Source of the DNA: Streptomyces sp. NP-1717
GTDB taxonomy: Bacteria; Actinomycetota; Actinomycetes; Streptomycetales; Streptomycetaceae
Direction of reading: 5' to 3'
Assembly: GCF_022695985.1 (NCBI RefSeq)
Contig: NZ_JAAPBF010000014.1
Location: 1-64,000, forward strand
DNA length: 64,000 bases
Below the pieces are notes generated by a model that made no database searches, was not told the DNA's origin, and was given only the letters and a program-made list of their open reading frames with translations. Shown here one piece after another: positions 1-64,000 of the stretch. Both the position numbers and the translations under genes were made by a program. Numbering within the stretch: position 1 is the stretch's first letter; the number at the start of each line of letters is the position of its first letter.

Positions 1-2
1 AG

Positions 3-76
<74 letters not shown>

Positions 77-96
77 CTGGAGACAGTCGCAGATCA

Positions 97-139
97 GGGC
101 CGGTATCGGAGGAATCCGACACCGGCCCTCGGTCATTTT
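97..139 (+). terminator. Rho-independent terminator after tRNA-Pro
   Basis: A strong hairpin pairs GGGCCGGTATCGGA with TCCGACACCGGCCC, with one G-T type mismatch position, and is followed by a T run at 135-139. It lies about 20 nt after the tRNA 3' end, so it most likely terminates the tRNA transcript. Confidence 0.85.
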
Positions 140-188
140 TGGGGACCAGCCTCCTTGACCGGCGTCAGTGGCGCCCCGGGCGAGTGCT

Positions 189-419
189 TCAGAAGGGTCT
201 TTCGTCTTCGGGGATCCGGACCACGATCGTGGCGCGTTTCTCTTCGGAGTCGGCTCCCTCGCGCGCGGCCCACGGTTCGTCGGAGCGCATCCAGGACGGC
301 AGCCCGGCCGGCAGGTCGGCCTCCGGGATCACGGCCAGGTCGGAGGCGGTGAGTGCTTCGCCGTACAGGTCCAGGGGGCGTTGGGTGTCCGGAGTGACGT
401 CGGCGCTCGGAGCGGTCAA
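189..419 (-). CDS. Small hypothetical protein
   Basis: A 76-residue acidic protein with no recognised domain, membrane segment or signal peptide. Codon third positions are strongly G/C-biased, which supports real coding on this strand. The only early in-frame start is TTG at 419, preceded by a weak purine stretch, so the start is uncertain. It ends with a charged tail (RIPEDERPF). The gene converges on the tRNA-Pro terminator, and its promoter would lie in the 420-650 region it shares with the divergent amidohydrolase. No function is proposed. Confidence 0.5.
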   Translation of the reverse strand: MTAPSADVTPDTQRPLDLYGEALTASDLAVIPEADLPAGLPSWMRSDEPWAAREGADSEEKRATIVVRIPEDERPF

Positions 420-544
420 AGCGCTGTTCCGTTGGTCGTGAGGCGTCGCATGGTGGCTTCGAAATCGGTACCGGACGCCGCCGCGCTGTCAGGGAAGGTG
501 GGATGCAGGATGTGCGCGTACGGGCCTCCTGGTCCATACGAGGG

Positions 545-600
545 ATCGATGATGACTCAAAGTAATTCTGTGTGACTTTATGTCATTTTGGCTGTTAGGT
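545..600 (+). promoter_or_regulatory. AT-rich promoter-like segment
   Basis: The stretch 420-651 has no convincing gene on the plus strand. Its 3' part, about 550-598, is much richer in A/T than its surroundings. It contains short symmetric TGAC/GTCA half-sites around 573-583 and a TTAGGT hexamer near 595. It is the likely promoter zone of the amidohydrolase operon, and possibly of the divergent small gene. No canonical -35/-10 pair could be fixed. Confidence 0.35.
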
Positions 601-651
601 GGCGGCACCGGTCAAAACGCCTCCGCGGAGGTCGGGCGAGAGGATGCCTGA

Positions 652-2289
652 ATGCCGCCTGGAACCGACGGCCCGACGACGCACCGCTTCGCACTGCGCG
701 GCCGCATCGTCACCCTTGACGACAACGACACGGTGCTCGACGACGGCGTCGTCTACGTCGGCGACCGGGTCATCGACGCGGTACTCCCCGCCGAGGCACC
801 GGCTCCGCCGGGCTTCGAACAGGTGACTCCGGTCGTCACCGGCGGCACCGTGTATCCCGGGCTTATTGAGCTCCACAACCATCTGCCCTACGACGTCCTG
901 CCGTTGTGGAACGTGCCGAAGAGGTACGGCAACCGCTCGCAGTGGGGTGGGAGCAGGAATCCGGCGTATCGCACCCTGGTCACCGGGCCGATGCGGGTGC
1001 TCGGAGAGGACCCGGAACTGATGCCCGCCGTGGTGCGCTACGTCGAGGCCAAGGCGCTGATCAACGGAACCACGACCACACAGGGCATCGCCCTGTTCAG
1101 CAATGCCGGGGCGCGCCGTATGTACCGCGGAATCGTCCGCAACGTGGAGGCGACCGGCGATCCCGACCTGCCCGAGGCCGGCTCCCGGATCGCCGATGTG
1201 GAGGCGGAGGACGCCGAGAAGTTCCTGGCGCGCCTCAAACAGCCGCACCGGCTGCTTCTCCATCTGGCCGAAGGCACGGACAGGGCGGCCCGGGAGCACT
1301 TCCTCGCCCTCAAGATCAAGGCAGGCCGGTGGGCGATCACCGAGAACCTCGTCGGCATTCACTGCGCCGGGCTCGCGGCCGAGGACTTCCGGGTCCTGGC
1401 CGACCACGGCGCCTCGATGGTGTGGTCACCGCTGTCGAACCTGCTGCTGTACGGGGGGACCGCCGACATCGCCGCTGCCCGCCGGGCTGGTGTGCTCATG
1501 GGGCTGGGTTCGGACTGGTCGGTCTCCGGCAGCAAGGGGCTCCTGGGTGAGCTGAAAGCCGCCCGGCTGGCCGCCGATGTCGGCGAAGTGGACCTCACTG
1601 ACCGCGATCTGGTGGCCATGGCCACCCGGGACGCGGCCCGGATCCTGCGCTGGGAACGCGCCGTGGGTTCCCTGCGGCCCGGACTGCGCGCGGATCTGTT
1701 GATCACCGCCGGCACGGCCGACGACCCCTACACGGCACTCGTCCGGGCCGGGGACGCCGACATCCGGTTGGTCGTCATCGACGGCGTCGCCCGCTACGGA
1801 CTCCGTGACCTGGTCAAGGCGTTGGCCTCCGGCGAAGAACTGGAAAAGGTGTCGGCGACCGGTGCGGGCGGCCGGGTCGTCAACCTCCACGACGCGGCCG
1901 GCGATCCCCTGGTCGCCGGCCTGACGCTGGCCGATGCCACCGATCGGCTGACCACCGCCCTGGCCGACCTGCCCGCGCTCGCCGCCCGCCCCCCGCGGCC
2001 GGCCCCGCTGACCGGGGCGCTCGCAGGGGGCGTGCGCTGGCAGCTGGCACTGGATGAACTGGCTCCGACCGGGGCCGAGTTGCGCCCACGGCTGGGCCTG
2101 TCGGCCGCCGGGCGAACCCACCCCACGGGGCCGGAACCGGGGCCGGCGACGGCAGCGGTCGGCACTCTCACACCCCTCACGCTCGACGGCCTCACCGCCG
2201 GCGCCGACAGCTCCTTCGGAGCAGTCCTGGCCCAGGAAATAAACCTGCCCGCCGACTACGGCGCCCGGCTCGCCCAGCTGCTGACCTGA
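652..2289 (+). CDS. Amidohydrolase-superfamily metal-dependent hydrolase
   Basis: A 545-residue cytoplasmic protein of the amidohydrolase superfamily (ATZ/TRZ or imidazolonepropionase-like), which hydrolyses C-N or C-Cl bonds on small cyclic or amide substrates. Metal ligands can be read in order: H-N-H after strand 1 (ELHNH, about residue 73), H in LLLHLAEG, H in GIHCAGL, and D in GLGSDWS. An N-terminal beta-sandwich (FALRGRIVTLDD...) and its C-terminal return (LRPGLRADLLI) flank the barrel. About 100 C-terminal residues go beyond the usual fold. Start ATG 652 has GAGAGGA 7 nt upstream. It appears to lead an operon with the next two genes. The substrate is unknown. Confidence 0.88.
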   Translation: MPPGTDGPTTHRFALRGRIVTLDDNDTVLDDGVVYVGDRVIDAVLPAEAPAPPGFEQVTPVVTGGTVYPGLIELHNHLPYDVLPLWNVPKRYGNRSQWGGSRNPAYRTLVTGPMRVLGEDPELMPAVVRYVEAKALINGTTTTQGIALFSNAGARRMYRGIVRNVEATGDPDLPEAGSRIADVEAEDAEKFLARLKQPHRLLLHLAEGTDRAAREHFLALKIKAGRWAITENLVGIHCAGLAAEDFRVLADHGASMVWSPLSNLLLYGGTADIAAARRAGVLMGLGSDWSVSGSKGLLGELKAARLAADVGEVDLTDRDLVAMATRDAARILRWERAVGSLRPGLRADLLITAGTADDPYTALVRAGDADIRLVVIDGVARYGLRDLVKALASGEELEKVSATGAGGRVVNLHDAAGDPLVAGLTLADATDRLTTALADLPALAARPPRPAPLTGALAGGVRWQLALDELAPTGAELRPRLGLSAAGRTHPTGPEPGPATAAVGTLTPLTLDGLTAGADSSFGAVLAQEINLPADYGARLAQLLT

Positions 2290-2340
2290 CCTTGTCATTC
2301 GGCGCGAACGCACCCACACCGACCGAACAGGAGCCCAGTC

Positions 2341-3210
2341 ATGCTCATCACCCAGCTCGCTCTGGTGTCCGAGACCCACCTGATCACCCCCTCGCAGCTC
2401 AACCGGGTGGCCGCCGCCCTACAGAAACAGGCGATGCGGGACTTCTCCCCGATCTGGAAGATCCCGGCCAGCGTCGACGCCTTCGACAATCTCGACGACG
2501 TCCCGGTGGGCTACTGGCCGATGATCGTCAAGGACGACATCAACCAGGAGGGGGCGGCCGGCGTTCACCTCGACAACAACGGCCAGCCCTTCTCCCTCAT
2601 CGAGTACAGCGACAGCTGGTCGCTCACCGCCAGCCACGAGATGCTGGAGATGCTCGGAGATCCAGGCGGCAACCGCCTGGTCGCTGGCAAGTCCCTCAAA
2701 CCCGACCAGGGGGTGGTGGAGTACCTGGTGGAGGTCGCCGATCCGTCCGAGGCGCCGGAGAACGGCTACACCATCAACGGTCTGCTGATGTCGGACTTCT
2801 TCACGCCCAGCTTCTACGACCCGGTCGCGGCACCCGGCGTGCGCTACAGCTTCACCGGCAAGCTGGACGGGCCGCGCAAGATTCTGCCCGGCGGCTACAT
2901 CAGCTGGCACGACCCGGTCAGTGACCACTGGTGGCAGCAGGTCTGGTTCGGCACCGACGAGCCCGAGTTCGTCGACCTGGGCAGACTGACGGCCCGTGCC
3001 GGAAGTCTTCGGTCGGCCATCGACTCCCGCACGGGGACGATCTCACGTATCGCCCGCAGTGGTCCGCGGTCCGATCGTTTCGCGGCCGCCCGCTCGTTGA
3101 CCGCGGCGGCCAAGCAGTCCACGGCCTCCCGGGCCAGTGGGTGGCGCAGCCGGATCGACCGGCTACAGGTCGATCCGGTCATCGAGGGCACGTGGGAAGA
3201 CGCGGAGTAG
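2341..3210 (+). CDS. Conserved hypothetical protein with HExxE metalloprotease-like motif
   Basis: A 289-residue protein without signal peptide or membrane span. The central motif SLTASHEMLEMLGDPGGNR (about residue 95-115) has the HExxE pattern of zinc metalloenzymes with a following GDPxGN turn, so metal binding and hydrolysis are plausible but unproven. It contains several aromatic-rich segments (SFYDPV, WHDPVSDHWWQQVWFG), then a basic, serine-rich C-terminal tail of about 80 residues (RSDRFAAARS). It follows the amidohydrolase by 51 nt and precedes the small charged protein by 47 nt on the same strand, so the three are probably co-transcribed. The family could not be named. Confidence 0.75.
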   Translation: MLITQLALVSETHLITPSQLNRVAAALQKQAMRDFSPIWKIPASVDAFDNLDDVPVGYWPMIVKDDINQEGAAGVHLDNNGQPFSLIEYSDSWSLTASHEMLEMLGDPGGNRLVAGKSLKPDQGVVEYLVEVADPSEAPENGYTINGLLMSDFFTPSFYDPVAAPGVRYSFTGKLDGPRKILPGGYISWHDPVSDHWWQQVWFGTDEPEFVDLGRLTARAGSLRSAIDSRTGTISRIARSGPRSDRFAAARSLTAAAKQSTASRASGWRSRIDRLQVDPVIEGTWEDAE

Positions 3211-3257
3211 GAGAATGAAGCGACGTCGGCATCGGATCGCCTGAGACGGAGGGCACC

Positions 3258-3476
3258 GTGGCTGAGAACGAGAAGCGCGGCAAGGACCGTGCCGATGAGC
3301 TGCGCGCATTGATCGACGAGCTTGAAACCGGTACGGATCGTCCCGACGCTCCCGCCCCGAAAGGCCCCCGCGGGGAGAGCTTGCGCGAGGCCGTTCACCG
3401 TCGGATGCGCGAACTCCGTGCTCGTGGGCACGACTCGAAGGAAGAGCCGCCCCCGGACGGCGACGAGTCGACGTGA
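3258..3476 (+). CDS. Small highly charged hypothetical protein
   Basis: A 72-residue, mostly helical and charged protein (rich in E, R, K, D) with no membrane segment or cysteine. GTG start 3258 has a good GGAGGG site 7-8 nt upstream, which supports a real gene. Its last codons, DEST-stop, lie in a 16-bp sequence that is repeated immediately downstream. It is likely the third gene of the amidohydrolase operon. It could be a small binding partner or a regulator, but no family is recognised. Confidence 0.6.
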   Translation: MAENEKRGKDRADELRALIDELETGTDRPDAPAPKGPRGESLREAVHRRMRELRARGHDSKEEPPPDGDEST

Positions 3477-3493
3477 CCGACGAGTCGACGTGA
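3461..3493 (+). repeat. 16-bp tandem duplication at a stop codon
   Basis: CGACGAGTCGACGTGA occurs at 3461-3476 and again at 3478-3493, separated by one base. The first copy contains the final codons and TGA stop of the small charged protein. The second repeats them out of use. It looks like a slippage duplication. Confidence 0.85.
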
Positions 3494-3707
3494 GCTGACG
3501 TCGTGACCGTCGGGACAGGCCTCCTGGTCGCCCTCGACGAGAACGGGGTGGATTCGAAAGGGGCGCCCACCAGCCACCCGTACCGTGCCGCCCCGCTCGA
3601 CGCACGCCGAAGACGCCGGGCGTCACTCACCTGGCCGACGTCGGGCGGCTGAGCCCCGGCCTCCGCCCGACAAGAAGTCTGCTCCACAACGGTCTATCGT
3701 TTTAAAC

Positions 3708-4052
3708 ATGACGACACAAACGACACATCTCACGCATTACACGGTCCAGCGCGGTGACACGCTCAGCGCTATCGCCGAGATGTTCGGGACAACGGTCGAG
3801 AAGCTCGTCAAGTGGAACCGGATCGAGGACGAGGATCTGATTCACCCTGGTCAGCGGCTGATCGTTGCCGAGGACGACTCACCGCAGGACACCATCTACA
3901 CGGTGAAAGCGGGTGACACGCTCGGCGCTATCGCCGAGATGTTCGGGACGACGGTCGAGAGGCTCGTCAAGTGGAACCGGATCAAGGATCCGGACCTGAT
4001 TCATCCGGATCAGCGGCTCGTAGTCGCCAAATCGGATACGACAGCGGCATGA
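3708..4052 (+). CDS. Tandem LysM-domain protein
   Basis: A 114-residue protein made almost entirely of two LysM repeats (HYTVQRGDTLSAIAEMFG... and IYTVKAGDTLGAIAEMFG...), a fold that binds N-acetylglucosamine polymers such as peptidoglycan. The repeats are nearly identical in DNA with a 159-bp period, so the gene arose by a recent internal duplication. ATG 3708 was chosen because protein similarity begins there and the upstream frame is poor. The upstream ribosome site is weak. There is no signal peptide or membrane anchor, which is odd for a wall-binding domain. It converges on the next gene across a strong hairpin. Confidence 0.85.
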   Translation: MTTQTTHLTHYTVQRGDTLSAIAEMFGTTVEKLVKWNRIEDEDLIHPGQRLIVAEDDSPQDTIYTVKAGDTLGAIAEMFGTTVERLVKWNRIKDPDLIHPDQRLVVAKSDTTAA

Positions 4053-4070
4053 CCGAGTAATGAGTCCATT

Positions 4071-4097
4071 CGAGCCTCGCGGCCACCGCGAGGCTCG
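4071..4097. terminator. Bidirectional hairpin terminator
   Basis: A perfect 12-bp stem (CGAGCCTCGCGG / CCGCGAGGCTCG) with a CCA loop sits between the convergent LysM gene and the coiled-coil membrane protein. No T tract is present, which is typical for Streptomyces terminators. Confidence 0.8.
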
Positions 4098-4110
4098 ACG
4101 AGTCAAGTTC

Positions 4111-5166
4111 TCACCCCGCCGAGGTTTGCGTAGCGCGTTTGCGCTTGTCGGCCTGCTTGCTCGGGCCTCCGACGGAGTTGAGTACGGACTGGCCCTGATT
4201 GTCGACGAACACGGTGAAGAGCTGCTGGGCATAGCCGAAAATCGCGGCCCAAGCGATGATCTGCGCCGATGAATCGAGCGCCTGGAGACCAGGGACGAAC
4301 TCTCCACGCATGAGAAGCAGTCCGAGTACGGCCGTGAGCGCACCGGTCGGAAGTTTCAGCAACGCCAGCGCGACGGGAACGTTGTAGGGCGTGGATGTGC
4401 CCCTGATACGTCGCAGTGAGGTGGCTGCGGCGACAGTTGCGGCCACGAGCCCTACGAATTCGACGACGAGGTAGTCCCACCGGGATGCCACCGTGGCGTA
4501 CAGGTCATCGACATCGCCCGGCGCCTCCGGACCCCCTCCGCCGTCGGCGCTCGCGGTGGGACAGACCACTCCCATGCGTTCGGGGTTGAAACAGAGGGGA
4601 ACTGTCTTCGGTGACAGACCGCCGAGCAGGGCGACCGCAATGGCGACGACCGCCAGAACCGCCGCCATGCCGTAGACGATGCGAGCGAAACTGCGGACCC
4701 TGAGGGCCTCTTTCAGATGTCCCTGCCGGGCGACGGTCATCGCGTCGACGAGCACTTCCCGTTGGGCGTCGTCGAGGGTTCCCCCCGCTCGGACCGAGAG
4801 GGCGATCTCTTCGAGCTGCACCCTCCGTTCGTCGGTGACAGGAAGATGCTCCCGGACGTAGGCGACCAGGCCGGAGAGCATCGCCTTGACGTCGTCCAGC
4901 GGTGACAGGCGCAGCATGAGGTTGTGCGCGGCGTCGTAATGGGTTTGCGCGACCGCCAGGTGGGCCGCCGGGTGTTGCCGAAGGTGATCGTGGCGGAGCT
5001 GTTCCCTCGCTTCCTTCAGCTCTTTGAAGGCCTGCGCCGCCAGGGGCTGTGCTTCCGCCGGAACCTGTCCCTGGCCTGCCCTGGTCTCAAGGAGCGCTTC
5101 CAGCTCACTCACGCGCGAGCGGAGACTTTCCTTCAGCTCCCAGCTCCCCCTTTCGTATCTGCTCAT
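4111..5166 (-). CDS. Coiled-coil membrane protein, hypothetical
   Basis: About 351 residues. The first 170 residues are charged and heptad-like (ELKESLRSRVSELEALLET), suggesting a cytoplasmic coiled coil. Four probable membrane helices follow: IVYGMAAVLAVVAIAVALL, YLVVEFVGLVAATVAAATSL, VALALLKLPTGALTAVLGLLLM, and a last one in IIAWAAIFGYAQQLF. A loop between helices 1 and 2 holds two cysteines (LCFNPERMGVVC). ATG 5166 is preceded by GGAG and AGGAGG. Upstream in-frame ATG codons at 5202 and 5241 are possible. It may be a sensor or scaffold, but no named family fits. Confidence 0.7.
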   Translation of the reverse strand: MSRYERGSWELKESLRSRVSELEALLETRAGQGQVPAEAQPLAAQAFKELKEAREQLRHDHLRQHPAAHLAVAQTHYDAAHNLMLRLSPLDDVKAMLSGLVAYVREHLPVTDERRVQLEEIALSVRAGGTLDDAQREVLVDAMTVARQGHLKEALRVRSFARIVYGMAAVLAVVAIAVALLGGLSPKTVPLCFNPERMGVVCPTASADGGGGPEAPGDVDDLYATVASRWDYLVVEFVGLVAATVAAATSLRRIRGTSTPYNVPVALALLKLPTGALTAVLGLLLMRGEFVPGLQALDSSAQIIAWAAIFGYAQQLFTVFVDNQGQSVLNSVGGPSKQADKRKRATQTSAG

Positions 5167-5439
5167 CCTCCTACGCTCCCAGAAACTCGACTTGTCTCCC
5201 ATATGCCGACTATGGGCGCTCCCGCCCGGCTCATGCCGCATTTCCCGGCCTGGGACCGGCCCGCGTCGGTGGCGCTCGGGTCACACCGCATGCAACCGGG
5301 AACATCCGGAGTCTTGTCCCCATCACCAGGAGAGCCGACCGAGCCGCGTCTGCCGAGAACTGGGCCCGGTTCTTGTGCGTCCCACTGGTTACGATCAGGA
5401 TGGGGGACCGAAGTGCGTTGTGCGGCAGGGGAGTTCAGG

Positions 5440-6267
5440 GTGTACGGCAGATCCGGCCGGATACGTCACGGGGCCGCCGGTCTCGCCGTCGGAGTGCTGC
5501 TCGCGGGGTGCTCCGGAGGCGGTGACGCCCCGGACACGGACCGGGCGAAGCCCGCGGCGACGGCCTCCGGCGCCAAAGAGGCGAAAGGCGACGGCGCGGC
5601 ACCGGGGCCCGCGGCCACCACCGGGCTGGACTTCTCTCCCGACGAGAGCCGCGAACCGCGGACCCGGGCCCAGGCCCTGCGGCTGGCCCGCGCCGTCGCG
5701 GCCGAGCCCCGGCGGTACGGGGCCGGGTACGTCGAGCGGAACCCGTACGAGAGCGACCCCGGCTCGCTCGCCGTGCTCGACGAGGACTGCGTCTGGCAGC
5801 GCGAACCGCTCCCGCCCTCCGTACTGACCAGCTTCACCCGCTACAGCGAACTGCCCGCGAAGGGCGGCAAGGGCCCGATCCGGATCGCCGCCACCGTCGT
5901 CGTGCACCGGGAGGTCTCCGACGCGGAGTGGGAGATGGCGCGCACCCTCGAAGAGGCGCTGCGCTGCCCCGAGCAGCAGCTCAGCCAGGACGAGCGGCTC
6001 ACCGGGCTGCTGTCGGCGGGACTGCCGTTCGGTGTCGGACAGTTCTCCTCCGAGGACTCGATCTCCGAGAGCGGCGAGTACCACAGCGACGCACTCGGCG
6101 GCCCCCACCACTACATCTGGGGACAGAGCCGACTGGGCAAGGTCACGGTCTCGGCGGTCGGCAAGGGCTCCGAGGGCCACGCCCCGGAAGAGATCGATAC
6201 GGCCGTCACGGAGGCGACGGGCGTCATGCTCGCCATAACCGAGGACGAGCTGGAGGGCCCGCGGTGA
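5440..6267 (+). CDS. Secreted lipoprotein, hypothetical
   Basis: A 275-residue protein with a type II signal peptide: basic N-terminus (GRSGRIRHG), hydrophobic core and lipobox LLAGC with Cys24. A low-complexity Ala/Gly/Asp linker precedes a globular domain. GTG 5440 was chosen because GGGGAG lies 6-7 nt upstream and the signal peptide begins directly. The frame is open further upstream, but nothing there looks like a signal sequence. It overlaps the following receptor kinase gene by 4 nt (GTGA), so the two are translationally coupled. A role in the same sensing system as the two kinases is a reasonable inference. Confidence 0.82.
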   Translation: MYGRSGRIRHGAAGLAVGVLLAGCSGGGDAPDTDRAKPAATASGAKEAKGDGAAPGPAATTGLDFSPDESREPRTRAQALRLARAVAAEPRRYGAGYVERNPYESDPGSLAVLDEDCVWQREPLPPSVLTSFTRYSELPAKGGKGPIRIAATVVVHREVSDAEWEMARTLEEALRCPEQQLSQDERLTGLLSAGLPFGVGQFSSEDSISESGEYHSDALGGPHHYIWGQSRLGKVTVSAVGKGSEGHAPEEIDTAVTEATGVMLAITEDELEGPR

Positions 6268-8549
6268 GCGAGCCGCTGCTGCCCACCGACCCCGCGTCGA
6301 TCGGCGGCCACCGGCTGCTGGCCCGCCTCGGCGCCGGCGGTATGGGCGTGGTCTACCTCGGCCGTACGGAGTCGGGGGCGCTGGCCGCGGTCAAGGTCAT
6401 CCAGGCCGAGTACGCGGACGATCCCGGCTTCCGTGCCCGCTTCCGCCGCGAGGTCGACCTGGCCCGCCGGGTGTCCAGCCCCTGGGCGGTCCCCGTCACC
6501 GGCGCGGAACCGGAAGCGGCGGAGCCGTGGCTGGCCACCGTCTTCGTCCCCGGTCCCTCGCTCGGCGAGGCGGTCGCCCGCCACGGTCCGCTGCCGGTGC
6601 GCAGTGTGCGCGCGCTGGCCAGGATGCTCGCCGGGGCACTGGGCGCGGTGCACGCGGCGGGACTGGTGCACCGGGACGTCAAGCCGGGCAACGTCCTGCT
6701 GGCCGTGGACGGCCCCCGGCTGATCGACTTCGGCATCGCCCGCGCGACCGACGAGACCGCGCTCACCTCGACCGACATGGTCGTCGGCACGCCCGGTTAC
6801 CTCTCGCCCGAACAGGCCGAGGCGCGCGGCGCCGGGGTGGGACCGGCGAGCGACGTGTTCTCGCTGGGGTGTCTGCTGGCGTACGCGCTGACGGGGCGGC
6901 CCCCGTTCGGCGGCGGGACGGCGGACGCGCTGCTCTACCGCACGGTGCACGACGAGCCGGACATCGGCGCGGACGGCGCGGACGGCGCGTGGGGCGAACG
7001 GGACCCGGAGCTGCGCCGGCTCCTGCTCTCCTGCCTGGCGAAGGACCCGGCCGCCCGGCCCACGGCCGGGCGCATCGCCGCGGAACTGGCCGGGGACGCC
7101 ACGCCCGAGGACGCCGAGGGCGGTGGCGGCGGCGCCGACTGGCTGCCGGAGGACGTCGTACGGGGCATCGCCGGCCGCGCGGCCGAGATGCTGGCACTGC
7201 CCGACATCGAACCGACGGCGGCGGGCGGGCCCGCCCCGGAATCCGGGGAACCGGTGACCGTGGTGACCGGTGCGGACGACAGCGGCCAACGCCCCTCCCG
7301 CAGAAGGCTGTTCGCCCTCACCGGCGGCGCGCTGCTCGCCGTCGCGGCCGGTGGCGGGGCCTGGGCCGCCCTGCGGGACGACGACTCCCGCAACGGCGAG
7401 GACACGGGCCCGCGCTGGGCCATCGGCGTCCAGGCGGACCTGTCCGGTAAGAGCAGGGCGGCCGGGCAGGCGCAGGAGCGGGGCGCCCGGCTGGCGATCG
7501 AGCGGTACAACGCCCGTGAGCCCGGCAAGGACAGACCCTTCGCACTCGCGCTGCGCACCGCCGACGACGGCGGCACCGCGCGACGCGCCCCGGACGCCGC
7601 CGAGAAGCTGATCGGCGACCCCGACGTCCTCGCCGTGATCGGCCCGACGAGCGACGCGGCGGCTGAGGCGGTCATGGGCGCGTACGACGAGGCGCTGCTG
7701 CCCGTGCTGACCGTCTCGGCCGGCGGCATGATGATGACCCGGGGGCAGCCCCGGTCCCTCGTCCACTGCCGCCCCGGCGACGCCGCGCTGTCCGTCCCCA
7801 TCGCCGTCCATCTCGCCCAACTGGCCGCGAAGGACAAGGAGATGGGGCGGACGGGACTGCTCCAGGACCGTACGGCGCAGACGTACGCCTGGGAGTCCGC
7901 CACCATCACCTCGCTGCTGCTGCGCGATTCCGGCATGCCGGCCTACCCCCGTGTGATCCCGGCCGGTGTCGAGGACATGAAGCCCGTCGTCACCGACATC
8001 CTGAAGGCCGGTACGGGCTCCTTCGTCTACGCCGGTTACGCGCCGGGGGCGGCGAAGGTGGCGCGCGAGCTGGCGGCGGCCGGTTTCGACGGGCCCCGGC
8101 TGGCGTCCCAGGCCGTGCTCGACCCGGAGTTCCTCCGGCTGGCGGGGGACGCGGCCGAGGGCTGGCTGCTGACCGCCTCGTTCGTGTCCGCCGCCGACAC
8201 CCCGGAGGCGGCGGACTTCACCGCCGCGTACCGCGAGCGTTTCGGGACCGCGCCGCCGTACTACGCGGCGGAGGCGTACGACGCGGTGAACCTGGTCGTC
8301 CAGGAGCTGGTGAAGGGAGCGAAGCCGGCGGCTGCGGCGAAGGAGAACGAGTCGCCCTCTCCGTCGGGTCAACAGCCGCCGAAGAGGGCCGAGTTGGTGG
8401 GTCTGCTGCGCAAGAGCACCTACCGGGGGACGACGAAGCGGTTCGCGTTCGACGCGGAGCGGGGGAGCTTCGCCGGGGACGGCGTGTTCCTGTACGAGGT
8501 CAGGGACGGCGGCTTCCGCTTCCTGGGACCCGCGCCCACCGGCGCGTAA
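6264..8549 (+). CDS. Receptor Ser/Thr kinase with type I periplasmic-binding-protein sensor
   Basis: A 761-residue membrane kinase. Residues about 14-280 form a Hanks-type kinase: glycine loop LGAGGMG, AVK lysine, HRDVKPGN catalytic loop (D near 138), DFG near 155 and GTPGYLSPEQ. A linker leads to one membrane helix (about 348-372, LFALTGGALLAVAAGGG). The outer region (about 385-760) resembles branched-chain amino-acid binding proteins (GVQADLSG, QERGARLAIERYN, AVIGPTSD, YYAAEAYDAVNL). Family knowledge suggests that ligand capture outside controls phosphorylation inside. GTG 6264 overlaps the lipoprotein stop. The next gene is a paralogue 3 nt away. Confidence 0.93.
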   Translation: MSEPLLPTDPASIGGHRLLARLGAGGMGVVYLGRTESGALAAVKVIQAEYADDPGFRARFRREVDLARRVSSPWAVPVTGAEPEAAEPWLATVFVPGPSLGEAVARHGPLPVRSVRALARMLAGALGAVHAAGLVHRDVKPGNVLLAVDGPRLIDFGIARATDETALTSTDMVVGTPGYLSPEQAEARGAGVGPASDVFSLGCLLAYALTGRPPFGGGTADALLYRTVHDEPDIGADGADGAWGERDPELRRLLLSCLAKDPAARPTAGRIAAELAGDATPEDAEGGGGGADWLPEDVVRGIAGRAAEMLALPDIEPTAAGGPAPESGEPVTVVTGADDSGQRPSRRRLFALTGGALLAVAAGGGAWAALRDDDSRNGEDTGPRWAIGVQADLSGKSRAAGQAQERGARLAIERYNAREPGKDRPFALALRTADDGGTARRAPDAAEKLIGDPDVLAVIGPTSDAAAEAVMGAYDEALLPVLTVSAGGMMMTRGQPRSLVHCRPGDAALSVPIAVHLAQLAAKDKEMGRTGLLQDRTAQTYAWESATITSLLLRDSGMPAYPRVIPAGVEDMKPVVTDILKAGTGSFVYAGYAPGAAKVARELAAAGFDGPRLASQAVLDPEFLRLAGDAAEGWLLTASFVSAADTPEAADFTAAYRERFGTAPPYYAAEAYDAVNLVVQELVKGAKPAAAAKENESPSPSGQQPPKRAELVGLLRKSTYRGTTKRFAFDAERGSFAGDGVFLYEVRDGGFRFLGPAPTGA

Positions 8550-8552
8550 CCG

Positions 8553-10793
8553 GTGGCCTTGACACCGCCGAGCGGGGCGGTCCACCCCCTCAAGGCGGCC
8601 GATCCGCCCGCCGTCGGCGGCTACCGGCTCCTCGGGCGGCTCGGCGCGGGCGGGATGGGCGTGGTGTATCTGGCCCGTTCGCCGGGCGGTGCGCTGATCG
8701 CGCTGAAGGTGATCCGTGCCGAGCACGCGGCCGACCACGGCTTCCGTGTCCGCTTCCGCCGCGAGGCCGAGGCGGCGGGGCGGCTCACCGGGCGCTGGGT
8801 GGTGCCGGTCGTGGCAGCCGCGGCGCGGGAGCGCGAGCCGTGGCTGGCGACCGCGTACGTCCCCGGCCCCTCACTGGCGGAGGCCGTCGCGCTGTACGGT
8901 CCGCTGCCGCCGGAGGCCGTACGCACGCTCGGCTCCCGGCTGGCCGAGGCACTCGCCGAGGTGCACGCGGCGGGGCTGGTGCACCGCGACGTCAAACCGG
9001 GGAACGTCCTGCTCGCCCTGGACGGCCCCCGGCTCATCGACTTCGGCATCGCGCGCTCCACCGGCGCCACCGCGCTGACCGAGAGCGATGTGGTGATCGG
9101 CTCGCCCGGCTATCTCTCGCCCGAGCAGGCGCGGGCGCGCGCCGGTGAACTCGGGCCGCCCAGCGACGTGTTCTCGCTCGGTTGCGTGCTGGCGTACGCG
9201 GCGACGGGGCGGCGGCCGTTCGGCACGGGCTCGGCGGCGGCCGTCCTGTTCCGTACGGTTCACGAGGAGCCCGACCTCGACGGCGTACCGGACGGACTGC
9301 TCGACCCGCTGACGGCCTGCCTGGCCAAGGACCCGGCGGACCGACCGGGTCCGGAGGAAGTACGGGCGGCGCTGGCGGCCACCGGCGGGGCGTCGGGGAG
9401 CTGGCTGCCGGGCACGCTGACGCGGCTGGTGGCGGAGCGGTCGGCGGCGGTACTTGCGCTGCCGGACCCGGACCCGGCCCCGGACCCCGCTTCCGGGAGT
9501 ACGGCCGGCTCCGGCCCGGACGCGGTCACGGTCACGGCGGCGCCCGCGGCGGCGACACCCGCACCCGCCTCCCGGCCGTCGCGGCGGCGGGTGCTGACGC
9601 TCGCCTCGGCCGCCGGGGTCGTCGCGGTCGGCGGGGGACTGGCGGCATGGGCGGCCTCCCGGCCGACGGGCGGGAGCGGCTCGGGCACGGGCGGGCCCTC
9701 CCTGCCGCGCTACGTCCTCGGTCTGCACGCCGACCTCTCAGGCCCCGGCGAAGCGGCGGGCCGCGCCCAGGAACGCGGCGCCCGGCTGGCCGTCGCCGAC
9801 CACAACGCCCGCGACGACCGGCCCTTCGACCTGGCGCTGCGTGTGCGGGACGACGCGGGCGACGCGCGGCGGGCCGAGACCGTGGCGGCGGCGTTCGTCG
9901 CGGACCCCGACGTGTACGCGGTGATCGGACCGACAGGGGTCGCGGGGATCGAACCCGTCGCGGCCCGGCACGAGAAGGCGCTGCTCCCCCTGGTGACCGT
10001 CTCCTGCGACAGCGACGCGATCTCGACGGCCGACACGGAGTCGTTCTTCCAACTCCGGCCGGACGGCGACAGCATGAGCATCGGCTTCACCGCCCACCTC
10101 CTGCGGGCGCGGGACAAGCGCGGAACGGTCCTCGTCGACGACCGTGCGGCCGGCCGCACGAGCGACCGGCTCGTGGTGGACCTGACGGACCAACTGCCCG
10201 ACGACGACGGCGCGACGACGACCCTCACCGTGCCCGCGGGCAGCGACGACTTCGGTCCGGTCGCCAGGGCAGCCGCGTCGGCGGACGCCGTGGTGTACTG
10301 CGGCACGTCCCCGAGCCGCGCGGCCAGCTGCGCCCGCGCGCTGGCGGAGTCGGGCTTCCGAGGCACCCGTATGGCGCGCGAACCGGTGCTCCGGCCCCCG
10401 TTCCTGGCCGCGGCGGGAGCGGCTGCCGACGGCTGGGTGATCGTGACGACGTACACCGACCCGGCGCGACTCCCCGCGGCGAAGGCTTTCGTGACGTCGT
10501 ACGAGAAGCGCCACGGCCCGCGCACCGGCGAGCCGTTCAGGATCGAGCCGTACGCGCTGGAGGCGTACGACGCGGTGAACTTCATCGCACGGGGGATGCG
10601 GGAGCTGGGCGGCACCGGCGTCGAACGGGGCGCGATGGTCAGCCGGCTGAGGGCACTCACCTACCAAGGTCTCGCCAAGCGGATCGAGTTCTACGACTCG
10701 ACGGGTGCCTTCGTCTTCACGAACGGCATCTTCCTGCACGAGGTGGAGAAGGGCGCGCCGCGGTTCCTGGGCCACTACGACGAGGCGACGTAG
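8553..10793 (+). CDS. Receptor Ser/Thr kinase with type I periplasmic-binding-protein sensor (tandem paralogue)
   Basis: A 746-residue paralogue of the preceding kinase with the same order: kinase domain (LGAGGMGVVYLA, ALKVI, HRDVKPGN, DFGIARS, GSPGYLSPEQ), a Pro/Ala-rich linker, one membrane helix near 350-370 (VLTLASAAGVVAVGGGLAAW) and an outer LivJ-like domain (GLHADLSGPGEAAG, AVIGPTGVAG, EPYALEAYDAVNF). GTG 8553 begins 3 nt after the upstream stop, so the lipoprotein and both kinases form one operon. The outer domains have diverged more than the kinase domains, consistent with duplication followed by a change of ligand. It lacks the Lys/Glu-rich insert that the first paralogue carries near its C-terminus. 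Confidence 0.93.
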   Translation: MALTPPSGAVHPLKAADPPAVGGYRLLGRLGAGGMGVVYLARSPGGALIALKVIRAEHAADHGFRVRFRREAEAAGRLTGRWVVPVVAAAAREREPWLATAYVPGPSLAEAVALYGPLPPEAVRTLGSRLAEALAEVHAAGLVHRDVKPGNVLLALDGPRLIDFGIARSTGATALTESDVVIGSPGYLSPEQARARAGELGPPSDVFSLGCVLAYAATGRRPFGTGSAAAVLFRTVHEEPDLDGVPDGLLDPLTACLAKDPADRPGPEEVRAALAATGGASGSWLPGTLTRLVAERSAAVLALPDPDPAPDPASGSTAGSGPDAVTVTAAPAAATPAPASRPSRRRVLTLASAAGVVAVGGGLAAWAASRPTGGSGSGTGGPSLPRYVLGLHADLSGPGEAAGRAQERGARLAVADHNARDDRPFDLALRVRDDAGDARRAETVAAAFVADPDVYAVIGPTGVAGIEPVAARHEKALLPLVTVSCDSDAISTADTESFFQLRPDGDSMSIGFTAHLLRARDKRGTVLVDDRAAGRTSDRLVVDLTDQLPDDDGATTTLTVPAGSDDFGPVARAAASADAVVYCGTSPSRAASCARALAESGFRGTRMAREPVLRPPFLAAAGAAADGWVIVTTYTDPARLPAAKAFVTSYEKRHGPRTGEPFRIEPYALEAYDAVNFIARGMRELGGTGVERGAMVSRLRALTYQGLAKRIEFYDSTGAFVFTNGIFLHEVEKGAPRFLGHYDEAT

Positions 10794-10799
10794 CGCGGA

Positions 10800-10829
10800 C
10801 TGTTCTCGAACCGGGCCCGGCGAGAACAG
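10800..10829. terminator. Hairpin between convergent genes
   Basis: CTGTTCTCG at 10800-10808 pairs with CGAGAACAG at 10821-10829 around a 12-nt loop, 7 nt after the second kinase stop and facing the convergent methyltransferase. GAGAACAGCG recurs nearby at about 10850. There is no T run. Confidence 0.55.
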
Positions 10830-10889
10830 CGACGGCGGGACCAGCGGCGAGAACAGCGCCGCGAGAACAACCGGGGCCGGGCCGCCGCT

Positions 10890-11699
10890 TCAGGGCTTCC
10901 TGGCGACCGCCCCGTACATGGCGATGTCGCGGCCTTCGATGCCCTCCTGCTCGGGGCCGGGGCGCCAGGTGTGGACCTGGGTGACTCCCGGCTCCTGCAA
11001 CTCCAGCCCGTCGAAGAACGACGTGGTGGTGGCGAGATCGCGCAGCTCCATACGCATGTTCTGGCGCCGGTACTCCTCTGCCACCCGGTTGACTTCCTCC
11101 GGTGCGAAGTCCGCGGTGCCGATGGTCATCGCCAGATAGCTGCCGGACGGCAGCGGGTCCAGCAGCCGCTTGACCAGACGCCGGTCGTCCGGGGGCAGGA
11201 TGAAGTGCATGATGCCGATCACCATCAGACCGACGGGCCGGTTCAGATCGATGAGTTCGCGGAAATCGGGACTGTCCAGAATGGCGCCGGGGTCGTGCAT
11301 GTCGGCGTCCACGTAGGCGGTGGCGCCTTCGGGTGAACTCTGCAGCAGCGCACGGGCGTGGGCGAGGACGATGGGGTCGTTGTCGACGTAGACCACATGT
11401 GATTCCGGGGCCACTTCCTGCACGATCTCGTGCAGATTGGGCGAGGTCGGCAGACCGGTGCCGATGTCGAGGAACTGGCGGACACCTCGTTCCTCGGCGA
11501 GAAAGCGGGCGGCGCGGTGCATGAACCGGCGGTTCTCCCGCATATGGACGGGCAGGGCGGGCCAGTGCCGGCACATGGCGTCGCCCGCTTCCACATCCAC
11601 GGGGAAGTGGTCCTTGCCGCCCAGAATGTAGTCGTACACCCGGGCCGAGTGGGCCCGTGTGGTGGCGAGTCCGCTCCGACGGTCGTTCGGCGTGTTCAT
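10890..11699 (-). CDS. SAM-dependent methyltransferase (DUF574 / Methyltransf_19 family)
   Basis: A 269-residue protein with family hallmarks: RVYDYILGGKDHFPVD near the N-terminus, RENRRFMHRAARFL, then the SAM site FLDIGTGLPTSPNLHE and acidic VVYVDNDP at the end of strand 2. The family is very abundant in Streptomyces and adopts the class I methyltransferase fold, but its substrates are mostly unknown. ATG 11699 is preceded by GAGAGG at good spacing. It follows the SpoIIE-type phosphatase gene on the same strand, separated by 74 nt, and may be co-transcribed. Confidence 0.92.
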   Translation of the reverse strand: MNTPNDRRSGLATTRAHSARVYDYILGGKDHFPVDVEAGDAMCRHWPALPVHMRENRRFMHRAARFLAEERGVRQFLDIGTGLPTSPNLHEIVQEVAPESHVVYVDNDPIVLAHARALLQSSPEGATAYVDADMHDPGAILDSPDFRELIDLNRPVGLMVIGIMHFILPPDDRRLVKRLLDPLPSGSYLAMTIGTADFAPEEVNRVAEEYRRQNMRMELRDLATTTSFFDGLELQEPGVTQVHTWRPGPEQEGIEGRDIAMYGAVARKP

Positions 11700-11773
11700 G
11701 CGGCGCCTCTCTGCTGCAAGGACGGCTTGGTCGACGGTATATAGGCGCTGTTGCGGGCGCAAACGAAAGGGGG

Positions 11774-13426
11774 TCACGGGTCCGGCCGGACCTGGAGGGC
11801 GATGACGGCGATGTCGTCCCGGCGGTCCTGGACAGGTGGCAGAAGCCCACGGATCAGGGCCGGCAGGGGTACGCCCTCCCGGGCCAGCGCGTCGGTGTGT
11901 TCGCGCAGGCGCCGGAGATTGCTGCCGATGTCCGTGTGCGGCGTCTCCACGAGCCCGTCGGTGTAGAACACCAGGGTGTCGCCCTTCCGCAGGACCGCCT
12001 GGAAGTCGGTACGGGGGAAGGTGTCGCCGACACACAGCGGTGGGTCCGGGGCGGTGAGGCCGTGCAGATACCGCGAGGGCGCGCCGGCCGGGATCAGCAG
12101 GGGCGGCGGGTGACCGGCATTGGACAGGGTGACATGCCAGATGTCGTGCTCCTGCCGACGCAGGACGGCGTGCACCGCCGTCACCATCGACGGATCGTCG
12201 AGGGCCTGCACGACGCGGTCGAGCCGGGTCAGGGTGGACGCCGGGCTGGCGGCCGGACCGCTGTCGTAGGCGAGTCCTCTCAGCATGCTGTTGACACGGC
12301 CCATCGCGGTGGCCGCGTCAACGTCATGACCCGCGATGTCGCCGATGGACAGGGCGAGAGAGCCGGCCGAGAGCCTGATGGCGTCGTACCAGTCCCCGCC
12401 GACCTCCGCGGCCGAGTCGGCCGGATGGTAGAGCGCCGTGATGGTGAGACCTTCGACGGACGGCGGAGCGGCCAGGAAGGACTGCTGCAGCGCGAGGGCC
12501 GTGTCGCGGATGCTCTGCAGTTCCATCGTCCGGCGCAGGGGACCGCTCATCTGCTGGAAGACATCTTGCAGCAAGGCCAGGTCGGCCTCGTCCGGAGGCG
12601 GGTTGCCCCGGCAGGTCGCCATGGCCGCCAGCGCGACGGTCCGGCCGTCGACCACGACGGGCAGCAGCGCCACGCTCGTCGCACGGGCTTCCCGCAGCCA
12701 GCGGACGGAGGCGTTCGAGATCCCGTCCGCGGGCGGCCCGCCGGGCGGGAAGATCAGCAGACGCGTCTTCTTGCTCTCGATGGCCTGCCGCGCGACCGGC
12801 CCCAGCACGAAGTCGGCGTCCAGGGGAGGCAGGGAGGGCAGCCCGGGGGCGAGCCCCACACGTTCCGGCGACCCCGTGGCCGGTCCGCCCTCGGAAGGCC
12901 GCACTCCGATCTCGACGCCGTCCCCGACACGGAAGATGGCGACGGCGTCGGCGAGTTCGGGCACGACGGCCGCCGCCGTCGTCAGGAAGGCCTCGGACAG
13001 GTTGTGAGCGGCGGGCACCGCCGCCATACGGGCCAGCAGCTTCTCCCGCATACGGGTGCGCCAGCGGTCCTCGGCGTCCGTGGCGGTTCCGACCCACTCC
13101 ACCTCTCCGTCCTGGTGGAGAACGGGCGCGGCGATGATCTTGATGTGACGGAAACGGTCGGGGACGCCGTCAAGCCGTACTCGTACGATGGTGTTGAGGG
13201 GGGACTGCTGCTGATGGGCCCTGCGCCACGCCCGCCGGAACCAGTCCCGGTCCTTCGGATGCACCGCGTCCATCCACGACGTCTCACCGTCGGGTTGCCA
13301 CAGCTTCTCCGCGATACCGCTGTCCGACAACAGGGTGACGACCCCCTCGGACGACAGCACCCAGACAGACTGCGGCACGGCGCCCACGAGTGCTTGGTAC
13401 CGCTTGAGGAGACGTTCCTCGTTCAC
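11774..13426 (-). CDS. PAS/GAF-domain SpoIIE-type serine phosphatase
   Basis: About 550 residues. A PAS domain (about 5-125, AVPQSVWVLSSEG...), a GAF domain (about 130-310) and a PP2C/SpoIIE phosphatase (about 330-550) can be recognised. Phosphatase metal-site motifs are present: EVGGDWYDA, SIGDIAGHD, FYTDGLVE and RDDIAVIAL. Such proteins usually dephosphorylate anti-anti-sigma factors in stress or development signalling. GTG 13426 was preferred because GGAGGAGG lies just upstream. A GTG 13 codons earlier (13465) has a poorer site. No anti-sigma or STAS partner is adjacent. Confidence 0.92.
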   Translation of the reverse strand: MNEERLLKRYQALVGAVPQSVWVLSSEGVVTLLSDSGIAEKLWQPDGETSWMDAVHPKDRDWFRRAWRRAHQQQSPLNTIVRVRLDGVPDRFRHIKIIAAPVLHQDGEVEWVGTATDAEDRWRTRMREKLLARMAAVPAAHNLSEAFLTTAAAVVPELADAVAIFRVGDGVEIGVRPSEGGPATGSPERVGLAPGLPSLPPLDADFVLGPVARQAIESKKTRLLIFPPGGPPADGISNASVRWLREARATSVALLPVVVDGRTVALAAMATCRGNPPPDEADLALLQDVFQQMSGPLRRTMELQSIRDTALALQQSFLAAPPSVEGLTITALYHPADSAAEVGGDWYDAIRLSAGSLALSIGDIAGHDVDAATAMGRVNSMLRGLAYDSGPAASPASTLTRLDRVVQALDDPSMVTAVHAVLRRQEHDIWHVTLSNAGHPPPLLIPAGAPSRYLHGLTAPDPPLCVGDTFPRTDFQAVLRKGDTLVFYTDGLVETPHTDIGSNLRRLREHTDALAREGVPLPALIRGLLPPVQDRRDDIAVIALQVRPDP

Positions 13427-13565
13427 CGCCTCCTCCTCCGCCGGGCGCCAGGGGATTACCGCCACTCATGCACCGATCATCCCTCGCATCCGGAATGTCA
13501 GCACACCCTGGCGTCTCCCGCACGGCCACTGACCTTGCCGTTCGGCCTCGGGGCAGGGCCCGCGC

Positions 13566-13787
13566 TCAGTCGCCGATCAGCCCGTTCAGGGTGGGCACGC
13601 TCGCGCCGAGGCCGACGAGTCCTCCGAGGACGGCGCCGGCCGTGTTGCCGGTGCTGAAGTAGGTCAGGACCCCGGCGATCGCCCCGACGAATGCCGCCGT
13701 CTGGAGGACGATGGCCGTACGGACGGGCAGAAACGGCTTCGGGTCCCCAGGTCCCGGAACGGGAGGCGGGGTCGGGGCGGTGGTCAC
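13566..13787 (-). CDS. Small two-helix membrane protein
   Basis: A 73-residue protein with a proline-rich N-terminus (PTPPPVPGPGDPKPF) and two hydrophobic stretches, IVLQTAAFVGAIAGVLTYF and GAVLGGLVGLGASVPTL. GTG 13787 has AAGGGGG about 5 nt upstream, so this start is well supported. It resembles many small uncharacterised actinobacterial membrane or phage-holin-like proteins, but no function can be assigned. It is monocistronic. The region 13788-14023 upstream holds no other gene. Confidence 0.65.
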   Translation of the reverse strand: MTTAPTPPPVPGPGDPKPFLPVRTAIVLQTAAFVGAIAGVLTYFSTGNTAGAVLGGLVGLGASVPTLNGLIGD

Positions 13788-14023
13788 GGGAACCCCCTTG
13801 CGCAGAGCGGTTGTCGACCTCGTTCCCCTGTCACGCGAGACAGTCACGCAGCGCCTCGGACACGGCCCGGAACTGGCGGGAGCGATGGCTTTCGACATCT
13901 CTATCGTAGCTGGCGGACCTCGGTTTCCCCGTGATCGACGCCGTGAGTCGGCGACTTCGGGAAGGCGGACGCGAGTGCGTCCTCGCGGCACCGGGGAGCC
14001 TGGCGTCGGCGTCGGGTCATGGT

Positions 14024-14449
14024 TCAGTTCCCGGAGCCGACGACGGCGGTGACGCGGATCTCCACGCGCATGGCGGCGAGGCCGAGGACCGTCACGCCGG
14101 TCTCGGTCCAGATCGGCGCGCGGCCGTCGAGGCGGCGGCGGAACTGCTCGGCCATGACCGCGTTGTGGTCGTCGCCGATGACGTCGTCGCCGGGTGCGAC
14201 CTTGTGGTACGAGTTGACGTGGATGACGTCCTTCCATGTCGCGCCGACCGTGGCGAGCGTGCGCTCCACGTTGTCGAAGGCCTGGACGATCTCGTCCTCC
14301 AGCGAGTCGGGGATGACCAGGTCGTCATCCACCCCGGCCTGGCCGGAGATCTCGACCCGGTCGTCGACGCGGACGGCTCCGCTGTAACCGAGGGCCTGGT
14401 GCAGCTTCTCGCCGTAGCCCGGAACGATGCCGAAGGTGACGGTGCTCAT
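14024..14449 (-). CDS. RidA/YjgF/YER057c family protein
   Basis: A 141-residue protein of the RidA superfamily, trimers that hydrolyse reactive enamines/imines made by PLP enzymes, or in other subgroups act on related small molecules. Typical segments are YSGAVRVDDRVEISGQAG near the N-terminus, QAFDNVERTLATVGATWKDVIHVNSY, and the C-terminal AAMRVEIRVTAVVGSGN in which the arginine normally binds the carboxylate. It is divergent from a MarR regulator across two matched operators, so that regulator probably controls it. The trigger is unknown. Confidence 0.93.
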   Translation of the reverse strand: MSTVTFGIVPGYGEKLHQALGYSGAVRVDDRVEISGQAGVDDDLVIPDSLEDEIVQAFDNVERTLATVGATWKDVIHVNSYHKVAPGDDVIGDDHNAVMAEQFRRRLDGRAPIWTETGVTVLGLAAMRVEIRVTAVVGSGN

Positions 14450-14496
14450 GATGCTTCCTCTTCCTGTCCGCAGGGGCGCGTTTCCTCTGGGATGAG

Positions 14497-14512
14497 TTCA
14501 CGCGTAAAGTGA
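14497..14512. promoter_or_regulatory. Candidate MarR operator 1
   Basis: TTCACGCGTAAAGTGA, with dyad arms TCAC...GTGA, lies 48 nt upstream of the ridA-like start. It closely matches the 16-mer at 14530-14545. Start-to-start spacing is 33 bp, about three helical turns. Confidence 0.65.
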
Positions 14513-14529
14513 GAGTAGCAAGCGATGAC

Positions 14530-14545
14530 TTCAAGCGCAAAGTGA
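14530..14545. promoter_or_regulatory. Candidate MarR operator 2
   Basis: TTCAAGCGCAAAGTGA differs from operator 1 at three positions. It lies between that site and the MarR start chosen here (14578). The pair implies the region is regulatory, which argues against an upstream marR start at 14509. Confidence 0.6.
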
Positions 14546-14577
14546 TTGCGGACTTTGCCGGACGGGCGGGAAGATCC

Positions 14578-15087
14578 ATGAGCAGTACGGGAGGGTCCAT
14601 GAGCGGCACGGGCGGACACGAGGGCGACGAGGAGCCGCGATGGCTCGACGAGCAGGAGAAGGCGGCGTGGACGGGGCTGATCTCCCTCGTCCTGCTGCTG
14701 CCCGCCAAGCTGGAGTCGCCGCTGCGGCAGGAACACGGCCTCACCCTGTTCGAGTACCTCGTGCTCAGCCACCTCTCCGAGGCCCCGCGGCGCAAGCTGC
14801 GGATGGGGGAGCTCGCCTTCCTCGCCAGCGGGTCGCTCTCCCGGCTGTCCAACGTCGTCAAACGCTGTGAACAGCGCGGCTGGGTCGTACGGACGCCCGA
14901 CCCGGCCGACGGCCGTTACACCCTCGCCGAACTCACCGACGCCGGCTTCGGCATCGTGGAACTGGCGGCGCCCACCCATCTGCGCGCCGTGCGCCGCATC
15001 GTCCTCGACTCGCTCAACACGGCCGACCAGAAGGCCCTCGCCCGCGTCGCGGAGAAGCTCCGTATCGTCCCCGACGACTTCGGCTGA
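14578..15087 (+). CDS. MarR-family transcriptional regulator
   Basis: About 169 residues with a winged helix-turn-helix: FEYLVLSHLSEAPRRKLRMGELAFLASGSLSRLSNVVKRCEQRGWV, then the wing RTPDPADGRYTLAELTDAG. MarR dimers generally repress an adjacent divergent gene until a ligand binds, here probably the RidA-like gene. ATG 14578 was chosen because it lies downstream of both operators and has GGGAAG nearby. ATG 14599 with GGGAGGG is also possible, and the open frame extends up to GTG 14509. Confidence 0.9.
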   Translation: MSSTGGSMSGTGGHEGDEEPRWLDEQEKAAWTGLISLVLLLPAKLESPLRQEHGLTLFEYLVLSHLSEAPRRKLRMGELAFLASGSLSRLSNVVKRCEQRGWVVRTPDPADGRYTLAELTDAGFGIVELAAPTHLRAVRRIVLDSLNTADQKALARVAEKLRIVPDDFG

Positions 15088-15151
15088 CGGGCCCCGCGTA
15101 CGGCGCCCTGCCGGTCCCGGGCCGGCCGGCCCGGGACCGCCGCGAGCGGCG

Positions 15152-16375
15152 TCAGTTCTCCTCGCGCAGGCCCCAGGGGGAGCCGTACGCGGTGAGGAGT
15201 TCGAGGAACGGGCGCGGCGGCAGGGCCTCCGGACCGAGGACCCCGGCGCCGGTCCACGTGCCGTCGGCGATCAGTTCGAGGGCGACGACCGGATTGATGG
15301 CGGTCTGCCAGACCACGGCCTGGGAGCCGTACTCGCGCATCGACCACTGGTTGTCGACCACGTGGTAGAGGTACACCTCACGCACGGCACCGTCCTTGAC
15401 GCCCTTGACCCAGGTGCCCGCGCAGGTCTTGCCGGTCATGCGGTCGCCGAGCGTGGCCGGGTCGGGCAGACAGGCGGCGACCACGTCACGGGGCGAGACC
15501 TGGACCGGTCCGTTCCGCCCGGGGACCGTAACCTCGGCGGTGGAGTCCAGTCCCAGCTCGTGGAGGACCTTGAGCTTGGCGATGAAGTCGTCGCCGAGGC
15601 CGTACTTGAACGTCACCCGCCGCGCGTCGACCCAGCGGGGGATCAGCAGGACCTCCTCGTGCTCCACGTTGACGCACTCCACCGGGCCGATTCCCTCGGG
15701 GAAGTCGAAGACCTCCGGCTCGCTGAACGGCGCGGTGGTGAACCAGCCGCGCTCCTTCTCGTAGACCACCGGAGGATTGAGGCACTCCTCGATGGTGGTC
15801 CAGATGCTGAAGGACGGGGCGAAGTCGTAGCCCTCGACGGTCAGGTCGGCGCCGTCCCGGACGCCGATCTCCTCGATCTCGTCGAAGAGTTCGTCGGCCG
15901 CGTACCGGGCGAAGACGTCCGACAGGCCCGGCTCCACGCCCATGCCGACCAGGGCCAGGCGGCCCGACCGTTCCCACTCGCCGGCCAGCTCGAACTGCCC
16001 GTCGCCGAGCTTCACACCGCAGCGCTCGTAGGGGTCGGTGCCGTGCGGCGACGACAGGGACATCGCCATGTCCAGATAGTGCGTGCCCGCCGCCAGGGCG
16101 GCCCGGAACAGCGGCATGACGAACCGCGGGTCGGTGGCGTTGAGCAGGACGTCGCAGCTCTCCTCGACGAGCGCCCGGCGCACCGCCTCCTCGTCAGAGG
16201 CGTCCAGGCGCCGTGCGCTGAAGCGGTCCCCGTTCTCCCCCAGCGCGGCGACGGCCGTCTCGGCGCGGGAGAGGTCGTAGTCGGCCACGGTCATATGGGT
16301 CAGGAAGTCCCGGCGGGCCGCGATCCGGGTGACGGCGGTCCCGACGCCGCCCGCGCCCACGAGCAGTACACGCAT
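15152..16375 (-). CDS. Saccharopine dehydrogenase-like oxidoreductase
   Basis: A 407-residue NAD(P)-dependent enzyme. The N-terminal Rossmann motif LLVGAGGVGTAV is followed by the family features VVNATDP-like DVLLNATDPRF and GTHYLDMAM. The C-terminal domain contains the substrate-binding lid region (VEGYDFAPSFSIWTT). The family includes saccharopine reductase/dehydrogenase, lysine 6-dehydrogenase and carboxynorspermidine synthase, and the exact substrate cannot be told from sequence. ATG 16375 has GAAAGGTG 7 nt upstream. It diverges from a TetR regulator, a likely controller. No lysine or polyamine genes are adjacent. Confidence 0.88.
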   Translation of the reverse strand: MRVLLVGAGGVGTAVTRIAARRDFLTHMTVADYDLSRAETAVAALGENGDRFSARRLDASDEEAVRRALVEESCDVLLNATDPRFVMPLFRAALAAGTHYLDMAMSLSSPHGTDPYERCGVKLGDGQFELAGEWERSGRLALVGMGVEPGLSDVFARYAADELFDEIEEIGVRDGADLTVEGYDFAPSFSIWTTIEECLNPPVVYEKERGWFTTAPFSEPEVFDFPEGIGPVECVNVEHEEVLLIPRWVDARRVTFKYGLGDDFIAKLKVLHELGLDSTAEVTVPGRNGPVQVSPRDVVAACLPDPATLGDRMTGKTCAGTWVKGVKDGAVREVYLYHVVDNQWSMREYGSQAVVWQTAINPVVALELIADGTWTGAGVLGPEALPPRPFLELLTAYGSPWGLREEN

Positions 16376-16395
16376 GTCGCACACCTTTCGTTCCC

Positions 16396-16411
16396 GCAGG
16401 CGGGCGCCTGC
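16396..16411. promoter_or_regulatory. Palindrome in divergent promoter, possible TetR operator
   Basis: GCAGGCG-GG-CGCCTGC is a 7-bp inverted repeat 20 nt upstream of the saccharopine-dehydrogenase-like start, in the 147-nt gap shared with the TetR gene. Placement suits an operator. High GC means chance occurrence is possible. Confidence 0.4.
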
Positions 16412-16522
16412 CGGGGTGCCCCGATGGAACGGGACGGCGCCCGCTATCGTCAACTGTGTTGGCATAAGACCGCCCGACGGGGGACGGTGGACCGGCCGAC
16501 AGGGAACACGGAGAGGAACGCG

Positions 16523-17224
16523 ATGCCGAAACAGGTGGTGCCGGAAGGGGCGCGACGCAGGCGCCGCCCGACCCGGCGCGGCTCCGTACTGTCCGAGTCA
16601 CTGATCGTGCACACCGCGCTGCGGGTGCTGAAGGAGCACGGCAGCACCGGGCTGACCGCCCGCCGCCTGGGCGCCGCCCTCGGCGCCGACCCGAGCACCC
16701 TCTACCGCTACTTCGCGGGCATGGACGATCTCACCCGGGCCATCGGCGAGGAGCTCATGGGGCGGGCGCTGGACGACTGGACGGCCACCGGGCACTGGCA
16801 GGCCGACCTGCGGGCCCTCGGGCTCGCCATCCACGCCTCCTACCTCGCGCATCCGCAGGCCGCCGTCCTGACCGCCAGCCGGGTCACCGGCCGGCCCCGG
16901 GAGATCGCGGTGGACGAGGTGATCCTCGGCGTCCTGCGCGTCGCGGGCTTCCCCGACGCCACGGCGGTCCGCGTCTACCACGCCTTCATCGACGCGAGCC
17001 TGGCCTTCGCCGCCCTGGACGCCGGATCGCTGGCCCTCACCGACGAGGCCCGCGAGACGGACGAGGAGATGTGGAGCTCCACGTACGCGCGGCTGCCCGC
17101 CGACACCCATCCGCACATCGCCGCCACCGCACGGTTGCTGGCCGCCCGTATGACACACAGCGCCTACCCGGTCGTCCTGGACACCCTGCTGAACGACGCG
17201 GCGGCGCGGCTCGCGACCGCCTGA
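16523..17224 (+). CDS. TetR-family transcriptional regulator
   Basis: A 233-residue regulator. A basic N-terminus (RRRRRPTRRG) precedes the helix-turn-helix GLTARRLGAALGADPSTLYRYFAGMDDL, and the helical C-terminal domain matches the TetR_C type seen in many Streptomyces TetR proteins. ATG 16523 has GAGAGGAA 5-6 nt upstream. It is divergent from the saccharopine-dehydrogenase-like gene, its most likely target, and convergent with the beta-galactosidase gene, only 48 nt apart. Confidence 0.92.
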   Translation: MPKQVVPEGARRRRRPTRRGSVLSESLIVHTALRVLKEHGSTGLTARRLGAALGADPSTLYRYFAGMDDLTRAIGEELMGRALDDWTATGHWQADLRALGLAIHASYLAHPQAAVLTASRVTGRPREIAVDEVILGVLRVAGFPDATAVRVYHAFIDASLAFAALDAGSLALTDEARETDEEMWSSTYARLPADTHPHIAATARLLAARMTHSAYPVVLDTLLNDAAARLATA

Positions 17225-17272
17225 CGCCGCCGGGCCCGCGCCGCGCCGCTCATGGGGGCAGCGGCGGCGACG

Positions 17273-19294
17273 TCACCCGCAATCCTCGGCCACCACGGCG
17301 ACCTCGCCCGCCGGAACGGTGACCGTGCCGGACCGGTGGACACCCGACAGGAGGTCGACTCCCGTCGCGGCCACCCGCGCCGGGTGCCGGGTGTGGTTGA
17401 CGGCGAAGAGCCAGGTCCCGCCCCCGGGGGCGCTTCGCCGGACGACCTCCACCCCGTGGCCCGCCCCCTGGACCGGGGGCGTACAGCCGGCCCGCGCGGC
17501 CCACGAGGGGAGGAGGCGGAGGAGGGACGCGGCATCCGGGCGGGTGGCGAGGTAGCGGACATTCCCGTGACGGACCACGGCCGGGCCGCCCGCGGCCGGT
17601 CCGTCGGTGAACCGGGCCTCCACCTCGGTGCCCGGGCCGGGCAGGACACGCTCGGCCCATACGCGGCCGGCCGAGCCGTCGTCCAGCTGGACCACCTGCC
17701 CGGCGGCCAGCGGCAGGTACTCGTCCACGCGCAGCCCGAGCAGGTCACGCAGTGCGCCCGGGTACGGGCCGGGGTGGACGCGGTCGTGCGGGTCGGTCAA
17801 GCCGCTGAAGGGGCCGACGACCAGATGGCCGCCGCGTGCGGCGTACTCCTCCAGGTCGCGGGCCGTGCCGGCGGACAGCGCGTAGAGCGAGGGAACGAGC
17901 AGCAGACGCTGCTCGCCGGGGGCGGGGACCAGGTCGCAGAACAGGCCGAGGGTCCACAGGGCGCGGTGCCAGTCACGGAGCACGCCGGAGTACGTCAGGT
18001 CGGAGCTGGGGCGATGGGGCAGCTCCAGGGCCCACTTGGCCTCGTAGTCCAGCAGCAGGGCGATCTCGGCCGGCGGGCAGGTGCTGCCGGCGACATCGGC
18101 GAGAGCGGCCACCGTGCCGCCGAGAGCCTTGGCCTCCCGCCAGATCCGGGTGTCCTCGCCGCCGTGGGGGAGCATCGCCGAGTGCCACTTCTCCGGTCCC
18201 CGGGTGGACTGGCGCCACTGGAAGAACATGGCGCCGTCGGCGCCCCGGGCGAGGTGGGAAAGGGTGTTGCGGGCCATCTCGCCCGGCACTTTGGCGATGT
18301 TGCGCGGCTGCCACTGCACCGCCGAGGTGGAGTGCTCCATGAGCATCCAGGGCCGGCCGTCCGCCAGACCGCGGGTCAGATCGGCGGCGAGGGCGAGATC
18401 GGCGCCGCGGTCCGGGTCCTCCGACATGAGGTAGTGGTCGTTCGACACGATGTCGACCTCGCGCGCCCAGCGCCAGTAGTCGGTCAGGCCGAGTTTGCTC
18501 GTCATGAAGTTGGTGGTGACCGGGCGGCCGGGGGAGTGGGCGCGCACGATGTCGCGTTCGGCGCGGAAGCAGGCCAGGTGTTCGGCGTCGCAGAAGCGGT
18601 AGAAGTCCAGCCACAGACCGGGAGAGAGAGCGCTGGTGCTGGTACGTGGCGGGATCACCTGCTCCCAGTCGCTGTGGCGCATGCCCCAGACGCCGGTTCC
18701 CCACCGGTCGTCGAGGGCGTCCAGGTCGTCGCCGTACTCGGTGCGCAGCCAGTCCCGGAACGCGTGTGCGGAGGTGTCGCACCAGCAAAGGGCGTTGCCG
18801 TTCGCGTACTCGTTGTTGATGTGCCACATCACCACGGCCGGGTGGTCGCCGTAGCGTTCGGCGAGCCGGCGGGTGATGCGCGCGGCACGGTCCCGGTAGA
18901 CCGGCGACGACGGGCAGTACGCCTGACGGGAGCCGGGCGCGAGTGCGCGTCCGTCGGCCGTCACGGGCAGCGACTCGGGGTGGGCGTGCGAGAACCACCG
19001 CGGCGGCGCGGCGGTGGGCGTGGCCAGATCGACGGCGACCCCCGCTCCGTGCAGAAGCGCGACGACCTCGTCGAGGCCGGTGAAGTCGAAGACGTCCGGC
19101 TCGGGTTCGACCCACGACCAGGCGAAGACGCCGAGCGAGACCAGATTGACCCCGGCCTCGCGCATCAGGCGGACGTCCTCCTTCCATGTCGCCCTGTCCC
19201 ACTGCTCGGGGTTGTAGTCGGCGCCGAAGGCGGGGCGCGGGACGCGGCCCCGGACGAGATGGGGTTCGCCGGGGCGTGGCATGGGTGTGAGCAT
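17273..19294 (-). CDS. GH42 beta-galactosidase
   Basis: A 673-residue glycoside hydrolase family 42 enzyme of typical length: TIM barrel beginning FGADYNPEQWDR, a trimerisation domain and a beta-sandwich end. The acid/base Glu is in WHINNEYA and the nucleophile Glu is in WMLMEHSTSAVQWQPRN. GH42 enzymes release galactose (some arabinose) from oligosaccharides. There is no signal peptide, so it acts inside the cell, and its substrate must be imported, plausibly by the divergent ABC transporter. ATG 19294 has AGGA 9 nt upstream. A much longer upstream open frame lacks family similarity. Confidence 0.95.
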   Translation of the reverse strand: MLTPMPRPGEPHLVRGRVPRPAFGADYNPEQWDRATWKEDVRLMREAGVNLVSLGVFAWSWVEPEPDVFDFTGLDEVVALLHGAGVAVDLATPTAAPPRWFSHAHPESLPVTADGRALAPGSRQAYCPSSPVYRDRAARITRRLAERYGDHPAVVMWHINNEYANGNALCWCDTSAHAFRDWLRTEYGDDLDALDDRWGTGVWGMRHSDWEQVIPPRTSTSALSPGLWLDFYRFCDAEHLACFRAERDIVRAHSPGRPVTTNFMTSKLGLTDYWRWAREVDIVSNDHYLMSEDPDRGADLALAADLTRGLADGRPWMLMEHSTSAVQWQPRNIAKVPGEMARNTLSHLARGADGAMFFQWRQSTRGPEKWHSAMLPHGGEDTRIWREAKALGGTVAALADVAGSTCPPAEIALLLDYEAKWALELPHRPSSDLTYSGVLRDWHRALWTLGLFCDLVPAPGEQRLLLVPSLYALSAGTARDLEEYAARGGHLVVGPFSGLTDPHDRVHPGPYPGALRDLLGLRVDEYLPLAAGQVVQLDDGSAGRVWAERVLPGPGTEVEARFTDGPAAGGPAVVRHGNVRYLATRPDAASLLRLLPSWAARAGCTPPVQGAGHGVEVVRRSAPGGGTWLFAVNHTRHPARVAATGVDLLSGVHRSGTVTVPAGEVAVVAEDCG

Positions 19295-19638
19295 GCTGCT
19301 GAGTCCTGACTTCGAGATGTCGGCGTTATCAGCTCGGCCCCGCGGGACCGTGAACGTCCAAGGAGTGGGCGGCGTGGCGTCGCCTCGTGCGGGCGACGGC
19401 GGAACACGCCGGGGGAGGGCCGCGCGACGGGATGGTGCGGGTCGGCGGACGCGCTCAACGTAGGCACGCCGCGTCGGAGTGTCAACGGGCCTGCTTTCAC
19501 GAGCAGTTGGCTGCCACCCGCCCAAGTCGGACCGTGGGTGGCGGGGTTCGCCGCTGGTGGCGGCAAGTCGCCGGAGCCTGAAGCCCTGTTGGGTCCGTCA
19601 TCGGACCGTGATGGCCGGAAAATCTTCTCGCCACACCC

Positions 19639-19667
19639 TTGACCCACCCCTGCAACGTCCGTACGTT
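19639..19667 (+). promoter_or_regulatory. Probable sigma-70-type promoter of the ABC transporter operon
   Basis: TTGACC at 19639-19644 and TACGTT at 19662-19667, with 17-bp spacing, give a good fit to the principal vegetative promoter. Transcription would start near 19674, leaving a leader of about 105 nt before ATG 19779. The rest of 19295-19638 holds no gene and should contain the divergent GH42 promoter. Confidence 0.55.
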
Positions 19668-19713
19668 TCCCGGTCATACGTAGAAGCAACGGCCCGTTCA
19701 CTTCTCACGCAAC

Positions 19714-19731
19714 TGCTCATACGTATGAGCA
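19714..19731. promoter_or_regulatory. Perfect 18-bp palindrome, candidate LacI-family operator
   Basis: TGCTCATACGTATGAGCA is a perfect even-length palindrome with a central CG, the form favoured by LacI regulators. It lies in the transporter leader, 47 nt before the binding-protein start and downstream of the proposed promoter, a roadblock or start-proximal position. The LacI gene closing the operon is the natural candidate protein. Confidence 0.7.
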
Positions 19732-19778
19732 TCGCGGTTGCGTCCCGCACCGCCATCACGAGGAGTCAGGAGTCAGCC

Positions 19779-21446
19779 ATGCCCACCAGAAGAGCCTTCA
19801 TAGTGCGCGCCGCCGCGGCGGCCGTCGCCGTCCCGCTCGGAGCGAGCGCGTGCACCGCGGGTACGGGCGCCGGTGGAGGAGGAGCGGGCGGCGGGGCCGG
19901 CGACACGCTCGTGTTCGGCAAGACCGACGGCGGGACGACGTTCGTCCGCAACTACAACATGTTCGGGCCCGCCACCCAGAAGTCGCCCAACGGTGAGCTG
20001 ATCTACGAGCCGCTGGTGCGGATCGACTACAGCGACGGCGGGAAGGTCAAGCCCTGGCTGGCCGAGAGCATGGAGTTCGACGAGTCGGGGACCACGCTCA
20101 CCGTGAAGCTGCGTGGTGACGTGACGTTCTCGGACGGCAAGCCGATGACCGCCGACGACGTGGTCTTCTCCCTGGGCATCCCGCTGGAGGACCCCACGTT
20201 CAACACCGGCGGAACCACCTACGACTCAGTCGCCAAGAAGGACGCCTCCACCGTCACCGTGCACTGGCCGAGCCCCGCCTTCAGCGAACTCGGGCAGCTG
20301 GCCTCACCCCAACTGCCCGTCGTGCCACGGCACATCTGGGAGGGAAAGAACCTCAAGCGGTGGACCAACCCCGACCCGGTGGGCACCGGCCCCTTCACCC
20401 TCACGCGGTTCGCACCCCAGCAGGTCACCCTCGGCGCCCGCACCGACTACTGGGGCGGCCGGTTCGCCCTGAAAACCTTCAAGATCATCCCGACCAGCGG
20501 CGACTCGGTGAAGGCGCAACTGCTGCGTGACGACGTGGAGTGGGCCCTCGTCGCCTGGAACGGCGCGGAGCAGGAGTACGTCGCGAAGAACCCCGAGCAC
20601 CACCTGTACCAGAAGTACGCCACCGGCGGCGCGTACTCCCTCTTCTTCAACACCGCCCGGGCCCCCTTCGACAACGTCCATCTGCGGCGGGCGCTGGCGA
20701 TGACCCTGCCGCGCGAGGACATCGTCACCACGCTCCAGCGCCCCGGCACGGAAGCGGGCCCCACCGGACTGGTCGACGAGATCTACGCGGACCAGATCCT
20801 CCCCGAGTACCGGGGCACGGTGCAGAAGATCGACGCCGCGGGAGCACGGAAGGAACTGGCGCTCAGCGGCTTCGAGGTCAGGGGCGGAAAGCTGGTCAAG
20901 GACGGCAGGTCCCATACCCCCAGCCTGTCGTTCAACCAGGACTTCGGCTGGGATCCGTACGCCAACATCATGGTCCGCAGCTGGGAGAAGCATCTCGGGA
21001 TCAAGGTGAAGTCGACAGGTGCCCCCGGCGCCAACCTCTTCGACCAGCAGCAGACCGGCGAATTCGACCTCACCATCAGCACCACGGGCGGCGCCGGAGT
21101 CGCCGGCATCTACAGCTCCCTGAGCAGCCGGGCCTACCGCCCGCTCGGTGAGAAGGCCGCCGCCAACATCGGCCGCTGGAAGGACGACGCCACCGACGCC
21201 GCGATCGGCAGGCTCCTGGGAACCCAGGACCCCGCCGTGACGACGAGCGCCGGACACGAACTGCAGAAGATCGTCGCCGAACAGGTGCCGTACAGCCCGA
21301 TCTACAACAGCTACTGGTTCATGGCGATCAACGCCGCGAACTGGACCGGCTGGCCGACCCCCGAGAACTTCTCCTACGTGCCCTTCCCCGGTCTCGGCCC
21401 CGACACCACGCTCACCCTGCTGAAGCTGAAGCAGGCCGCCAAGTGA
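19779..21446 (+). CDS. ABC transporter substrate-binding lipoprotein (SBP family 5)
   Basis: A 555-residue extracellular solute-binding protein of the oligopeptide/nickel type, a family that in actinobacteria also binds plant oligosaccharides. The N-terminus has a twin-arginine motif (TRRAFIV), a hydrophobic stretch and a lipobox-like GASAC, followed by a Gly linker. Family segments include YEPLVRID, VTFSDGKPMTADDVVFS and GTGPFTL. ATG 19779 has AGGAG at good spacing. It is the first gene of a tightly coupled five-protein transporter plus regulator operon. The glycosidases on both sides suggest a sugar ligand, by inference. Confidence 0.94.
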   Translation: MPTRRAFIVRAAAAAVAVPLGASACTAGTGAGGGGAGGGAGDTLVFGKTDGGTTFVRNYNMFGPATQKSPNGELIYEPLVRIDYSDGGKVKPWLAESMEFDESGTTLTVKLRGDVTFSDGKPMTADDVVFSLGIPLEDPTFNTGGTTYDSVAKKDASTVTVHWPSPAFSELGQLASPQLPVVPRHIWEGKNLKRWTNPDPVGTGPFTLTRFAPQQVTLGARTDYWGGRFALKTFKIIPTSGDSVKAQLLRDDVEWALVAWNGAEQEYVAKNPEHHLYQKYATGGAYSLFFNTARAPFDNVHLRRALAMTLPREDIVTTLQRPGTEAGPTGLVDEIYADQILPEYRGTVQKIDAAGARKELALSGFEVRGGKLVKDGRSHTPSLSFNQDFGWDPYANIMVRSWEKHLGIKVKSTGAPGANLFDQQQTGEFDLTISTTGGAGVAGIYSSLSSRAYRPLGEKAAANIGRWKDDATDAAIGRLLGTQDPAVTTSAGHELQKIVAEQVPYSPIYNSYWFMAINAANWTGWPTPENFSYVPFPGLGPDTTLTLLKLKQAAK

Positions 21447-22516
21447 CAGCGGTGGCCCCGCCTGCCGCGCCGCCCACCGAGCCGGCCCCGCCGCCCGTAC
21501 GCCGCGCCCGGGCCCCCCGCCGCTGGGGCTTCCTGGGCCGCCGGCTGGGCTTCTACCTCGCCGCCGCCTGGTCGGCGATCACGCTGAACTTCTTCCTGCC
21601 CCGGCTGATGCCGGGCGACCCGTCCGCCGCGATCGTCGACAAGCTCCAGCGCGTCAGCGGTCAGCAACTCCCGCCGAGCACACTGGAGTCGATCCAGAAG
21701 GTCTTCGGCAATCCGGACGCCAACCTCGGCCGTCAGTATCTCGACTACCTGGTCCAGCTCGCCCACGGCGATCTCGGTATCTCGATCAGCAACTACCCCA
21801 CCCCCGTGAGCGATCTGCTCCGGCAGGGCCTGCCCTGGACCCTGCTGCTCGTCGGCACGACCACGGTCGTCGCGTTCGTACTCGGCACCGGCATCGGCGC
21901 GCTCGCCGGCTGGAAGGCGGGAGGCCGCTTCGACACCGTCGTCAGCCCGCTCACCACCTTCGTCTCGGCGATCCCGTACTTCTGGATGGCGCTGGTGGGA
22001 CTGTGGCTCTTCGGCTTCGTGCTGGGCTGGTTCCCGCTGTCCGGCGGATACGACGCCGACCTGCCGATCGGTCTGTCCCCGTCGTTCCTCCTGAGCGTGC
22101 TGCACTACGGGGTACTGCCCGCCGCCACCATCGTCTTCTCGGCCTTCGGCGGCTGGCTGCTCGGCATGCGCAACATGACGGTGACCACCGTCCGCGAGGA
22201 CTACGTGCTGCTCGCCCAGGCCAAGGGTCTCTCCAGCCGCCGGGCGATGCTCCGCTACGCGGCCCGCAACGCCGTCCTGCCGAACTTCACCGGCTTCGCG
22301 CTCGCCCTCGGCCACGTCGTCGGCGGCGCCCTGCTCACCGAGGTGGTCTTCAACTACCCGGGCGTCGGATACCTGCTCTTCACCTCGCTCCAGCAGCGCG
22401 ACTACCCGGTGATGCAAGGAGTCTTCTTCCTCATCATGCTGACCGTCCTGCTGGCGAATCTGCTGGCCGACTCGGTGTACGCCCTGCTCGACCCGCGCAT
22501 CAGAGAAGGAGGGTGA
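21443..22516 (+). CDS. ABC transporter permease, OppB/DppB type
   Basis: A 357-residue inner-membrane permease. The N-terminal helix (FYLAAAWSAITLNFFLPRLMPGDP, with the MPGDP family mark) and at least five more membrane helices are visible. The coupling segment reads EDYVLLAQAKGLSSRRAMLRYAARNAVLP, matching the EAA loop. GTG 21443 overlaps the binding-protein stop by 4 nt. It pairs with the following OppC-type permease. An N-terminal Pro/Ala-rich extension of about 30 residues precedes the first helix. Confidence 0.94.
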   Translation: MTAVAPPAAPPTEPAPPPVRRARAPRRWGFLGRRLGFYLAAAWSAITLNFFLPRLMPGDPSAAIVDKLQRVSGQQLPPSTLESIQKVFGNPDANLGRQYLDYLVQLAHGDLGISISNYPTPVSDLLRQGLPWTLLLVGTTTVVAFVLGTGIGALAGWKAGGRFDTVVSPLTTFVSAIPYFWMALVGLWLFGFVLGWFPLSGGYDADLPIGLSPSFLLSVLHYGVLPAATIVFSAFGGWLLGMRNMTVTTVREDYVLLAQAKGLSSRRAMLRYAARNAVLPNFTGFALALGHVVGGALLTEVVFNYPGVGYLLFTSLQQRDYPVMQGVFFLIMLTVLLANLLADSVYALLDPRIREGG

Positions 22517-22522
22517 CGGGCG

Positions 22523-23425
22523 TTGAGTACCGCATTCCTCTCCAGTTGGAAGGTCCGGATCGGGCTCGGCATCCTCGCCCTGTTCTGCCTGCTGGCCGTG
22601 TTCGGCCCCTGGCTGGCCCAGAGCCTGCTGGGGCTCGACCCGCGCGCCAACGACACCGGCGTCATCGCCCGGCCGCCGAGCGGTGAACACCTGCTGGGGA
22701 CCAACCAGTTCGGCCAGGACGTCCTCGCCCAGGTCATCGCCGGCGCCCGCGGCTCGATGTACGTCGGGGTGCTCGGCGCGGTGGTCGGCACGGCCATGGC
22801 GATCCTGATCGGAGTACCGGCCGGATACTACGGCGGCCGGATCGACGGCGCCCTCAACTTCCTGACCAACCTGTTCCTCGTCCTGCCCGCGCTGCCGCTC
22901 ATCCTGATCGTGACCGGCTACCTCCAGGGCACCGGACTCACCACCATCGCCCTGATCATCGGCTTCTTCGGATGGTCCGGCGGGGCACGTACGCTGCGCG
23001 CCCAGGCGCTCAGCATCGCGAACCGCGACTTCGTCCGGGCCATGCGGATGCTGGGTGAACGCGGCCGCCGGCTGGTCTTCGCCGAAGTGCTGCCCCATCT
23101 CACCGGCCTCATCGCGTCGATGTTCCTGCACGCGATGATCGGTGCGGTGATGGCCGAGGCGGGACTCGCGTTCCTCGGCATCTCCGACTCCTCGGCGATC
23201 AGCTGGGGAACGATGATCCAGTCGGCGCAGCAGCAGAGCGCCGTACTGCGCGGCCTGTGGTGGTGGTTCGTACCGCCCGGCCTGTGCATCGCCCTGATCG
23301 GTACGGCGGCGGCACTGGTCAACTTCGGTGTCGACGAACTGGCCAACCCCAAGCTGCGGGCCGCCCGCCCCGCGTCGGTTCGCAAGGCGAAGCGTCTGGC
23401 GCGAACGGGAGGCGGGGCCCGATGA
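22523..23425 (+). CDS. ABC transporter permease, OppC/DppC type
   Basis: A 300-residue permease. After the first membrane helix comes the family signature HLLGTNQFGQDVLAQVIAGARGSMYVG, then further helices and the EAA-like loop RDFVRAMRMLGERGRRLVFAEVLPHL. The start is TTG 22523, supported by AAGGAGGG upstream, and lies 6 nt after the OppB-type stop. Its own stop overlaps the ATG of a 22-codon frame. It forms the membrane pore with the upstream permease. Confidence 0.93.
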   Translation: MSTAFLSSWKVRIGLGILALFCLLAVFGPWLAQSLLGLDPRANDTGVIARPPSGEHLLGTNQFGQDVLAQVIAGARGSMYVGVLGAVVGTAMAILIGVPAGYYGGRIDGALNFLTNLFLVLPALPLILIVTGYLQGTGLTTIALIIGFFGWSGGARTLRAQALSIANRDFVRAMRMLGERGRRLVFAEVLPHLTGLIASMFLHAMIGAVMAEAGLAFLGISDSSAISWGTMIQSAQQQSAVLRGLWWWFVPPGLCIALIGTAAALVNFGVDELANPKLRAARPASVRKAKRLARTGGGAR

Positions 23426-23490
23426 CCGTATGTCCCACGGCCCCGTCGCAGCCGACTCCCGTGATCGTCCAGCCCGGAGGTGAATCCTGA
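23422..23490 (+). CDS. Putative 22-residue coupled mini-ORF
   Basis: A 22-codon frame fills the only gap in the transporter operon. Its ATG overlaps the OppC-type stop (ATGA), and its TGA overlaps the ATPase ATG (TGATG). The product (MTVCPTAPSQPTPVIVQPGG..) is proline-rich. The first eight bases, ATGACCGT, are the same as at the following ATPase start. It may be a true small peptide, a translational coupling device, or simply filler. There is no evidence of an independent function. Confidence 0.35.
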   Translation: MTVCPTAPSQPTPVIVQPGGES

Positions 23491-24587
23491 TGACCGTTCA
23501 CATACATCACATACAGACCGAGCGGCGCAGCCCCTCCGCGGCGCCCGCCGGGCAGGCCGTTCTGGAGGTCCGTGACCTGACCGTCGAGTACGCCACCGGC
23601 AGCGTCCCCGTACGCGCCTGTGTCGACGTCTCCTTCACCCTGCGCCGAGGCGAAATTCTGGGCGTCGCGGGGGAGTCGGGCTCCGGGAAGTCCACCCTGA
23701 TCACCGCTCTGACCCGGCTGCAGCGCCCACCGGCCGTCACCACCGCGGGAGAGATCCTCTTCCACGGACGGGACGGCGCGGCGCCCGTCGACCTCGTCAC
23801 GCTCGACAGCAGGCGACTGCGCCGCTACCGGTGGACGGCGCTGTCCATCGTGCTGCAGTCCGCGATGGACGCGCTGAACCCGGTGATGCGGATCGGCGCC
23901 CAGTTCGCCGACGTCCTGCGCGCCCGCGACCGCTCGTTGAGCAAGCGCGAGGCCTGGACACGGGCGGCGGAACTGCTCGCCCTGGTCGGCATCTCCGCGG
24001 ACCGGGTCCGTGACTACCCGCACCAGCTCTCCGGCGGCATGCGCCAGCGCTCCGCCATCGCGCTGGCACTGGCCTGCGGTCCCGAACTGGTGGTCATGGA
24101 CGAACCGACCACGGCCGTGGACGTGGTGATGCAGCGTCAGATCCTGGCCCAAGTCCTCAGACTGCGAAAGGAGTTGGGGTTCGCGGTCATCTTCGTCACC
24201 CATGACCTGTCGCTGCTGCTCGAACTGGCCGACCGTATCGCCATCATGTACGCCGGCCGCGTCGTCGAGGTGGGTGAGTCCGCCGCTCTCTACAGCGATC
24301 CGAAACACCCGTACACCAAGGGGCTGCGGGACTCCTTCCCGCCGCTGCGCTCCCCGCTGCGCACGTTGAACGGCATCCCCGGAACCCCGCCCGACCTGCG
24401 CCGTCCACCGGCCGGCTGCCCCTTCCACCCGCGGTGCGCACGGCGCACGGAAGGCTGCGACGAGCGGCTGCCGGCGCTCCTGCCGGTGGGACCCCGGCCC
24501 GGCCACGAGGCGGCGTGCCTGCTGAACGAGACCGGTCCCGGGGCCGGCGAAGAGACCGACGACGAGACGGGAGGCGAGAGGCGATGA
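23490..24587 (+). CDS. ABC transporter ATPase, OppD/DppD type
   Basis: A 365-residue nucleotide-binding subunit: Walker [10 protein letters not shown] (about residue 65), Q-loop [11 protein letters not shown], signature LSGGMRQR, Walker [13 protein letters not shown] and the H-loop THD. The C-terminal oligopeptide-transporter domain carries CPFHPRC, typical of OppD/F proteins and, in some members, the site of an iron-sulfur cluster. ATG 23490 has GGAGGTGA just upstream. It energises import with the partner ATPase that follows, overlapping by 4 nt. Confidence 0.95.
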
Positions 24588-25726
24588 ACGAGTCCCCGCG
24601 CGCGGAAGAGCCCGCCGCACAGCCGCAGCCGCAGGCGGTTCGGGCGTCCGAGACGCAGGAGCGGCCGGAGTACGTCCTGGAGGCGCGCGACGTCTCCAAG
24701 CACTTCACCGTCCGCGGCCCGCTCGGCCGTACGTCCGTCGTCCGCGCCGTCGAGGACGCGACCGTGTCCCTGAGGCCCGGTCAGATTCTGGCCCTGGTGG
24801 GTGAGAGCGGCAGCGGGAAGACCACCCTCGCCCGGATGCTGGCCCGCTTCCACGAACCGACGAGCGGCGAGATCCTGCTGCGCGGTGAGCCCATCGGCGC
24901 CGGCAGGCGGGCACAGCGCGCCTACCACTCCGAGGTCCAGCTGATCTTCCAGGACCCCTTCGGATCGCTGAACCCGCTGCACCGTGTCCGCTACAACATC
25001 GACCGTGCGCTGCGCCTGCACCACCCCGGTCTGACCGCCGCGGGGCGTGAGCGGCGGATGACGGAACTGCTGGAGCGGGTCAGCCTCACCCCGGCCGTGG
25101 AGATCGCCGCGAAGTTCCCGCACGAGCTGTCCGGAGGGCAGCGCCAGCGCGTCGTGATCGCCCGCGCGCTCGCCGTGGAGCCCAAGGTCCTGCTCGGCGA
25201 CGAACCGATCTCCATGCTGGACGTGTCGATCCGGCTGGAGATGCTCAACCTGCTCCAGCGGCTGCGCACCGAGGACGGGCTCGCCCTGCTGTACATCACC
25301 CACGACATCGCCGGCGCCCGGTACCTCTGTGACGAGATCGCCGTGATGTACGCGGGTCAGATGGTGGAGTCCGGGCCGAAGGAGGAGGTGATCTCCTCGC
25401 CGCGGCATCCGTACACCAAACTGCTCATAGAGTCCTCGCCGGACCCCGAGCGCGGCGTGGGGGACCGCGACGAACTCTTCGCGGGGGCCGACGAACTGGG
25501 TGAGCCGCCCAGTCTGATCGACCCGCCGACGGGCTGCCGGTTCCACCCCCGCTGCCCGTTCGCGATGCGGGAGTGCGCCGTCGAGGCCCCGCCGCGCACG
25601 GAGTTGGGCGACGGGCACTGGGCGAAGTGCTGGCTGCACGCCAAGGGCCGGGCCGGAGAACTCGCCGAGACGACACATGCCGCGGCGACCGCCGCCCGGC
25701 GGGAGACGCTCCAGGGGGCATCATGA
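24584..25726 (+). CDS. ABC transporter ATPase, OppF/DppF type
   Basis: A 380-residue second ATPase: Walker [11 protein letters not shown]-loop [12 protein letters not shown], signature LSGGQRQR, Walker [14 protein letters not shown]-loop THD. The C-terminal domain ends with the [14 protein letters not shown] cysteine motif of the family. ATG 24584 overlaps the preceding stop by 4 nt, and its own stop overlaps the LacI start, so transporter and regulator are translated from one message. A charged N-terminal extension of about 30 residues precedes the fold. Confidence 0.95.
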
Positions 25727-26763
25727 CAGCGCGACGGCGCGACAAGGCACCCAGCCAGGCGGACGTGGCACGGCTGGCCGGGGTGTCCCAGTCGGCGGTG
25801 TCCCGCGTGATCAGCGGGAACGCGGCGACCGCGCGTATCCCCGAGGAGACCAGACAGCGGGTCTTCGAGGCGGTCCGGGAGCTGGGATACGTCGCCAACC
25901 CGGCGGCCCGGGCCATGCGCAAGCAGCGCAACGACCTGCTCGGTGTGCACACGTTCGAGCGCGTCTTCCCGCGTGGCAGCGAGGACTTCTACTTCGAGTT
26001 CCTGCTCGGGATCGAGGAGCGGGCCGAGGAGACCGGGTTCGACCTGGTGCTGTTCACCTCTACGGGGTCCGGCGGCGGCGAGCGCAAAATCTACCGGAAC
26101 GGCACCAATCGGCTCAACCTGGCCGACGGCAGCATCCTCCTCGGTGTCTCCACCGACCGCGGCGAGCTGGCCCGCCTCTGGTACGAGGGATACCCCTTCA
26201 TCCACATCGGCCGCCGCGAGGTGCCCGGCGCGGAGATCCCGCAGATCATCCCCGACTACCGGTCGGCGAGCGCGCGGATCGTGGAGCGGCTAGCGCGGCA
26301 CGGCCACCGGCGGCTGGGATACGTACGCGACTGGCAGCAGATGGAGCCGTACGAGGACCGCCGTCTCGGCTACGCGGAGGCCGTCGAGCGGCTCGGGCTG
26401 ACCCACACCTCCCCCGACTCGGACGGCTCCGTGGCCCTCGACGGAGCCTGGCTCGACGAGGTGGCACGCGGCGGGGCGACCGCGATCGTCGTCGAGTCGG
26501 TGGGGCTCGCCCGGTCCCTGCGCGAGCAACTGGCCGTGCGCGGCAGGAAGATCCCGGACGACGTGTCCGTCGCCGTGCTGGAGGCGGCGTCCGCGGACCT
26601 GTCGGGGCAGTGGGACTCCCTGGTGATTCCCCGCGTCGAGATCGGCCGGCTCGCCGTGGACCGGCTGCAGGAGATGCTCGACGACCCCGAACTGCGCACC
26701 GGCAGCGTGCTGGTGCCCTGCCCGCTGATCACCGGCACGACGATCGCGGACGCGAGCGACTAG
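25723..26763 (+). CDS. LacI-family transcriptional regulator
   Basis: A 346-residue repressor. The N-terminal helix-turn-helix [21 protein letters not shown] with hinge [11 protein letters not shown] is followed by a sugar-binding-protein-like effector domain (FERVFPRG..., [26 protein letters not shown]). It is the last gene of the transporter operon, so it probably autoregulates it through the palindrome at 19714-19731 and may respond to an imported sugar. ATG 25723 overlaps the ATPase stop. The TAG stop lies inside the CTAG flank of a MITE-like insertion, but the protein looks complete. Confidence 0.94.
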
Positions 26764-26946
26764 GGGGTGTCCGCGAAGTCCCGCCTGGCCCGCGACGCCT
26801 GGCACGGCACCTCGCCGCGTTGTCGGACGCGGCCGAGTACGGCAGGTCCATCCACAACGCCGGTCCTCCGCCTTGCGATGCACCGCACCAGACGCCGCGG
26901 GCCCCGCCCTGCGGGCGGACGGCGCTACTTCGCGGACACCCCCTAG
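26760..26946. mobile_element. MITE-like 187-bp element with perfect terminal inverted repeats
   Basis: CTAGGGGGTGTCCGCGAAGT at 26760-26779 is the exact reverse complement of 26927-26946. The outer CTAG on each side is a 4-bp palindrome that can be read as a target duplication of the IS5 type (known preference for CTAG-like sites). The 147-bp interior has no transposase-length frame, so it would need an enzyme supplied in trans. It sits exactly on the lacI stop codon. The rest of the 344-nt gap (26947-27107) shows no gene. Confidence 0.8.
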
Positions 26947-27107
26947 GACTCTTCCTCGCCGGACACGGCGTAGGGCCGCGCAGCACCCGACGCCCCGAAA
27001 CCCGACAGCTCCGGACGCGCCGGCTGGTGAGTGGCGCCGTCCGCCGGTCCCGGGCGCCCTGAAACCGACGACCGAACACTTTGACCGTCAGAAGGAAGGC
27101 CAGCCCC

Positions 27108-28709
27108 ATGACAGAGATACGAACCGAGATCCTCGTCGTCGGCGGTGGACTCGGGGGCGTGGCCGCGGCCCTCACCGCCGCCCGGCTCGGCCGGACGGTG
27201 GTGCTCACCGAGGCCACGGACTGGCTCGGCGGACAGCTCACCGCCCAGGCGGTGCCGCCCGACGAGCATCCCTGGATCGAGGGCTCCGCCTGCCCGCCCG
27301 GCTACGCCGAACTGCGCCGGCGGGTACGCGACTACTACCGCCGCAACTACCCCCTCGGACCCGACGCCGCGCGGAACCCGCTGCTCGACCCCGGGCGCGG
27401 CGTCGTGAGCCGGATGTGCCACGAGCCGCGCGTGGCCGTCGCCGTCATCGAGGAGATGCTCGCCCCGTGGCGCGCCGCCGGTGCGATCACCGTCCTCACG
27501 GGTTACGAACCCGTCGCCGCGCACACGGACGGCGACCGTATCGAGGCCGTCACGCTGTACGGCGCACACGACGGACGCGAAGTCACCGTCCACGCCTCCT
27601 ACGTCGCCGACGCCACCGAGCTGGGCGACCTGCTGGAACTGGCCGCGGTGGAGCACGTCATCGGCGCCGAGGGCCGCGACGAGACCGGGGAGCCGCACGC
27701 GCCCGTCACCGCCGATCCGCTCGACCAGCAGGCCGTGTCCTGGTGCTTCGCCCTGGACCACCGGCCCGGCGAGGACCACGTGATCGACCGGCCCGCCTCC
27801 TACGACCACTGGCGCACGACCGTCGCCCCGTTCTGGCCCGGCCCGCAGCTCTCCTTCACCGACATCGTCCCGATCACCCTCGAACAGCGCACCTGGGCGC
27901 TGATGGGCGCCGACCGGGAGGCCGGTGAACACTTCGACCTGTGGCAGTTCCGCCGGGTCCTGTCCCGCGACGCGTTCACGGCCGGTGCCTTCGCCTCCGA
28001 CCTGACCGTCGTCAACTGGCCGCAGATCGACTACTGGGAGGCGCCGCTGCTCGGCGTCGACGCGGCGGCCCGGCAGGCGGCGCTCGCGGCCGGCCGGGAG
28101 CTGTCGCTGTCCTTCCTGCACTGGCTGCAGACCGAGGCGCCCCGCCCCGACGGCGGCACCGGCTGGCCGGGCCTGCGGCTGCGGCCCGATGTCACCGGCA
28201 CCGCCGACGGCCTGGCCAAGGCGCCGTACATCCGCGAATCGCGCCGTATCAAGGCCGAGTTCACCGTCGTGGAACAGCACGTGGGAGTCGAGGCCCGGCC
28301 GCCCGGCTCCGGGAGCGAGGTGTTCCACGACAGCGTGGGCCTCGGCAGCTACCGCATCGACCTGCACCCCAGCACCGGCGGCCGCAGCTACATCGACATC
28401 GAGTCCTACCCCTTCCAGATTCCGCTGGGCGCCCTGATCCCCGTACGCGTCGACAACCTCCTGCCCGCCAACAAGAACATCGGCACCACGCACATCACCA
28501 ACGGGTGCTACCGGCTGCACCCGGTGGAATGGGCCATCGGCGAAGCCGTGGGCGCCCTCGCCGGCTTCTGCCTCGAACGGGCCCTGCCGCCCCGCAAGGT
28601 CCGCTCCGACCAGACCCAACTGGCCGACTACCAGCGGCTGCTCAGCCAGTCCCTGGGCATCCGGCTGGCCTGGCCGGAGGAGATCCGCAGCCGGCCGCAC
28701 CACTACTGA
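27108..28709 (+). CDS. FAD-dependent oxidoreductase (FAD_oxidored family)
   Basis: A 533-residue flavoprotein with the dinucleotide-binding motif LVVGGGLGGVAAALTAARLG at the N-terminus, a following acidic end of strand 2 (LTEATDWLGGQ), ATELGDLLEL, and a C-terminal FAD segment (NIGTTHITNGCYRLHPVEWAIGEAVGALA). Members of this family often stand among sugar-degrading genes and are thought to oxidise sugars or derivatives, though few have known substrates. ATG 27108 has GAAGGAAGG 8 nt upstream. It is followed by the GH3 gene after 14 nt, so the two are likely co-transcribed. Confidence 0.9.
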   Translation: MTEIRTEILVVGGGLGGVAAALTAARLGRTVVLTEATDWLGGQLTAQAVPPDEHPWIEGSACPPGYAELRRRVRDYYRRNYPLGPDAARNPLLDPGRGVVSRMCHEPRVAVAVIEEMLAPWRAAGAITVLTGYEPVAAHTDGDRIEAVTLYGAHDGREVTVHASYVADATELGDLLELAAVEHVIGAEGRDETGEPHAPVTADPLDQQAVSWCFALDHRPGEDHVIDRPASYDHWRTTVAPFWPGPQLSFTDIVPITLEQRTWALMGADREAGEHFDLWQFRRVLSRDAFTAGAFASDLTVVNWPQIDYWEAPLLGVDAAARQAALAAGRELSLSFLHWLQTEAPRPDGGTGWPGLRLRPDVTGTADGLAKAPYIRESRRIKAEFTVVEQHVGVEARPPGSGSEVFHDSVGLGSYRIDLHPSTGGRSYIDIESYPFQIPLGALIPVRVDNLLPANKNIGTTHITNGCYRLHPVEWAIGEAVGALAGFCLERALPPRKVRSDQTQLADYQRLLSQSLGIRLAWPEEIRSRPHHY

Positions 28710-28723
28710 TGAGAGGACCCGCC

Positions 28724-30895
28724 ATGAACGGCCACGCCCACGAGTCCCGTGTCAAGGAACTCCTGGACCGGATGACCGTCGAGGAGAAACTCGGCCAGTT
28801 GCAGCAGCTTGCCTGGGCCTGGGACACCGGGCCGGGCGGCGGCGGCACCGAGGCGGCCGAGACCGCCGCCCGCCAGGGCCTGCTCGGCTCGGTGCTCAAC
28901 GCCGTCGGCGCCGGGGCCACCAACGCGCTCCAGCACATCGCCGTCGAGGAATCCCGTCTCGGTATCCCGCTGGTCTTCGGCCTGGACGTGATCCACGGCT
29001 TCCACACCACCTTCCCGATCCCGCTCGCCCAGGCCGCCGCCTTCGACCCGGCGGTCACGGAGAAGGACGCCGAGGTCTCCGCCCGCGAGGCCCGTTCCAA
29101 CGGCATCCACTGGACGTTCTCGCCGATGATGGACGTCACCCGCGAGCCGCGGTGGGGCCGGATCGCCGAGAGCAGCGGTGAGGACCCGTATCTGACCACG
29201 CGCTACGCGGTGGCCAAGGTGCGCGGCTACCAGGGCGCCGATCTGACCGCCGCCGACCGGATCGCCGCCTGCGCCAAGCACTTCGTGGCCTACGGCGGAG
29301 CGGAGGGCGGCCGCGACTACAACACCGTCGACGTGTCCGAGCAGCGGCTGCGCAATCTCTACCTGCCGCCGTTCCGGGCCGCCGTGGAGGCCGGCGCCGC
29401 CACCGTCATGGCCGGCTTCAACACCATCAGCGGCATCCCGGCACACGCCGATCCGCACACCCTGACCGGCATCCTCAAGCAGGAGTGGGGCTTCGACGGC
29501 GTCGTCGTCAGCGACTGGACCGGCGTCCAGGAGCTGATCGCGCACGGCGCCGCGGCGAACGAGACCGAGGCGGCACGGCGGGCACTGACCGCCGGGGTGG
29601 ACATGGAGATGGTGTCCACCTCCTTCGTCGACCACGGCCGCGAACTGCTCGCCGCCGGGACCCTGAGCGCGGAGCGGCTGGACGACGCCGTGGCCAGGGT
29701 GCTCCGTCTCAAGCTGCGGCTCGGCCTCTTCGAGCGCCCGTACGCCGACGAGTCCGCGGCCCTCACCGGCCCGACCGCCGAGACGCGTGCGGCGGCGCGC
29801 GAGGCCGCCGGACGCTGCGTGGTCCTGCTGAAGAACGACGACGGTGTGCTGCCGCTCGACGTGCCGGCGCTGCGTTCGCTCGCGGTCGTCGGCCCGTTCG
29901 CCGACTCCGGTGATCTGCTGGGCACGTGGACCCTGCCGGGCGCGCCCGCCTCGGTCCCGGTCCTGCGTGCCCTGCGCGAGGCGCTGCCGTACACGGCCGT
30001 CACCCATGCCCCCGGAGTGTCCGCGGAGGGAGCCGACACCTCCGGCATCGCGGAGGCCGTGGCCGCCGCCGAGGCCGCCGAAGCCGTCGTACTCGTGGTG
30101 GGTGAACCGTCCGCGATCAGCGGGGAGGCGGCGGCGCGCAGCGAACTCGGCCTGCCCGGCGCCCAGGAGCGGCTGATCGACGCGGTCACCGCGACCGGCA
30201 CGCCCTGCGTGGTGGTGCTGGTCGGCGGACGCCCGCTCACGATCGGTGCCTGGGCGGACGGCGCGGCGGCGATCCTGATGGCCTGGCACCCGGGCATCGA
30301 AGCGGGGAACGCCGTCGCGGACGTACTGACCGGTGCGGTCGGCCCGGGCGGCAAGCTGCCGGTGACCTTCCCCCGGGCCGTCGGCCAGCTTCCGCTCTAC
30401 TACAACCACGAGCGGACCGGCCGTCCCTACGATCCGGCCGCGCCCGGGGTGAAGTACGTCTCCAAGTACCTCGACATCGCCGACGGACCGGAGTTCGCCT
30501 TCGGCCACGGCCTGAGCTACACCACCTTCACGCTGGGCGACCCGCTGCTGAGCCGGGAGCGGATCGGTGCGCGGGAGCTGCGGGAGGGCGCGACGGTGGC
30601 GGTCACCGTCGCGGTCCGCAACACCGGCGACCGCGAGGGCGAGGAGGTCGTCCAGCTCTACGTCCAGGATCCGGCCGCGACGATCGCGCAGCCGGTCCGC
30701 CGGCTGCGCGGGTTCCGCCGCGTCCGGCTGTCGGCGGGGGAGGAGCGGGAGGTCCGTTTCACCCTCGGGGCCGACGACGTCGGCCACTGGACCAACGACC
30801 CCGCCGGAGTCCTCACCGTGGAGCCGGGCGAGATCCATGTCCACACCGGCGACAGCTCGCGCACACGGGCCCGGCGCACGCTCCTGATCACCTGA
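28724..30895 (+). CDS. GH3 beta-glucosidase-like glycoside hydrolase
   Basis: A 723-residue family 3 hydrolase in the usual three-part order: TIM-like barrel (1-310), alpha/beta sandwich (about 360-560) and C-terminal fibronectin-III-like domain (about 640-720). The catalytic nucleophile is the Asp in GVVVSDWTGV, and KHFVAYGG with the following GGRDYN is typical of bacterial BglX-like enzymes. There is no signal peptide, so it should cleave imported oligosaccharides together with the GH42 enzyme. ATG 28724 has GAGAGGA upstream. Specificity (glucose, xylose, arabinose) cannot be told from sequence. Confidence 0.95.
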   Translation: MNGHAHESRVKELLDRMTVEEKLGQLQQLAWAWDTGPGGGGTEAAETAARQGLLGSVLNAVGAGATNALQHIAVEESRLGIPLVFGLDVIHGFHTTFPIPLAQAAAFDPAVTEKDAEVSAREARSNGIHWTFSPMMDVTREPRWGRIAESSGEDPYLTTRYAVAKVRGYQGADLTAADRIAACAKHFVAYGGAEGGRDYNTVDVSEQRLRNLYLPPFRAAVEAGAATVMAGFNTISGIPAHADPHTLTGILKQEWGFDGVVVSDWTGVQELIAHGAAANETEAARRALTAGVDMEMVSTSFVDHGRELLAAGTLSAERLDDAVARVLRLKLRLGLFERPYADESAALTGPTAETRAAAREAAGRCVVLLKNDDGVLPLDVPALRSLAVVGPFADSGDLLGTWTLPGAPASVPVLRALREALPYTAVTHAPGVSAEGADTSGIAEAVAAAEAAEAVVLVVGEPSAISGEAAARSELGLPGAQERLIDAVTATGTPCVVVLVGGRPLTIGAWADGAAAILMAWHPGIEAGNAVADVLTGAVGPGGKLPVTFPRAVGQLPLYYNHERTGRPYDPAAPGVKYVSKYLDIADGPEFAFGHGLSYTTFTLGDPLLSRERIGARELREGATVAVTVAVRNTGDREGEEVVQLYVQDPAATIAQPVRRLRGFRRVRLSAGEEREVRFTLGADDVGHWTNDPAGVLTVEPGEIHVHTGDSSRTRARRTLLIT

Positions 30896-31101
30896 CCGGC
30901 GGGAGCGGGGCCGGAACCGGAAGGACCGCCCCACCCGCGGGAACCGTCTCGACCCGGACGGCGAAGCCGTCCGCCGAAGCCCTCCACCGAAGGGAGCGAT
31001 GCGCCGACCACATTTCCTCAACCGCTCCACGAACCATGCCTCAGCACGAGTCGTCATCTGCGAGGTCCGCGCGTCGTCGCGGTCCCGCAGTGGGGAGAAG
31101 C

Positions 31102-32808
31102 ATGAAAGCAAGGACATGTGCGGCAGTGGTGGCCCAGGCAATGCTGGGTCTGCTGCTCGCGGGTGCCGCCACGGGCACCGCGCACGCCGCCGCCGCCACT
31201 TACTACGTGTCACCCAGCGGCAGTGACAGCAACACCGGTCTGTCGCCGGACCAGGCCTGGAAGTCGACCGGGAAGGTCAACGGCTTCACGTTCCCGCAGG
31301 GCGGCGCGACCGTCTCGTTCCAGGGCGGGCAGACGTTCACCGGCTGCCTGGCCTTCAACGGGGACAAGGTGCCCGGGTCGTCGGCGACGACGCCCTTCAA
31401 GGTCACCTCCTACGGCACCGGGCAGGCCACCATCAGGTCCGACTGCACGGGCGACTACTCGGCTGCGGTCGCCGCCGACAACGTCAGCGGCTTCCAGCTC
31501 GACAACCTGAAACTGGTCAACGGCGGTACGACCGCGGCCGGTGTCCTCCTGCACAACCAGAAGTCGTCGACGGCCACCAAGAGCATGAAGGTCACCCGCT
31601 CCGACATCTCCGGCTTCGCCACACCGAGCGGCAGCAGCAGTACCTTCGGCGGACAGATCATGGTGCTCGGATACGCCGTGAACGCCAACAGCGGACCGCT
31701 GGACGACGTGCAGATCCTCAACAACAAGCTGCACGGCGCCAGTGTCACCTCGAACGCCGGGCCGGGCGTCTACGGCTGGGGCTCGGGCGTCAACATCACC
31801 AACGTCAGGGTCGAGGGCAACACCGTCTACAACCTCGGCATGGCGGCCCAGAGCACCGGGGCCGCGCTGACCGCCAACGGCTGGAACGGCGCGGTCATCC
31901 AGCGCAACCTGGTCCACGACATCGGTGCCAACGTGACCTCGTGCGGTGGCGCCAGCGGCATCATGACGTACACCTCCAACAACGTGAAGATCCGTCACAA
32001 CGAGGTGTACAAGGTGCAGCCGGTCCCGGCCTTCACGGCCGGGTGCGACTGGGACGGGATCGACCTCGACGGCGGCACCACCAACTCGGTGGTGGAGTAC
32101 AACTACACGCACGACAACGCCGGCAGCGGTCTGCTCGCCTACACCTCGACCGCCGGCTCGCGGGTGTGGGGACCGAACACCTACCGCTACAACGTCTCGG
32201 AGAACGACGACTGGGCGAACGCCCAGGGCGGTCTGCTCGACGTGGTGCCCAACGCGCCGAAGAACGCGCTGTCGATCTACGGCAACACCTTCTTCACCAA
32301 CAAGGACCAGAGCGCGAACAAGAAGGCAGGCGCCAGCGCCTGCTTCATGTTCGGCTACGCGTCCGGGACCTGGGCCGCCGGCTCGCAGATCAAGGACAAC
32401 ATCTGCTACATGGCCAACAAGGACAAGTACGGCAAGACCGGCCAGCTCTACTACAACCCCAACGGGCAGACCGGAATGACGCTGTCCAACAACCTGTACT
32501 ACGGGACGAACACCGGCGGTTGGCGCTGGGGCGGCACGACCCATGCCGACTTCGCCGCGTGGAAGGCGGCCGGGCTGGAGACCGGCTCGGTGTGGGGTGA
32601 CCCCCTCTTCACCTCGCCCGGCGCGGGTGGCGTCTGCTCGTGGTCGCCGACCTCGGGCGCCGGGCCGCAGCCGTGCCCGCAGGCCTACACCCTCAAGTCC
32701 GGCTCACCGGCGCTCAAAGCGGGCACGGCCGTGCCCGGCAACGGCGGGGTGGACTACTACGGGACGACCATCCCGGGCACGCCGAACATCGGGGCCGACG
32801 CCGGATAG
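31102..32808 (+). CDS. Secreted right-handed beta-helix protein, possible polysaccharide lyase
   Basis: A 568-residue exported protein. A Sec signal peptide (MKARTCAAV...LLLAGAA) ends near THAHA-type GTAHA|A. The mature start YYVSPSGSDSNTGLSPDQAW is the common N-terminal motif of parallel beta-helix / pectate-lyase-like proteins. Many Asn/Gly-rich rungs follow (NNKLHG, VEGNTVYN, IRHNEVYK, VEYNYTHDNAGSG). ATG 31102 has GGGGAGAAG upstream. Position after the glycosidases suggests it attacks a polymer outside the cell. The catalytic class is uncertain. Upstream 30896-31101 holds no gene. Confidence 0.88.
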   Translation: MKARTCAAVVAQAMLGLLLAGAATGTAHAAAATYYVSPSGSDSNTGLSPDQAWKSTGKVNGFTFPQGGATVSFQGGQTFTGCLAFNGDKVPGSSATTPFKVTSYGTGQATIRSDCTGDYSAAVAADNVSGFQLDNLKLVNGGTTAAGVLLHNQKSSTATKSMKVTRSDISGFATPSGSSSTFGGQIMVLGYAVNANSGPLDDVQILNNKLHGASVTSNAGPGVYGWGSGVNITNVRVEGNTVYNLGMAAQSTGAALTANGWNGAVIQRNLVHDIGANVTSCGGASGIMTYTSNNVKIRHNEVYKVQPVPAFTAGCDWDGIDLDGGTTNSVVEYNYTHDNAGSGLLAYTSTAGSRVWGPNTYRYNVSENDDWANAQGGLLDVVPNAPKNALSIYGNTFFTNKDQSANKKAGASACFMFGYASGTWAAGSQIKDNICYMANKDKYGKTGQLYYNPNGQTGMTLSNNLYYGTNTGGWRWGGTTHADFAAWKAAGLETGSVWGDPLFTSPGAGGVCSWSPTSGAGPQPCPQAYTLKSGSPALKAGTAVPGNGGVDYYGTTIPGTPNIGADAG

Positions 32809-32898
32809 GCCCTGACCGCATCCCATCGGCGGCGGTCGGCATCGGTACGCCCGACGCCCGACGCCCACGGCGACGGGAGCCGACGACGACCGCCGGGC

Positions 32899-32926
32899 GG
32901 GCGGGCCGTGTCACAGCGGCCCGCCC
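32899..32926 (+). terminator. Hairpin terminator after the beta-helix gene
   Basis: GGGCGGGCC and GGCCCGCCC form a perfect 9-bp stem around a 10-nt loop, 91 nt after the stop codon. It probably closes the carbohydrate locus and insulates the following kinase gene. Confidence 0.65.
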
Positions 32927-33025
32927 AACTGCCCCTCACCGGACCTTCCTTCACCGCTCGGTCACGCCTCCGACGCGCGGCGGCCACCAACCGCTCCCAA
33001 CTGCGGCTTTGGCATTGGGAGTTCG

Positions 33026-33031
33026 TATGAT
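33026..33031 (+). promoter_or_regulatory. -10 box (TATGAT) for a probable leaderless transcript
   Basis: TATGAT lies only 6 nt before ATG 33038. Initiation 6-8 nt downstream of a -10 box would start the RNA at the ATG itself. No ribosome-binding sequence is present in the gap. The -35 position is poor. Confidence 0.45.
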
Positions 33032-33037
33032 GCCGCA

Positions 33038-34735
33038 ATGGCAAGTCACGGGGATCTCATAGCGGGGCGCTACCGCATCACCAAACCGCTCGGACGCGGC
33101 GGCATGGGCACGGTCTGGCGGGCTGACGACGAACTGCTCGGCCGGGCCGTCGCCGTGAAGGAGCTGCACATCGACGCGGGGCTCTCGCCCGCCGAAGCCG
33201 AGAACAGGCGCGGACGCACGCTGCGCGAGGCTCGGTCGGTCGCGCAGGTGAAACATCCGGGCGTCCTCGTGCTGCACGACATCGTCCAGCACGACGCGCA
33301 GCCCTGGCTGGTGATGGAGCTGATCGACGGCTGCTCGCTCGCCGACCGGATCGTGGAGGAGGGCCCGGTCCCGCCCGCCGAGGCCGCCCGTATCGGTCTC
33401 GCGCTGCTGGCCGCGCTGCGCGCCGCGCACACGGCCGGAGTGCTGCACCGTGACATCAAGCCCGCGAACGTACTCCTCGAAGCGGCCACCGGGCGCGTGG
33501 TGCTGTCCGACTTCGGGATCGCGCAGGTCGACGGGCAGGCGACGCTGACGGAGACGGGCGCGTTCGTCGGCTCCCCGGAGTACACCGCTCCGGAGCGGAT
33601 GTCGGGGAAGAGGACCGGCCCCGAGTCCGATCTGTGGTCGCTCGGGGTGCTGCTCTGCGCCGCCGTCGAGGGCGAGTCACCGTTCCGCCGCGACTCGGTG
33701 GCGGGGGTGCTGCACGCCGTCGTGATCGACGAGATCAAGGTGCCCGAATCGGCCGGCCCGCTGCTTCCCGTCCTGAACGGACTCCTTGAGCGCGATCCCG
33801 CCCGACGGCTCGGTACGGACGAGGCGGAGCGGTCGCTGCGCGGCTTCCTCTCTCAGGAGCGGCTGCCCACCGTCGCCCACACACCGGTGACCCGCGGGCC
33901 CGCCGCGCCGCCGCCTTCCGGCGATCCGGTCGTACTCGGCGCTGCCTCAGCCCCGGCCGGGCGTCCCCGGGTCCGTACGGCGCTCCTCGCCGGGGCCCTG
34001 GTCACCGCCCTGGCGGTGGGCGGCACCGGCGCGTGGGTCATGACGAGGGACGGCTCCGGCACGGGAACGGAGGCGACGGAGGGCGGCGGATCCGCGGACA
34101 AGGTGCGCGAGAAGCTGTCCGAAGAGGCGACGAAGAAGGCTTCCGACGCGCCCGGACCGCTCATCGACGACACCGGGAAACCCACTCGCGCACCCGCCGG
34201 CGACGCTTCCAAGGAGCCTTCCAAGGAGCCTTCCAAGGAGCCTTCGAAGGGGGCTTCGAAAGGCACTTCCGCACCGCCCGCCGCCCCGGTACCCAAGGGC
34301 TATCGGACGGTCGTCGACCCGACCGGGTTCACGATGGCGGCGCCCACCGGTTTCGTCCGCTCCAACGAGCCGCCCCGCGTCTTCTACAACTCCCCGGACA
34401 ACGCCTTCCGTATCGGTGTCCACCCCCAGCCGCTGGACCCGAACGGTCCGGTCGCGGTGATGAGGGCGGCGCACGAGAGCGGCCCGTCGGACTACCCCGG
34501 CTACCGGAACGGTTCGGTGCGCGAGACCACGCACAACGGATTCCCCGCCGCCGTATGGGAGTTCACCTGGGACGGCGGCGCGGGCGACGGCGGCCCGCGC
34601 CACACCTACGACCTGAGCTGGGACGAGGGCGGCAAGATGTACGACCTGTGGGTCTCCGCCCCGGCCGGCCGGGCGGCCGAGGGCGAACGCCACTTCATCG
34701 AGGCGCACCGGTCCTTCGCGCGGGCGGGGTCCTGA
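33038..34735 (+). CDS. Membrane Ser/Thr protein kinase
   Basis: A 565-residue Hanks-type kinase: LGRGGMGTVWRA glycine loop, AVAVKEL lysine, LHRDIKPANVLL catalytic loop, SDFGIAQ, GSPEYTAPERM. One membrane helix (about 309-331, LLAGALVTALAVGGTGAWV) leads to an outer part. That part begins with a Lys/Glu/Pro/Ser repeat (KEPS units, 12-bp DNA period at about 34205-34250), then a compact C-terminal domain (PTGFTMAAPTGFVRS...) of unknown ligand. Unlike the two kinases at 6-11 kb, it has no binding-protein-like sensor. It has no ribosome site and may be leaderless. Confidence 0.93.
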   Translation: MASHGDLIAGRYRITKPLGRGGMGTVWRADDELLGRAVAVKELHIDAGLSPAEAENRRGRTLREARSVAQVKHPGVLVLHDIVQHDAQPWLVMELIDGCSLADRIVEEGPVPPAEAARIGLALLAALRAAHTAGVLHRDIKPANVLLEAATGRVVLSDFGIAQVDGQATLTETGAFVGSPEYTAPERMSGKRTGPESDLWSLGVLLCAAVEGESPFRRDSVAGVLHAVVIDEIKVPESAGPLLPVLNGLLERDPARRLGTDEAERSLRGFLSQERLPTVAHTPVTRGPAAPPPSGDPVVLGAASAPAGRPRVRTALLAGALVTALAVGGTGAWVMTRDGSGTGTEATEGGGSADKVREKLSEEATKKASDAPGPLIDDTGKPTRAPAGDASKEPSKEPSKEPSKGASKGTSAPPAAPVPKGYRTVVDPTGFTMAAPTGFVRSNEPPRVFYNSPDNAFRIGVHPQPLDPNGPVAVMRAAHESGPSDYPGYRNGSVRETTHNGFPAAVWEFTWDGGAGDGGPRHTYDLSWDEGGKMYDLWVSAPAGRAAEGERHFIEAHRSFARAGS

Positions 34736-34789
34736 CGCGGTAACAGCGACGCCGGAGCGCCGGAGGGCACACCCACGGCGGACCGCTCG

Positions 34790-35269
34790 TCAGGATTCAC
34801 CGGTGCCGGTGCCGGTGCCGGTGTGGCGGGCGAGTTCGGCCGCCAGGCGCCGCATGACCGTCCGGTTCGCGCGGCGCATCGTGGCCCGCACGGCGGGGGC
34901 CAGCAGACGGTCGGTGAGCGGAGCCCGAACCCAGGCATAGGTGAACGAGACGCGGCTTCCCCCGCCGGCCGGCAGCGGCGCGATGCCGTAGGTGCCGTGC
35001 GCCCGCCGCCGGCCCGCCGCGCTGATGTTCCGCTCGACGATCCGCCGGGGCGGCTCCGCCTCGACGACCTCGATGGTGACGTCGGTCCTCGTACCGCCCA
35101 GCGAGGCGGTGACGGTGGCGCCCGACCCGACACCCCGACCGGGGCCGTGGCAGCGCCAGTTGGTCAGGTAGTGGTCGGTGAATCGCTCGTGGTGGGCCAT
35201 GACGTCGAGGAAGTCGTAGACCTGCTCGGGCGTCTGCGGTACGTCGATCGACACGGTGACAGACCTCAT
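34790..35269 (-). CDS. SRPBCC-family (polyketide cyclase/START-like) protein
   Basis: About 159 residues with the SRPBCC start SVTVSIDVPQTPEQVYDFLDVMAHHERFTDHY and the core ERNISAAGRRRAHGTYGIAPL, ending in a helix and a Gly-Thr tail encoded by a GGTGCC repeat. The fold binds hydrophobic ligands, and its biochemical role is not evident. ATG 35269 fits the family start. GTG 35302 overlaps the upstream regulator stop by 4 nt (GTGA) and would add 11 residues, so translation coupling is possible. It is last in a three-gene operon. Confidence 0.88.
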   Translation of the reverse strand: MRSVTVSIDVPQTPEQVYDFLDVMAHHERFTDHYLTNWRCHGPGRGVGSGATVTASLGGTRTDVTIEVVEAEPPRRIVERNISAAGRRRAHGTYGIAPLPAGGGSRVSFTYAWVRAPLTDRLLAPAVRATMRRANRTVMRRLAAELARHTGTGTGTGES

Positions 35270-35298
35270 GCACCACATGGTACGAACCAGGTGCCGCG

Positions 35299-35919
35299 TC
35301 ACTTCAGGTAGTTGTAGACGGTGGCGCGGGAGACGCCCAGGATCCCGGTGAGTGTCCGGACCGCGTTCTTCACGTCCAGGAAGCCCTCGTCCCGCAGGAA
35401 GCGGACCATCCTCCTCTTCTCCGCGGAGTCCAGAGCGTGCGGCGCCCGGCCTCGTTCCGCCGCGAACTCCTCAGCCAGCGAGCGGAGTTCGACGCTCGTA
35501 CGGGCCCGCAGGGTTTCGGTGACGGACTGCTCCCGTTCCTCGGTGCGGACCAGTTCGCGCAGGCTGCGGGCGACGGTGGCGAACAGTGAGACGTCGAGGT
35601 TCAGGCAGATCGCGGCCACGTACTCACCCGCGCTGTTCCTGATTCCGATCGACGTGCTCTTCGCCGGGCGGCCGTCCGGAAACGTGTTGGGGTAGTTCTG
35701 GACGACGTTGGGATAGGCGGGGTCCTGGATGCGGGCGATGCCGAGTTCGGTGGCCGGGTCGCCGACGGCACGGCCGGACTCGTTGTTCTCGATCGCGCGG
35801 ATCGCGTGCTCCGGATCCCGCAGGTCGTGCAGGACGACTTCGCACAGGCCCGGGAACATGCGCCCGACGGCGGTGACGATCGTCTCGGCCTCGCGGAGCA
35901 GCAGTTCGTCCTCGGTCAT
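35299..35919 (-). CDS. YheO-type PAS/helix-turn-helix transcriptional regulator
   Basis: A 206-residue regulator: an N-terminal YheO-like PAS domain (MFPGLCEVVLHDLRDPEHAIRAIEN, then RPAKSTSIGIRNSAGEYVAAICLNLD) and a C-terminal helix-turn-helix (LTGILGVSRATVYNYLK). The family includes DauR, which controls D-arginine catabolism. ATG 35919 has GGGAGGA 7 nt upstream and overlaps the PLP-enzyme stop (ATGA). Coupling to that gene indicates it senses the enzyme's substrate or product. The 21-bp palindrome upstream of the operon is a candidate binding site. Confidence 0.92.
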   Translation of the reverse strand: MTEDELLLREAETIVTAVGRMFPGLCEVVLHDLRDPEHAIRAIENNESGRAVGDPATELGIARIQDPAYPNVVQNYPNTFPDGRPAKSTSIGIRNSAGEYVAAICLNLDVSLFATVARSLRELVRTEEREQSVTETLRARTSVELRSLAEEFAAERGRAPHALDSAEKRRMVRFLRDEGFLDVKNAVRTLTGILGVSRATVYNYLK

Positions 35920-37025
35920 GTGACGATCCTCCCCATCGCCGAGGCGGCCTTCAGCCCCGAGCCGGTCAGGACGACAACCGCCTTGTCGCCGGGGCGGATC
36001 GCTCCCCGGGCGGCGAAGGCGTCGATCGCGGCGGCGGCCGACGCGGAGGTCGGTTCCGCGTACAGCCCGATCCCCGCGAGCCGGCGGGTCGCCGCGACGA
36101 TGTCGTCCTCCGGGATCGCGACGGTGTCCCCGCCCGACCGGCGGATGGCGTCGACGACCTCCGGCAGCCGGATGGGCGACCTGATCGCCGTGCCTTCGGC
36201 GACGGTCGGCCCGAAGGCCCCGGCCGGGCCGCCCTGGAAGGCCGCGTGAACGGGCGCGCACCGTTCGGGCTGGGCGACCAGCAGCCGGGGGAGCCGCTCG
36301 ATGTGACCGGCGGCGAGCAGCTCGCCGAACCCGAGGTCGCAGCCGAGGACGATACTGCCCGCTCCGGCCACCGTGACGACCACGTCCGGTGCCACGAAGC
36401 CCAGATCCTCCCAGAGTTCGTACGCCAGGGTCTTGGTGCCCTGGAGGAAGAAGGGATGCCAGTTGTGGCTGGCGTAGGCGGTGGTGCGTGCCTCGCGCAT
36501 CGCCTGCTCGGAGGTGGCGGTCCGGTCGCCCGGCACCAGCGCCACCTCGGCGCCGTACGCCCGCGCCTGTAGGACCTTCGCCGGGGATGTCCCCTCCGGG
36601 ACCAGGATCCGGGCCCGGATGCCGGCGGCGGCGCAATAGGCCGCGACGGAGGAGCCGCCGTTGCCGGAGCTGTCCTCGATCACCGATTCCACTCCGGCTC
36701 CGGCGAGGAGCGAGACCATCACGCTGGTTCCGCGGTCCTTGAAGCTCCCGCTGGGATTGAACCATTCGAGCTTGAAGCGCACGTCCTGGTCCCCCCAGCG
36801 CCCTTCGATCAGTGGGGTGCACCCCTCGCCGAGCGACACCGGCCGGTCGACGGCTCCGGGCAGCGCGGCGCGGTAGCGCCACAGGGAGCGGGTGGACCTT
36901 TCCACGCTCTCCGGGCCGATGCCCGGCCGTGGCCCCACGGTGAGGGGCGCTCCGTCGTCGCCCTGCCAGCGCCGGGCGTCGAGCGGGTAGGTCCGGCCGG
37001 AGCGCGGGTCGAGATAGACGTCCAT
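35916..37025 (-). CDS. Threonine synthase-like PLP-dependent enzyme
   Basis: A 369-residue fold-type II PLP enzyme. The Schiff-base lysine is in NPSGSFKDRGT, the phosphate loop is DSSGNGGSS, and the C-terminal GSGLK contacts the cofactor pyridine. Sequence is closest in type to threonine synthase / threonine deaminase / diaminopropionate lyase. The coupled YheO-type regulator, rather than hom/thrB neighbours, suggests a catabolic amino-acid lyase or dehydratase, perhaps on an unusual or D-amino acid. That is an inference. ATG 37025 has GGGGAG 6 nt upstream. Confidence 0.9.
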   Translation of the reverse strand: MDVYLDPRSGRTYPLDARRWQGDDGAPLTVGPRPGIGPESVERSTRSLWRYRAALPGAVDRPVSLGEGCTPLIEGRWGDQDVRFKLEWFNPSGSFKDRGTSVMVSLLAGAGVESVIEDSSGNGGSSVAAYCAAAGIRARILVPEGTSPAKVLQARAYGAEVALVPGDRTATSEQAMREARTTAYASHNWHPFFLQGTKTLAYELWEDLGFVAPDVVVTVAGAGSIVLGCDLGFGELLAAGHIERLPRLLVAQPERCAPVHAAFQGGPAGAFGPTVAEGTAIRSPIRLPEVVDAIRRSGGDTVAIPEDDIVAATRRLAGIGLYAEPTSASAAAAIDAFAARGAIRPGDKAVVVLTGSGLKAASAMGRIVT

Positions 37026-37057
37026 GGTCACTCCCCAGAGGTAGACGTACAGTCTAG

Positions 37058-37078
37058 CCATGGACGAAACGTCCATGG
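37058..37078. promoter_or_regulatory. Perfect 21-bp palindrome, candidate operator
   Basis: CCATGGACG-AAA-CGTCCATGG lies 33 nt upstream of the PLP-enzyme start. It overlaps the -35 area of a minus-strand promoter whose -10 may be TAGACT (37052-37057). It sits within the 284-nt gap shared with the divergent methyltransferase. Confidence 0.65.
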
Positions 37079-37309
37079 GGTGGAGTGTGTCGGCGGACCT
37101 GAGAAATGGAGCCCGTCGAGCCCGGCGGGAAGGCCGCCGTGGCGCCCTCGGCGGGGGCCGTACCGGGCGTGGACGTACGCCTCGGGGGGAGGGGGCCGTC
37201 CGCGGTGTACCGGCCCGTCGAGCGCCCGCCACGCCGTTCGCCCCACCCCGTCCGACCTGGTCCTTCGTGGCGCCGGACCGTACTGTCGTCGGACCGGGGA
37301 GGGGATCTG

Positions 37310-38056
37310 ATGGACCGGAACATACGCACCGTCGACGATGTGCTGAAGCTGCTGGACGGCCTGTTCGCGCCGGAGGCGGACCGGTGGACGAGCGGCGCCT
37401 CCGACTGGTGGGACACCTTCTACGCCGACCGCTCGCGGGAGGTGCCGTTCTTCGTCGGGAAGCCGGACGAGAACCTGGTCTCGTACCTCGACCGGGGCCT
37501 GGTCGCTCCGCGGGGCCGGGCGCTCGACCTGGGCTGCGGGCCGGGACGCAACGCCGTCCACCTGGCCGCCGCGGGCTTCGAGGTGGACGCGATCGACCTC
37601 TCCCCGGCCGCCGTCGCATGGGCCGGGGAGCGTGCTCGCGAGGCCGGGGCCGCCGTACGGTTCCACCGCGGCGACGCCTTCGATCCCGAAGGGCCGCTGC
37701 CGGAGGGACCGTACGACCTCATCCATGACTCGGGCTGCTTCCACCACTTGCCGCCCCACCGCCGCGTCAGCTATCTCGCCCTGGTCGAACGCGCCCTCGC
37801 GCCGGGCGGACACCTCGCCCTCACCTGCTTCGCGTCCGGCGCGATGGGGTCCGAACTCCCCGACGCCGACTTCTACCGGCGGTCCGCACTGCACGGCGGT
37901 CTCGCCTACACGCCGGACTCCCTGCGCGGGATCTTCGCCGATCTGACGGAGATCGAACTGCGCCGTATGCGCGACGAACCGCCCGAGTCCGCCGCTTTCG
38001 GTGAATCCTTCCTGTGGGCGGCTCTCTTTCAAAAGCCGAGGGGGCGTCAGACATAG
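37310..38056 (+). CDS. Class I SAM-dependent methyltransferase
   Basis: A 248-residue methyltransferase with motif I ALDLGCGPGRNAVHLA, the acidic end of strand 2 (VDAIDLSP), and motif IV-like DLIHDSGCFHHLPPHRR, followed by YLALVERALAPGGHLALTCF. The HDSGCFHHL segment resembles small-molecule methyltransferases such as thiopurine- or tellurite-type enzymes. ATG 37310 has GGGGAGGGG upstream. The long open frame before it does not look coding. It is divergent from the PLP-enzyme operon. The substrate is unknown. Confidence 0.9.
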   Translation: MDRNIRTVDDVLKLLDGLFAPEADRWTSGASDWWDTFYADRSREVPFFVGKPDENLVSYLDRGLVAPRGRALDLGCGPGRNAVHLAAAGFEVDAIDLSPAAVAWAGERAREAGAAVRFHRGDAFDPEGPLPEGPYDLIHDSGCFHHLPPHRRVSYLALVERALAPGGHLALTCFASGAMGSELPDADFYRRSALHGGLAYTPDSLRGIFADLTEIELRRMRDEPPESAAFGESFLWAALFQKPRGRQT

Positions 38057-38713
38057 GCCGATATCAGGCCGATAAGCGGAGCATCACGCGCCGTTCAGGG
38101 GGTGACGTGTGCGCCGCGGCCGGGGGGAACCGGGGGTGGACCGTCCCGCCCGTCGGTGACGTTCATCCGCGCGTAACCGGAAGCCGAGGCCGGGCGTCGA
38201 CAATGGAGTCGAGGGCGAGCGGTGCCCGGTTCGGGGGCGCCCGGAGTGGGTGATTTCTGGTGTGATGTGACGTGTGTGTCACGGCTTGGTGCGAAGGCGG
38301 TGCCAATCAATTGCATCGGGAACGGACCGGAATGGGCGGAAGTTCCGATACCGGCGCCGGTGGCGTCGTGAGGAGGTGTGCGGAACGGGAGGCTCGTGCT
38401 CCGCAAAGGGGTCTTGGATGAGAGTGAGTCCAGTGGTTATGGTAGCCACTGGCCGGTGGTGAGGGAGGCGGGTACGTGGCATGCTGCCCTACTCGGTAAT
38501 CGATTTATCGCTTTTGACTCCAAGTTGCCGACGGCGAGGCAATTGAGACCGGCTGTGGACCTTTGAGGTCGGTTCATTTGACTAAGTGGTTGTCGCTGGT
38601 GGAGCGTGTTTCCCGCGCGGGATTCGCTCTTTCGGCAGCTTCTGACCAGAGTTGGCGTGAGCGCGTCCTGATGCCGCAGGTTCAGAAGTGTTCGGGGGAA
38701 CAGGGGGATAGGC
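38057..38713 (+). other. Long intergenic region upstream of the LAL activator
   Basis: These 657 nt have no frame with convincing codon bias and are A/T-richer than the flanks, especially after 38480. They hold GTGAC-N6-GTCAC near 38267-38282, the CCAGTGG repeat at 38430-38452, and TTGACT hexamers near 38515 and 38577 without a clear -10 partner. It probably contains the regulated promoter of the LAL gene and marks the left side of the polyketide cluster. Confidence 0.5.
38430..38452. promoter_or_regulatory. Inverted repeat upstream of LAL gene, candidate operator
   Basis: CCAGTGG-N9-CCACTGG is a perfect 7-bp inverted repeat with the centre spacing common for LuxR-type and other dimeric regulators. 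It lies 260 nt before the LAL start. Confidence 0.45.
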
Positions 38714-41467
38714 GTGATACTCGCCGAACGAGCACGTGTGCTTTCCGAACTTCAGGAATTGTTACAGGATGCCCGAGCGGGTGACGGAAGTGTCGTACTG
38801 ATCACGGGGCCCGTGGCAGTGGGCAAGACGGAATTGGCGCACTCGCTGGCCCGCAGCGCCGAGAAGGAAAGCCAGCTTCTCGTGCTTCGCGGACAGGCGT
38901 CCGCCTCCGGTAAGAACCGGACTGCCGATCTGCTGGAGCAGTTGACGGAAAGTCTTCAGTCGACGAATTACTGGGCGGACGACCAACTCCCGCTCACCCG
39001 TCGCGGAGTGGACCGTACTCCGTCCCGCGTCGCGCACGAGATCGCCCGCTGCTCGAAGACGATTCCGCTGCTCATCGTGGTGGACGATCTTCAGCACAGT
39101 GATCCCGAGTCCCTCGACGCGATTCTCCATCTCATCCGGCTGTCGCGTACGTCCCGCATCATGCTCGTGCTGGTGGTGGCCGAGGGGTCCCAGCTCCTCA
39201 TTCCGCTCATTCACGCCGAGCTTCTGCGCGCGCCGCACTGCTGGCGCAAACGACTCTCCCCGCTGTCGCCCGCGGGCGTGGCGGAGGTCGTGACCCGGGC
39301 CTTCGGCCCGGACGTGGCGGAGCGGACGGTGGACGACTACTACCGGTACAGCGGCGGGAACCCGCTCGTGCTGCGCGCGCTCATCGAGGAGCAGGGGTCG
39401 ACGTCGATCCTGCGCCGCGCGGACGGGGAGCCCGCGGCGGCGGAGGCCGTCGGCGAGCTGGAGGCCGGCCAGGTCTCGGCGCTGGCCGTCTTCACCTCGC
39501 TGCACCGCGGCGGTGCCGAGACCATGGCGGTGGCCCGGGGTATCGCGCTCCTCGGCGTCGCGGCGTCGGTGGAACTGCTGGCACTCGTCCTGAAGACCGA
39601 CGTCGACCACGTCGCCGGGCGCGTCATGGCGCTCGAAGAGGCGGGATTGCTGAACGAAGGTCAGTTCCGCCATCCCGGAGTCGCCGAAGCGGTGCTTTCC
39701 GACCCGGAATTCACGCAGATCCAAGTGCTCAGGTACGAAGTGGCGAGAGTACTGGAAGCGGAAGGGCACAGCCGGCAAGTTGTTGCCAGGCAACTGGTTG
39801 CCTCCAGAGCTGTCACGGAGCCATGGACGGTCGATGTTCTGCGTGAATCCGCCGTGGAGGCGGTGAGTCAGAACGACTGGTCGTTCGCTTCGAAATGTCT
39901 GGACCTGGCTCTGCAGGGACAGATGAGTGAGGCGGACAAGGGTCTGCTCATCACGGATCTGCTCCAGGTCCAGTGGAAGCTCAATCCGGCCCGGCTGATC
40001 AAGTACTTGCCGGAGTGCTTCCAGCTTCAGCAGACGGGGCACATCCCTGATCTGCGAGTGATCGCCGTGCTCAAGCTGTTCCTCTGGCACGGCCATGTCG
40101 ACGAGGCCGCCGAAATGGTGCTCGACATAGCGGGCCGGGGTGAAGGGGCCGAAGTCCAGAAGCAGCTGTACGCCTTCCTGGAGTGGGCGCGCATCGGTCA
40201 TCCGAGACTCCAGAAGCGTGTTCGGGAGGCGAATTGTTCACTTCTTCCGGCGCTCGCGGAATCGGCCGGACATGAACTTCCCCGCCCTGTCGCCGCCCTG
40301 CGAAAGGCGTTGTCGGACAGCGACCACGGTGAGGTCGCGGCGATGGTGGAGGACATACTCACGGCGGAACCGGCCGACAGCGACTCGTCGACCTCCGCGC
40401 TCCAGGCCCTGCTCTACGCGGACGAACTGGTGCTCGCGGAGAGCTGGTTCGATCGGACGATGCGGGACATGGAGGCGTTCGACTCCATGGGCTCGCGGGG
40501 GATCCACTACTCGATCCGGGCGGAGACGGTGCGCAGACGAGGAGACCTCCAGGCGGCGGAGCGGAACGCGGCGACCGCGCTCAGATACATGGCCCCGCGA
40601 GCCTGGGGTGTGGCGCTGGGGCTCCCGCTGGGAACGCTGGTGGCCGCCCATGTCGCCCGGGGGAGCCTGGAGAAGGCCCAGGAGTACCTCTCCTGGGTCG
40701 TGCCCCGCGGCATGTTCCTCACCGTTTTCGGTCTCAACTACCTGGAGGGGCGCGGACGTTATTTCCTCGCCACCGGTCAGTACGCGGCCGCGCAGCAGGA
40801 TTTCCTGGAGTGCGGCGAGCTGATGAAGAGCTGGGACCTGGACCTGCCGCCGCTCGTCCCCTGGCGGGTGGGCGCTGCCGAAGCGGCCCTGGCGCAGGGC
40901 GACCGGCGCGAGGCCCGGCGGCTCATAGGCAAGCAACTGGAGCAGCCGAGGGCGCAGTCGCCGCGTCTGCGCGGCATGGCGCTACGGGTGTACGCGCCTC
41001 TGGTCGGGCGCCATCGCAGGGTGGCGATTCTCCAGGAGGCGGCCGATCTGCTGTCCGGCGCCGACCGGTACCAGCACTTCCTCGCCCTCACCGATCTGAG
41101 CCGGGCCCACCAGGGAGCCGGGGACGCGGCCGAGGCGCTTGCCACGAGCCAACGGGCATGGCACGGCGCCGTACGCTGCGGGGCCGAACGTGTGGGCCGG
41201 ACGCTGTTGCCCGACAGTGCGAGAACCGCTCCGGTGGAACCCGAGGAGCCGCCCGCGGACAGCCAGGACGCGGTCCAGCTCAGCGAGGCCGAACTCCGTG
41301 TCGCCAAGCTCGCCGCGGCGGGCGAGACGAACCGGGAGATCTCCGTGAAGCTCTTCATCACGGTGAGCACGGTCGAGCAGCACCTCACCCGCGTCTACCG
41401 GAAGTTGCAGGTCTCCGGCCGCGCGGACCTGCGCGACTGCCTCGCCGGCCGGCTGACCTGCGGCTGA
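38714..41467 (+). CDS. LAL-type LuxR-family transcriptional activator
   Basis: A 917-residue large ATP-binding regulator. The N-terminal AAA-type domain has Walker A GPVAVGKT (residues 32-39) and Walker B-like LLIVVDDLQHSD. A long helical-repeat middle is followed by a C-terminal LuxR helix-turn-helix (about 845-910, LSEAELRVAKLAAAGETNREISVKLFITVSTVEQHLTRVYRKL). Such proteins are typical pathway activators of polyketide clusters. Codon 17 is TTA (38762-38764), the rare leucine codon read by the bldA tRNA, so translation should be tied to development. GTG 38714 has GGGGGATA upstream. Confidence 0.95.
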   Translation: MILAERARVLSELQELLQDARAGDGSVVLITGPVAVGKTELAHSLARSAEKESQLLVLRGQASASGKNRTADLLEQLTESLQSTNYWADDQLPLTRRGVDRTPSRVAHEIARCSKTIPLLIVVDDLQHSDPESLDAILHLIRLSRTSRIMLVLVVAEGSQLLIPLIHAELLRAPHCWRKRLSPLSPAGVAEVVTRAFGPDVAERTVDDYYRYSGGNPLVLRALIEEQGSTSILRRADGEPAAAEAVGELEAGQVSALAVFTSLHRGGAETMAVARGIALLGVAASVELLALVLKTDVDHVAGRVMALEEAGLLNEGQFRHPGVAEAVLSDPEFTQIQVLRYEVARVLEAEGHSRQVVARQLVASRAVTEPWTVDVLRESAVEAVSQNDWSFASKCLDLALQGQMSEADKGLLITDLLQVQWKLNPARLIKYLPECFQLQQTGHIPDLRVIAVLKLFLWHGHVDEAAEMVLDIAGRGEGAEVQKQLYAFLEWARIGHPRLQKRVREANCSLLPALAESAGHELPRPVAALRKALSDSDHGEVAAMVEDILTAEPADSDSSTSALQALLYADELVLAESWFDRTMRDMEAFDSMGSRGIHYSIRAETVRRRGDLQAAERNAATALRYMAPRAWGVALGLPLGTLVAAHVARGSLEKAQEYLSWVVPRGMFLTVFGLNYLEGRGRYFLATGQYAAAQQDFLECGELMKSWDLDLPPLVPWRVGAAEAALAQGDRREARRLIGKQLEQPRAQSPRLRGMALRVYAPLVGRHRRVAILQEAADLLSGADRYQHFLALTDLSRAHQGAGDAAEALATSQRAWHGAVRCGAERVGRTLLPDSARTAPVEPEEPPADSQDAVQLSEAELRVAKLAAAGETNREISVKLFITVSTVEQHLTRVYRKLQVSGRADLRDCLAGRLTCG

Positions 41468-41479
41468 CGGACGGGAGGA

Positions 41480-41515
41480 CGGGCCGACGGGATCCGGTGG
41501 GAGGCCGTCGGCCCG
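41480..41515. terminator. Bidirectional hairpin terminator
   Basis: CGGGCCGACGG at 41480-41490 and CCGTCGGCCCG at 41505-41515 form a perfect 11-bp stem with a 14-nt loop between the convergent LAL gene and the 87-residue gene. Confidence 0.75.
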
Positions 41516-41516
41516 G

Positions 41517-41780
41517 TCAGACGTCGTAACCGAGACCGGCCCACAGCTCCCGTTCGCCGGGGGACGCGGGCCGGGTCTCCAGCGTGTCCGGATGTCCGGC
41601 GGGCGGCCCGCCGCATATCGGTGGAGTCCGGCTCTCCTCCGGCCCGTTCCCGGCCGGGGTCCGGTCCGGTTCCTCGTCCGCGGTCGGCACGGCCATGCCG
41701 CCCCACGCGCCCGGGCAGAAACTCAGCCCGAAGATCGCGAACTGCTGGGCGGCCCAGCGGAGGAACGGGAGCATTCCCAT
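41517..41780 (-). CDS. Small hypothetical protein with hydrophobic N-terminus
   Basis: An 87-residue protein. Residues 4-30 (LPFLRWAAQQFAIFGLSFC) are hydrophobic and aromatic, and the rest is Pro/Glu/Thr-rich and likely disordered. Two cysteines occur (SFCPG and PPICGG). ATG 41780 has AAAGGG about 8 nt upstream. It sits between the LAL activator and the exporter-like gene, so it may belong to the polyketide cluster. It could be a small membrane-associated protein. No family is recognised. Confidence 0.5.
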   Translation of the reverse strand: MGMLPFLRWAAQQFAIFGLSFCPGAWGGMAVPTADEEPDRTPAGNGPEESRTPPICGGPPAGHPDTLETRPASPGERELWAGLGYDV

Positions 41781-41979
41781 GTCTTGAGCCCTTTCGTCGG
41801 GCCCGCCGGTTCTCCTTCAGGCACTCGATGCGGTGCCATGCTCGGGCGTGACTCTAAAGCGGGAATTAAGAGGACGCGCCGCTTCCCGCCGATGCCCCCC
41901 GGCCGGTCCTCGCGCCCGAACTCGGCGGCGGGCAAAGCCAGTTCGCCGCTTGCCGACGGTGTGACGCACTGGCAGACTC

Positions 41980-41995
41980 CTCAACAACTGTTGAG
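41980..41995. promoter_or_regulatory. Candidate TetR operator
   Basis: CTCAACA-AC-TGTTGAG has two perfect 7-bp arms. It lies 48 nt upstream of the membrane-protein start, whose operon ends with a TetR regulator. The gap 41781-42043 has no gene and serves the two divergent promoters. Confidence 0.6.
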
Positions 41996-42043
41996 CACAT
42001 GCATCCCATAACTGGGGTTTTCTTCGTCTTGAGGAGTCCTACG

Positions 42044-43138
42044 GTGCCATCCCCCACAACCGCTCCCGACACCACCGCGCCCCCGCCGGTACCGGCCCCG
42101 GACCAGGCCGCCACGCGCCGGATGCTGCTCGGCCCCATGGTCATCGGCCTGTTCCTCGTCCTCGCCTTCGCGGGGCTGATGATCCCGGCGCTCCAGGACC
42201 CGAAGCCGCACGACGTGCCCATCGGTGTGGTCGGCCCGGCCGGCACCGGTGACAAGATCGACCAGCAGCTCCAGGCGGCGAGCCCGGACGCGTTCGACGT
42301 CACCTCCTACGGTTCCGAGGGCGCCGTCCGGGACGCGCTGATGGACCATGAGATCTACGGCGCCCTGCTGTTCACCGCTCCCCAGCAGCCGCCCACGCTC
42401 CTGGTGGCGGGTGCGGCCGGCGACGCGCCCGCGCGGGTCGTGACCGCCGCGTACGAGGAGTTGACCCGCCAGGCCGGCGCCACCGGGAAGATAGAGGACG
42501 TGGCACCTCTCCCCGAATCCGACTCACGGGGCGTCAGCGGCCTGCTGCTGAGCATCGCGCTGGTGATCGGAGCCCTCCTCTTCCAGGCGGTCCTCAGCCT
42601 GATGGCCGCGCGCCTGCCGGCCCGTAAACGGTTCCTCGCCGGACTCGGCTACGCGGTGATCGCCGGAGGCGTCGGCGCCCTGCTCGCCGGACCCGTTATC
42701 GGGGCGTTCGACGGCAGCTTCCCGCAGCTCTTCGGTGTCGCCGTACTCCTCTCCCTGGCTGCCGTCGGTGTCGTCGCCGCCTGCCAGGGCCTGCTCGGTG
42801 TGCTCGGCGTGGCCGTGGGCGCGCTCGTGGTGCTGCCGCTCGGCGTCTCCTCCTCGGGAGGGCCGGTGGACTACCACTTCCTCCCCGCCTTCTACTCGAC
42901 CATCTCCCAGTACATGCCGATGGGCAGTGCCATCACCTCGCTGCGGCGCATCTTCTACTTCGACGGCAACAACGTGATGACTCCGCTGCTGACGCTCGCC
43001 GTGTGGGCCGCCGCCGCCTGGATCGTCGCGCTGATCGCGGAGCGCGTACGGCCCTTCCGCCCGGCGGTGCTGGTGGTCCCCGTCTCGCAGCTGCCCCCCG
43101 GTTACCTTCCGGACCGCCGGGCCGGGCGGGCGAGTTGA
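42044..43138 (+). CDS. Multi-pass membrane protein, exporter-like (ABC-2 / DUF3533-like)
   Basis: About 364 residues: a Pro/Thr-rich cytoplasmic tail, one membrane helix (MVIGLFLVLAFAGLMIPAL), an outer domain of about 110 residues (DVPIGVVGPAGTGDKID...), then five more helices. This one-plus-five layout with the large first loop resembles YhgE/DUF3533-type and ABC-2 permease proteins that accompany drug export. GTG 42044 has GAGGAG 7 nt upstream. An ATG at 41999 is open but has no site. It overlaps the TetR gene at its 3' end. Probable role: export of, or resistance to, the cluster product (inference). Confidence 0.8.
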   Translation: MPSPTTAPDTTAPPPVPAPDQAATRRMLLGPMVIGLFLVLAFAGLMIPALQDPKPHDVPIGVVGPAGTGDKIDQQLQAASPDAFDVTSYGSEGAVRDALMDHEIYGALLFTAPQQPPTLLVAGAAGDAPARVVTAAYEELTRQAGATGKIEDVAPLPESDSRGVSGLLLSIALVIGALLFQAVLSLMAARLPARKRFLAGLGYAVIAGGVGALLAGPVIGAFDGSFPQLFGVAVLLSLAAVGVVAACQGLLGVLGVAVGALVVLPLGVSSSGGPVDYHFLPAFYSTISQYMPMGSAITSLRRIFYFDGNNVMTPLLTLAVWAAAAWIVALIAERVRPFRPAVLVVPVSQLPPGYLPDRRAGRAS

Positions 43139-43752
43139 CGAAGACCGCCCGGGGCACGGTGCCGGAAGTCCCGCCCACCCGCCGGGAGCTCATCCTCCAG
43201 GCTGCCGTCGAACTCTTCGGCCGGCGGGGCTTCCGCGGCACCACGGTCCGTGCCATCGCCGAACAGGCGGGGGTGGACCCGGCCCTGGTGATGCACCACT
43301 TCGGCAGCAAGGAGAAGATCTTCACGGTGGTGATCCGGGAGGCGATGCGCACCGACGCGTTCCTCCCGGAACCGGGCGACGCCACCGAGGCCGCCCCCGG
43401 ACGGAAGCTGCTGCGAGCCTTCCTCGTCCGCTGGGAGGCCTCGGCGGTCAGGCCGTCACCGATGATGGTCGTCTTCCGCTCGGCGATGGAACACCCCGAG
43501 GCGTCACGCCTGTTCAGCGAAGTGGCCAGCGGGGAGTTCCTGCTCCCGCTGGCCACCCGGCTGCGCGCCCCCGATCCGCACCTCCGGGCCACGGTGCTCG
43601 GGGTCCTGCTGGTCGGACTGGTGACCGGGCGCTACGTGGTCCGCGTCGAGCCGCTGGCGAGCCTGTCACTGGACGCCGTCGTGGATCTGTTCGGACCCCA
43701 TGTCGACCGGATGATCGGCGACTTGATCACTCCGGAGACGGAGAGCGCCTGA
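43135..43752 (+). CDS. TetR-family transcriptional regulator
   Basis: About 205 residues. The helix-turn-helix FRGTTVRAIAEQAGVDPALVMHHFGSKEKIF is clear, and the C-terminal part matches the TetR_C domain of many Streptomyces repressors (LVGLVTGRYVVRVEPLASL). TTG 43135 overlaps the membrane-protein stop (TTGA). GTG 43159 is an alternative. Coupling and the palindrome at 41980-41995 suggest it represses its own operon until the polyketide or an intermediate binds. Confidence 0.92.
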   Translation: MTKTARGTVPEVPPTRRELILQAAVELFGRRGFRGTTVRAIAEQAGVDPALVMHHFGSKEKIFTVVIREAMRTDAFLPEPGDATEAAPGRKLLRAFLVRWEASAVRPSPMMVVFRSAMEHPEASRLFSEVASGEFLLPLATRLRAPDPHLRATVLGVLLVGLVTGRYVVRVEPLASLSLDAVVDLFGPHVDRMIGDLITPETESA

Positions 43753-43776
43753 CCGGGGACGGTGCGCCGGGCCGCG

Positions 43777-45534
43777 TCAGGACTTGCGGCCCAGCGTGCC
43801 GTTGAGCAGCGACTCCACGACCTTCAGCCGCTGCAGCTTGCCGCTCGGCGTCTTCGGGAGCGATCCGCGGGGCACGATCTCCACCCGGTCGGGCCGCAGA
43901 CCCGTCTCCTCGGAGACGCTCCGCACGACCGCCTCACGCAGGGCGCCGGCGGCTTCGTCGTCGCCGGCGTGGTGCTTGGACTCGACCACGATGGTCAGCG
44001 CCTCCGTGCCCAGCGCGGGGTCCGGGCAGCCCACCGCCGCGACGGCGCCCGGGTGGGTGCCCGCGGCGTTGCTCGCCGCGGTCTCGAAGACGTACGGGTG
44101 GTAGTTACGGCCCCCGATGATCACGACGTCCTTGACGCGGCCGGTGACGTAGAGCTGGCCGTCGTCGAGGAATCCCTGGTCGCCGGTGTGCAGCCAGCCG
44201 TCGCGCAGGACCTTGTCCGTCTCGTCCTTCTGCTGGTAGTAACCGGACATCAGGGAGGGGCTGCGGAGCAGGATGTCGCCCTGCACCCGGTCGGCCACAT
44301 CCGTACGGGACTCGTCCACGACCCGTATCTCCGTCCCCAGCACGGGCGTTCCGGACGAGGCCAGCTCCTGGCGGTCGGGGTCGTCCGGACCGGCCTCCAC
44401 CACCTTGCCGGTGTCGGCCAGGACGTCCCGGCGCACCGTCGTGGTGATCATCGGGTCACCCGGCACGCACATGGTCGCCGCCAGCACGGTCTCGGCCATG
44501 CCGTAGCAGGGCATCATGGACGTCGCCCGGTAGCCGTAGGGGCTCAGCCGATCCGCGAACCGGCGCAGCGTGGCCGCGTTGACGACCTCCGCGCCGTTGC
44601 CGGCGACCCGCCACGCGCTGAGGTCCAGGCCGGCGAGCTTCGCGTCGGGGATCTTCGTGGCGCACATCTGGTACGCGAAGTTCGGCGCCGAGGTGAAGGT
44701 TCCCCGGTAGCGGTGGAGCGCCCGCAGCCACCGTTCGGGCCGCAGCGCGAAGGACAGCGGGGGCATGGAGGCGACGGGGAGGCCGTGGAGGAACGGCGCG
44801 AGGTTGCAGCCGATCAGGCCCATGTCGTGATGGAGCGGCAGCCAGGTGACGATCAGTTCGCCCGAGCGGAAGCACCGGTCGCCGATCGACGCGGCGTTGG
44901 ACATGATGGCCCGGTGCGTCAGAGCCACCCCGCGGCTGTTCCCGGTGGTGCCCGAGGTGAACTGGATCAGGGCCAGGTCGTCCGCGTCCGCCCGTACCGA
45001 CGTCGGCACATAACCGCCCTCGAAGGGCGGCTCGATGATCTCGACCCCCGCCTCCTGGCACGGACCCGCCACGGCGTCGCGGAAGGACGGTGCGGAGATC
45101 ACGGCACGCGGCTCGGCCCTGCTGATCAGCAACCGCAGCCGGTCCGACCAGCGCTGACGCCGCATCGTGGACAGCGGGGGCTCCGACACGAAGGGGACGG
45201 CGCCGAGCAGGAAGCAGCCGTGCAGGGCAGCGTAGGCGTCCGCGCTGGTGTCGAGACAGATGCCCACCCGGTCACCGGGCCGGACGCCCGCCTCGGCGAG
45301 AGTGGTCGCCGCCGCGCCCGCACGCTCGACGAGTTCGGCGGCGGTAAGCCGCACGGTCCGGCCCTCGGACTCCTCGATGTAGCACATCGGCTGGTCCGGG
45401 TAGAGCTCCGCGCGCTCCAGCAGGGCGGCGCCGATGGTGGGGGCAGACGTCAGGGCGACGCGCTCCGCCGGCTCGTCGGGCCGGTACTCCGCCCGGTCCT
45501 CGTGGACGTCCTCGATCGCTGCGACAGATGTCAT
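43777..45534 (-). CDS. Fatty-acyl-AMP ligase (FAAL)
   Basis: A 585-residue adenylate-forming enzyme that activates a fatty or other carboxylic acid as acyl-AMP and passes it to an acyl carrier protein. FAAL-type marks are visible: IQFTSGTTGNSRGVALTH, TWLPLHHDMGLIG, SAPNFAYQMC, WRVAGNGAEVV, PCYGMAETVLAAT, and the C-terminal GRVKDVVIIGGRNYHP, ending with the catalytic PKTPSGKLQR lysine. ATG 45534 was chosen at the family start. It is divergent from the PKS1 gene over a 291-nt shared region, so it probably supplies the PKS starter unit, perhaps to ACP1. Confidence 0.94.
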   Translation of the reverse strand: MTSVAAIEDVHEDRAEYRPDEPAERVALTSAPTIGAALLERAELYPDQPMCYIEESEGRTVRLTAAELVERAGAAATTLAEAGVRPGDRVGICLDTSADAYAALHGCFLLGAVPFVSEPPLSTMRRQRWSDRLRLLISRAEPRAVISAPSFRDAVAGPCQEAGVEIIEPPFEGGYVPTSVRADADDLALIQFTSGTTGNSRGVALTHRAIMSNAASIGDRCFRSGELIVTWLPLHHDMGLIGCNLAPFLHGLPVASMPPLSFALRPERWLRALHRYRGTFTSAPNFAYQMCATKIPDAKLAGLDLSAWRVAGNGAEVVNAATLRRFADRLSPYGYRATSMMPCYGMAETVLAATMCVPGDPMITTTVRRDVLADTGKVVEAGPDDPDRQELASSGTPVLGTEIRVVDESRTDVADRVQGDILLRSPSLMSGYYQQKDETDKVLRDGWLHTGDQGFLDDGQLYVTGRVKDVVIIGGRNYHPYVFETAASNAAGTHPGAVAAVGCPDPALGTEALTIVVESKHHAGDDEAAGALREAVVRSVSEETGLRPDRVEIVPRGSLPKTPSGKLQRLKVVESLLNGTLGRKS

Positions 45535-45825
45535 GAATTCATCCCTGTGATGTTGCCCGGTGACGTACTCCGCGCGCCGCAGGGTGACGCGGCCGTCCGG
45601 AGACAAGGAAAGAAATACTGCCTGGGTGCAGGGCGCGTGAGGTTTCCTCGCGCGGCTCGTGCACGTATTGGCGCCGCTTATCTCGGGGTGACATGCGGCA
45701 AGCCTCAACCTTGCGCAAGAGAAAGGTCGCAGTCAAGGAGTTCAACAACACCGGGCGTCAGCTTTAGGGGCGTTTAAGAAAGACGCTAGAGGCTGGCCGG
45801 AAACTATGGCCAGTAGTGTCGCCGC
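45535..45825. promoter_or_regulatory. Divergent FAAL/PKS1 promoter region
   Basis: The 291-nt gap has no gene. It contains the 10-bp palindrome CTTGCGCAAG (about 45713-45722), and CTGGCC-N9-GGCCAG at 45793-45813. A TAGTGT -10-like box follows at 45814-45819, just 6 nt before GTG 45826. It is a probable target of the LAL activator. The -35 positions are poor, as expected for an activator-dependent promoter. Confidence 0.5.
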
Positions 45826-48800
45826 GTGCTGTTCGATTCAGCTACCTCGAAGGGTACCCATACTGTGCTCGCTCTAGTCTTTCCCGGTCAGGGTTCGCAG
45901 CGTCGAGGTATGGGTGCGCAGCTCTTCGAAGCGTTTCCCGAGCTGGTCGTGCAGGCCGACGAAATCCTGGGATATTCCATCGAAGAGCTTTGCCGTGAGA
46001 ATCCGGACGGAAAGCTGGAGAAAACCCAGTACACGCAGACGGCGTTGTACGTCGTCAGTGCGCTGAGTTATTTCGAGCACCTTCAATCCTCCGGCGAGAT
46101 CCCTGACTTCCTGGCCGGACACAGCCTCGGCGAGTACAACGCGCTGCTCGCCGCCGGCGTATTCGACTTTCCCACCGGACTGCGGGTGGTGCAGAAGCGC
46201 GGAGAGCTGATGTCGCGCGTGAACGACGGCGGAATGGCCGCCGTCGTGGGCCTCGACGCCGACCGGGTGGCCGAGGTCCTCGCCGCCCCCGGGCTGGAAT
46301 CCCTGTCCGTCGCCAACTACAACAACCCCGCCCAGATCGTGATCGCCGGACCCCGGGACCGGATCGAGGCCGCCCGGTCGGCGTTCGAGGACGCGGGGGC
46401 CGGTCTCTACACCGTCCTGCGGGTCGGCGGCGCCTTCCATTCGCCCCATATGGCCGGAGTCCAGGCGGAGTTCGCCGAGTTCCTGGGCGGCGTCGAACTC
46501 GCCGCGCCCACCGTGCCCGTGCTCTCCAACGTGACCGCCCGGCCGCACGGACCCGACGTCGCCGACCTGATGGTCAGCCAGCTCACGCGGCCCGTGCTCT
46601 GGACCGACAGCGTGCGCCATCTGATCGGCCTGGGCGTCGAGGACATCCGGCAGATCGGACCGGGGCGCGCCCTCATCGGTCTCGTGCAGGCCACCCAGCG
46701 GGACGAGGCCGAGCGCCGCGAGGCGGAGCGGAGCGCGGCCGAGGGCCGGGCGGCGGACACGACCGCCGATCCCGCGCGGCCCACCACCGCACGGCCCACC
46801 ACCACGCCGACCGCGCCTGCCGCGCCGGCCGAGACCGCAGGGGAGCGGACCCGTACGCTGCGGCTGCGCCGCCCCGCCCGCGACCGCGCCCAGGGCACCG
46901 GCCACACCGAGGAACAGCTCACCGCCCTGCTTCTCGCCGATCTGCGGACCATCGTCACCCGCGTGCTGACGGCCGACCCGGGAGCGCTGCGCGCGGAGAC
47001 CGAACTCAGCGCACTCGGCTTCGACTCCATCAAACTGATCGAGTTCGCCGACCAGCTCCGCGAGGAGTTCGGCGTCGACCTGACGCCGTCGGTGTTCTTC
47101 GAGTACTTCACCATCGGCGCGTTCACCGCGCACCTGCTCGCCGAGCACCGCGACACGGTCGTGGCCCGCTACCGGGACAGCGCCGCCGGCGGCGCGGGGG
47201 AGACGTCCCCGGCGCCCGCCGAGCCCGGCGGACCTGCCCGGTCCGGCTCCGTACCCGCGCCCCGTGACGGCACCTCCGCCGCGACGCACGGCGCGCCGCC
47301 CGCCGCCGGTACCGGATCCGGCGCCGACGCCGTCGCCATCGTCGGGGTGAGCGCCGTCCTGCCCGGCTCCGCGGACCTCGACGAGTTCTGGCGGCACTTG
47401 GTCGACGGCACCGAACTGGTGTCGGACACCGCCGCCGACCGCTGGCGGGCCTGGGCCGGACCCGACCGCGCCCCCGGGGCGCGGTCCGCGCTCATCAGGG
47501 ACTTCGACACCTTCGACTGCCGGTTCTTCGGAATCTCGCCCGGCGAGGCCGAACTGATGGACCCTCACCAGAGGATCTTCCTCCAGACGGTGTGGAAGGC
47601 GTTCGAGGACGCGGGACGGCGTCCCACCGAACTCGCCGGCACCCGCACCGGACTGTTCGTGGGGCACGGCTCCATGGACTACGTGGAGGTCCTGTCGCAC
47701 AGCGCGGCCGGCACCCAGTCGCACACGGCCACCGGACTCGCGCACTCGATCCTCCCCAACCGGATCTCCCACCAGCTCGACCTGCGCGGACCGAGCGAGT
47801 CCGTCGACACCGCCTGCTCCTCCTCACTGGTGGCGCTGCACCGCGCCGTGCAGAGCCTGCGCGAGGGCGAGTGCGACCTCGCCGTCGCCGGCGGCGCGAG
47901 CATCCTCATGAGCCCCACCCCCTTCGACTCCTTCCAGCAGGCGGGAATGCTCGCCCCGGACGGGCGCTGCAAGACCTTCGACCGCGCCGCGGACGGTTAC
48001 GTACGCGGTGAGGGCGTCGTCGCCGTCGTACTGAAGTCGCTCGACAAGGCAGTCGCGGACGGCGACCACGTCTACGCCGTCGTGCGCGGCAGCGCCGTCA
48101 ACCACGGTGGGCGCAGCGCCTCGCTGACCGCGCCCAGCCCGGACGCGCAGGCCGACCTCATCGCCACCGCGTGGCGGCGGTCCGGACTCGACCCGGCCAC
48201 CGCCGGCTACATCGAGGCCCACGGCACCGGGACCGGCCTCGGCGACCCCATCGAGATCGAGGGTCTCAAGAAGGCGTTCGCCACGCTCTACCAGGACTGG
48301 GGCCACACCGGGCGCGCCGAGCCGCACATCGGCCTGGGCTCGGTCAAGACCTCCATCGGCCACCTGGAAGCGGCGGCGGGCCTCGCGGGCGTGGTCAAGA
48401 TGCTGATGGCGCTGCGCCATGAACGGCTGCCCGCGCTGCGGCACTTCGGCGAACTCAACCCGTTCATCCGCATGGACGACAGCCCGTTCAGGATCGTCGA
48501 CCGCACGGAGGAGTGGCCGCGTACGACGGACGGTGAAGGGGCGCCGGTGCCACGCCGCTGCGGCGTCAGTTCCTTCGGCTTCGGCGGCACCAACGCCCAT
48601 GTGGTGCTGGAGGAGTTCATCGCCGCCCCGGCCCCGGACGAGGCGGCGGACCGGGCGGCCGGGCCGTATCTGGTCCCCCTGTCCGCCCGTACCCCCGGCG
48701 CACTGCGGGAGTACGCCGAGGCGATGGTGCGCTGGCTGGACGAGCACGCACCCGAGAACGGGGCACCGGCCTTCGACCTGTCCGCGCTGGCCGACACCCT

Positions 48801-51800
48801 GCAACTCGGCAGGGACGCCATGGACGAGCGCCTGGCCCTCGTGGTCGCCGACGCCGACGATCTGTACGACGGGCTGGTCCGCCATCTGCGCGGCGAGGAC
48901 GCCGGCACGGCCTGGTACGCGGGCAACGCGGCCGGCGCGGGGGCGCTCTCCGGTGTTCTGCTCAGCGACGAGGAAGGGGCCGCCTATCTCCAGGCCATCC
49001 TTGACCGGGGAGCGACGGACAAGCTGGCCCGGCTGTGGGCCGCCGGCGCGGACCTCGACTGGCGGGAGCTGCGCGGCGACCGCCCCGTCCGCCGGACCCC
49101 GCTGCCGACCTACCCCTTCGAACGGCGCCGCTGCTGGCCGCAGGACCTCGTACCCCGGCAGCCGGTGACGCCGGCCGCAGTCGCGCCCGTCTCCTTCGCG
49201 GGCACGCCCGCCCCGGTGCCCGCCGCCTCCTCCGGCCCGGCCGCCCCGGTGACGGACGAAGAGGTCGGCGCCCACCTCGCCGCCGTGTTCGCCGAGACCC
49301 TGAAGTGGCGCCCGGAAGAGGTCGACCCGGGTGTCGCCTTCGACGAGCTCGGACTCAACTCGCTGGTCATCGAGCAGCTCCGGCGTCGCCTGGTGGCCCA
49401 CTACGGCCCCATCGACAGCACGACGTTCTACGTCTACAAGAACCTCGCCGACCTGACCAGGTACATCGCGGGGAAGGCACGCGCCGAGGGCCTGACACTG
49501 CCGCCCACGGCAGGACGAGGGCCGGTCCCCGCCCCGGCCCCGGCCGTCGTTCCCGCGCCCGCCGTCGCGATCGCGCCGACAGCCACCGTCGCGGCCCCCG
49601 TCTCCGCCACGGGGGGCACCGGCGGCGGTGACATCGCCATCATCGGCATGAGCGGGCGCTACCCGAAGGCCGCGTCCCTGACCGAGTACTGGAGGAATCT
49701 CCTCGACGGACGTGACTGCGTCGGCGAGATCCCCATGGACCGGCCCGGCTACCGGCGCTACGCCGAGCTGGCACGCGAGCGCTACGGCGACAAGTGGTAC
49801 CGCTGGGGCGGATTCCTCGACGACGTCGACGCGTTCGATCCGCAGTTCTTCCAGATATCACCGCGCGAGGCACGGGCACTCGACCCGCAGGAACGGCTGT
49901 TCCTGGAGACCGCGTGGGAGACGCTGGAGGACGCCGGCCACACCAGGAAGAGCCTGGCCGACCCGACCGCGGGCGACGCGCGGGGATCCGTCGGCGTCTT
50001 CGCCGGAGTGACCTTCAACAACTACCAGATGTTCGCGGCGAACGATCTGGAGCACGGTCAGTGGCAGCCCATCAGCTCGCAGACCTTCTCGATCGCCAAC
50101 CGGGTGTCCTACCTGTTCAACCTGGGCGGCCCCAGCCTGACCGTGGACACCGCCTGCTCGTCCTCGCTGTACGCCATCCATCTGGCCGTCGCCGCCATCA
50201 GGCGCGGCGAATGCGAGACGGCGCTGGCCGGCGGTGTGAACCTCTCGCTCCACCCCAGCAAGTACATGATGCTCGCCGAGGCCGGTTTCCTGGCCGACGA
50301 CGGCCGGTGCCGGGCGTTCGGTGACGGCGGCACGGGCTACGTACCCGCCGAGGCCGTGGGCGCGGTCCTGCTCAAACCGCTGGAGCGCGCCCTCGCCGAC
50401 GGAGACCAGGTGTACGCCGTCATCAAGGGCTCCGCGGTCAACAGCGACGGCCACACCTTCGGCTACAGCGTGCCCAACCCCGTCGCCCAGAGCGAGCTGA
50501 TCACCGCGGCGCTGGCGGACGCCGGTGTCGCCGCGGAGACGATCAGCTACGTGGAAGCCCACGGCACCGGCACCAGCCTGGGTGACCCCATCGAGATACG
50601 CGGCCTCACCGACGCGTTCGCCGCCTCCACCGACGCCCGCCAGTTCTGCGCCATCGGCTCCGTCAAGTCCGGCATCGGGCACGCCGAGGCCGCGGCCGGC
50701 ATCGCCCAGGTCACCAAGGTGGCGCTTCAGATGCGGCACGGCGAACTGGTGCCCTCCCTGCTGCACTCGGCCTCGACCAACAGCAATCTGGAACTGGAGA
50801 GGACACCGTTCAAGGTCCAGCGCGAACGGACCCCCTGGGAGCGGCCCCGCACCTCAAGTCCGGCCGGGGGCGAGCTGGTTCACCCCCGCCGCGCGGGCAT
50901 CAGCTCCTTCGGCGCGGGCGGCGTCAACGTACACCTGGTGCTGGAAGAGGCACCGGCCGTCGCCGCGGCGCCGGCGCCGGCGCGTGACCTCGTCTTCCCC
51001 CTGTCCGCCCGCGAGCCCGAGACGCTGCGCGACCTGGCCGCGCGGATGGCCGACCATCTGCGCGGCCTGCCGGCCGACTCGATCCGGGTGGCCGACATCG
51101 CCCACACGCTCCAGAGCGGTCGTGAACCGATGGAGCACCGTGCGGCGTTCGTCGCCGACGACCTCGCCGGGATCCTGAAGGGGCTGGACGAGATCGCTGC
51201 GACGACCGGCGGCCCGGCCTCGGTCAGCACGGGGCACTGCGAACCGCGTTCGACCCCGCCGCCCCTGGCGGACGGCGCGTCACCGCGCGAGGTCGCGTCC
51301 GCGTGGGTCGCGGGAGCGGCCCCTGACTGGGACGCGTACCTGCGGGGACTGACGCCCCGCCGGGTCTCCCTGCCGACCTACCCCTTCGCCCGCCGCCGGT
51401 ACTGGATGGCGGACGCCGGACCGACCGCCCAGGCGCCCGTGGCCGCGCCCCCGGCCGTCGCGGCCACGGGAGCCGACGCCCTGCCCGGCGACGCGGGCGA
51501 GACCCTGCTGAACCGGCTCGCGAGCCTCCCCGAAGGAGAGCGCAGTCCGGCGCTCGCCTCCTACCTCCAGACCGAACTCGGCCGCCTCCTCGAATTCCCC
51601 CCGGACGCCCCGCCGGACCGCCGGCGCGGCTTCTTCGACCTGGGCATGGACTCGGTGATGTCGGTGCGGCTCGGCAACACCCTGGAAGAACTCCTGGGGA
51701 TCGAGCTGTACACCAGCGTCACCTTCGACTACCCCTGCGTCGACGACCTCACCGGGTTCCTGCTGGAGCAGCTCGACCTCGACACGCCCGAGCCCGCCGC

Positions 51801-53313
51801 CGAGACCGCCACGCCCACCCGCGTCGAGACCGTGCCCGTCCAGCGCACCGTCCACTACCGGGTGGACTGGGAGCCGGCGGCCGGACCGCCGCGGAACGAC
51901 GCCCCGCTCACCGGCTCCGTACTGGTCTTCGACCCGGACGGACGGCTCTCCGAACTGGCGCGGGAGCACGCCGGGGACGGCGCGCGGATCGTCACCGTAC
52001 TCGCCGGCGACACCTACGGCGGTGCGGCCGACTCCTACCGGATCCGGCCGGACCACGACGAGGACTACGCGACACTGCTCGCCGACCTCGGAACCACACC
52101 CACGACCGTCATTCACGCCTGGCCGGGCTCCGAGGCCGGTCTCACCTCCGCGTTCCGCCTCACCCAGGCGCTGATGCGCGGCCGCGTGTCGCGCCCGCTG
52201 CGGCTGCTGCGCGTCGAGACGTTCAGCGGTGAGCACCCCGACGCGATGGCGGAGGCGTTCGGCGGGTTCGCCCGCTCCGTCCGCCACGAGAACCCGAACC
52301 TCGTCTACCAGGCCCTGACTGTCGGCGTCACCGGCGACCCTGCCGAGGACGTCCTGCGCGCCTGCCTCGGCGAACTCGCCTTCGGCGACGGGGCGGAGGC
52401 GGAGGTACGGCACGACCGGACCGGGCGCTGGACCCGCCGCCTGCGTGAGCTGGCGCCCGCCACCGGGACGCCCAAGGTCGCCGTACGCGACGGCGGCACC
52501 TACGTGATCACCGGCGGCGGTGGCGGCCTCGGCCTCATCTTCGCCGAGCACCTGGCACAGCAGTCCCGGGTACGGCTCCTGCTGCTCGGGCGTTCCGAAC
52601 TGGACGCCACCCGCCGGGAAGTGCTCGACCGGATCCGGTCCCTGGGATCCGAGGTGGTCTACGCGAGCGTGGACGTCAGCGACGCCGCCGAAGTCACCCG
52701 CGTACTGGACGAGACACGAGGACGCTGGGGCCGGCTGCACGGCGTCATCCACTCCGCCGGAGTCCTGCGCGACGCGCTGATACTGAACAAGAGCGCCGGG
52801 GAGATCGGCACCGTCCTGTCCGCGAAGGTCGACGGCGCACGGGCCCTCGACGAGGCGACCCGCCTCGACGAACTCGACTTCTTCATGACGTTCTCGTCCC
52901 TGGCCGCACTCGCTGGCAACCCCGGCCAGGTGGACTACGCGTTCGCCAGCCGGTTCCTCAACGCCTTCAGTCGCGGCCGCGAGCGGCAGCGCGCACAGGG
53001 CGAGCGGTCCGGCGCCAGCATCACCGTCGTATGGCCCTTCTGGCGGGACGGCGGCATGCGCGTCGACGCCGAGACCGGGGGCTTCGTCCGCAGGCGGCTC
53101 GGACTGGAACACCTGCCGACGGACGCGGGCGTCGAAGCGTTCGACATCGCCCTGCGCACCGCCGAACCGGAGATCGGTGTGGTGCTCGCCGACCGCGAGA
53201 AGCTCGACCGGGTCCTGCGGATCGAACGCCCCGAGGAGAGCCCCGACGACGTCGCCCCCTCCCGCAGCACCGCCGTGGAACTGCTCGACACCTTGGAGGA
53301 ACTGGGGCTCTGA
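45826..53313 (+). CDS. Type I polyketide synthase PKS1: AT-ACP-KS-ACP-KS-ACP-KR
   Basis: A 2495-residue synthase. Residues 1-300: a FabD-like malonyl transferase (FPGQGSQ; GHSLGEYN with Ser100; GAFHS with His205). ACP1: Ser401. KS1: about 500-935, Cys664 in DTACSSS plus EAHGTGT and SIGHLEAAAG. A linker of about 170 residues ends PTYPFERRRCW with no AT. ACP2: Ser1179, in GLNSL. KS2: about 1268-1710, Cys1444. A second AT-less linker. ACP3: Ser1943. KR: about 2005-2450 (TGGGGGLG, Tyr2371). Both KS-linker units and the KR (VVWPFWRDGGM) are of the trans-AT type. The Tyr+4 residue of the KR is Ser, not Asn. GTG 45826 may be leaderless, and GTG 45865 with GAAGGG is an alternative. Confidence 0.95.
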   Translation: MLFDSATSKGTHTVLALVFPGQGSQRRGMGAQLFEAFPELVVQADEILGYSIEELCRENPDGKLEKTQYTQTALYVVSALSYFEHLQSSGEIPDFLAGHSLGEYNALLAAGVFDFPTGLRVVQKRGELMSRVNDGGMAAVVGLDADRVAEVLAAPGLESLSVANYNNPAQIVIAGPRDRIEAARSAFEDAGAGLYTVLRVGGAFHSPHMAGVQAEFAEFLGGVELAAPTVPVLSNVTARPHGPDVADLMVSQLTRPVLWTDSVRHLIGLGVEDIRQIGPGRALIGLVQATQRDEAERREAERSAAEGRAADTTADPARPTTARPTTTPTAPAAPAETAGERTRTLRLRRPARDRAQGTGHTEEQLTALLLADLRTIVTRVLTADPGALRAETELSALGFDSIKLIEFADQLREEFGVDLTPSVFFEYFTIGAFTAHLLAEHRDTVVARYRDSAAGGAGETSPAPAEPGGPARSGSVPAPRDGTSAATHGAPPAAGTGSGADAVAIVGVSAVLPGSADLDEFWRHLVDGTELVSDTAADRWRAWAGPDRAPGARSALIRDFDTFDCRFFGISPGEAELMDPHQRIFLQTVWKAFEDAGRRPTELAGTRTGLFVGHGSMDYVEVLSHSAAGTQSHTATGLAHSILPNRISHQLDLRGPSESVDTACSSSLVALHRAVQSLREGECDLAVAGGASILMSPTPFDSFQQAGMLAPDGRCKTFDRAADGYVRGEGVVAVVLKSLDKAVADGDHVYAVVRGSAVNHGGRSASLTAPSPDAQADLIATAWRRSGLDPATAGYIEAHGTGTGLGDPIEIEGLKKAFATLYQDWGHTGRAEPHIGLGSVKTSIGHLEAAAGLAGVVKMLMALRHERLPALRHFGELNPFIRMDDSPFRIVDRTEEWPRTTDGEGAPVPRRCGVSSFGFGGTNAHVVLEEFIAAPAPDEAADRAAGPYLVPLSARTPGALREYAEAMVRWLDEHAPENGAPAFDLSALADTLQLGRDAMDERLALVVADADDLYDGLVRHLRGEDAGTAWYAGNAAGAGALSGVLLSDEEGAAYLQAILDRGATDKLARLWAAGADLDWRELRGDRPVRRTPLPTYPFERRRCWPQDLVPRQPVTPAAVAPVSFAGTPAPVPAASSGPAAPVTDEEVGAHLAAVFAETLKWRPEEVDPGVAFDELGLNSLVIEQLRRRLVAHYGPIDSTTFYVYKNLADLTRYIAGKARAEGLTLPPTAGRGPVPAPAPAVVPAPAVAIAPTATVAAPVSATGGTGGGDIAIIGMSGRYPKAASLTEYWRNLLDGRDCVGEIPMDRPGYRRYAELARERYGDKWYRWGGFLDDVDAFDPQFFQISPREARALDPQERLFLETAWETLEDAGHTRKSLADPTAGDARGSVGVFAGVTFNNYQMFAANDLEHGQWQPISSQTFSIANRVSYLFNLGGPSLTVDTACSSSLYAIHLAVAAIRRGECETALAGGVNLSLHPSKYMMLAEAGFLADDGRCRAFGDGGTGYVPAEAVGAVLLKPLERALADGDQVYAVIKGSAVNSDGHTFGYSVPNPVAQSELITAALADAGVAAETISYVEAHGTGTSLGDPIEIRGLTDAFAASTDARQFCAIGSVKSGIGHAEAAAGIAQVTKVALQMRHGELVPSLLHSASTNSNLELERTPFKVQRERTPWERPRTSSPAGGELVHPRRAGISSFGAGGVNVHLVLEEAPAVAAAPAPARDLVFPLSAREPETLRDLAARMADHLRGLPADSIRVADIAHTLQSGREPMEHRAAFVADDLAGILKGLDEIAATTGGPASVSTGHCEPRSTPPPLADGASPREVASAWVAGAAPDWDAYLRGLTPRRVSLPTYPFARRRYWMADAGPTAQAPVAAPPAVAATGADALPGDAGETLLNRLASLPEGERSPALASYLQTELGRLLEFPPDAPPDRRRGFFDLGMDSVMSVRLGNTLEELLGIELYTSVTFDYPCVDDLTGFLLEQLDLDTPEPAAETATPTRVETVPVQRTVHYRVDWEPAAGPPRNDAPLTGSVLVFDPDGRLSELAREHAGDGARIVTVLAGDTYGGAADSYRIRPDHDEDYATLLADLGTTPTTVIHAWPGSEAGLTSAFRLTQALMRGRVSRPLRLLRVETFSGEHPDAMAEAFGGFARSVRHENPNLVYQALTVGVTGDPAEDVLRACLGELAFGDGAEAEVRHDRTGRWTRRLRELAPATGTPKVAVRDGGTYVITGGGGGLGLIFAEHLAQQSRVRLLLLGRSELDATRREVLDRIRSLGSEVVYASVDVSDAAEVTRVLDETRGRWGRLHGVIHSAGVLRDALILNKSAGEIGTVLSAKVDGARALDEATRLDELDFFMTFSSLAALAGNPGQVDYAFASRFLNAFSRGRERQRAQGERSGASITVVWPFWRDGGMRVDAETGGFVRRRLGLEHLPTDAGVEAFDIALRTAEPEIGVVLADREKLDRVLRIERPEESPDDVAPSRSTAVELLDTLEELGL

Positions 53314-53440
53314 GAGCCCCGCTGGATCGGGCCGTACCGGCGGGCGACCCCGGACGCCCCCCCCGGGACACGTCCCGGACCCGCCGCCCGGACACGGCCG
53401 GCACCGACGAGTACGGCTCCGACCGAGGAGGACACGAGCG

Positions 53441-56400
53441 ATGACCGACGATGTGCTGCTGAGGCGTTCGCTGAACGCCATCCAAGTCCTCCGCGAGCAG
53501 ATGCGGGAGCTGCGCTCGGCCGCGGAGGAACCCATCGCGCTGGTCGGCATGGGCTGCCGGTTCCCCGGCGGCGCCGACAGCCCCGAGCGGTTCTGGGAAC
53601 TGCTGCGCGACGGCAGGGACGCCATCACCGACGTACCGCCCGAGCGCTGGTCCGCCGACCGGTTCCACTCCCAGGTCCGCGACGAGCCCGGTACCGCCTA
53701 CACCCGCAAGGGCGGCTTCCTCACCGAGGACGTACACGCCTTCGACGGGCCGTTCTTCGGCATCACGGACGCCGAGGCACGCGAGATGGACCCCCAGCAG
53801 CGCCTCCTCCTGGAGACGAGCTGGGAGGCGCTGGAGAGCGGCGGTCTGCTCTCCGACGACCTCACCGGAGAACGGATCGGCGTGTTCGTCGGTGTCTCCG
53901 GCTCCGAGAGCTCCCTGCTGAACCGCCCGCTCGACGACACCGGCCCGTACACCGCGACCGGTGTCGCACCGAGCATCACCGCCGGCCGCATCGCCTACGC
54001 CCTCGGGCTCCGGGGCCCCGCGCTGGCCGTCGACACCGCCTGCTCCTCGTCCCTGGTGGCGATCCATCTGGCGGTCGAGAGCCTGCGCAGGGGCGAGTGC
54101 ACCGCCGCCGTCGCGGGCGGTGCCAGCGCCATGATGTCGCCGGACGTCTTCGTCGCCCTCTGCCGTATGGAGGCCCTGGCCGCCGACGGCCGCTGCAAGG
54201 TGTTCGACGCCGAGGCGGACGGCTACGTCCGCTCCGAGGGCGTCGGCATGGTCGCCCTGATGCGGGCCTCCGACGCCGCCGCGGCGCGCGCTCCCGTCCT
54301 CGCCCTGATCGCGGGATCCGCCGTGAACCACGACGGGCACACCGCCGGTCTCACCGTCCCCAACGGACGGGCCCAGCGCGAACTCATCACCGCCGCGCTC
54401 GCCGCCGCCCGCACCCGCCCGGACGAGGTCGACTACCTGGAGGCGCACGGCACGGGCACCCCGCTCGGCGACCCCATCGAGGTCCGCGCCGCCGCCGAGG
54501 TGTTCTGCGCCGACCGGGACCCCGCCACCCCCCTTCTCATCGGCGCGGTGAAATCCAACGTGGGCCACCTGGAGGCCGCCGCGGGAGTCGCCGGTCTGAT
54601 CAAGACCGTTCTGGCGCTCCGGCACGGCGAGGTGCCGGGCAATCTGCACCTGAACCAGCTCAATCCGCGGCTGCGCGCCGACCGGCTGCCGGTGGACTTC
54701 TGCGACTCCGCCCGCCCCTGGCCCGCCTCCGCCGGCCGGCCGCGCGTCGCGGGAGTCAGCGCCTTCGGATTCAACGGCACCAACGCACACCTCGTGGTAC
54801 GGGAGGCCCCCGCCGCCCGCCCGCGCGAGACGGCCACCGACGACCGCCCGGCGCATCTGCTCGCACTCTCCGCCCGCGACCCGCGCGGACTGCGGGAGTC
54901 GGCGCTCCGCCTCGCCCACTGGCTCACCGAACACCCGGACGCCTCGCTGGCCGACGTCTGCCACACCGTCAGCGCCCGCCGTCCCGCGTTCCCGTACCGG
55001 ACCGCCCTCGTCGCACGGACGGGCGACGACCTCGTGGACCGGCTGCGCGCCGTCGCCGGCGAGACGGCCGACCCGCCCGAGCAGACGACCGGCCCGGTCG
55101 CGTTCCTGCTCAACGCCACCGGGGACCGCGCGTGGCGGTCCGCGGCCCGCCTGTACGCCACCTACCCCGCGTTCCGCGACCACTTCGACCGGTGCGACAC
55201 GCTGCTGCGGCCCACCGCCGGTGAGCCGATCGCCGCCAGGCTGGCCCAAGGACCCTCCGGTTCACCGCTGTTCAGGGACACCGTCGCCCTCGCGTACCAG
55301 ATCGCGCTCGTCCGCGCGCTCGACGGCTGGCGCGTGAAGGCCGGCGCCGTCGCCGGCTCGGGGCCGGGTGAACTCGCCGCCGCCTGCCTCGCGGGAGTCC
55401 TCGACACCGCGACCGCCGGGCGACTGCTCGCGGCGCGGCACACGGACGCGACCCCGCCGCCGCTCACCGAGGCACGCGGTCCGCGCCTGCGGCTGCTCCA
55501 CGGCCCGCGCGCCGACGCTGTCACCGCCGAGCGGGCGGCCGACCCCCTGTTCTGGGCACAGGAGAGCGAGGGAACCACGGCGCGCGCGCTGACGGCGGCG
55601 CTCGCCGACCACGGGTACGGCACGCTGGTCTCCCTCGGCGGCGCCGGCGCCGGGGAAGAAGCCACGCACCACGGCAACGCCGCCGCCCCCGTCCACTGGG
55701 CAGTCCCCGGCGACGACGTGTGGGAGGAACTGCTGACGGGCGCCGCCGGCCGCTATCTGGCCGGAGCTGACGTGGACTGGTCCGGTCTCGACCTCGGCCA
55801 GGACCGGGCGCGGCTCACCCTGCCCACGTACCCCTTCCAGCGCCGCTCCTACGGACCCCTGGGCACGGCCGCGCCCCCACCCGCACGCGACCCCGGAAGC
55901 GGCCGGCCGACCGGTGAACTCGCCCTTCGTACGGTGCCCTCACCACTCGACCAGCGCCAGTTCGACACCGTCGTCAGCCGCGCCCTGCTGCCCGAACTCG
56001 CCGATACGGCGGGCGTACTGCACGTCGGCTACTACCAGGAGATGCTCGCCGCCGCGACCTCCGCGGACGGCGCCGGAGACGGCTTCCACGTGCGGGACGT
56101 CAACTTCCACCACGCGCTGCGGCTGTCGGGCCGTCAGGAGCGCACCGTTCAGCTCGTCGTGGAACCCTCGGACGACAAGGGCTGGGCCGACTTCGCCTTC
56201 TACAGCCGCCCCACGGCGGGCACCGAGTGGGACCGCCATGTGCGCGGCAGCCTGCGACCGGGCCCGGCCGACCGGACCGAGGAGGAGTCGGCGCCCCTGA
56301 CCCCGGCGGAGCGCGAGCGGATACGCGCGCGCTGCACCGAGCCGGTCGGCGGCGAGGAGTTCTACAAGCTGATGCGGGACCGGGGCGTGGCCCTCGGCCC

Positions 56401-57955
56401 CTCCGTCGAATGGGTCGAGGAGGCGTGGACAGGCGACGGCGAGGTGCTCGCCAGGCTGCGGCCCGCCGGCGAGGCCACCGTGCCCGCCGGCCGCCCCGGC
56501 CGCGCCCTGCCCGCCCACCCGGGAGTGCTGGACGCCTGCGTACAGCTCTACGCCCTGGCCGCCGGACAGGCCCTCGCCGACGACGACCTGTTCATCACCG
56601 CCCGTCTGGGCGAGGCCGACGCCGTGAGCGCTCCGGTCGGCGGGCCGCTCTGGTGCCATGTGCGGCTGAGGTCCGCGGTGGGACAACGGCTCGTCGGCGA
56701 CCACCTGCTCTGCGACGACCGGGGCCGGATCGTCGCCTCCGGCCGCGACACCGAGATCCAGGTGATCAGCCCGCAGGAGAGCCTCAGCCTGCTGGCCGCG
56801 ACCGACGGCGGGCAGAGCGGCGACCACCCCGGCGAGATCCTCGCCCACTACCGGGCCGTCGCCGCCGCCGACCGCCCCGGGGTGCTGACGGACTTCCTCG
56901 CCGAGACGGCCGCGGGCCTGCTGCGGCAGCCCGCCGACGAGATTCCGGCCGGCCGCCCCCTCTCCGAGCTGGGCCTGGAGTCACTGGCGGCCATGGAACT
57001 GCGCAAGCGGATCCGCACCGGCACCGGCGTCGATCTGCCGGTCGAACTCCTCGTCGACGGCCCGTCGCTGGACGAACTCGCCCAGCACATCGCCTCGGAG
57101 ATCGAGACGGACGACGAACCAGAGGCCACCCGGTCCGCACCACGCGCCTACGACCTGGACAGCGCCCGCTGGCTCGGCACCGCCGTACGGGAGACCTCGA
57201 AGCTCAGGCTGTTCTGCCTGCCCTACGGCGGTCGCGGCGCGTCCCTGTACCGCGACTGGCCGCGCGAGCTCGACGGCGGCGTCGAGATCTGCCCGGTCCA
57301 GCTGCCGGGCCGCGAGGAGCGCGCGGACGAACTGGGAATCGTCAACGTGGACGAGGCGGTCGAGAGCATCGCGCAGGTCCTCAAACCGTATCTGGACCGC
57401 CCCTTCGCCTTCTACGGCCACAGCATGGGCGGCCTCCTCGCCTACCGGCTGGCGCACCGCCTCGGCGGGGAGTACGGCCCACTGCTGCGCCATCTGTTCG
57501 TCGGCGCGTTCAGCGCGCCCACCGGGGCCGTCAATCCGCTGGACGACCGCATCCTGGCCGTGATGCGGTCCCTCGGGTTCCCGGGCATGCCCGCCCAGCA
57601 GGACCTGCTGCGGCTGCGGCGCGAGCGGCCCGGGGAGTACGAGCGGGCCCTGCGCCGGGAGTTCGACGACCGGGTGGCGGCCAAACTGGACGCGTCGACC
57701 AGCGGCTGCGGCTACGGAGACCTGCGGATCGTGCAGAGCTACCGGCACGATCCGGCCGAAACGCCACTGGCGACCGGGGTGACCGCCTTCCACGGAGCAG
57801 GCGACCCGGTGGTGCCGGAGAACGACATGCGAGCCTGGGAGGGCCTGACCAGCGGCCCCTTCGAACTGCGGGTCGTACCGGGCGACCACTTCTTCCTGCA
57901 CACCGACCAGAGCGGCCCCCGGCTGCTGGAAGCCTTCTCCGAAACCCTGCGCTGA
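53441..57955 (+). CDS. Type I polyketide synthase PKS2: KS-(degenerate AT)-DH-like-ACP-TE
   Basis: A 1504-residue synthase. A helical N-terminal docking stretch (LRRSLNAIQVLREQMREL) precedes the KS (about 30-455, Cys201, EAHGTGT, SNVGHLEAAAG). An AT-like region (about 545-800) has GSGPGE near 638 where GHSxGE is expected, so the nucleophilic serine is missing and the domain is shortened. A double-hotdog DH-like region (about 835-1110) keeps HPGVLDACVQL but lacks a clear HxxxGxxxxP. ACP: Ser1181 in GLESL. TE: about 1235-1504, GHSMG Ser1328 and GDHFF. ATG 53441 has GAGGAG upstream and starts 127 nt after PKS1. The TE implies chain release here. Confidence 0.94.
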   Translation: MTDDVLLRRSLNAIQVLREQMRELRSAAEEPIALVGMGCRFPGGADSPERFWELLRDGRDAITDVPPERWSADRFHSQVRDEPGTAYTRKGGFLTEDVHAFDGPFFGITDAEAREMDPQQRLLLETSWEALESGGLLSDDLTGERIGVFVGVSGSESSLLNRPLDDTGPYTATGVAPSITAGRIAYALGLRGPALAVDTACSSSLVAIHLAVESLRRGECTAAVAGGASAMMSPDVFVALCRMEALAADGRCKVFDAEADGYVRSEGVGMVALMRASDAAAARAPVLALIAGSAVNHDGHTAGLTVPNGRAQRELITAALAAARTRPDEVDYLEAHGTGTPLGDPIEVRAAAEVFCADRDPATPLLIGAVKSNVGHLEAAAGVAGLIKTVLALRHGEVPGNLHLNQLNPRLRADRLPVDFCDSARPWPASAGRPRVAGVSAFGFNGTNAHLVVREAPAARPRETATDDRPAHLLALSARDPRGLRESALRLAHWLTEHPDASLADVCHTVSARRPAFPYRTALVARTGDDLVDRLRAVAGETADPPEQTTGPVAFLLNATGDRAWRSAARLYATYPAFRDHFDRCDTLLRPTAGEPIAARLAQGPSGSPLFRDTVALAYQIALVRALDGWRVKAGAVAGSGPGELAAACLAGVLDTATAGRLLAARHTDATPPPLTEARGPRLRLLHGPRADAVTAERAADPLFWAQESEGTTARALTAALADHGYGTLVSLGGAGAGEEATHHGNAAAPVHWAVPGDDVWEELLTGAAGRYLAGADVDWSGLDLGQDRARLTLPTYPFQRRSYGPLGTAAPPPARDPGSGRPTGELALRTVPSPLDQRQFDTVVSRALLPELADTAGVLHVGYYQEMLAAATSADGAGDGFHVRDVNFHHALRLSGRQERTVQLVVEPSDDKGWADFAFYSRPTAGTEWDRHVRGSLRPGPADRTEEESAPLTPAERERIRARCTEPVGGEEFYKLMRDRGVALGPSVEWVEEAWTGDGEVLARLRPAGEATVPAGRPGRALPAHPGVLDACVQLYALAAGQALADDDLFITARLGEADAVSAPVGGPLWCHVRLRSAVGQRLVGDHLLCDDRGRIVASGRDTEIQVISPQESLSLLAATDGGQSGDHPGEILAHYRAVAAADRPGVLTDFLAETAAGLLRQPADEIPAGRPLSELGLESLAAMELRKRIRTGTGVDLPVELLVDGPSLDELAQHIASEIETDDEPEATRSAPRAYDLDSARWLGTAVRETSKLRLFCLPYGGRGASLYRDWPRELDGGVEICPVQLPGREERADELGIVNVDEAVESIAQVLKPYLDRPFAFYGHSMGGLLAYRLAHRLGGEYGPLLRHLFVGAFSAPTGAVNPLDDRILAVMRSLGFPGMPAQQDLLRLRRERPGEYERALRREFDDRVAAKLDASTSGCGYGDLRIVQSYRHDPAETPLATGVTAFHGAGDPVVPENDMRAWEGLTSGPFELRVVPGDHFFLHTDQSGPRLLEAFSETLR

Positions 57956-57995
57956 CGGCACGCCGGCCCACCCACGACAGAAGGAAAGAACAGCC

Positions 57996-58763
57996 ATGGC
58001 AGCAGTTCCCGCGGCGACCAGCCCGTGGATCATACGGTTCCACCCGGTCCCGGAACCCCGCGTCAGGCTGGTGTGCTTCCCGCACGCCGGGGGATCGGCG
58101 TCGTACTACTTCCCGGTCTCGCGCGTGCTGTCGTCCGCCGCCGAGGTACTGGTCCTTCAGTACCCCGGCCGGCAGGACCGCCGCGACACCCCGTTCATCG
58201 ACAACATCACGGAACTCGCCGACGCCGTCACGCCCGAGCTGCGCGGCGGGCCGGACGTCCCGACCGCGCTCTTCGGACACAGCATGGGCGCCACCCTCGC
58301 CTTCGAGGTCGCGCGGCGGCTGGAGCGGCACGGCGAGAAACCACTCGCGCTGTTCGCGTCCGGCCGGCGGGCCCCGGCGGAGGTGAAGGACGAGGGACTG
58401 CACAAGTCGAGCGACGCCGAACTCATCGACCACGTGGCCCGGTTGAGCGGAACGGGCATGGAGGTGCTGCGCGACCCGGACATCGTGCGCATGGTGCTGC
58501 CCGTCCTGCGCAGCGACTACCGGGCGGCGGAGACCTACCGCTACCAGCCGGGCGAGAAACTGACCTGCCCCGTCTACGCGCTGACCGGCGACAACGACCC
58601 GCAGGTCAGCACGGACGAGGCGGACGCCTGGACGCACTACACCGACGGACCGTTCGAGAAGAAGGTTTTCGACGGCGGCCACTTCTTCTTCACCACGGGG
58701 CCCGAGAAGCCACTGGCGTACGTCGCCGAGCGCCTCACGGCACTGACGTCCGGCACCGCCTGA
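57996..58763 (+). CDS. Type II thioesterase
   Basis: A 255-residue stand-alone alpha/beta hydrolase of the GrsT/RifR class that removes stalled or wrong acyl groups from carrier proteins. Marks: FPHAGGSASYYFP, YPGRQDR, nucleophile GHSMG, Asp in TGDNDPQV and final GGHFFF histidine. ATG 57996 has AAGGAAAG upstream and follows PKS2 by 40 nt, so it is the third gene of the PKS operon. It shares its class with the TE domain fused to PKS2. Confidence 0.95.
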   Translation: MAAVPAATSPWIIRFHPVPEPRVRLVCFPHAGGSASYYFPVSRVLSSAAEVLVLQYPGRQDRRDTPFIDNITELADAVTPELRGGPDVPTALFGHSMGATLAFEVARRLERHGEKPLALFASGRRAPAEVKDEGLHKSSDAELIDHVARLSGTGMEVLRDPDIVRMVLPVLRSDYRAAETYRYQPGEKLTCPVYALTGDNDPQVSTDEADAWTHYTDGPFEKKVFDGGHFFFTTGPEKPLAYVAERLTALTSGTA

Positions 58764-58777
58764 CAGTGGACCCGCGG

Positions 58778-58829
58778 CCCGGCGGCGGTCCCGCCGGCGC
58801 GCACCGGCGCGGACGGGACCGCCGCCGGG
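58778..58829. terminator. Bidirectional hairpin between thioesterase and ferredoxin genes
   Basis: A perfect 16-bp stem (CCCGGCGGCGGTCCCG / CGGGACCGCCGCCGGG) with a 20-nt GC-rich loop fills the 66-nt gap of the two converging operons. It abuts the ferredoxin stop codon. Confidence 0.8.
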
Positions 58830-59033
58830 CTACGGCGCGTCGACGGAGATCACCTGCGCCGGGCAGTTGCGGACCGCCGTGCGCACCTCGTCGTACTGGT
58901 CCTCGGCCGGATCGTGCCGCAGTACCACGACCACACCGTCCCGCTCGTCCTGGTCGAAGACCTCCGGTGCGCTGAACACGCACATGCCCGAGGCCACGCA
59001 CCGCTCCGCGTCCACCGTCACCCGTATCGTCAT
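58830..59033 (-). CDS. 3Fe-4S-type ferredoxin for cytochrome P450
   Basis: A 67-residue acidic ferredoxin of the P450-partner class in Streptomyces. The cluster ligands are CVASGMC near the N-terminus and NCPAQ near the C-terminus, with the motif Cx5C...C expected for a 3Fe-4S centre. ATG 59033 overlaps the P450 stop (ATGA), so electron donor and P450 are translationally coupled. A separate ferredoxin reductase would be needed and is not in the window. Confidence 0.95.
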   Translation of the reverse strand: MTIRVTVDAERCVASGMCVFSAPEVFDQDERDGVVVVLRHDPAEDQYDEVRTAVRNCPAQVISVDAP

Positions 59034-60319
59034 CGGCCCTCCCCGGCGGGCAGGACGGCGTCCCACTCCACGGCGAGCGCCGCCGGGCCGACCACCGGCG
59101 TGCCCGTCTTGAACGGCACGTCGGCGAGGTCCACCGCCAGGCGCAGCGAGGGGATCCGCCGTGTCAGGGTCTCCAGCACCACACTCATCTCCAGACGGGC
59201 CGTCTGCTGTCCGACGCACTGGTGCGGCCCGTACCCGAAGCCCAGATGCCCCTCGGGCCGCCGCCCGACGTCCAGCCGCTCCGGGTCCTCGAAGACGGCC
59301 GGGTCACGGTCGGCGGTCTGCACGGCGAGGACGACGTAGTCGCCCTTGGCCAGCGGATGGCCACCGATCTCCGTGTCCCGGGTGACTTCACGGGTGAGGC
59401 CGGCGGCGCCCCCGAAGTAGCGGGCGAACTCCTCGACCGCGGCCGGGATCAGGGAGGGATCGGCCCGCAGCCGCTCCCACTCGCGGGACTGCCCGGACCG
59501 ACCGGAGTGCCCGGACCGACCGGAGTCCCGGGAGTCGACCAGCAGCGCCAGCAGGCCGTGCGTCATCGTCGTCGCCGTCGTGTCGAAGCCGCTGATCAGC
59601 AACCCGGCGCTCATCATGACCAGTTCGGTGTCGGAGAACGGCTCCGCCGACGCGGCGCTGCGTCCGATCATCCGGCTGATCGCGTCGTCACCGGGGTTCT
59701 TCCGCCGGTCCTGGACCAGCCCGTGCACATACCGGAAGAGCGGCTCCGTACTCGCCCTGATGCCCTTCTCGCTGGTGGCGGACCCGAACATCGCCGCCGC
59801 CGCGTCGTGGAACAGCCCCCGGTCGGAGTACGGCACACCGAGCAGGCCCCCGATGGTGGCCGTGGTGACCGGCACCGCGAAGTCGCCGTAGAACTCGGCC
59901 GACCGGCCGGCCGCCGCCAGCGCGTCGATCCGTTCGTCGACGATCTGCCCTACGACCGGGCGCAGTTCCAGCAGCCGTCTCGGCATACCGATCTCCGGTC
60001 CGAGGTGGTGCCGGAAGCGCTGGTACGCCGGCCCGTCCATCCGGGTGAACTCACCCTCGGCCACCGGGCGGTCGGGGTTCATATGGGCCAGGACGTGCGC
60101 CGCCTGACCGGGGCGGCTGCTGAACCGCTCCGAGTCGCCCAGCACCTCACGGACGTCGGCGTAGCGCGTGATCAGCCAGGCGGTGATGCCGGTCGGGCAC
60201 TTGACCCGGGTCACCGGGGCGGTGTCCCGCAGTCTCGTCATCTCCGGCGCCGGCCCGAAGGGGCATTCGTCCAGCCGGGGGGTCGGCAGCGCGGGGAGTT
60301 CTTCGGTCGGTCGTGACAT
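59030..60319 (-). CDS. Cytochrome P450
   Basis: A 429-residue soluble P450. The heme-binding loop is FGYGPHQCVG, the I-helix oxygen motif is SGFDTTATT (Ser in place of the common Ala), and the K-helix ExxR is EFAR. A Gly/Ser/Arg stretch (about residues 260-275) is encoded by an 18-bp tandem duplication at 59491-59526 and probably forms a surface loop between helices. ATG 60319 has AGGAGAG upstream. Its place between an acyl-CoA synthetase and a ferredoxin in the cluster points to oxidation of the polyketide. Confidence 0.95.
   Translation of the reverse strand: MSRPTEELPALPTPRLDECPFGPAPEMTRLRDTAPVTRVKCPTGITAWLITRYADVREVLGDSERFSSRPGQAAHVLAHMNPDRPVAEGEFTRMDGPAYQRFRHHLGPEIGMPRRLLELRPVVGQIVDERIDALAAAGRSAEFYGDFAVPVTTATIGGLLGVPYSDRGLFHDAAAAMFGSATSEKGIRASTEPLFRYVHGLVQDRRKNPGDDAISRMIGRSAASAEPFSDTELVMMSAGLLISGFDTTATTMTHGLLALLVDSRDSGRSGHSGRSGQSREWERLRADPSLIPAAVEEFARYFGGAAGLTREVTRDTEIGGHPLAKGDYVVLAVQTADRDPAVFEDPERLDVGRRPEGHLGFGYGPHQCVGQQTARLEMSVVLETLTRRIPSLRLAVDLADVPFKTGTPVVGPAALAVEWDAVLPAGEGR
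59491..59526 (+). repeat. 18-bp tandem duplication inside the P450 gene
   Basis: GCCCGGACCGACCGGAGT occurs twice end to end (59491-59508 and 59509-59526). It keeps frame and encodes repeated Gly/Ser/Arg residues of a likely loop. Confidence 0.85.
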
Positions 60320-60331
60320 GGAGACTCTCTC

Positions 60332-61906
60332 CTAGAAGCGGTCGCGCAGCTCGCGGCGGAGGATCTTTCCCGCGGCGTTGCGCGGCAGCGAGTCCACGAA
60401 GGTGTAAGCCGTGGGGATCTTGTAAGGGGCCAGCAGTTCCCGCAGGAACAGCATCAGTTCACGGGCGGTGAGCCGTTCACCCGCTCGCACCACGACACAG
60501 GCCCGCACGGCCTCGCCGCGTACCTCGTCGGGCGTCGCGACCACCGCGGCCTCGGCGACCGCGGGGTGCTTGCTGAGCGCGTTCTCGACCTCGGCCGGGT
60601 AGACGTTCTCGCCCGCGACGAGGATGACGTCCTTGATGCGGTCGTGGAGGTAGACGTAGCCGTCCTCGTCGACATGGCCGGCGTCGCCGGTGTTCAGCCA
60701 CCCGTCGGCCAGGGCGAGTTCCGTCTCCTCGGGCCGCTGCCAGTAACCGGTCATGACCGCCGGGGTGTCGATGCGGATCTCTCCGACCCGCCCCGGAGGC
60801 AGCGGGTCCCCGGACCGGTCGACGGCCTGCACGGCGACCCCCGGGTAGGGGCGGCCCACCGCCTTGAGGCGCGGATTTCCCGGCACGTGGTCGGCCGGAG
60901 GGAGACAGACCGCGGAGGCACAGGTCTCGGTGAGACCGTAGATCTGCGCGAACTCGCAGCCCATCACGGACAGGCACTGTTCGAGCAGCGGTTCGGGGAT
61001 CGGCGCGCCACCGTAGACGACCTTCCGCAGACCCGCGAAGTCCGCGGGCCCCGCCCCGGGTTCGGACAGCAGGATCCGCAGCATGGACGGCACCATCAGC
61101 GTGGTGGTGATCCCGCCGTTCGCGAGCAGCGCGAGAGTGCGTCCGGCGTCGAACCCCTGGGCCACGACGTGCGTGGCTCCCGCCCGGAAACCCTGCATGA
61201 ACCACCAGGGACCACCGATGTGGTGACCGGGCAGCACCTGCAGGAGGCGGTCGTCCTCCCGCCAGTCGATCCAGTCGAGCTTGTGTCTGGCCAGCAGGTC
61301 GTTGATCGCCCAGAAGGTGTGCTGGCCGAGCACCACGCCCTTGGGCCTGCCGGTGGTGCCGCTGGTGTACATCTGGGTGAGCGGTCGCCTGGCGCCCGCG
61401 GAGGTGGCGGGCGCGGTCTCCGGCCGGCCGGCCTTCCAGCGGAGGAATCCGCCGGGCCCCGCCACGCCGTCGTCGAGCACCAGCACCGTACGCGGCGCGC
61501 CGGACGCCAGGCCCTCGATCACCGGCCCGATCACCGGCAGCTTGTCCTCCTCGGTGACGAGGAGTTCGGCTCCCGAGTCGCGCAGCACATGCTCGATCTC
61601 ACCCGGTGTCAGCCGGGGATCCACCGGGACCAGGACGGTACCGGCGGCGGCGCAGGCCAGCAGGAGGTCGTAGTAGTGCTCGGTGTCCCCGGCCAGATAC
61701 GCCACCCGGCTGCCGGGGAGGAGGCCCTCGGCGAGCAGCGCGTGCGCCGTCCGGTTGCTGCGGTGGTACAGCTCCAGGAACGTCACCTCTCTGCCCGCGC
61801 ACTCGACCGCGACCCGGTCGGGGCGCGTCTCGGCGTGGTGGGCCGCGGTCGCGGTGACGGTGGGGAACCGTGGCACCGGCGTCCGTTCGGCGGTCGGAGC
61901 GTTCAT
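60332..61906 (-). CDS. Acyl-CoA synthetase / AMP-dependent ligase
   Basis: A 524-residue adenylate-forming enzyme: QMYTSGTTGRPKGV (P-loop), YGLTETC, GEIRIDTPAVMTGYW, WLNTGDAGHVDEDGY, KDVILVAGENVYPAEVE and the C-terminal PRNAAGKILRR lysine. It fits the FadD-like acyl-CoA ligase group rather than the FAAL group of the enzyme at 43.8 kb. ATG 61906 overlaps the PKS3 stop (ATGA). It is 12 nt before the P450 gene, so PKS3, ligase, P450 and ferredoxin form one operon. It could activate a starter acid or a side-chain acid. Confidence 0.94.
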   Translation of the reverse strand: MNAPTAERTPVPRFPTVTATAAHHAETRPDRVAVECAGREVTFLELYHRSNRTAHALLAEGLLPGSRVAYLAGDTEHYYDLLLACAAAGTVLVPVDPRLTPGEIEHVLRDSGAELLVTEEDKLPVIGPVIEGLASGAPRTVLVLDDGVAGPGGFLRWKAGRPETAPATSAGARRPLTQMYTSGTTGRPKGVVLGQHTFWAINDLLARHKLDWIDWREDDRLLQVLPGHHIGGPWWFMQGFRAGATHVVAQGFDAGRTLALLANGGITTTLMVPSMLRILLSEPGAGPADFAGLRKVVYGGAPIPEPLLEQCLSVMGCEFAQIYGLTETCASAVCLPPADHVPGNPRLKAVGRPYPGVAVQAVDRSGDPLPPGRVGEIRIDTPAVMTGYWQRPEETELALADGWLNTGDAGHVDEDGYVYLHDRIKDVILVAGENVYPAEVENALSKHPAVAEAAVVATPDEVRGEAVRACVVVRAGERLTARELMLFLRELLAPYKIPTAYTFVDSLPRNAAGKILRRELRDRF

Positions 61907-64000
61907 CGCGTTTCCTCCGGTGCGGTCAGCCGCTGCTCGATGAACTCGGTGAGCAGCGCCACGGACGGGTGGTCGAAGACGCTCGACGTGGACAGCGGGA
62001 CGCGGAACTGGAGTTCCAGCCGGTTCTTCAGTTCGACCGCGGCCAGGGAGTCCAGGCCCACCTCGAAGAACCGCGCGTCGGGCGGCACGTCGTCGGCGCC
62101 GTCGAAGTGCAGCAGATCGGCGATGGCACCCCGCAGCGTCTCGGAGACCGCCTCCAGCCGCTCACCGCGCGGCAGGGACAGCAGGACCTGTGGGTCGACA
62201 TGGACGGTGACCTCCGCGGTGCGGCGTCCGACCTGGAGGTAGAGGGCGTTCGCCTGCGGCCGGGTCGCGGAGTACCGGTCCCAGTCGACCTCGGCGATGG
62301 TGATCTGGGCCGCGGGCCGGTCCAGGACACGGAAGAGGGCGCGGATGCCGACGGTGGGCCCGAAGAACGAGAAGCCCTGGTTCTCCACGTTCGCGATGTG
62401 CCGCTGTTCCATCCCGCTGGCCAGCCCGACGTCGCCCCAGGCACCCCAGTTGACGCTCAGCGCGGGCAGCCCGGCGGTGCCGCGGAGGCACATCAGCGTG
62501 TCCAGGAAGCTGTTCCCGGCCGCGTAGTTCGCCTGTCCCCGCGAGCCCACGAGCGAGGCCACGGACGAGTAGCCGACGAAGAACCGCAGAGACGGGAAGT
62601 GCTCGGTGGCCCGGTGCAGAAGCCAGCTCCCGTACACCTTGGACCGGAAGACGGTGTCGATGCTCTCCCATGTCTGTGCCGTGACCGGGGCGTCGGCGAG
62701 CACGCCCGCCGCGTGGACGACACCGCCGAGGGGACGTGGGAGTTCGCCGAGGGCCGCCGCGATCCGCCGGACGTCGTCCGGGTCCCCGACGTCCCCGGTG
62801 AGGGTGGTGATCTCGGTGCCGGGCCCGAGGCGTGCCAGGAGCGCCTCCAGTACGCCGGGCGCCGGAGTCCGCCGCCCCACGAGCGCCAGATGGCGGGCTC
62901 CCAGGTGCACGAGGCGCTCCGCGAGGACACCGCCGAGCGCGCCGAAGCCTCCGGTGATCAGATACGTCTCGTCGGGCCGGATGCCGGTGGCGGCCGTCTT
63001 CTCGGGGGCGGGTTCGCCGAATCCGATGACGACCTTGCCGATGTTGGCGCCCCTGCTGAGCACGCTGAAGGCTTCCTCGACCTCGTCGAGGGTGTACGCG
63101 GTGGTGGGGATGGGCGCCAGCTCCCGGCTCTCCACCTTCTCCATCACACCGCCGAGCACATCGCGGGCCAACTGCTGGGCCTGGGCGGGATCGTAGATGC
63201 CGAAATCGACCGTGTGGTAGGTCACGTCGGGCCGCTTGCCGCGCATCTCCTGCTCGGTCCACGCGCTCATCGTGCCGAGTTCGACGAACCGGCCGCCCTC
63301 CGCCAGCGCCCGGACGCTCTCCTCGATGAACTCCTGGGCGAGGCTGTTGAGGACGATGTCGACGCCCGCGCCGCCGGTCGCCGCGAGGATGTCGTCGGCG
63401 AACCGCGGGGTGCGGGAGCTGGCCAGCCAGGTGACGCCCTGGGAGCGCAGCAGCGGCCACTTGTGCGGGCTGGCCGTGGCGAAGATCTCCGCTCCCGCCA
63501 GCTTGGCGAGCTGGACGGCGGCCTGGCCGACTCCGCCCGCGGCGGCATGGATCAGGACCCGGTCACCGGGCTTGATCCCGGCGAGGTGGTGCAGCCCGTG
63601 ATGGGCGGTGAGGAACGCGGTGGGCAGGGCCGCGGCCTCGGCGTACGACAGGTGCGCCGGTTTGCGGGCCGCCATCGCGGACGCACAGGTCACCCGCTGC
63701 CTGAGACAGCCCGGATGGGCGAGGACGACGGCGTCACCCACGGAGAACTCCGCGTCCGGTCCTGCCGCGGTCACCACTCCGGCGCACTCCAGCCCGAGCG
63801 GCAGCGCCGTGTCGTCCAGGCCGGACGCTCTCGCGTGCTCCCGGTGCAGACCGAGCACGTTGAGGACGTCCTTGAAGTTGAGACCCGCGGCGTGCACCCG
63901 CACCTGGATCTCGTCACCCTCGGGAGCGGGCGTCTCCTGGAGCGGTACGGGGACGATGCCGTCGAGCCGGCCGTACTCCTTGACGGTCAGTTCGACGTCC
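61903..64000 (-). CDS. Type I polyketide synthase PKS3, C-terminal part (ER-KR-ACP), truncated by window edge
   Basis: An open frame of about 699 codons runs off the right end, so this is only the C-terminus of a larger synthase. In order: an enoylreductase (LNFKDVLNVLG; NADPH site AAAGGVGQAAVQLAK), a ketoreductase (LITGGFGALGGVLAE; SVASLVGSRGQANYAAGNSF with the Tyr and Asn four residues later present) and a terminal ACP (GLDSLAAVELKNRLE). There is no thioesterase. The ER-KR-ACP order and KR type are those of cis-AT, fully reducing modules, unlike PKS1. Its stop overlaps the ligase start. KS, AT and DH are expected beyond 64000. Confidence 0.94.
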   Translation of the reverse strand, partial: DVELTVKEYGRLDGIVPVPLQETPAPEGDEIQVRVHAAGLNFKDVLNVLGLHREHARASGLDDTALPLGLECAGVVTAAGPDAEFSVGDAVVLAHPGCLRQRVTCASAMAARKPAHLSYAEAAALPTAFLTAHHGLHHLAGIKPGDRVLIHAAAGGVGQAAVQLAKLAGAEIFATASPHKWPLLRSQGVTWLASSRTPRFADDILAATGGAGVDIVLNSLAQEFIEESVRALAEGGRFVELGTMSAWTEQEMRGKRPDVTYHTVDFGIYDPAQAQQLARDVLGGVMEKVESRELAPIPTTAYTLDEVEEAFSVLSRGANIGKVVIGFGEPAPEKTAATGIRPDETYLITGGFGALGGVLAERLVHLGARHLALVGRRTPAPGVLEALLARLGPGTEITTLTGDVGDPDDVRRIAAALGELPRPLGGVVHAAGVLADAPVTAQTWESIDTVFRSKVYGSWLLHRATEHFPSLRFFVGYSSVASLVGSRGQANYAAGNSFLDTLMCLRGTAGLPALSVNWGAWGDVGLASGMEQRHIANVENQGFSFFGPTVGIRALFRVLDRPAAQITIAEVDWDRYSATRPQANALYLQVGRRTAEVTVHVDPQVLLSLPRGERLEAVSETLRGAIADLLHFDGADDVPPDARFFEVGLDSLAAVELKNRLELQFRVPLSTSSVFDHPSVALLTEFIEQRLTAPEETR

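Follow-up and report, generated by a model that had tools for sequence, protein, structure and literature searches.

Trans-AT polyketide synthase (PKS) lines use a stand-alone acyltransferase (AT), as stated in a review (PMC11907408). In the auroramycin synthase, the discrete disorazole AT rescued inactivated cis-ATs with unequal yields, and one module gave less than 5% of the parent yield (PMC6943886). For algae, displacement of cis-ATs to a trans arrangement has been proposed from trees (PMC4661987). Among the matches listed in the open-licence literature, we found no description of an AT fused at the N terminus of a trans-AT line. Synthase engineering is limited by two questions, namely how AT-less and AT-bearing synthases interconvert and how a visiting AT locates the ACPs it serves. 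Here, we describe a Streptomyces locus in which what appears to be a trans-type AT is fused into one synthase protein while the next protein carries a dead cis-AT. This combination is the strongest point of the locus, and the prediction that follows from it is open to biochemical testing.

We analyzed the first 64,000 nucleotides of contig NZ_JAAPBF010000014.1 from Streptomyces sp. NP-1717 (the window; features in Table 1). PKS1 is an intact open reading frame with a GTG start. Its true start may be at 45865, leaving the first 13 residues perhaps untranslated, because an in-frame GTG at that position aligns with the starts of the homologues in genomes G047, G184, and G325. Pfam and domain mapping gave the order AT-ACP1-KS1-ACP2-KS2-ACP3-KR, with Acyl_transf_1 at residues 18-266, three PP-binding stretches, two ketoacyl-synthase domains, and a KR at residues 2224-2407 behind the last ACP. 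Both KSs are followed by RhiE-like/CurL-like linkers, and Pfam found an AT after neither. KS1-ACP2 and KS2-ACP3 are AT-less elongation modules. In the N-terminal AT, GHSLGE (from residue 98) and AFHS (residues 203-206) are intact, as are the Cys-His-His sets of KS1 and KS2 and the serines of the three ACPs. An earlier note on this DNA had proposed this domain order, with intact AT motifs and with post-KS linkers that run to an ACP without an AT; the reading frame, Pfam, and our motif check confirmed both. Four complete homologues (93, 64, 64, and 64% identical when aligned to the window protein) and the protein of Streptomyces sp. CNH099 keep the same order, which argues that it did not arise by chance.

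Table 1. Features of the locus, in window positions; PKS1 residues are from domain mapping.
Feature	Position	Strand	PKS1 residues	Description
ABC-2 type permease	41999..43138	+		common to G354, G047, G184, and G105
FAAL	43777..45708	-		divergently transcribed, likely starter loader
PKS1	45826..53313 (start possibly 45865)	+		AT-ACP1-KS1-ACP2-KS2-ACP3-KR, 2495 aa
N-terminal AT	45865..46710	+	14-295	supported as trans-AT type; GHSLGE, Arg125, AFHS intact
ACP1	46921..47160	+	366-445	GFDSI
KS1	47326..48615	+	501-930	trans-AT type, Cys-His-His intact, without following AT
ACP2	49249..49473	+	1142-1216	GLNSL
KS2	49627..50952	+	1268-1709	trans-AT type, Cys-His-His intact, without following AT
ACP3	51556..51774	+	1911-1983	GMDSV
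KR	51976..53115	+	2051-2430	behind last ACP, structural and catalytic part
PKS2	53441..57955	+		KS3-AT*-DH-ACP4-TE, 1504 aa
KS3	53531..54805	+		groups with cis-AT KSs, Cys-His-His intact
AT*	55073..55840	+		remnant of a cis-type AT; GSGPGE, with the nucleophile Ser replaced; His stretch 118 to 34 residues
DH	55934..56773	+		DH of PKS2
ACP4	56894..57091	+		GLESL
TE	57191..57940	+		TE of PKS2 (GHSMG)
Thioesterase	57996..58763	+		separate (type II)
Cytochrome P450	59030..60319	-		
AMP-binding enzyme	60332..61906	-		acyl-CoA ligase-like
PKS3	61903..64000, on to contig position 68187	-		KS-AT-DH-ER-KR-ACP, intact cis-AT

The closest relatives of the PKS1 AT in the PDB were DisD (1.8e-89), PksE (1e-85), and PksC (6e-84). 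Also near were two chains (6mhp, 3.9e-85; 3g87, 9e-76) whose only name is malonyl CoA-ACP transacylase; further chains so named did no better than 1.6e-52, and synthase-integrated ATs began at about 4e-35. We built an AT tree from 101 of 185 AT domains, with near-copies dropped, cis-ATs capped at 14, and tandem/hydrolase-type ATs capped at 16; FabD labels in it were assigned by frame length and rank rather than from inspected gene neighbourhoods. One side of a branch (SH-aLRT 99) held 54 rows, namely 50 of the 51 rows labelled trans-AT, three of the PKS1 family, and one from G325. The cis-ATs (14 rows, 97) and the hydrolase/tandem type (16 rows, 100) stood apart from this clade. Forcing the PKS1-family AT together with the cis-ATs lowered lnL by 51 but was not rejected at the 5% level in the AU test (p = 0.095). 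Similarity and tree thus support a FabD-like malonyl AT of the trans-AT clade, its malonyl specificity being predicted, while the AU test falls short. This agrees with the earlier note, which had PKS1 carrying its own "trans" AT as an N-terminal domain.

This AT is not a protein separate from the synthase, as it is built into PKS1 in all six complete copies, including that of the window. The nearest AT outside the PKS1 family is 55% identical and starts an 802 aa protein in genome G031. Because the PKS1 AT sits within the trans-AT clade, its fusion to the synthase looks derived rather than ancestral to built-in ATs. The suggestion of an evolutionary link between free-standing and built-in ATs was therefore not supported: the AT tree lends no support to an ancestral link between trans- and cis-ATs, although this was weakly tested (AU p = 0.095). 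A single origin of the PKS1-family AT and the G325 AT was not rejected (AU p = 0.618), and the free tree separated them.

The KS domains were also placed by tree. From 103 KS domains, 68 were kept after near-copies and 13 "end" rows (KSs too near a frame end) were dropped, and removal of four long-branch rows left 64 for the careful tree; a KS was classed as "cis" or "AT-less" according to the presence or absence of a downstream AT in the DNA rather than by comparison with named reference sets. KS1 and KS2 fell among the AT-less KSs of the 64-domain tree. Forcing their six rows together with the cis-AT KSs and KS3 lowered lnL by 182 in the 68-row quick tree and was rejected (p = 1.1e-5). KS1 and KS2 are thus of the trans-AT class, and the grouping with cis-AT families that would have told against the earlier reading was not seen. 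KS3 is not of this class. It was represented by its orthologues from G354, G047, and CNH099, with the window KS3 dropped as a near-copy of that of G354, and these three formed one side of a branch with the 21 cis-AT KSs (100/98). A tree with the 21 cis-AT KSs alone apart was not rejected in the 68-row set (p = 0.695), so that KS3 may be basal to the cis clade or nested in it.

PKS2 also carries the remains of a cis-type AT. Between KS3 and DH lies a region (AT*) that scores below the Pfam Acyl_transf_1 cut-off (24.8 versus 32.7 bits). Aligned to the intact PKS3 AT, it has GSGPGE (window and G354) or GAAPGD (the other four) in the place of GHSIGE; the nucleophile serine is therefore gone. AT* spans 183 residues compared to 273 in the PKS3 AT, with about a third of the domain lost, the catalytic His included, and the stretch expected to hold the catalytic His has 34 residues instead of 118. 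GHSxG was missing from AT* in 6/6 PKS2 proteins, the window's included, and from a seventh, paralogous copy on contig C220 of the same genome. The remnant itself is kept in 7/7 copies, 46 to 85% identical to that of the window, which makes its role directly testable. A structure model of the region was weak (mean pLDDT of 62, 132 of 371 residues below 50, seven input sequences). The best 50 of its 431 PDB matches were all PKS-integrated AT domains or synthases containing one, with TM-scores of 0.29 to 0.46 by query length. The model fits a shortened cis-type AT and proves little alone.

An active AT after each KS, as in a cis-AT PKS, is not what this locus has: none follows KS1 or KS2, the one in PKS2 is a remnant without a nucleophile, and an intact AT behind a KS was found in PKS3 only. 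The absence of a DH or ER partner, noted earlier, stands for PKS1 itself but not for the line, since PKS2 contributes a DH along with ACP4 and a TE. Conservation also extends to the C-terminal tail of PKS1 and the N-terminal helix of PKS2, which resemble docking segments. The usual DH motif is HxxxGxxxxP; where it is expected, the PKS2 DH carries HVGYYQ in five of six copies and HVGHYQ in one.

The AT, KS, and ACP motifs are intact in the other complete PKS1 copies as well, and GHSxGE, Arg, and FHS of the N-terminal AT are kept in 7/7 proteins, counting the window and G325. Within the PKS1 family, identity to the window is 66 to 95% for the AT, 72 to 95% for KS1, and 75 to 97% for KS2. One could read the locus as decaying, with the fused AT a fossil and the line silent. 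AT* shows that domain decay does happen here, but even relatives with no more than 60 to 64% identity retain the AT, KS, and ACP catalytic motifs, and we find this explanation hardly credible.

We then asked how widespread the arrangement is. In 392 genomes of the same genus, 78 had an AT at E ≤ 1e-60, and a PKS1-type AT above 400 bits was present in six, own genome included. In NP-1717, G354, G184, G047, and G105, this AT lies in frames of 2495 to 2521 aa; in G050, it lies on a contig end, where the fusion itself is not visible. A seventh genome, G325, has an AT at 307 bits ahead of an assembly gap and reads AT-ACP-KS-ACP-KS before unread bases. Draws of 394 genomes each from the class and from the family, which overlap each other and the genus set, had an AT above 400 bits in the own genome alone. 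Most genomes in all three surveys had only their six best first-look candidates scored. The earlier note had called for a search for the same domain order in other genomes, and the full order was mapped in G354, G047, G184, G105, and CNH099 as well as in the window. CNH099 was the sole locus of 80 kept whose match extends through the ACP, domain maps being drawn for 29 of the 80. Among 91 trans-type AT copies checked (some places twice), an in-frame KS was present downstream of 8 and absent from 58, and 25 were cut by the end of the locus. The eight were the six PKS1-family copies, G325, and a protein of Burkholderia glumae. A first-pass peptide-pattern scan of the genome contigs gave no match.

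Two plasmids of Streptomyces sp. NBC_01483/NBC_01450 looked like further cases, with a protein match spanning 7.3 kb and residues 3-2443. The first was rejected because its AT and ACP proved to be free and its large PKS separate, with an asparagine-synthase-like amidotransferase also encoded; the second was rejected too, its frames being identical in kind and place. The G325 frame (L064:8866-14232) enters unread bases, and its C-terminal half is unread. Its identity to the window is 54% for the AT, 64% for KS1, and 72.5% for KS2; the lower value for the AT than for KS2 may hint at an AT swap, although a single origin was not rejected (p = 0.618). A PKS2-like DH (48%) lies on another G325 contig (G325:C11). 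Taken together, the PKS1 arrangement is real, conserved, and rare, and in these surveys it was found in the genus of the window only, apart from the different B. glumae fusion.

The gene next to PKS1 bears on how the line is primed. A FAAL adjoins PKS1 in 8/8 loci (window, G354, G047, G184, G105, G050, CNH099, and G325), divergent in seven and on the same strand in G325, and in the PDB it matched a fatty acyl-adenylate ligase best (8.8e-87). If AT-ACP1 were a starter-loading didomain, the AT would load ACP1 only and another malonyltransferase, e.g., FabD, would serve the extender ACPs. Loading modules have just this AT-ACP-KS order, and a FabD is to be expected in any such genome. However, the PKS1 AT goes with the trans-ATs and not the cis-ATs by the tree (with the AU test short of the 5% level, p = 0.095), the adjoining FAAL is the likelier starter source, and KS1, KS2, and the AT* module would otherwise be without an AT of their own. 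We therefore consider a starter didomain unlikely.

The other neighbours vary. The ABC-2 permease is 55 to 58% identical between sub-lineages, and none was called at the CNH099 or G325 loci. A SARP-type regulator (BTAD) lies directly behind PKS2 in G047. In G354, the order is TE, P450, AMP ligase, PKS3, FcoT-like, TauD-like, and then a SARP-type regulator (BTAD); no such regulator was seen in NP-1717, because the contig ends at 69765. FcoT-like and ScoE-like genes lie behind PKS3 past the window (contig C46, 68263-69706) and are shared with G354 at 94 to 98%. The TauD-like protein is of the type of ScoE, an isonitrile-forming oxygenase/decarboxylase (PDB ScoE, 1.5e-121; NCBIfam, 470 bits against a cut-off of 400), while the FcoT-like protein of G354 scored 201 bits against ScoD, below the NCBIfam cut-off of 250. 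Among the called genes at the G047, G184, and G105 loci, neither protein had a blastp match at E ≤ 1e-10; isonitrile chemistry would therefore be an addition of the window lineage and not part of the core. We considered an amycomicin-type product given the ScoE-like gene and claim no link. Elsewhere in the window (17273-30895) are sugar-use genes for a GH42 beta-galactosidase, a solute-binding protein, an ABC transporter, a LacI regulator, and a GH3 enzyme.

Pfam found three ATs on the contig, namely those of PKS1 and PKS3 and the PKS2 remnant. The PKS3 AT has CASH in place of AFHS as its specificity motif, which suggests another extender unit. No free-standing AT, which would have spoken against loading by the PKS1 AT, was found by Pfam on the contig, which ends at 69765 in a cluster that may go on. 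Genome-wide, with the window AT and not the C220 AT as the query, no other AT scored above 142 bits in 7/7 genomes, compared to 307 to 615 bits for the family AT itself. The next-best AT of the own genome is a discrete one on contig C220 (141.8 bits); those of the other six genomes score at most 131 bits and lie in frames of 994 aa or more.

Contig C220 (L192:3-7033) begins inside a PKS gene. It holds the PKS2 paralogue with a dead AT, whose DH is 57% identical to that of the window. Behind this gene come a discrete AT of 422 aa, a 3-hydroxyacyl-CoA dehydrogenase, and an ACP. The next frame resembles an acyl-CoA dehydrogenase, judged by eye. We take this group to be a hydroxymalonyl/methoxymalonyl-ACP type set. 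The C220 AT had been labelled a fatty-acid FabD (tree row L165), and its neighbours show the label to be wrong. A second PKS1 to go with the paralogue was not found in the own genome, where the next KS to follow KS2 reaches just 48% identity. On a plasmid of Paenibacillus sp. IHB B 3084 (L012:5968-7215), a discrete AT of about 410 aa lies ahead of a FAAL-KS protein; it pairs with the C220 AT in the tree (92), and the two perhaps form a separate type of discrete AT.

These genes could offer other ways of loading ACP4, with the PKS1 AT serving PKS1 only. The PKS3 cis-AT is intact (GHSIGE), and on C220 a discrete AT stands directly behind a PKS2 paralogue whose own AT is dead. Against PKS3, the PKS2 AT is equally dead in the clusters of G047, G184, and G105, where a close PKS3 is missing (best match, 35%). 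Against a C220-type enzyme, the second AT of the other six genomes reaches at most 131 bits versus the window AT (142 for C220). Loading of ACP4 from either source is, in our judgment, distinctly unlikely. More generally, the C220 discrete AT or the fatty-acid FabD, which was not located in the own genome, could load the ACPs instead.

We lean toward a short trans-AT/cis-AT chimeric line made of PKS1 and PKS2, in which the PKS1 AT loads malonyl on ACP2 through ACP4 and AT* is noncatalytic, and we think it probable. Its starting points are read from the DNA: the domains, the motifs kept and lost, the clades, the conservation, and the lack of another close trans-type AT in the genomes searched. 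An acyl starter would probably be put on ACP1 by the neighbouring FAAL. The PKS1 AT, as a trans-type malonyltransferase fused to the line, would load malonyl on ACP2 and ACP3. It would also load ACP4 of PKS2, where the cis-type AT has decayed; that the AT of the next protein is dead lends support to the idea that the PKS1 AT serves other proteins. We infer, then, that the ACPs of both proteins receive malonyl from one N-terminal AT and that PKS1 precedes PKS2. KS1, KS2, and KS3 would each add two carbons, and the chain would be handed over from PKS1 to PKS2. The PKS1 KR would account for one keto reduction and the PKS2 DH for one dehydration before the TE releases the chain.

More tentatively, as a reading that we can see going either way, one integrated trans-type AT would supply all three elongation modules on the two proteins, one of them a module of cis-AT origin. 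The shortened AT* would perhaps remain as a docking face for the visiting AT, and the locus would be a natural AT complementation in a line that is shifting from cis to trans loading. In two sub-lineages that are about 60% identical, a trans-type AT appears to have become part of the line and the adjacent cis-AT to have decayed. With three KSs and four ACPs on two proteins, full reconstitution is realistic.

Compared to known systems, PKS1 and PKS2 are a variant of trans-AT/cis-AT synthases that we have not seen described before. They resemble trans-AT PKSs such as those for bacillaene and disorazole in their AT-less modules, trans-type KSs, and RhiE/CurL-like linkers and in an AT nearest to DisD, PksE, and PksC. 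Unlike in those systems, the AT is the first domain of the first synthase and not a separate protein, and the last module has a KS of the cis-AT group and a dead AT. An N-terminal fusion of a trans-type AT is not unique to PKS1, since an NRPS/PKS megasynthase of B. glumae (WP_257835445.1; L002) starts with one and also has a FAAL-like unit associated with it. That protein differs in that FAAL-ACP-C-A and KS modules come behind the AT within a single chain of 4146 aa, and its AT, 50% identical to that of PKS1, lies elsewhere in the trans-AT clade. The B. glumae gene is on plasmid psl2395s2p (L002:12013-24453), with the AT directly ahead of the FAAL-like domain and with pabB and diiron oxygenase genes adjoining.

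The AT-ACP-KS order at the N terminus is also that of cis-AT loading didomains, e.g., the DEBS loader. Unlike in these, the PKS1 AT falls in the trans-AT clade of the tree (a grouping with cis-ATs not being rejected, AU p = 0.095), and KS1 and KS2 have no ATs of their own. A functional parallel to the model is the engineered complementation of the auroramycin synthase by the discrete disorazole AT (PMC6943886), since in the model a trans-type malonyl AT likewise would serve a module with an inactive cis-AT. The Streptomyces line, by contrast, has not been engineered, and its serving AT is an integral domain of the partner protein.
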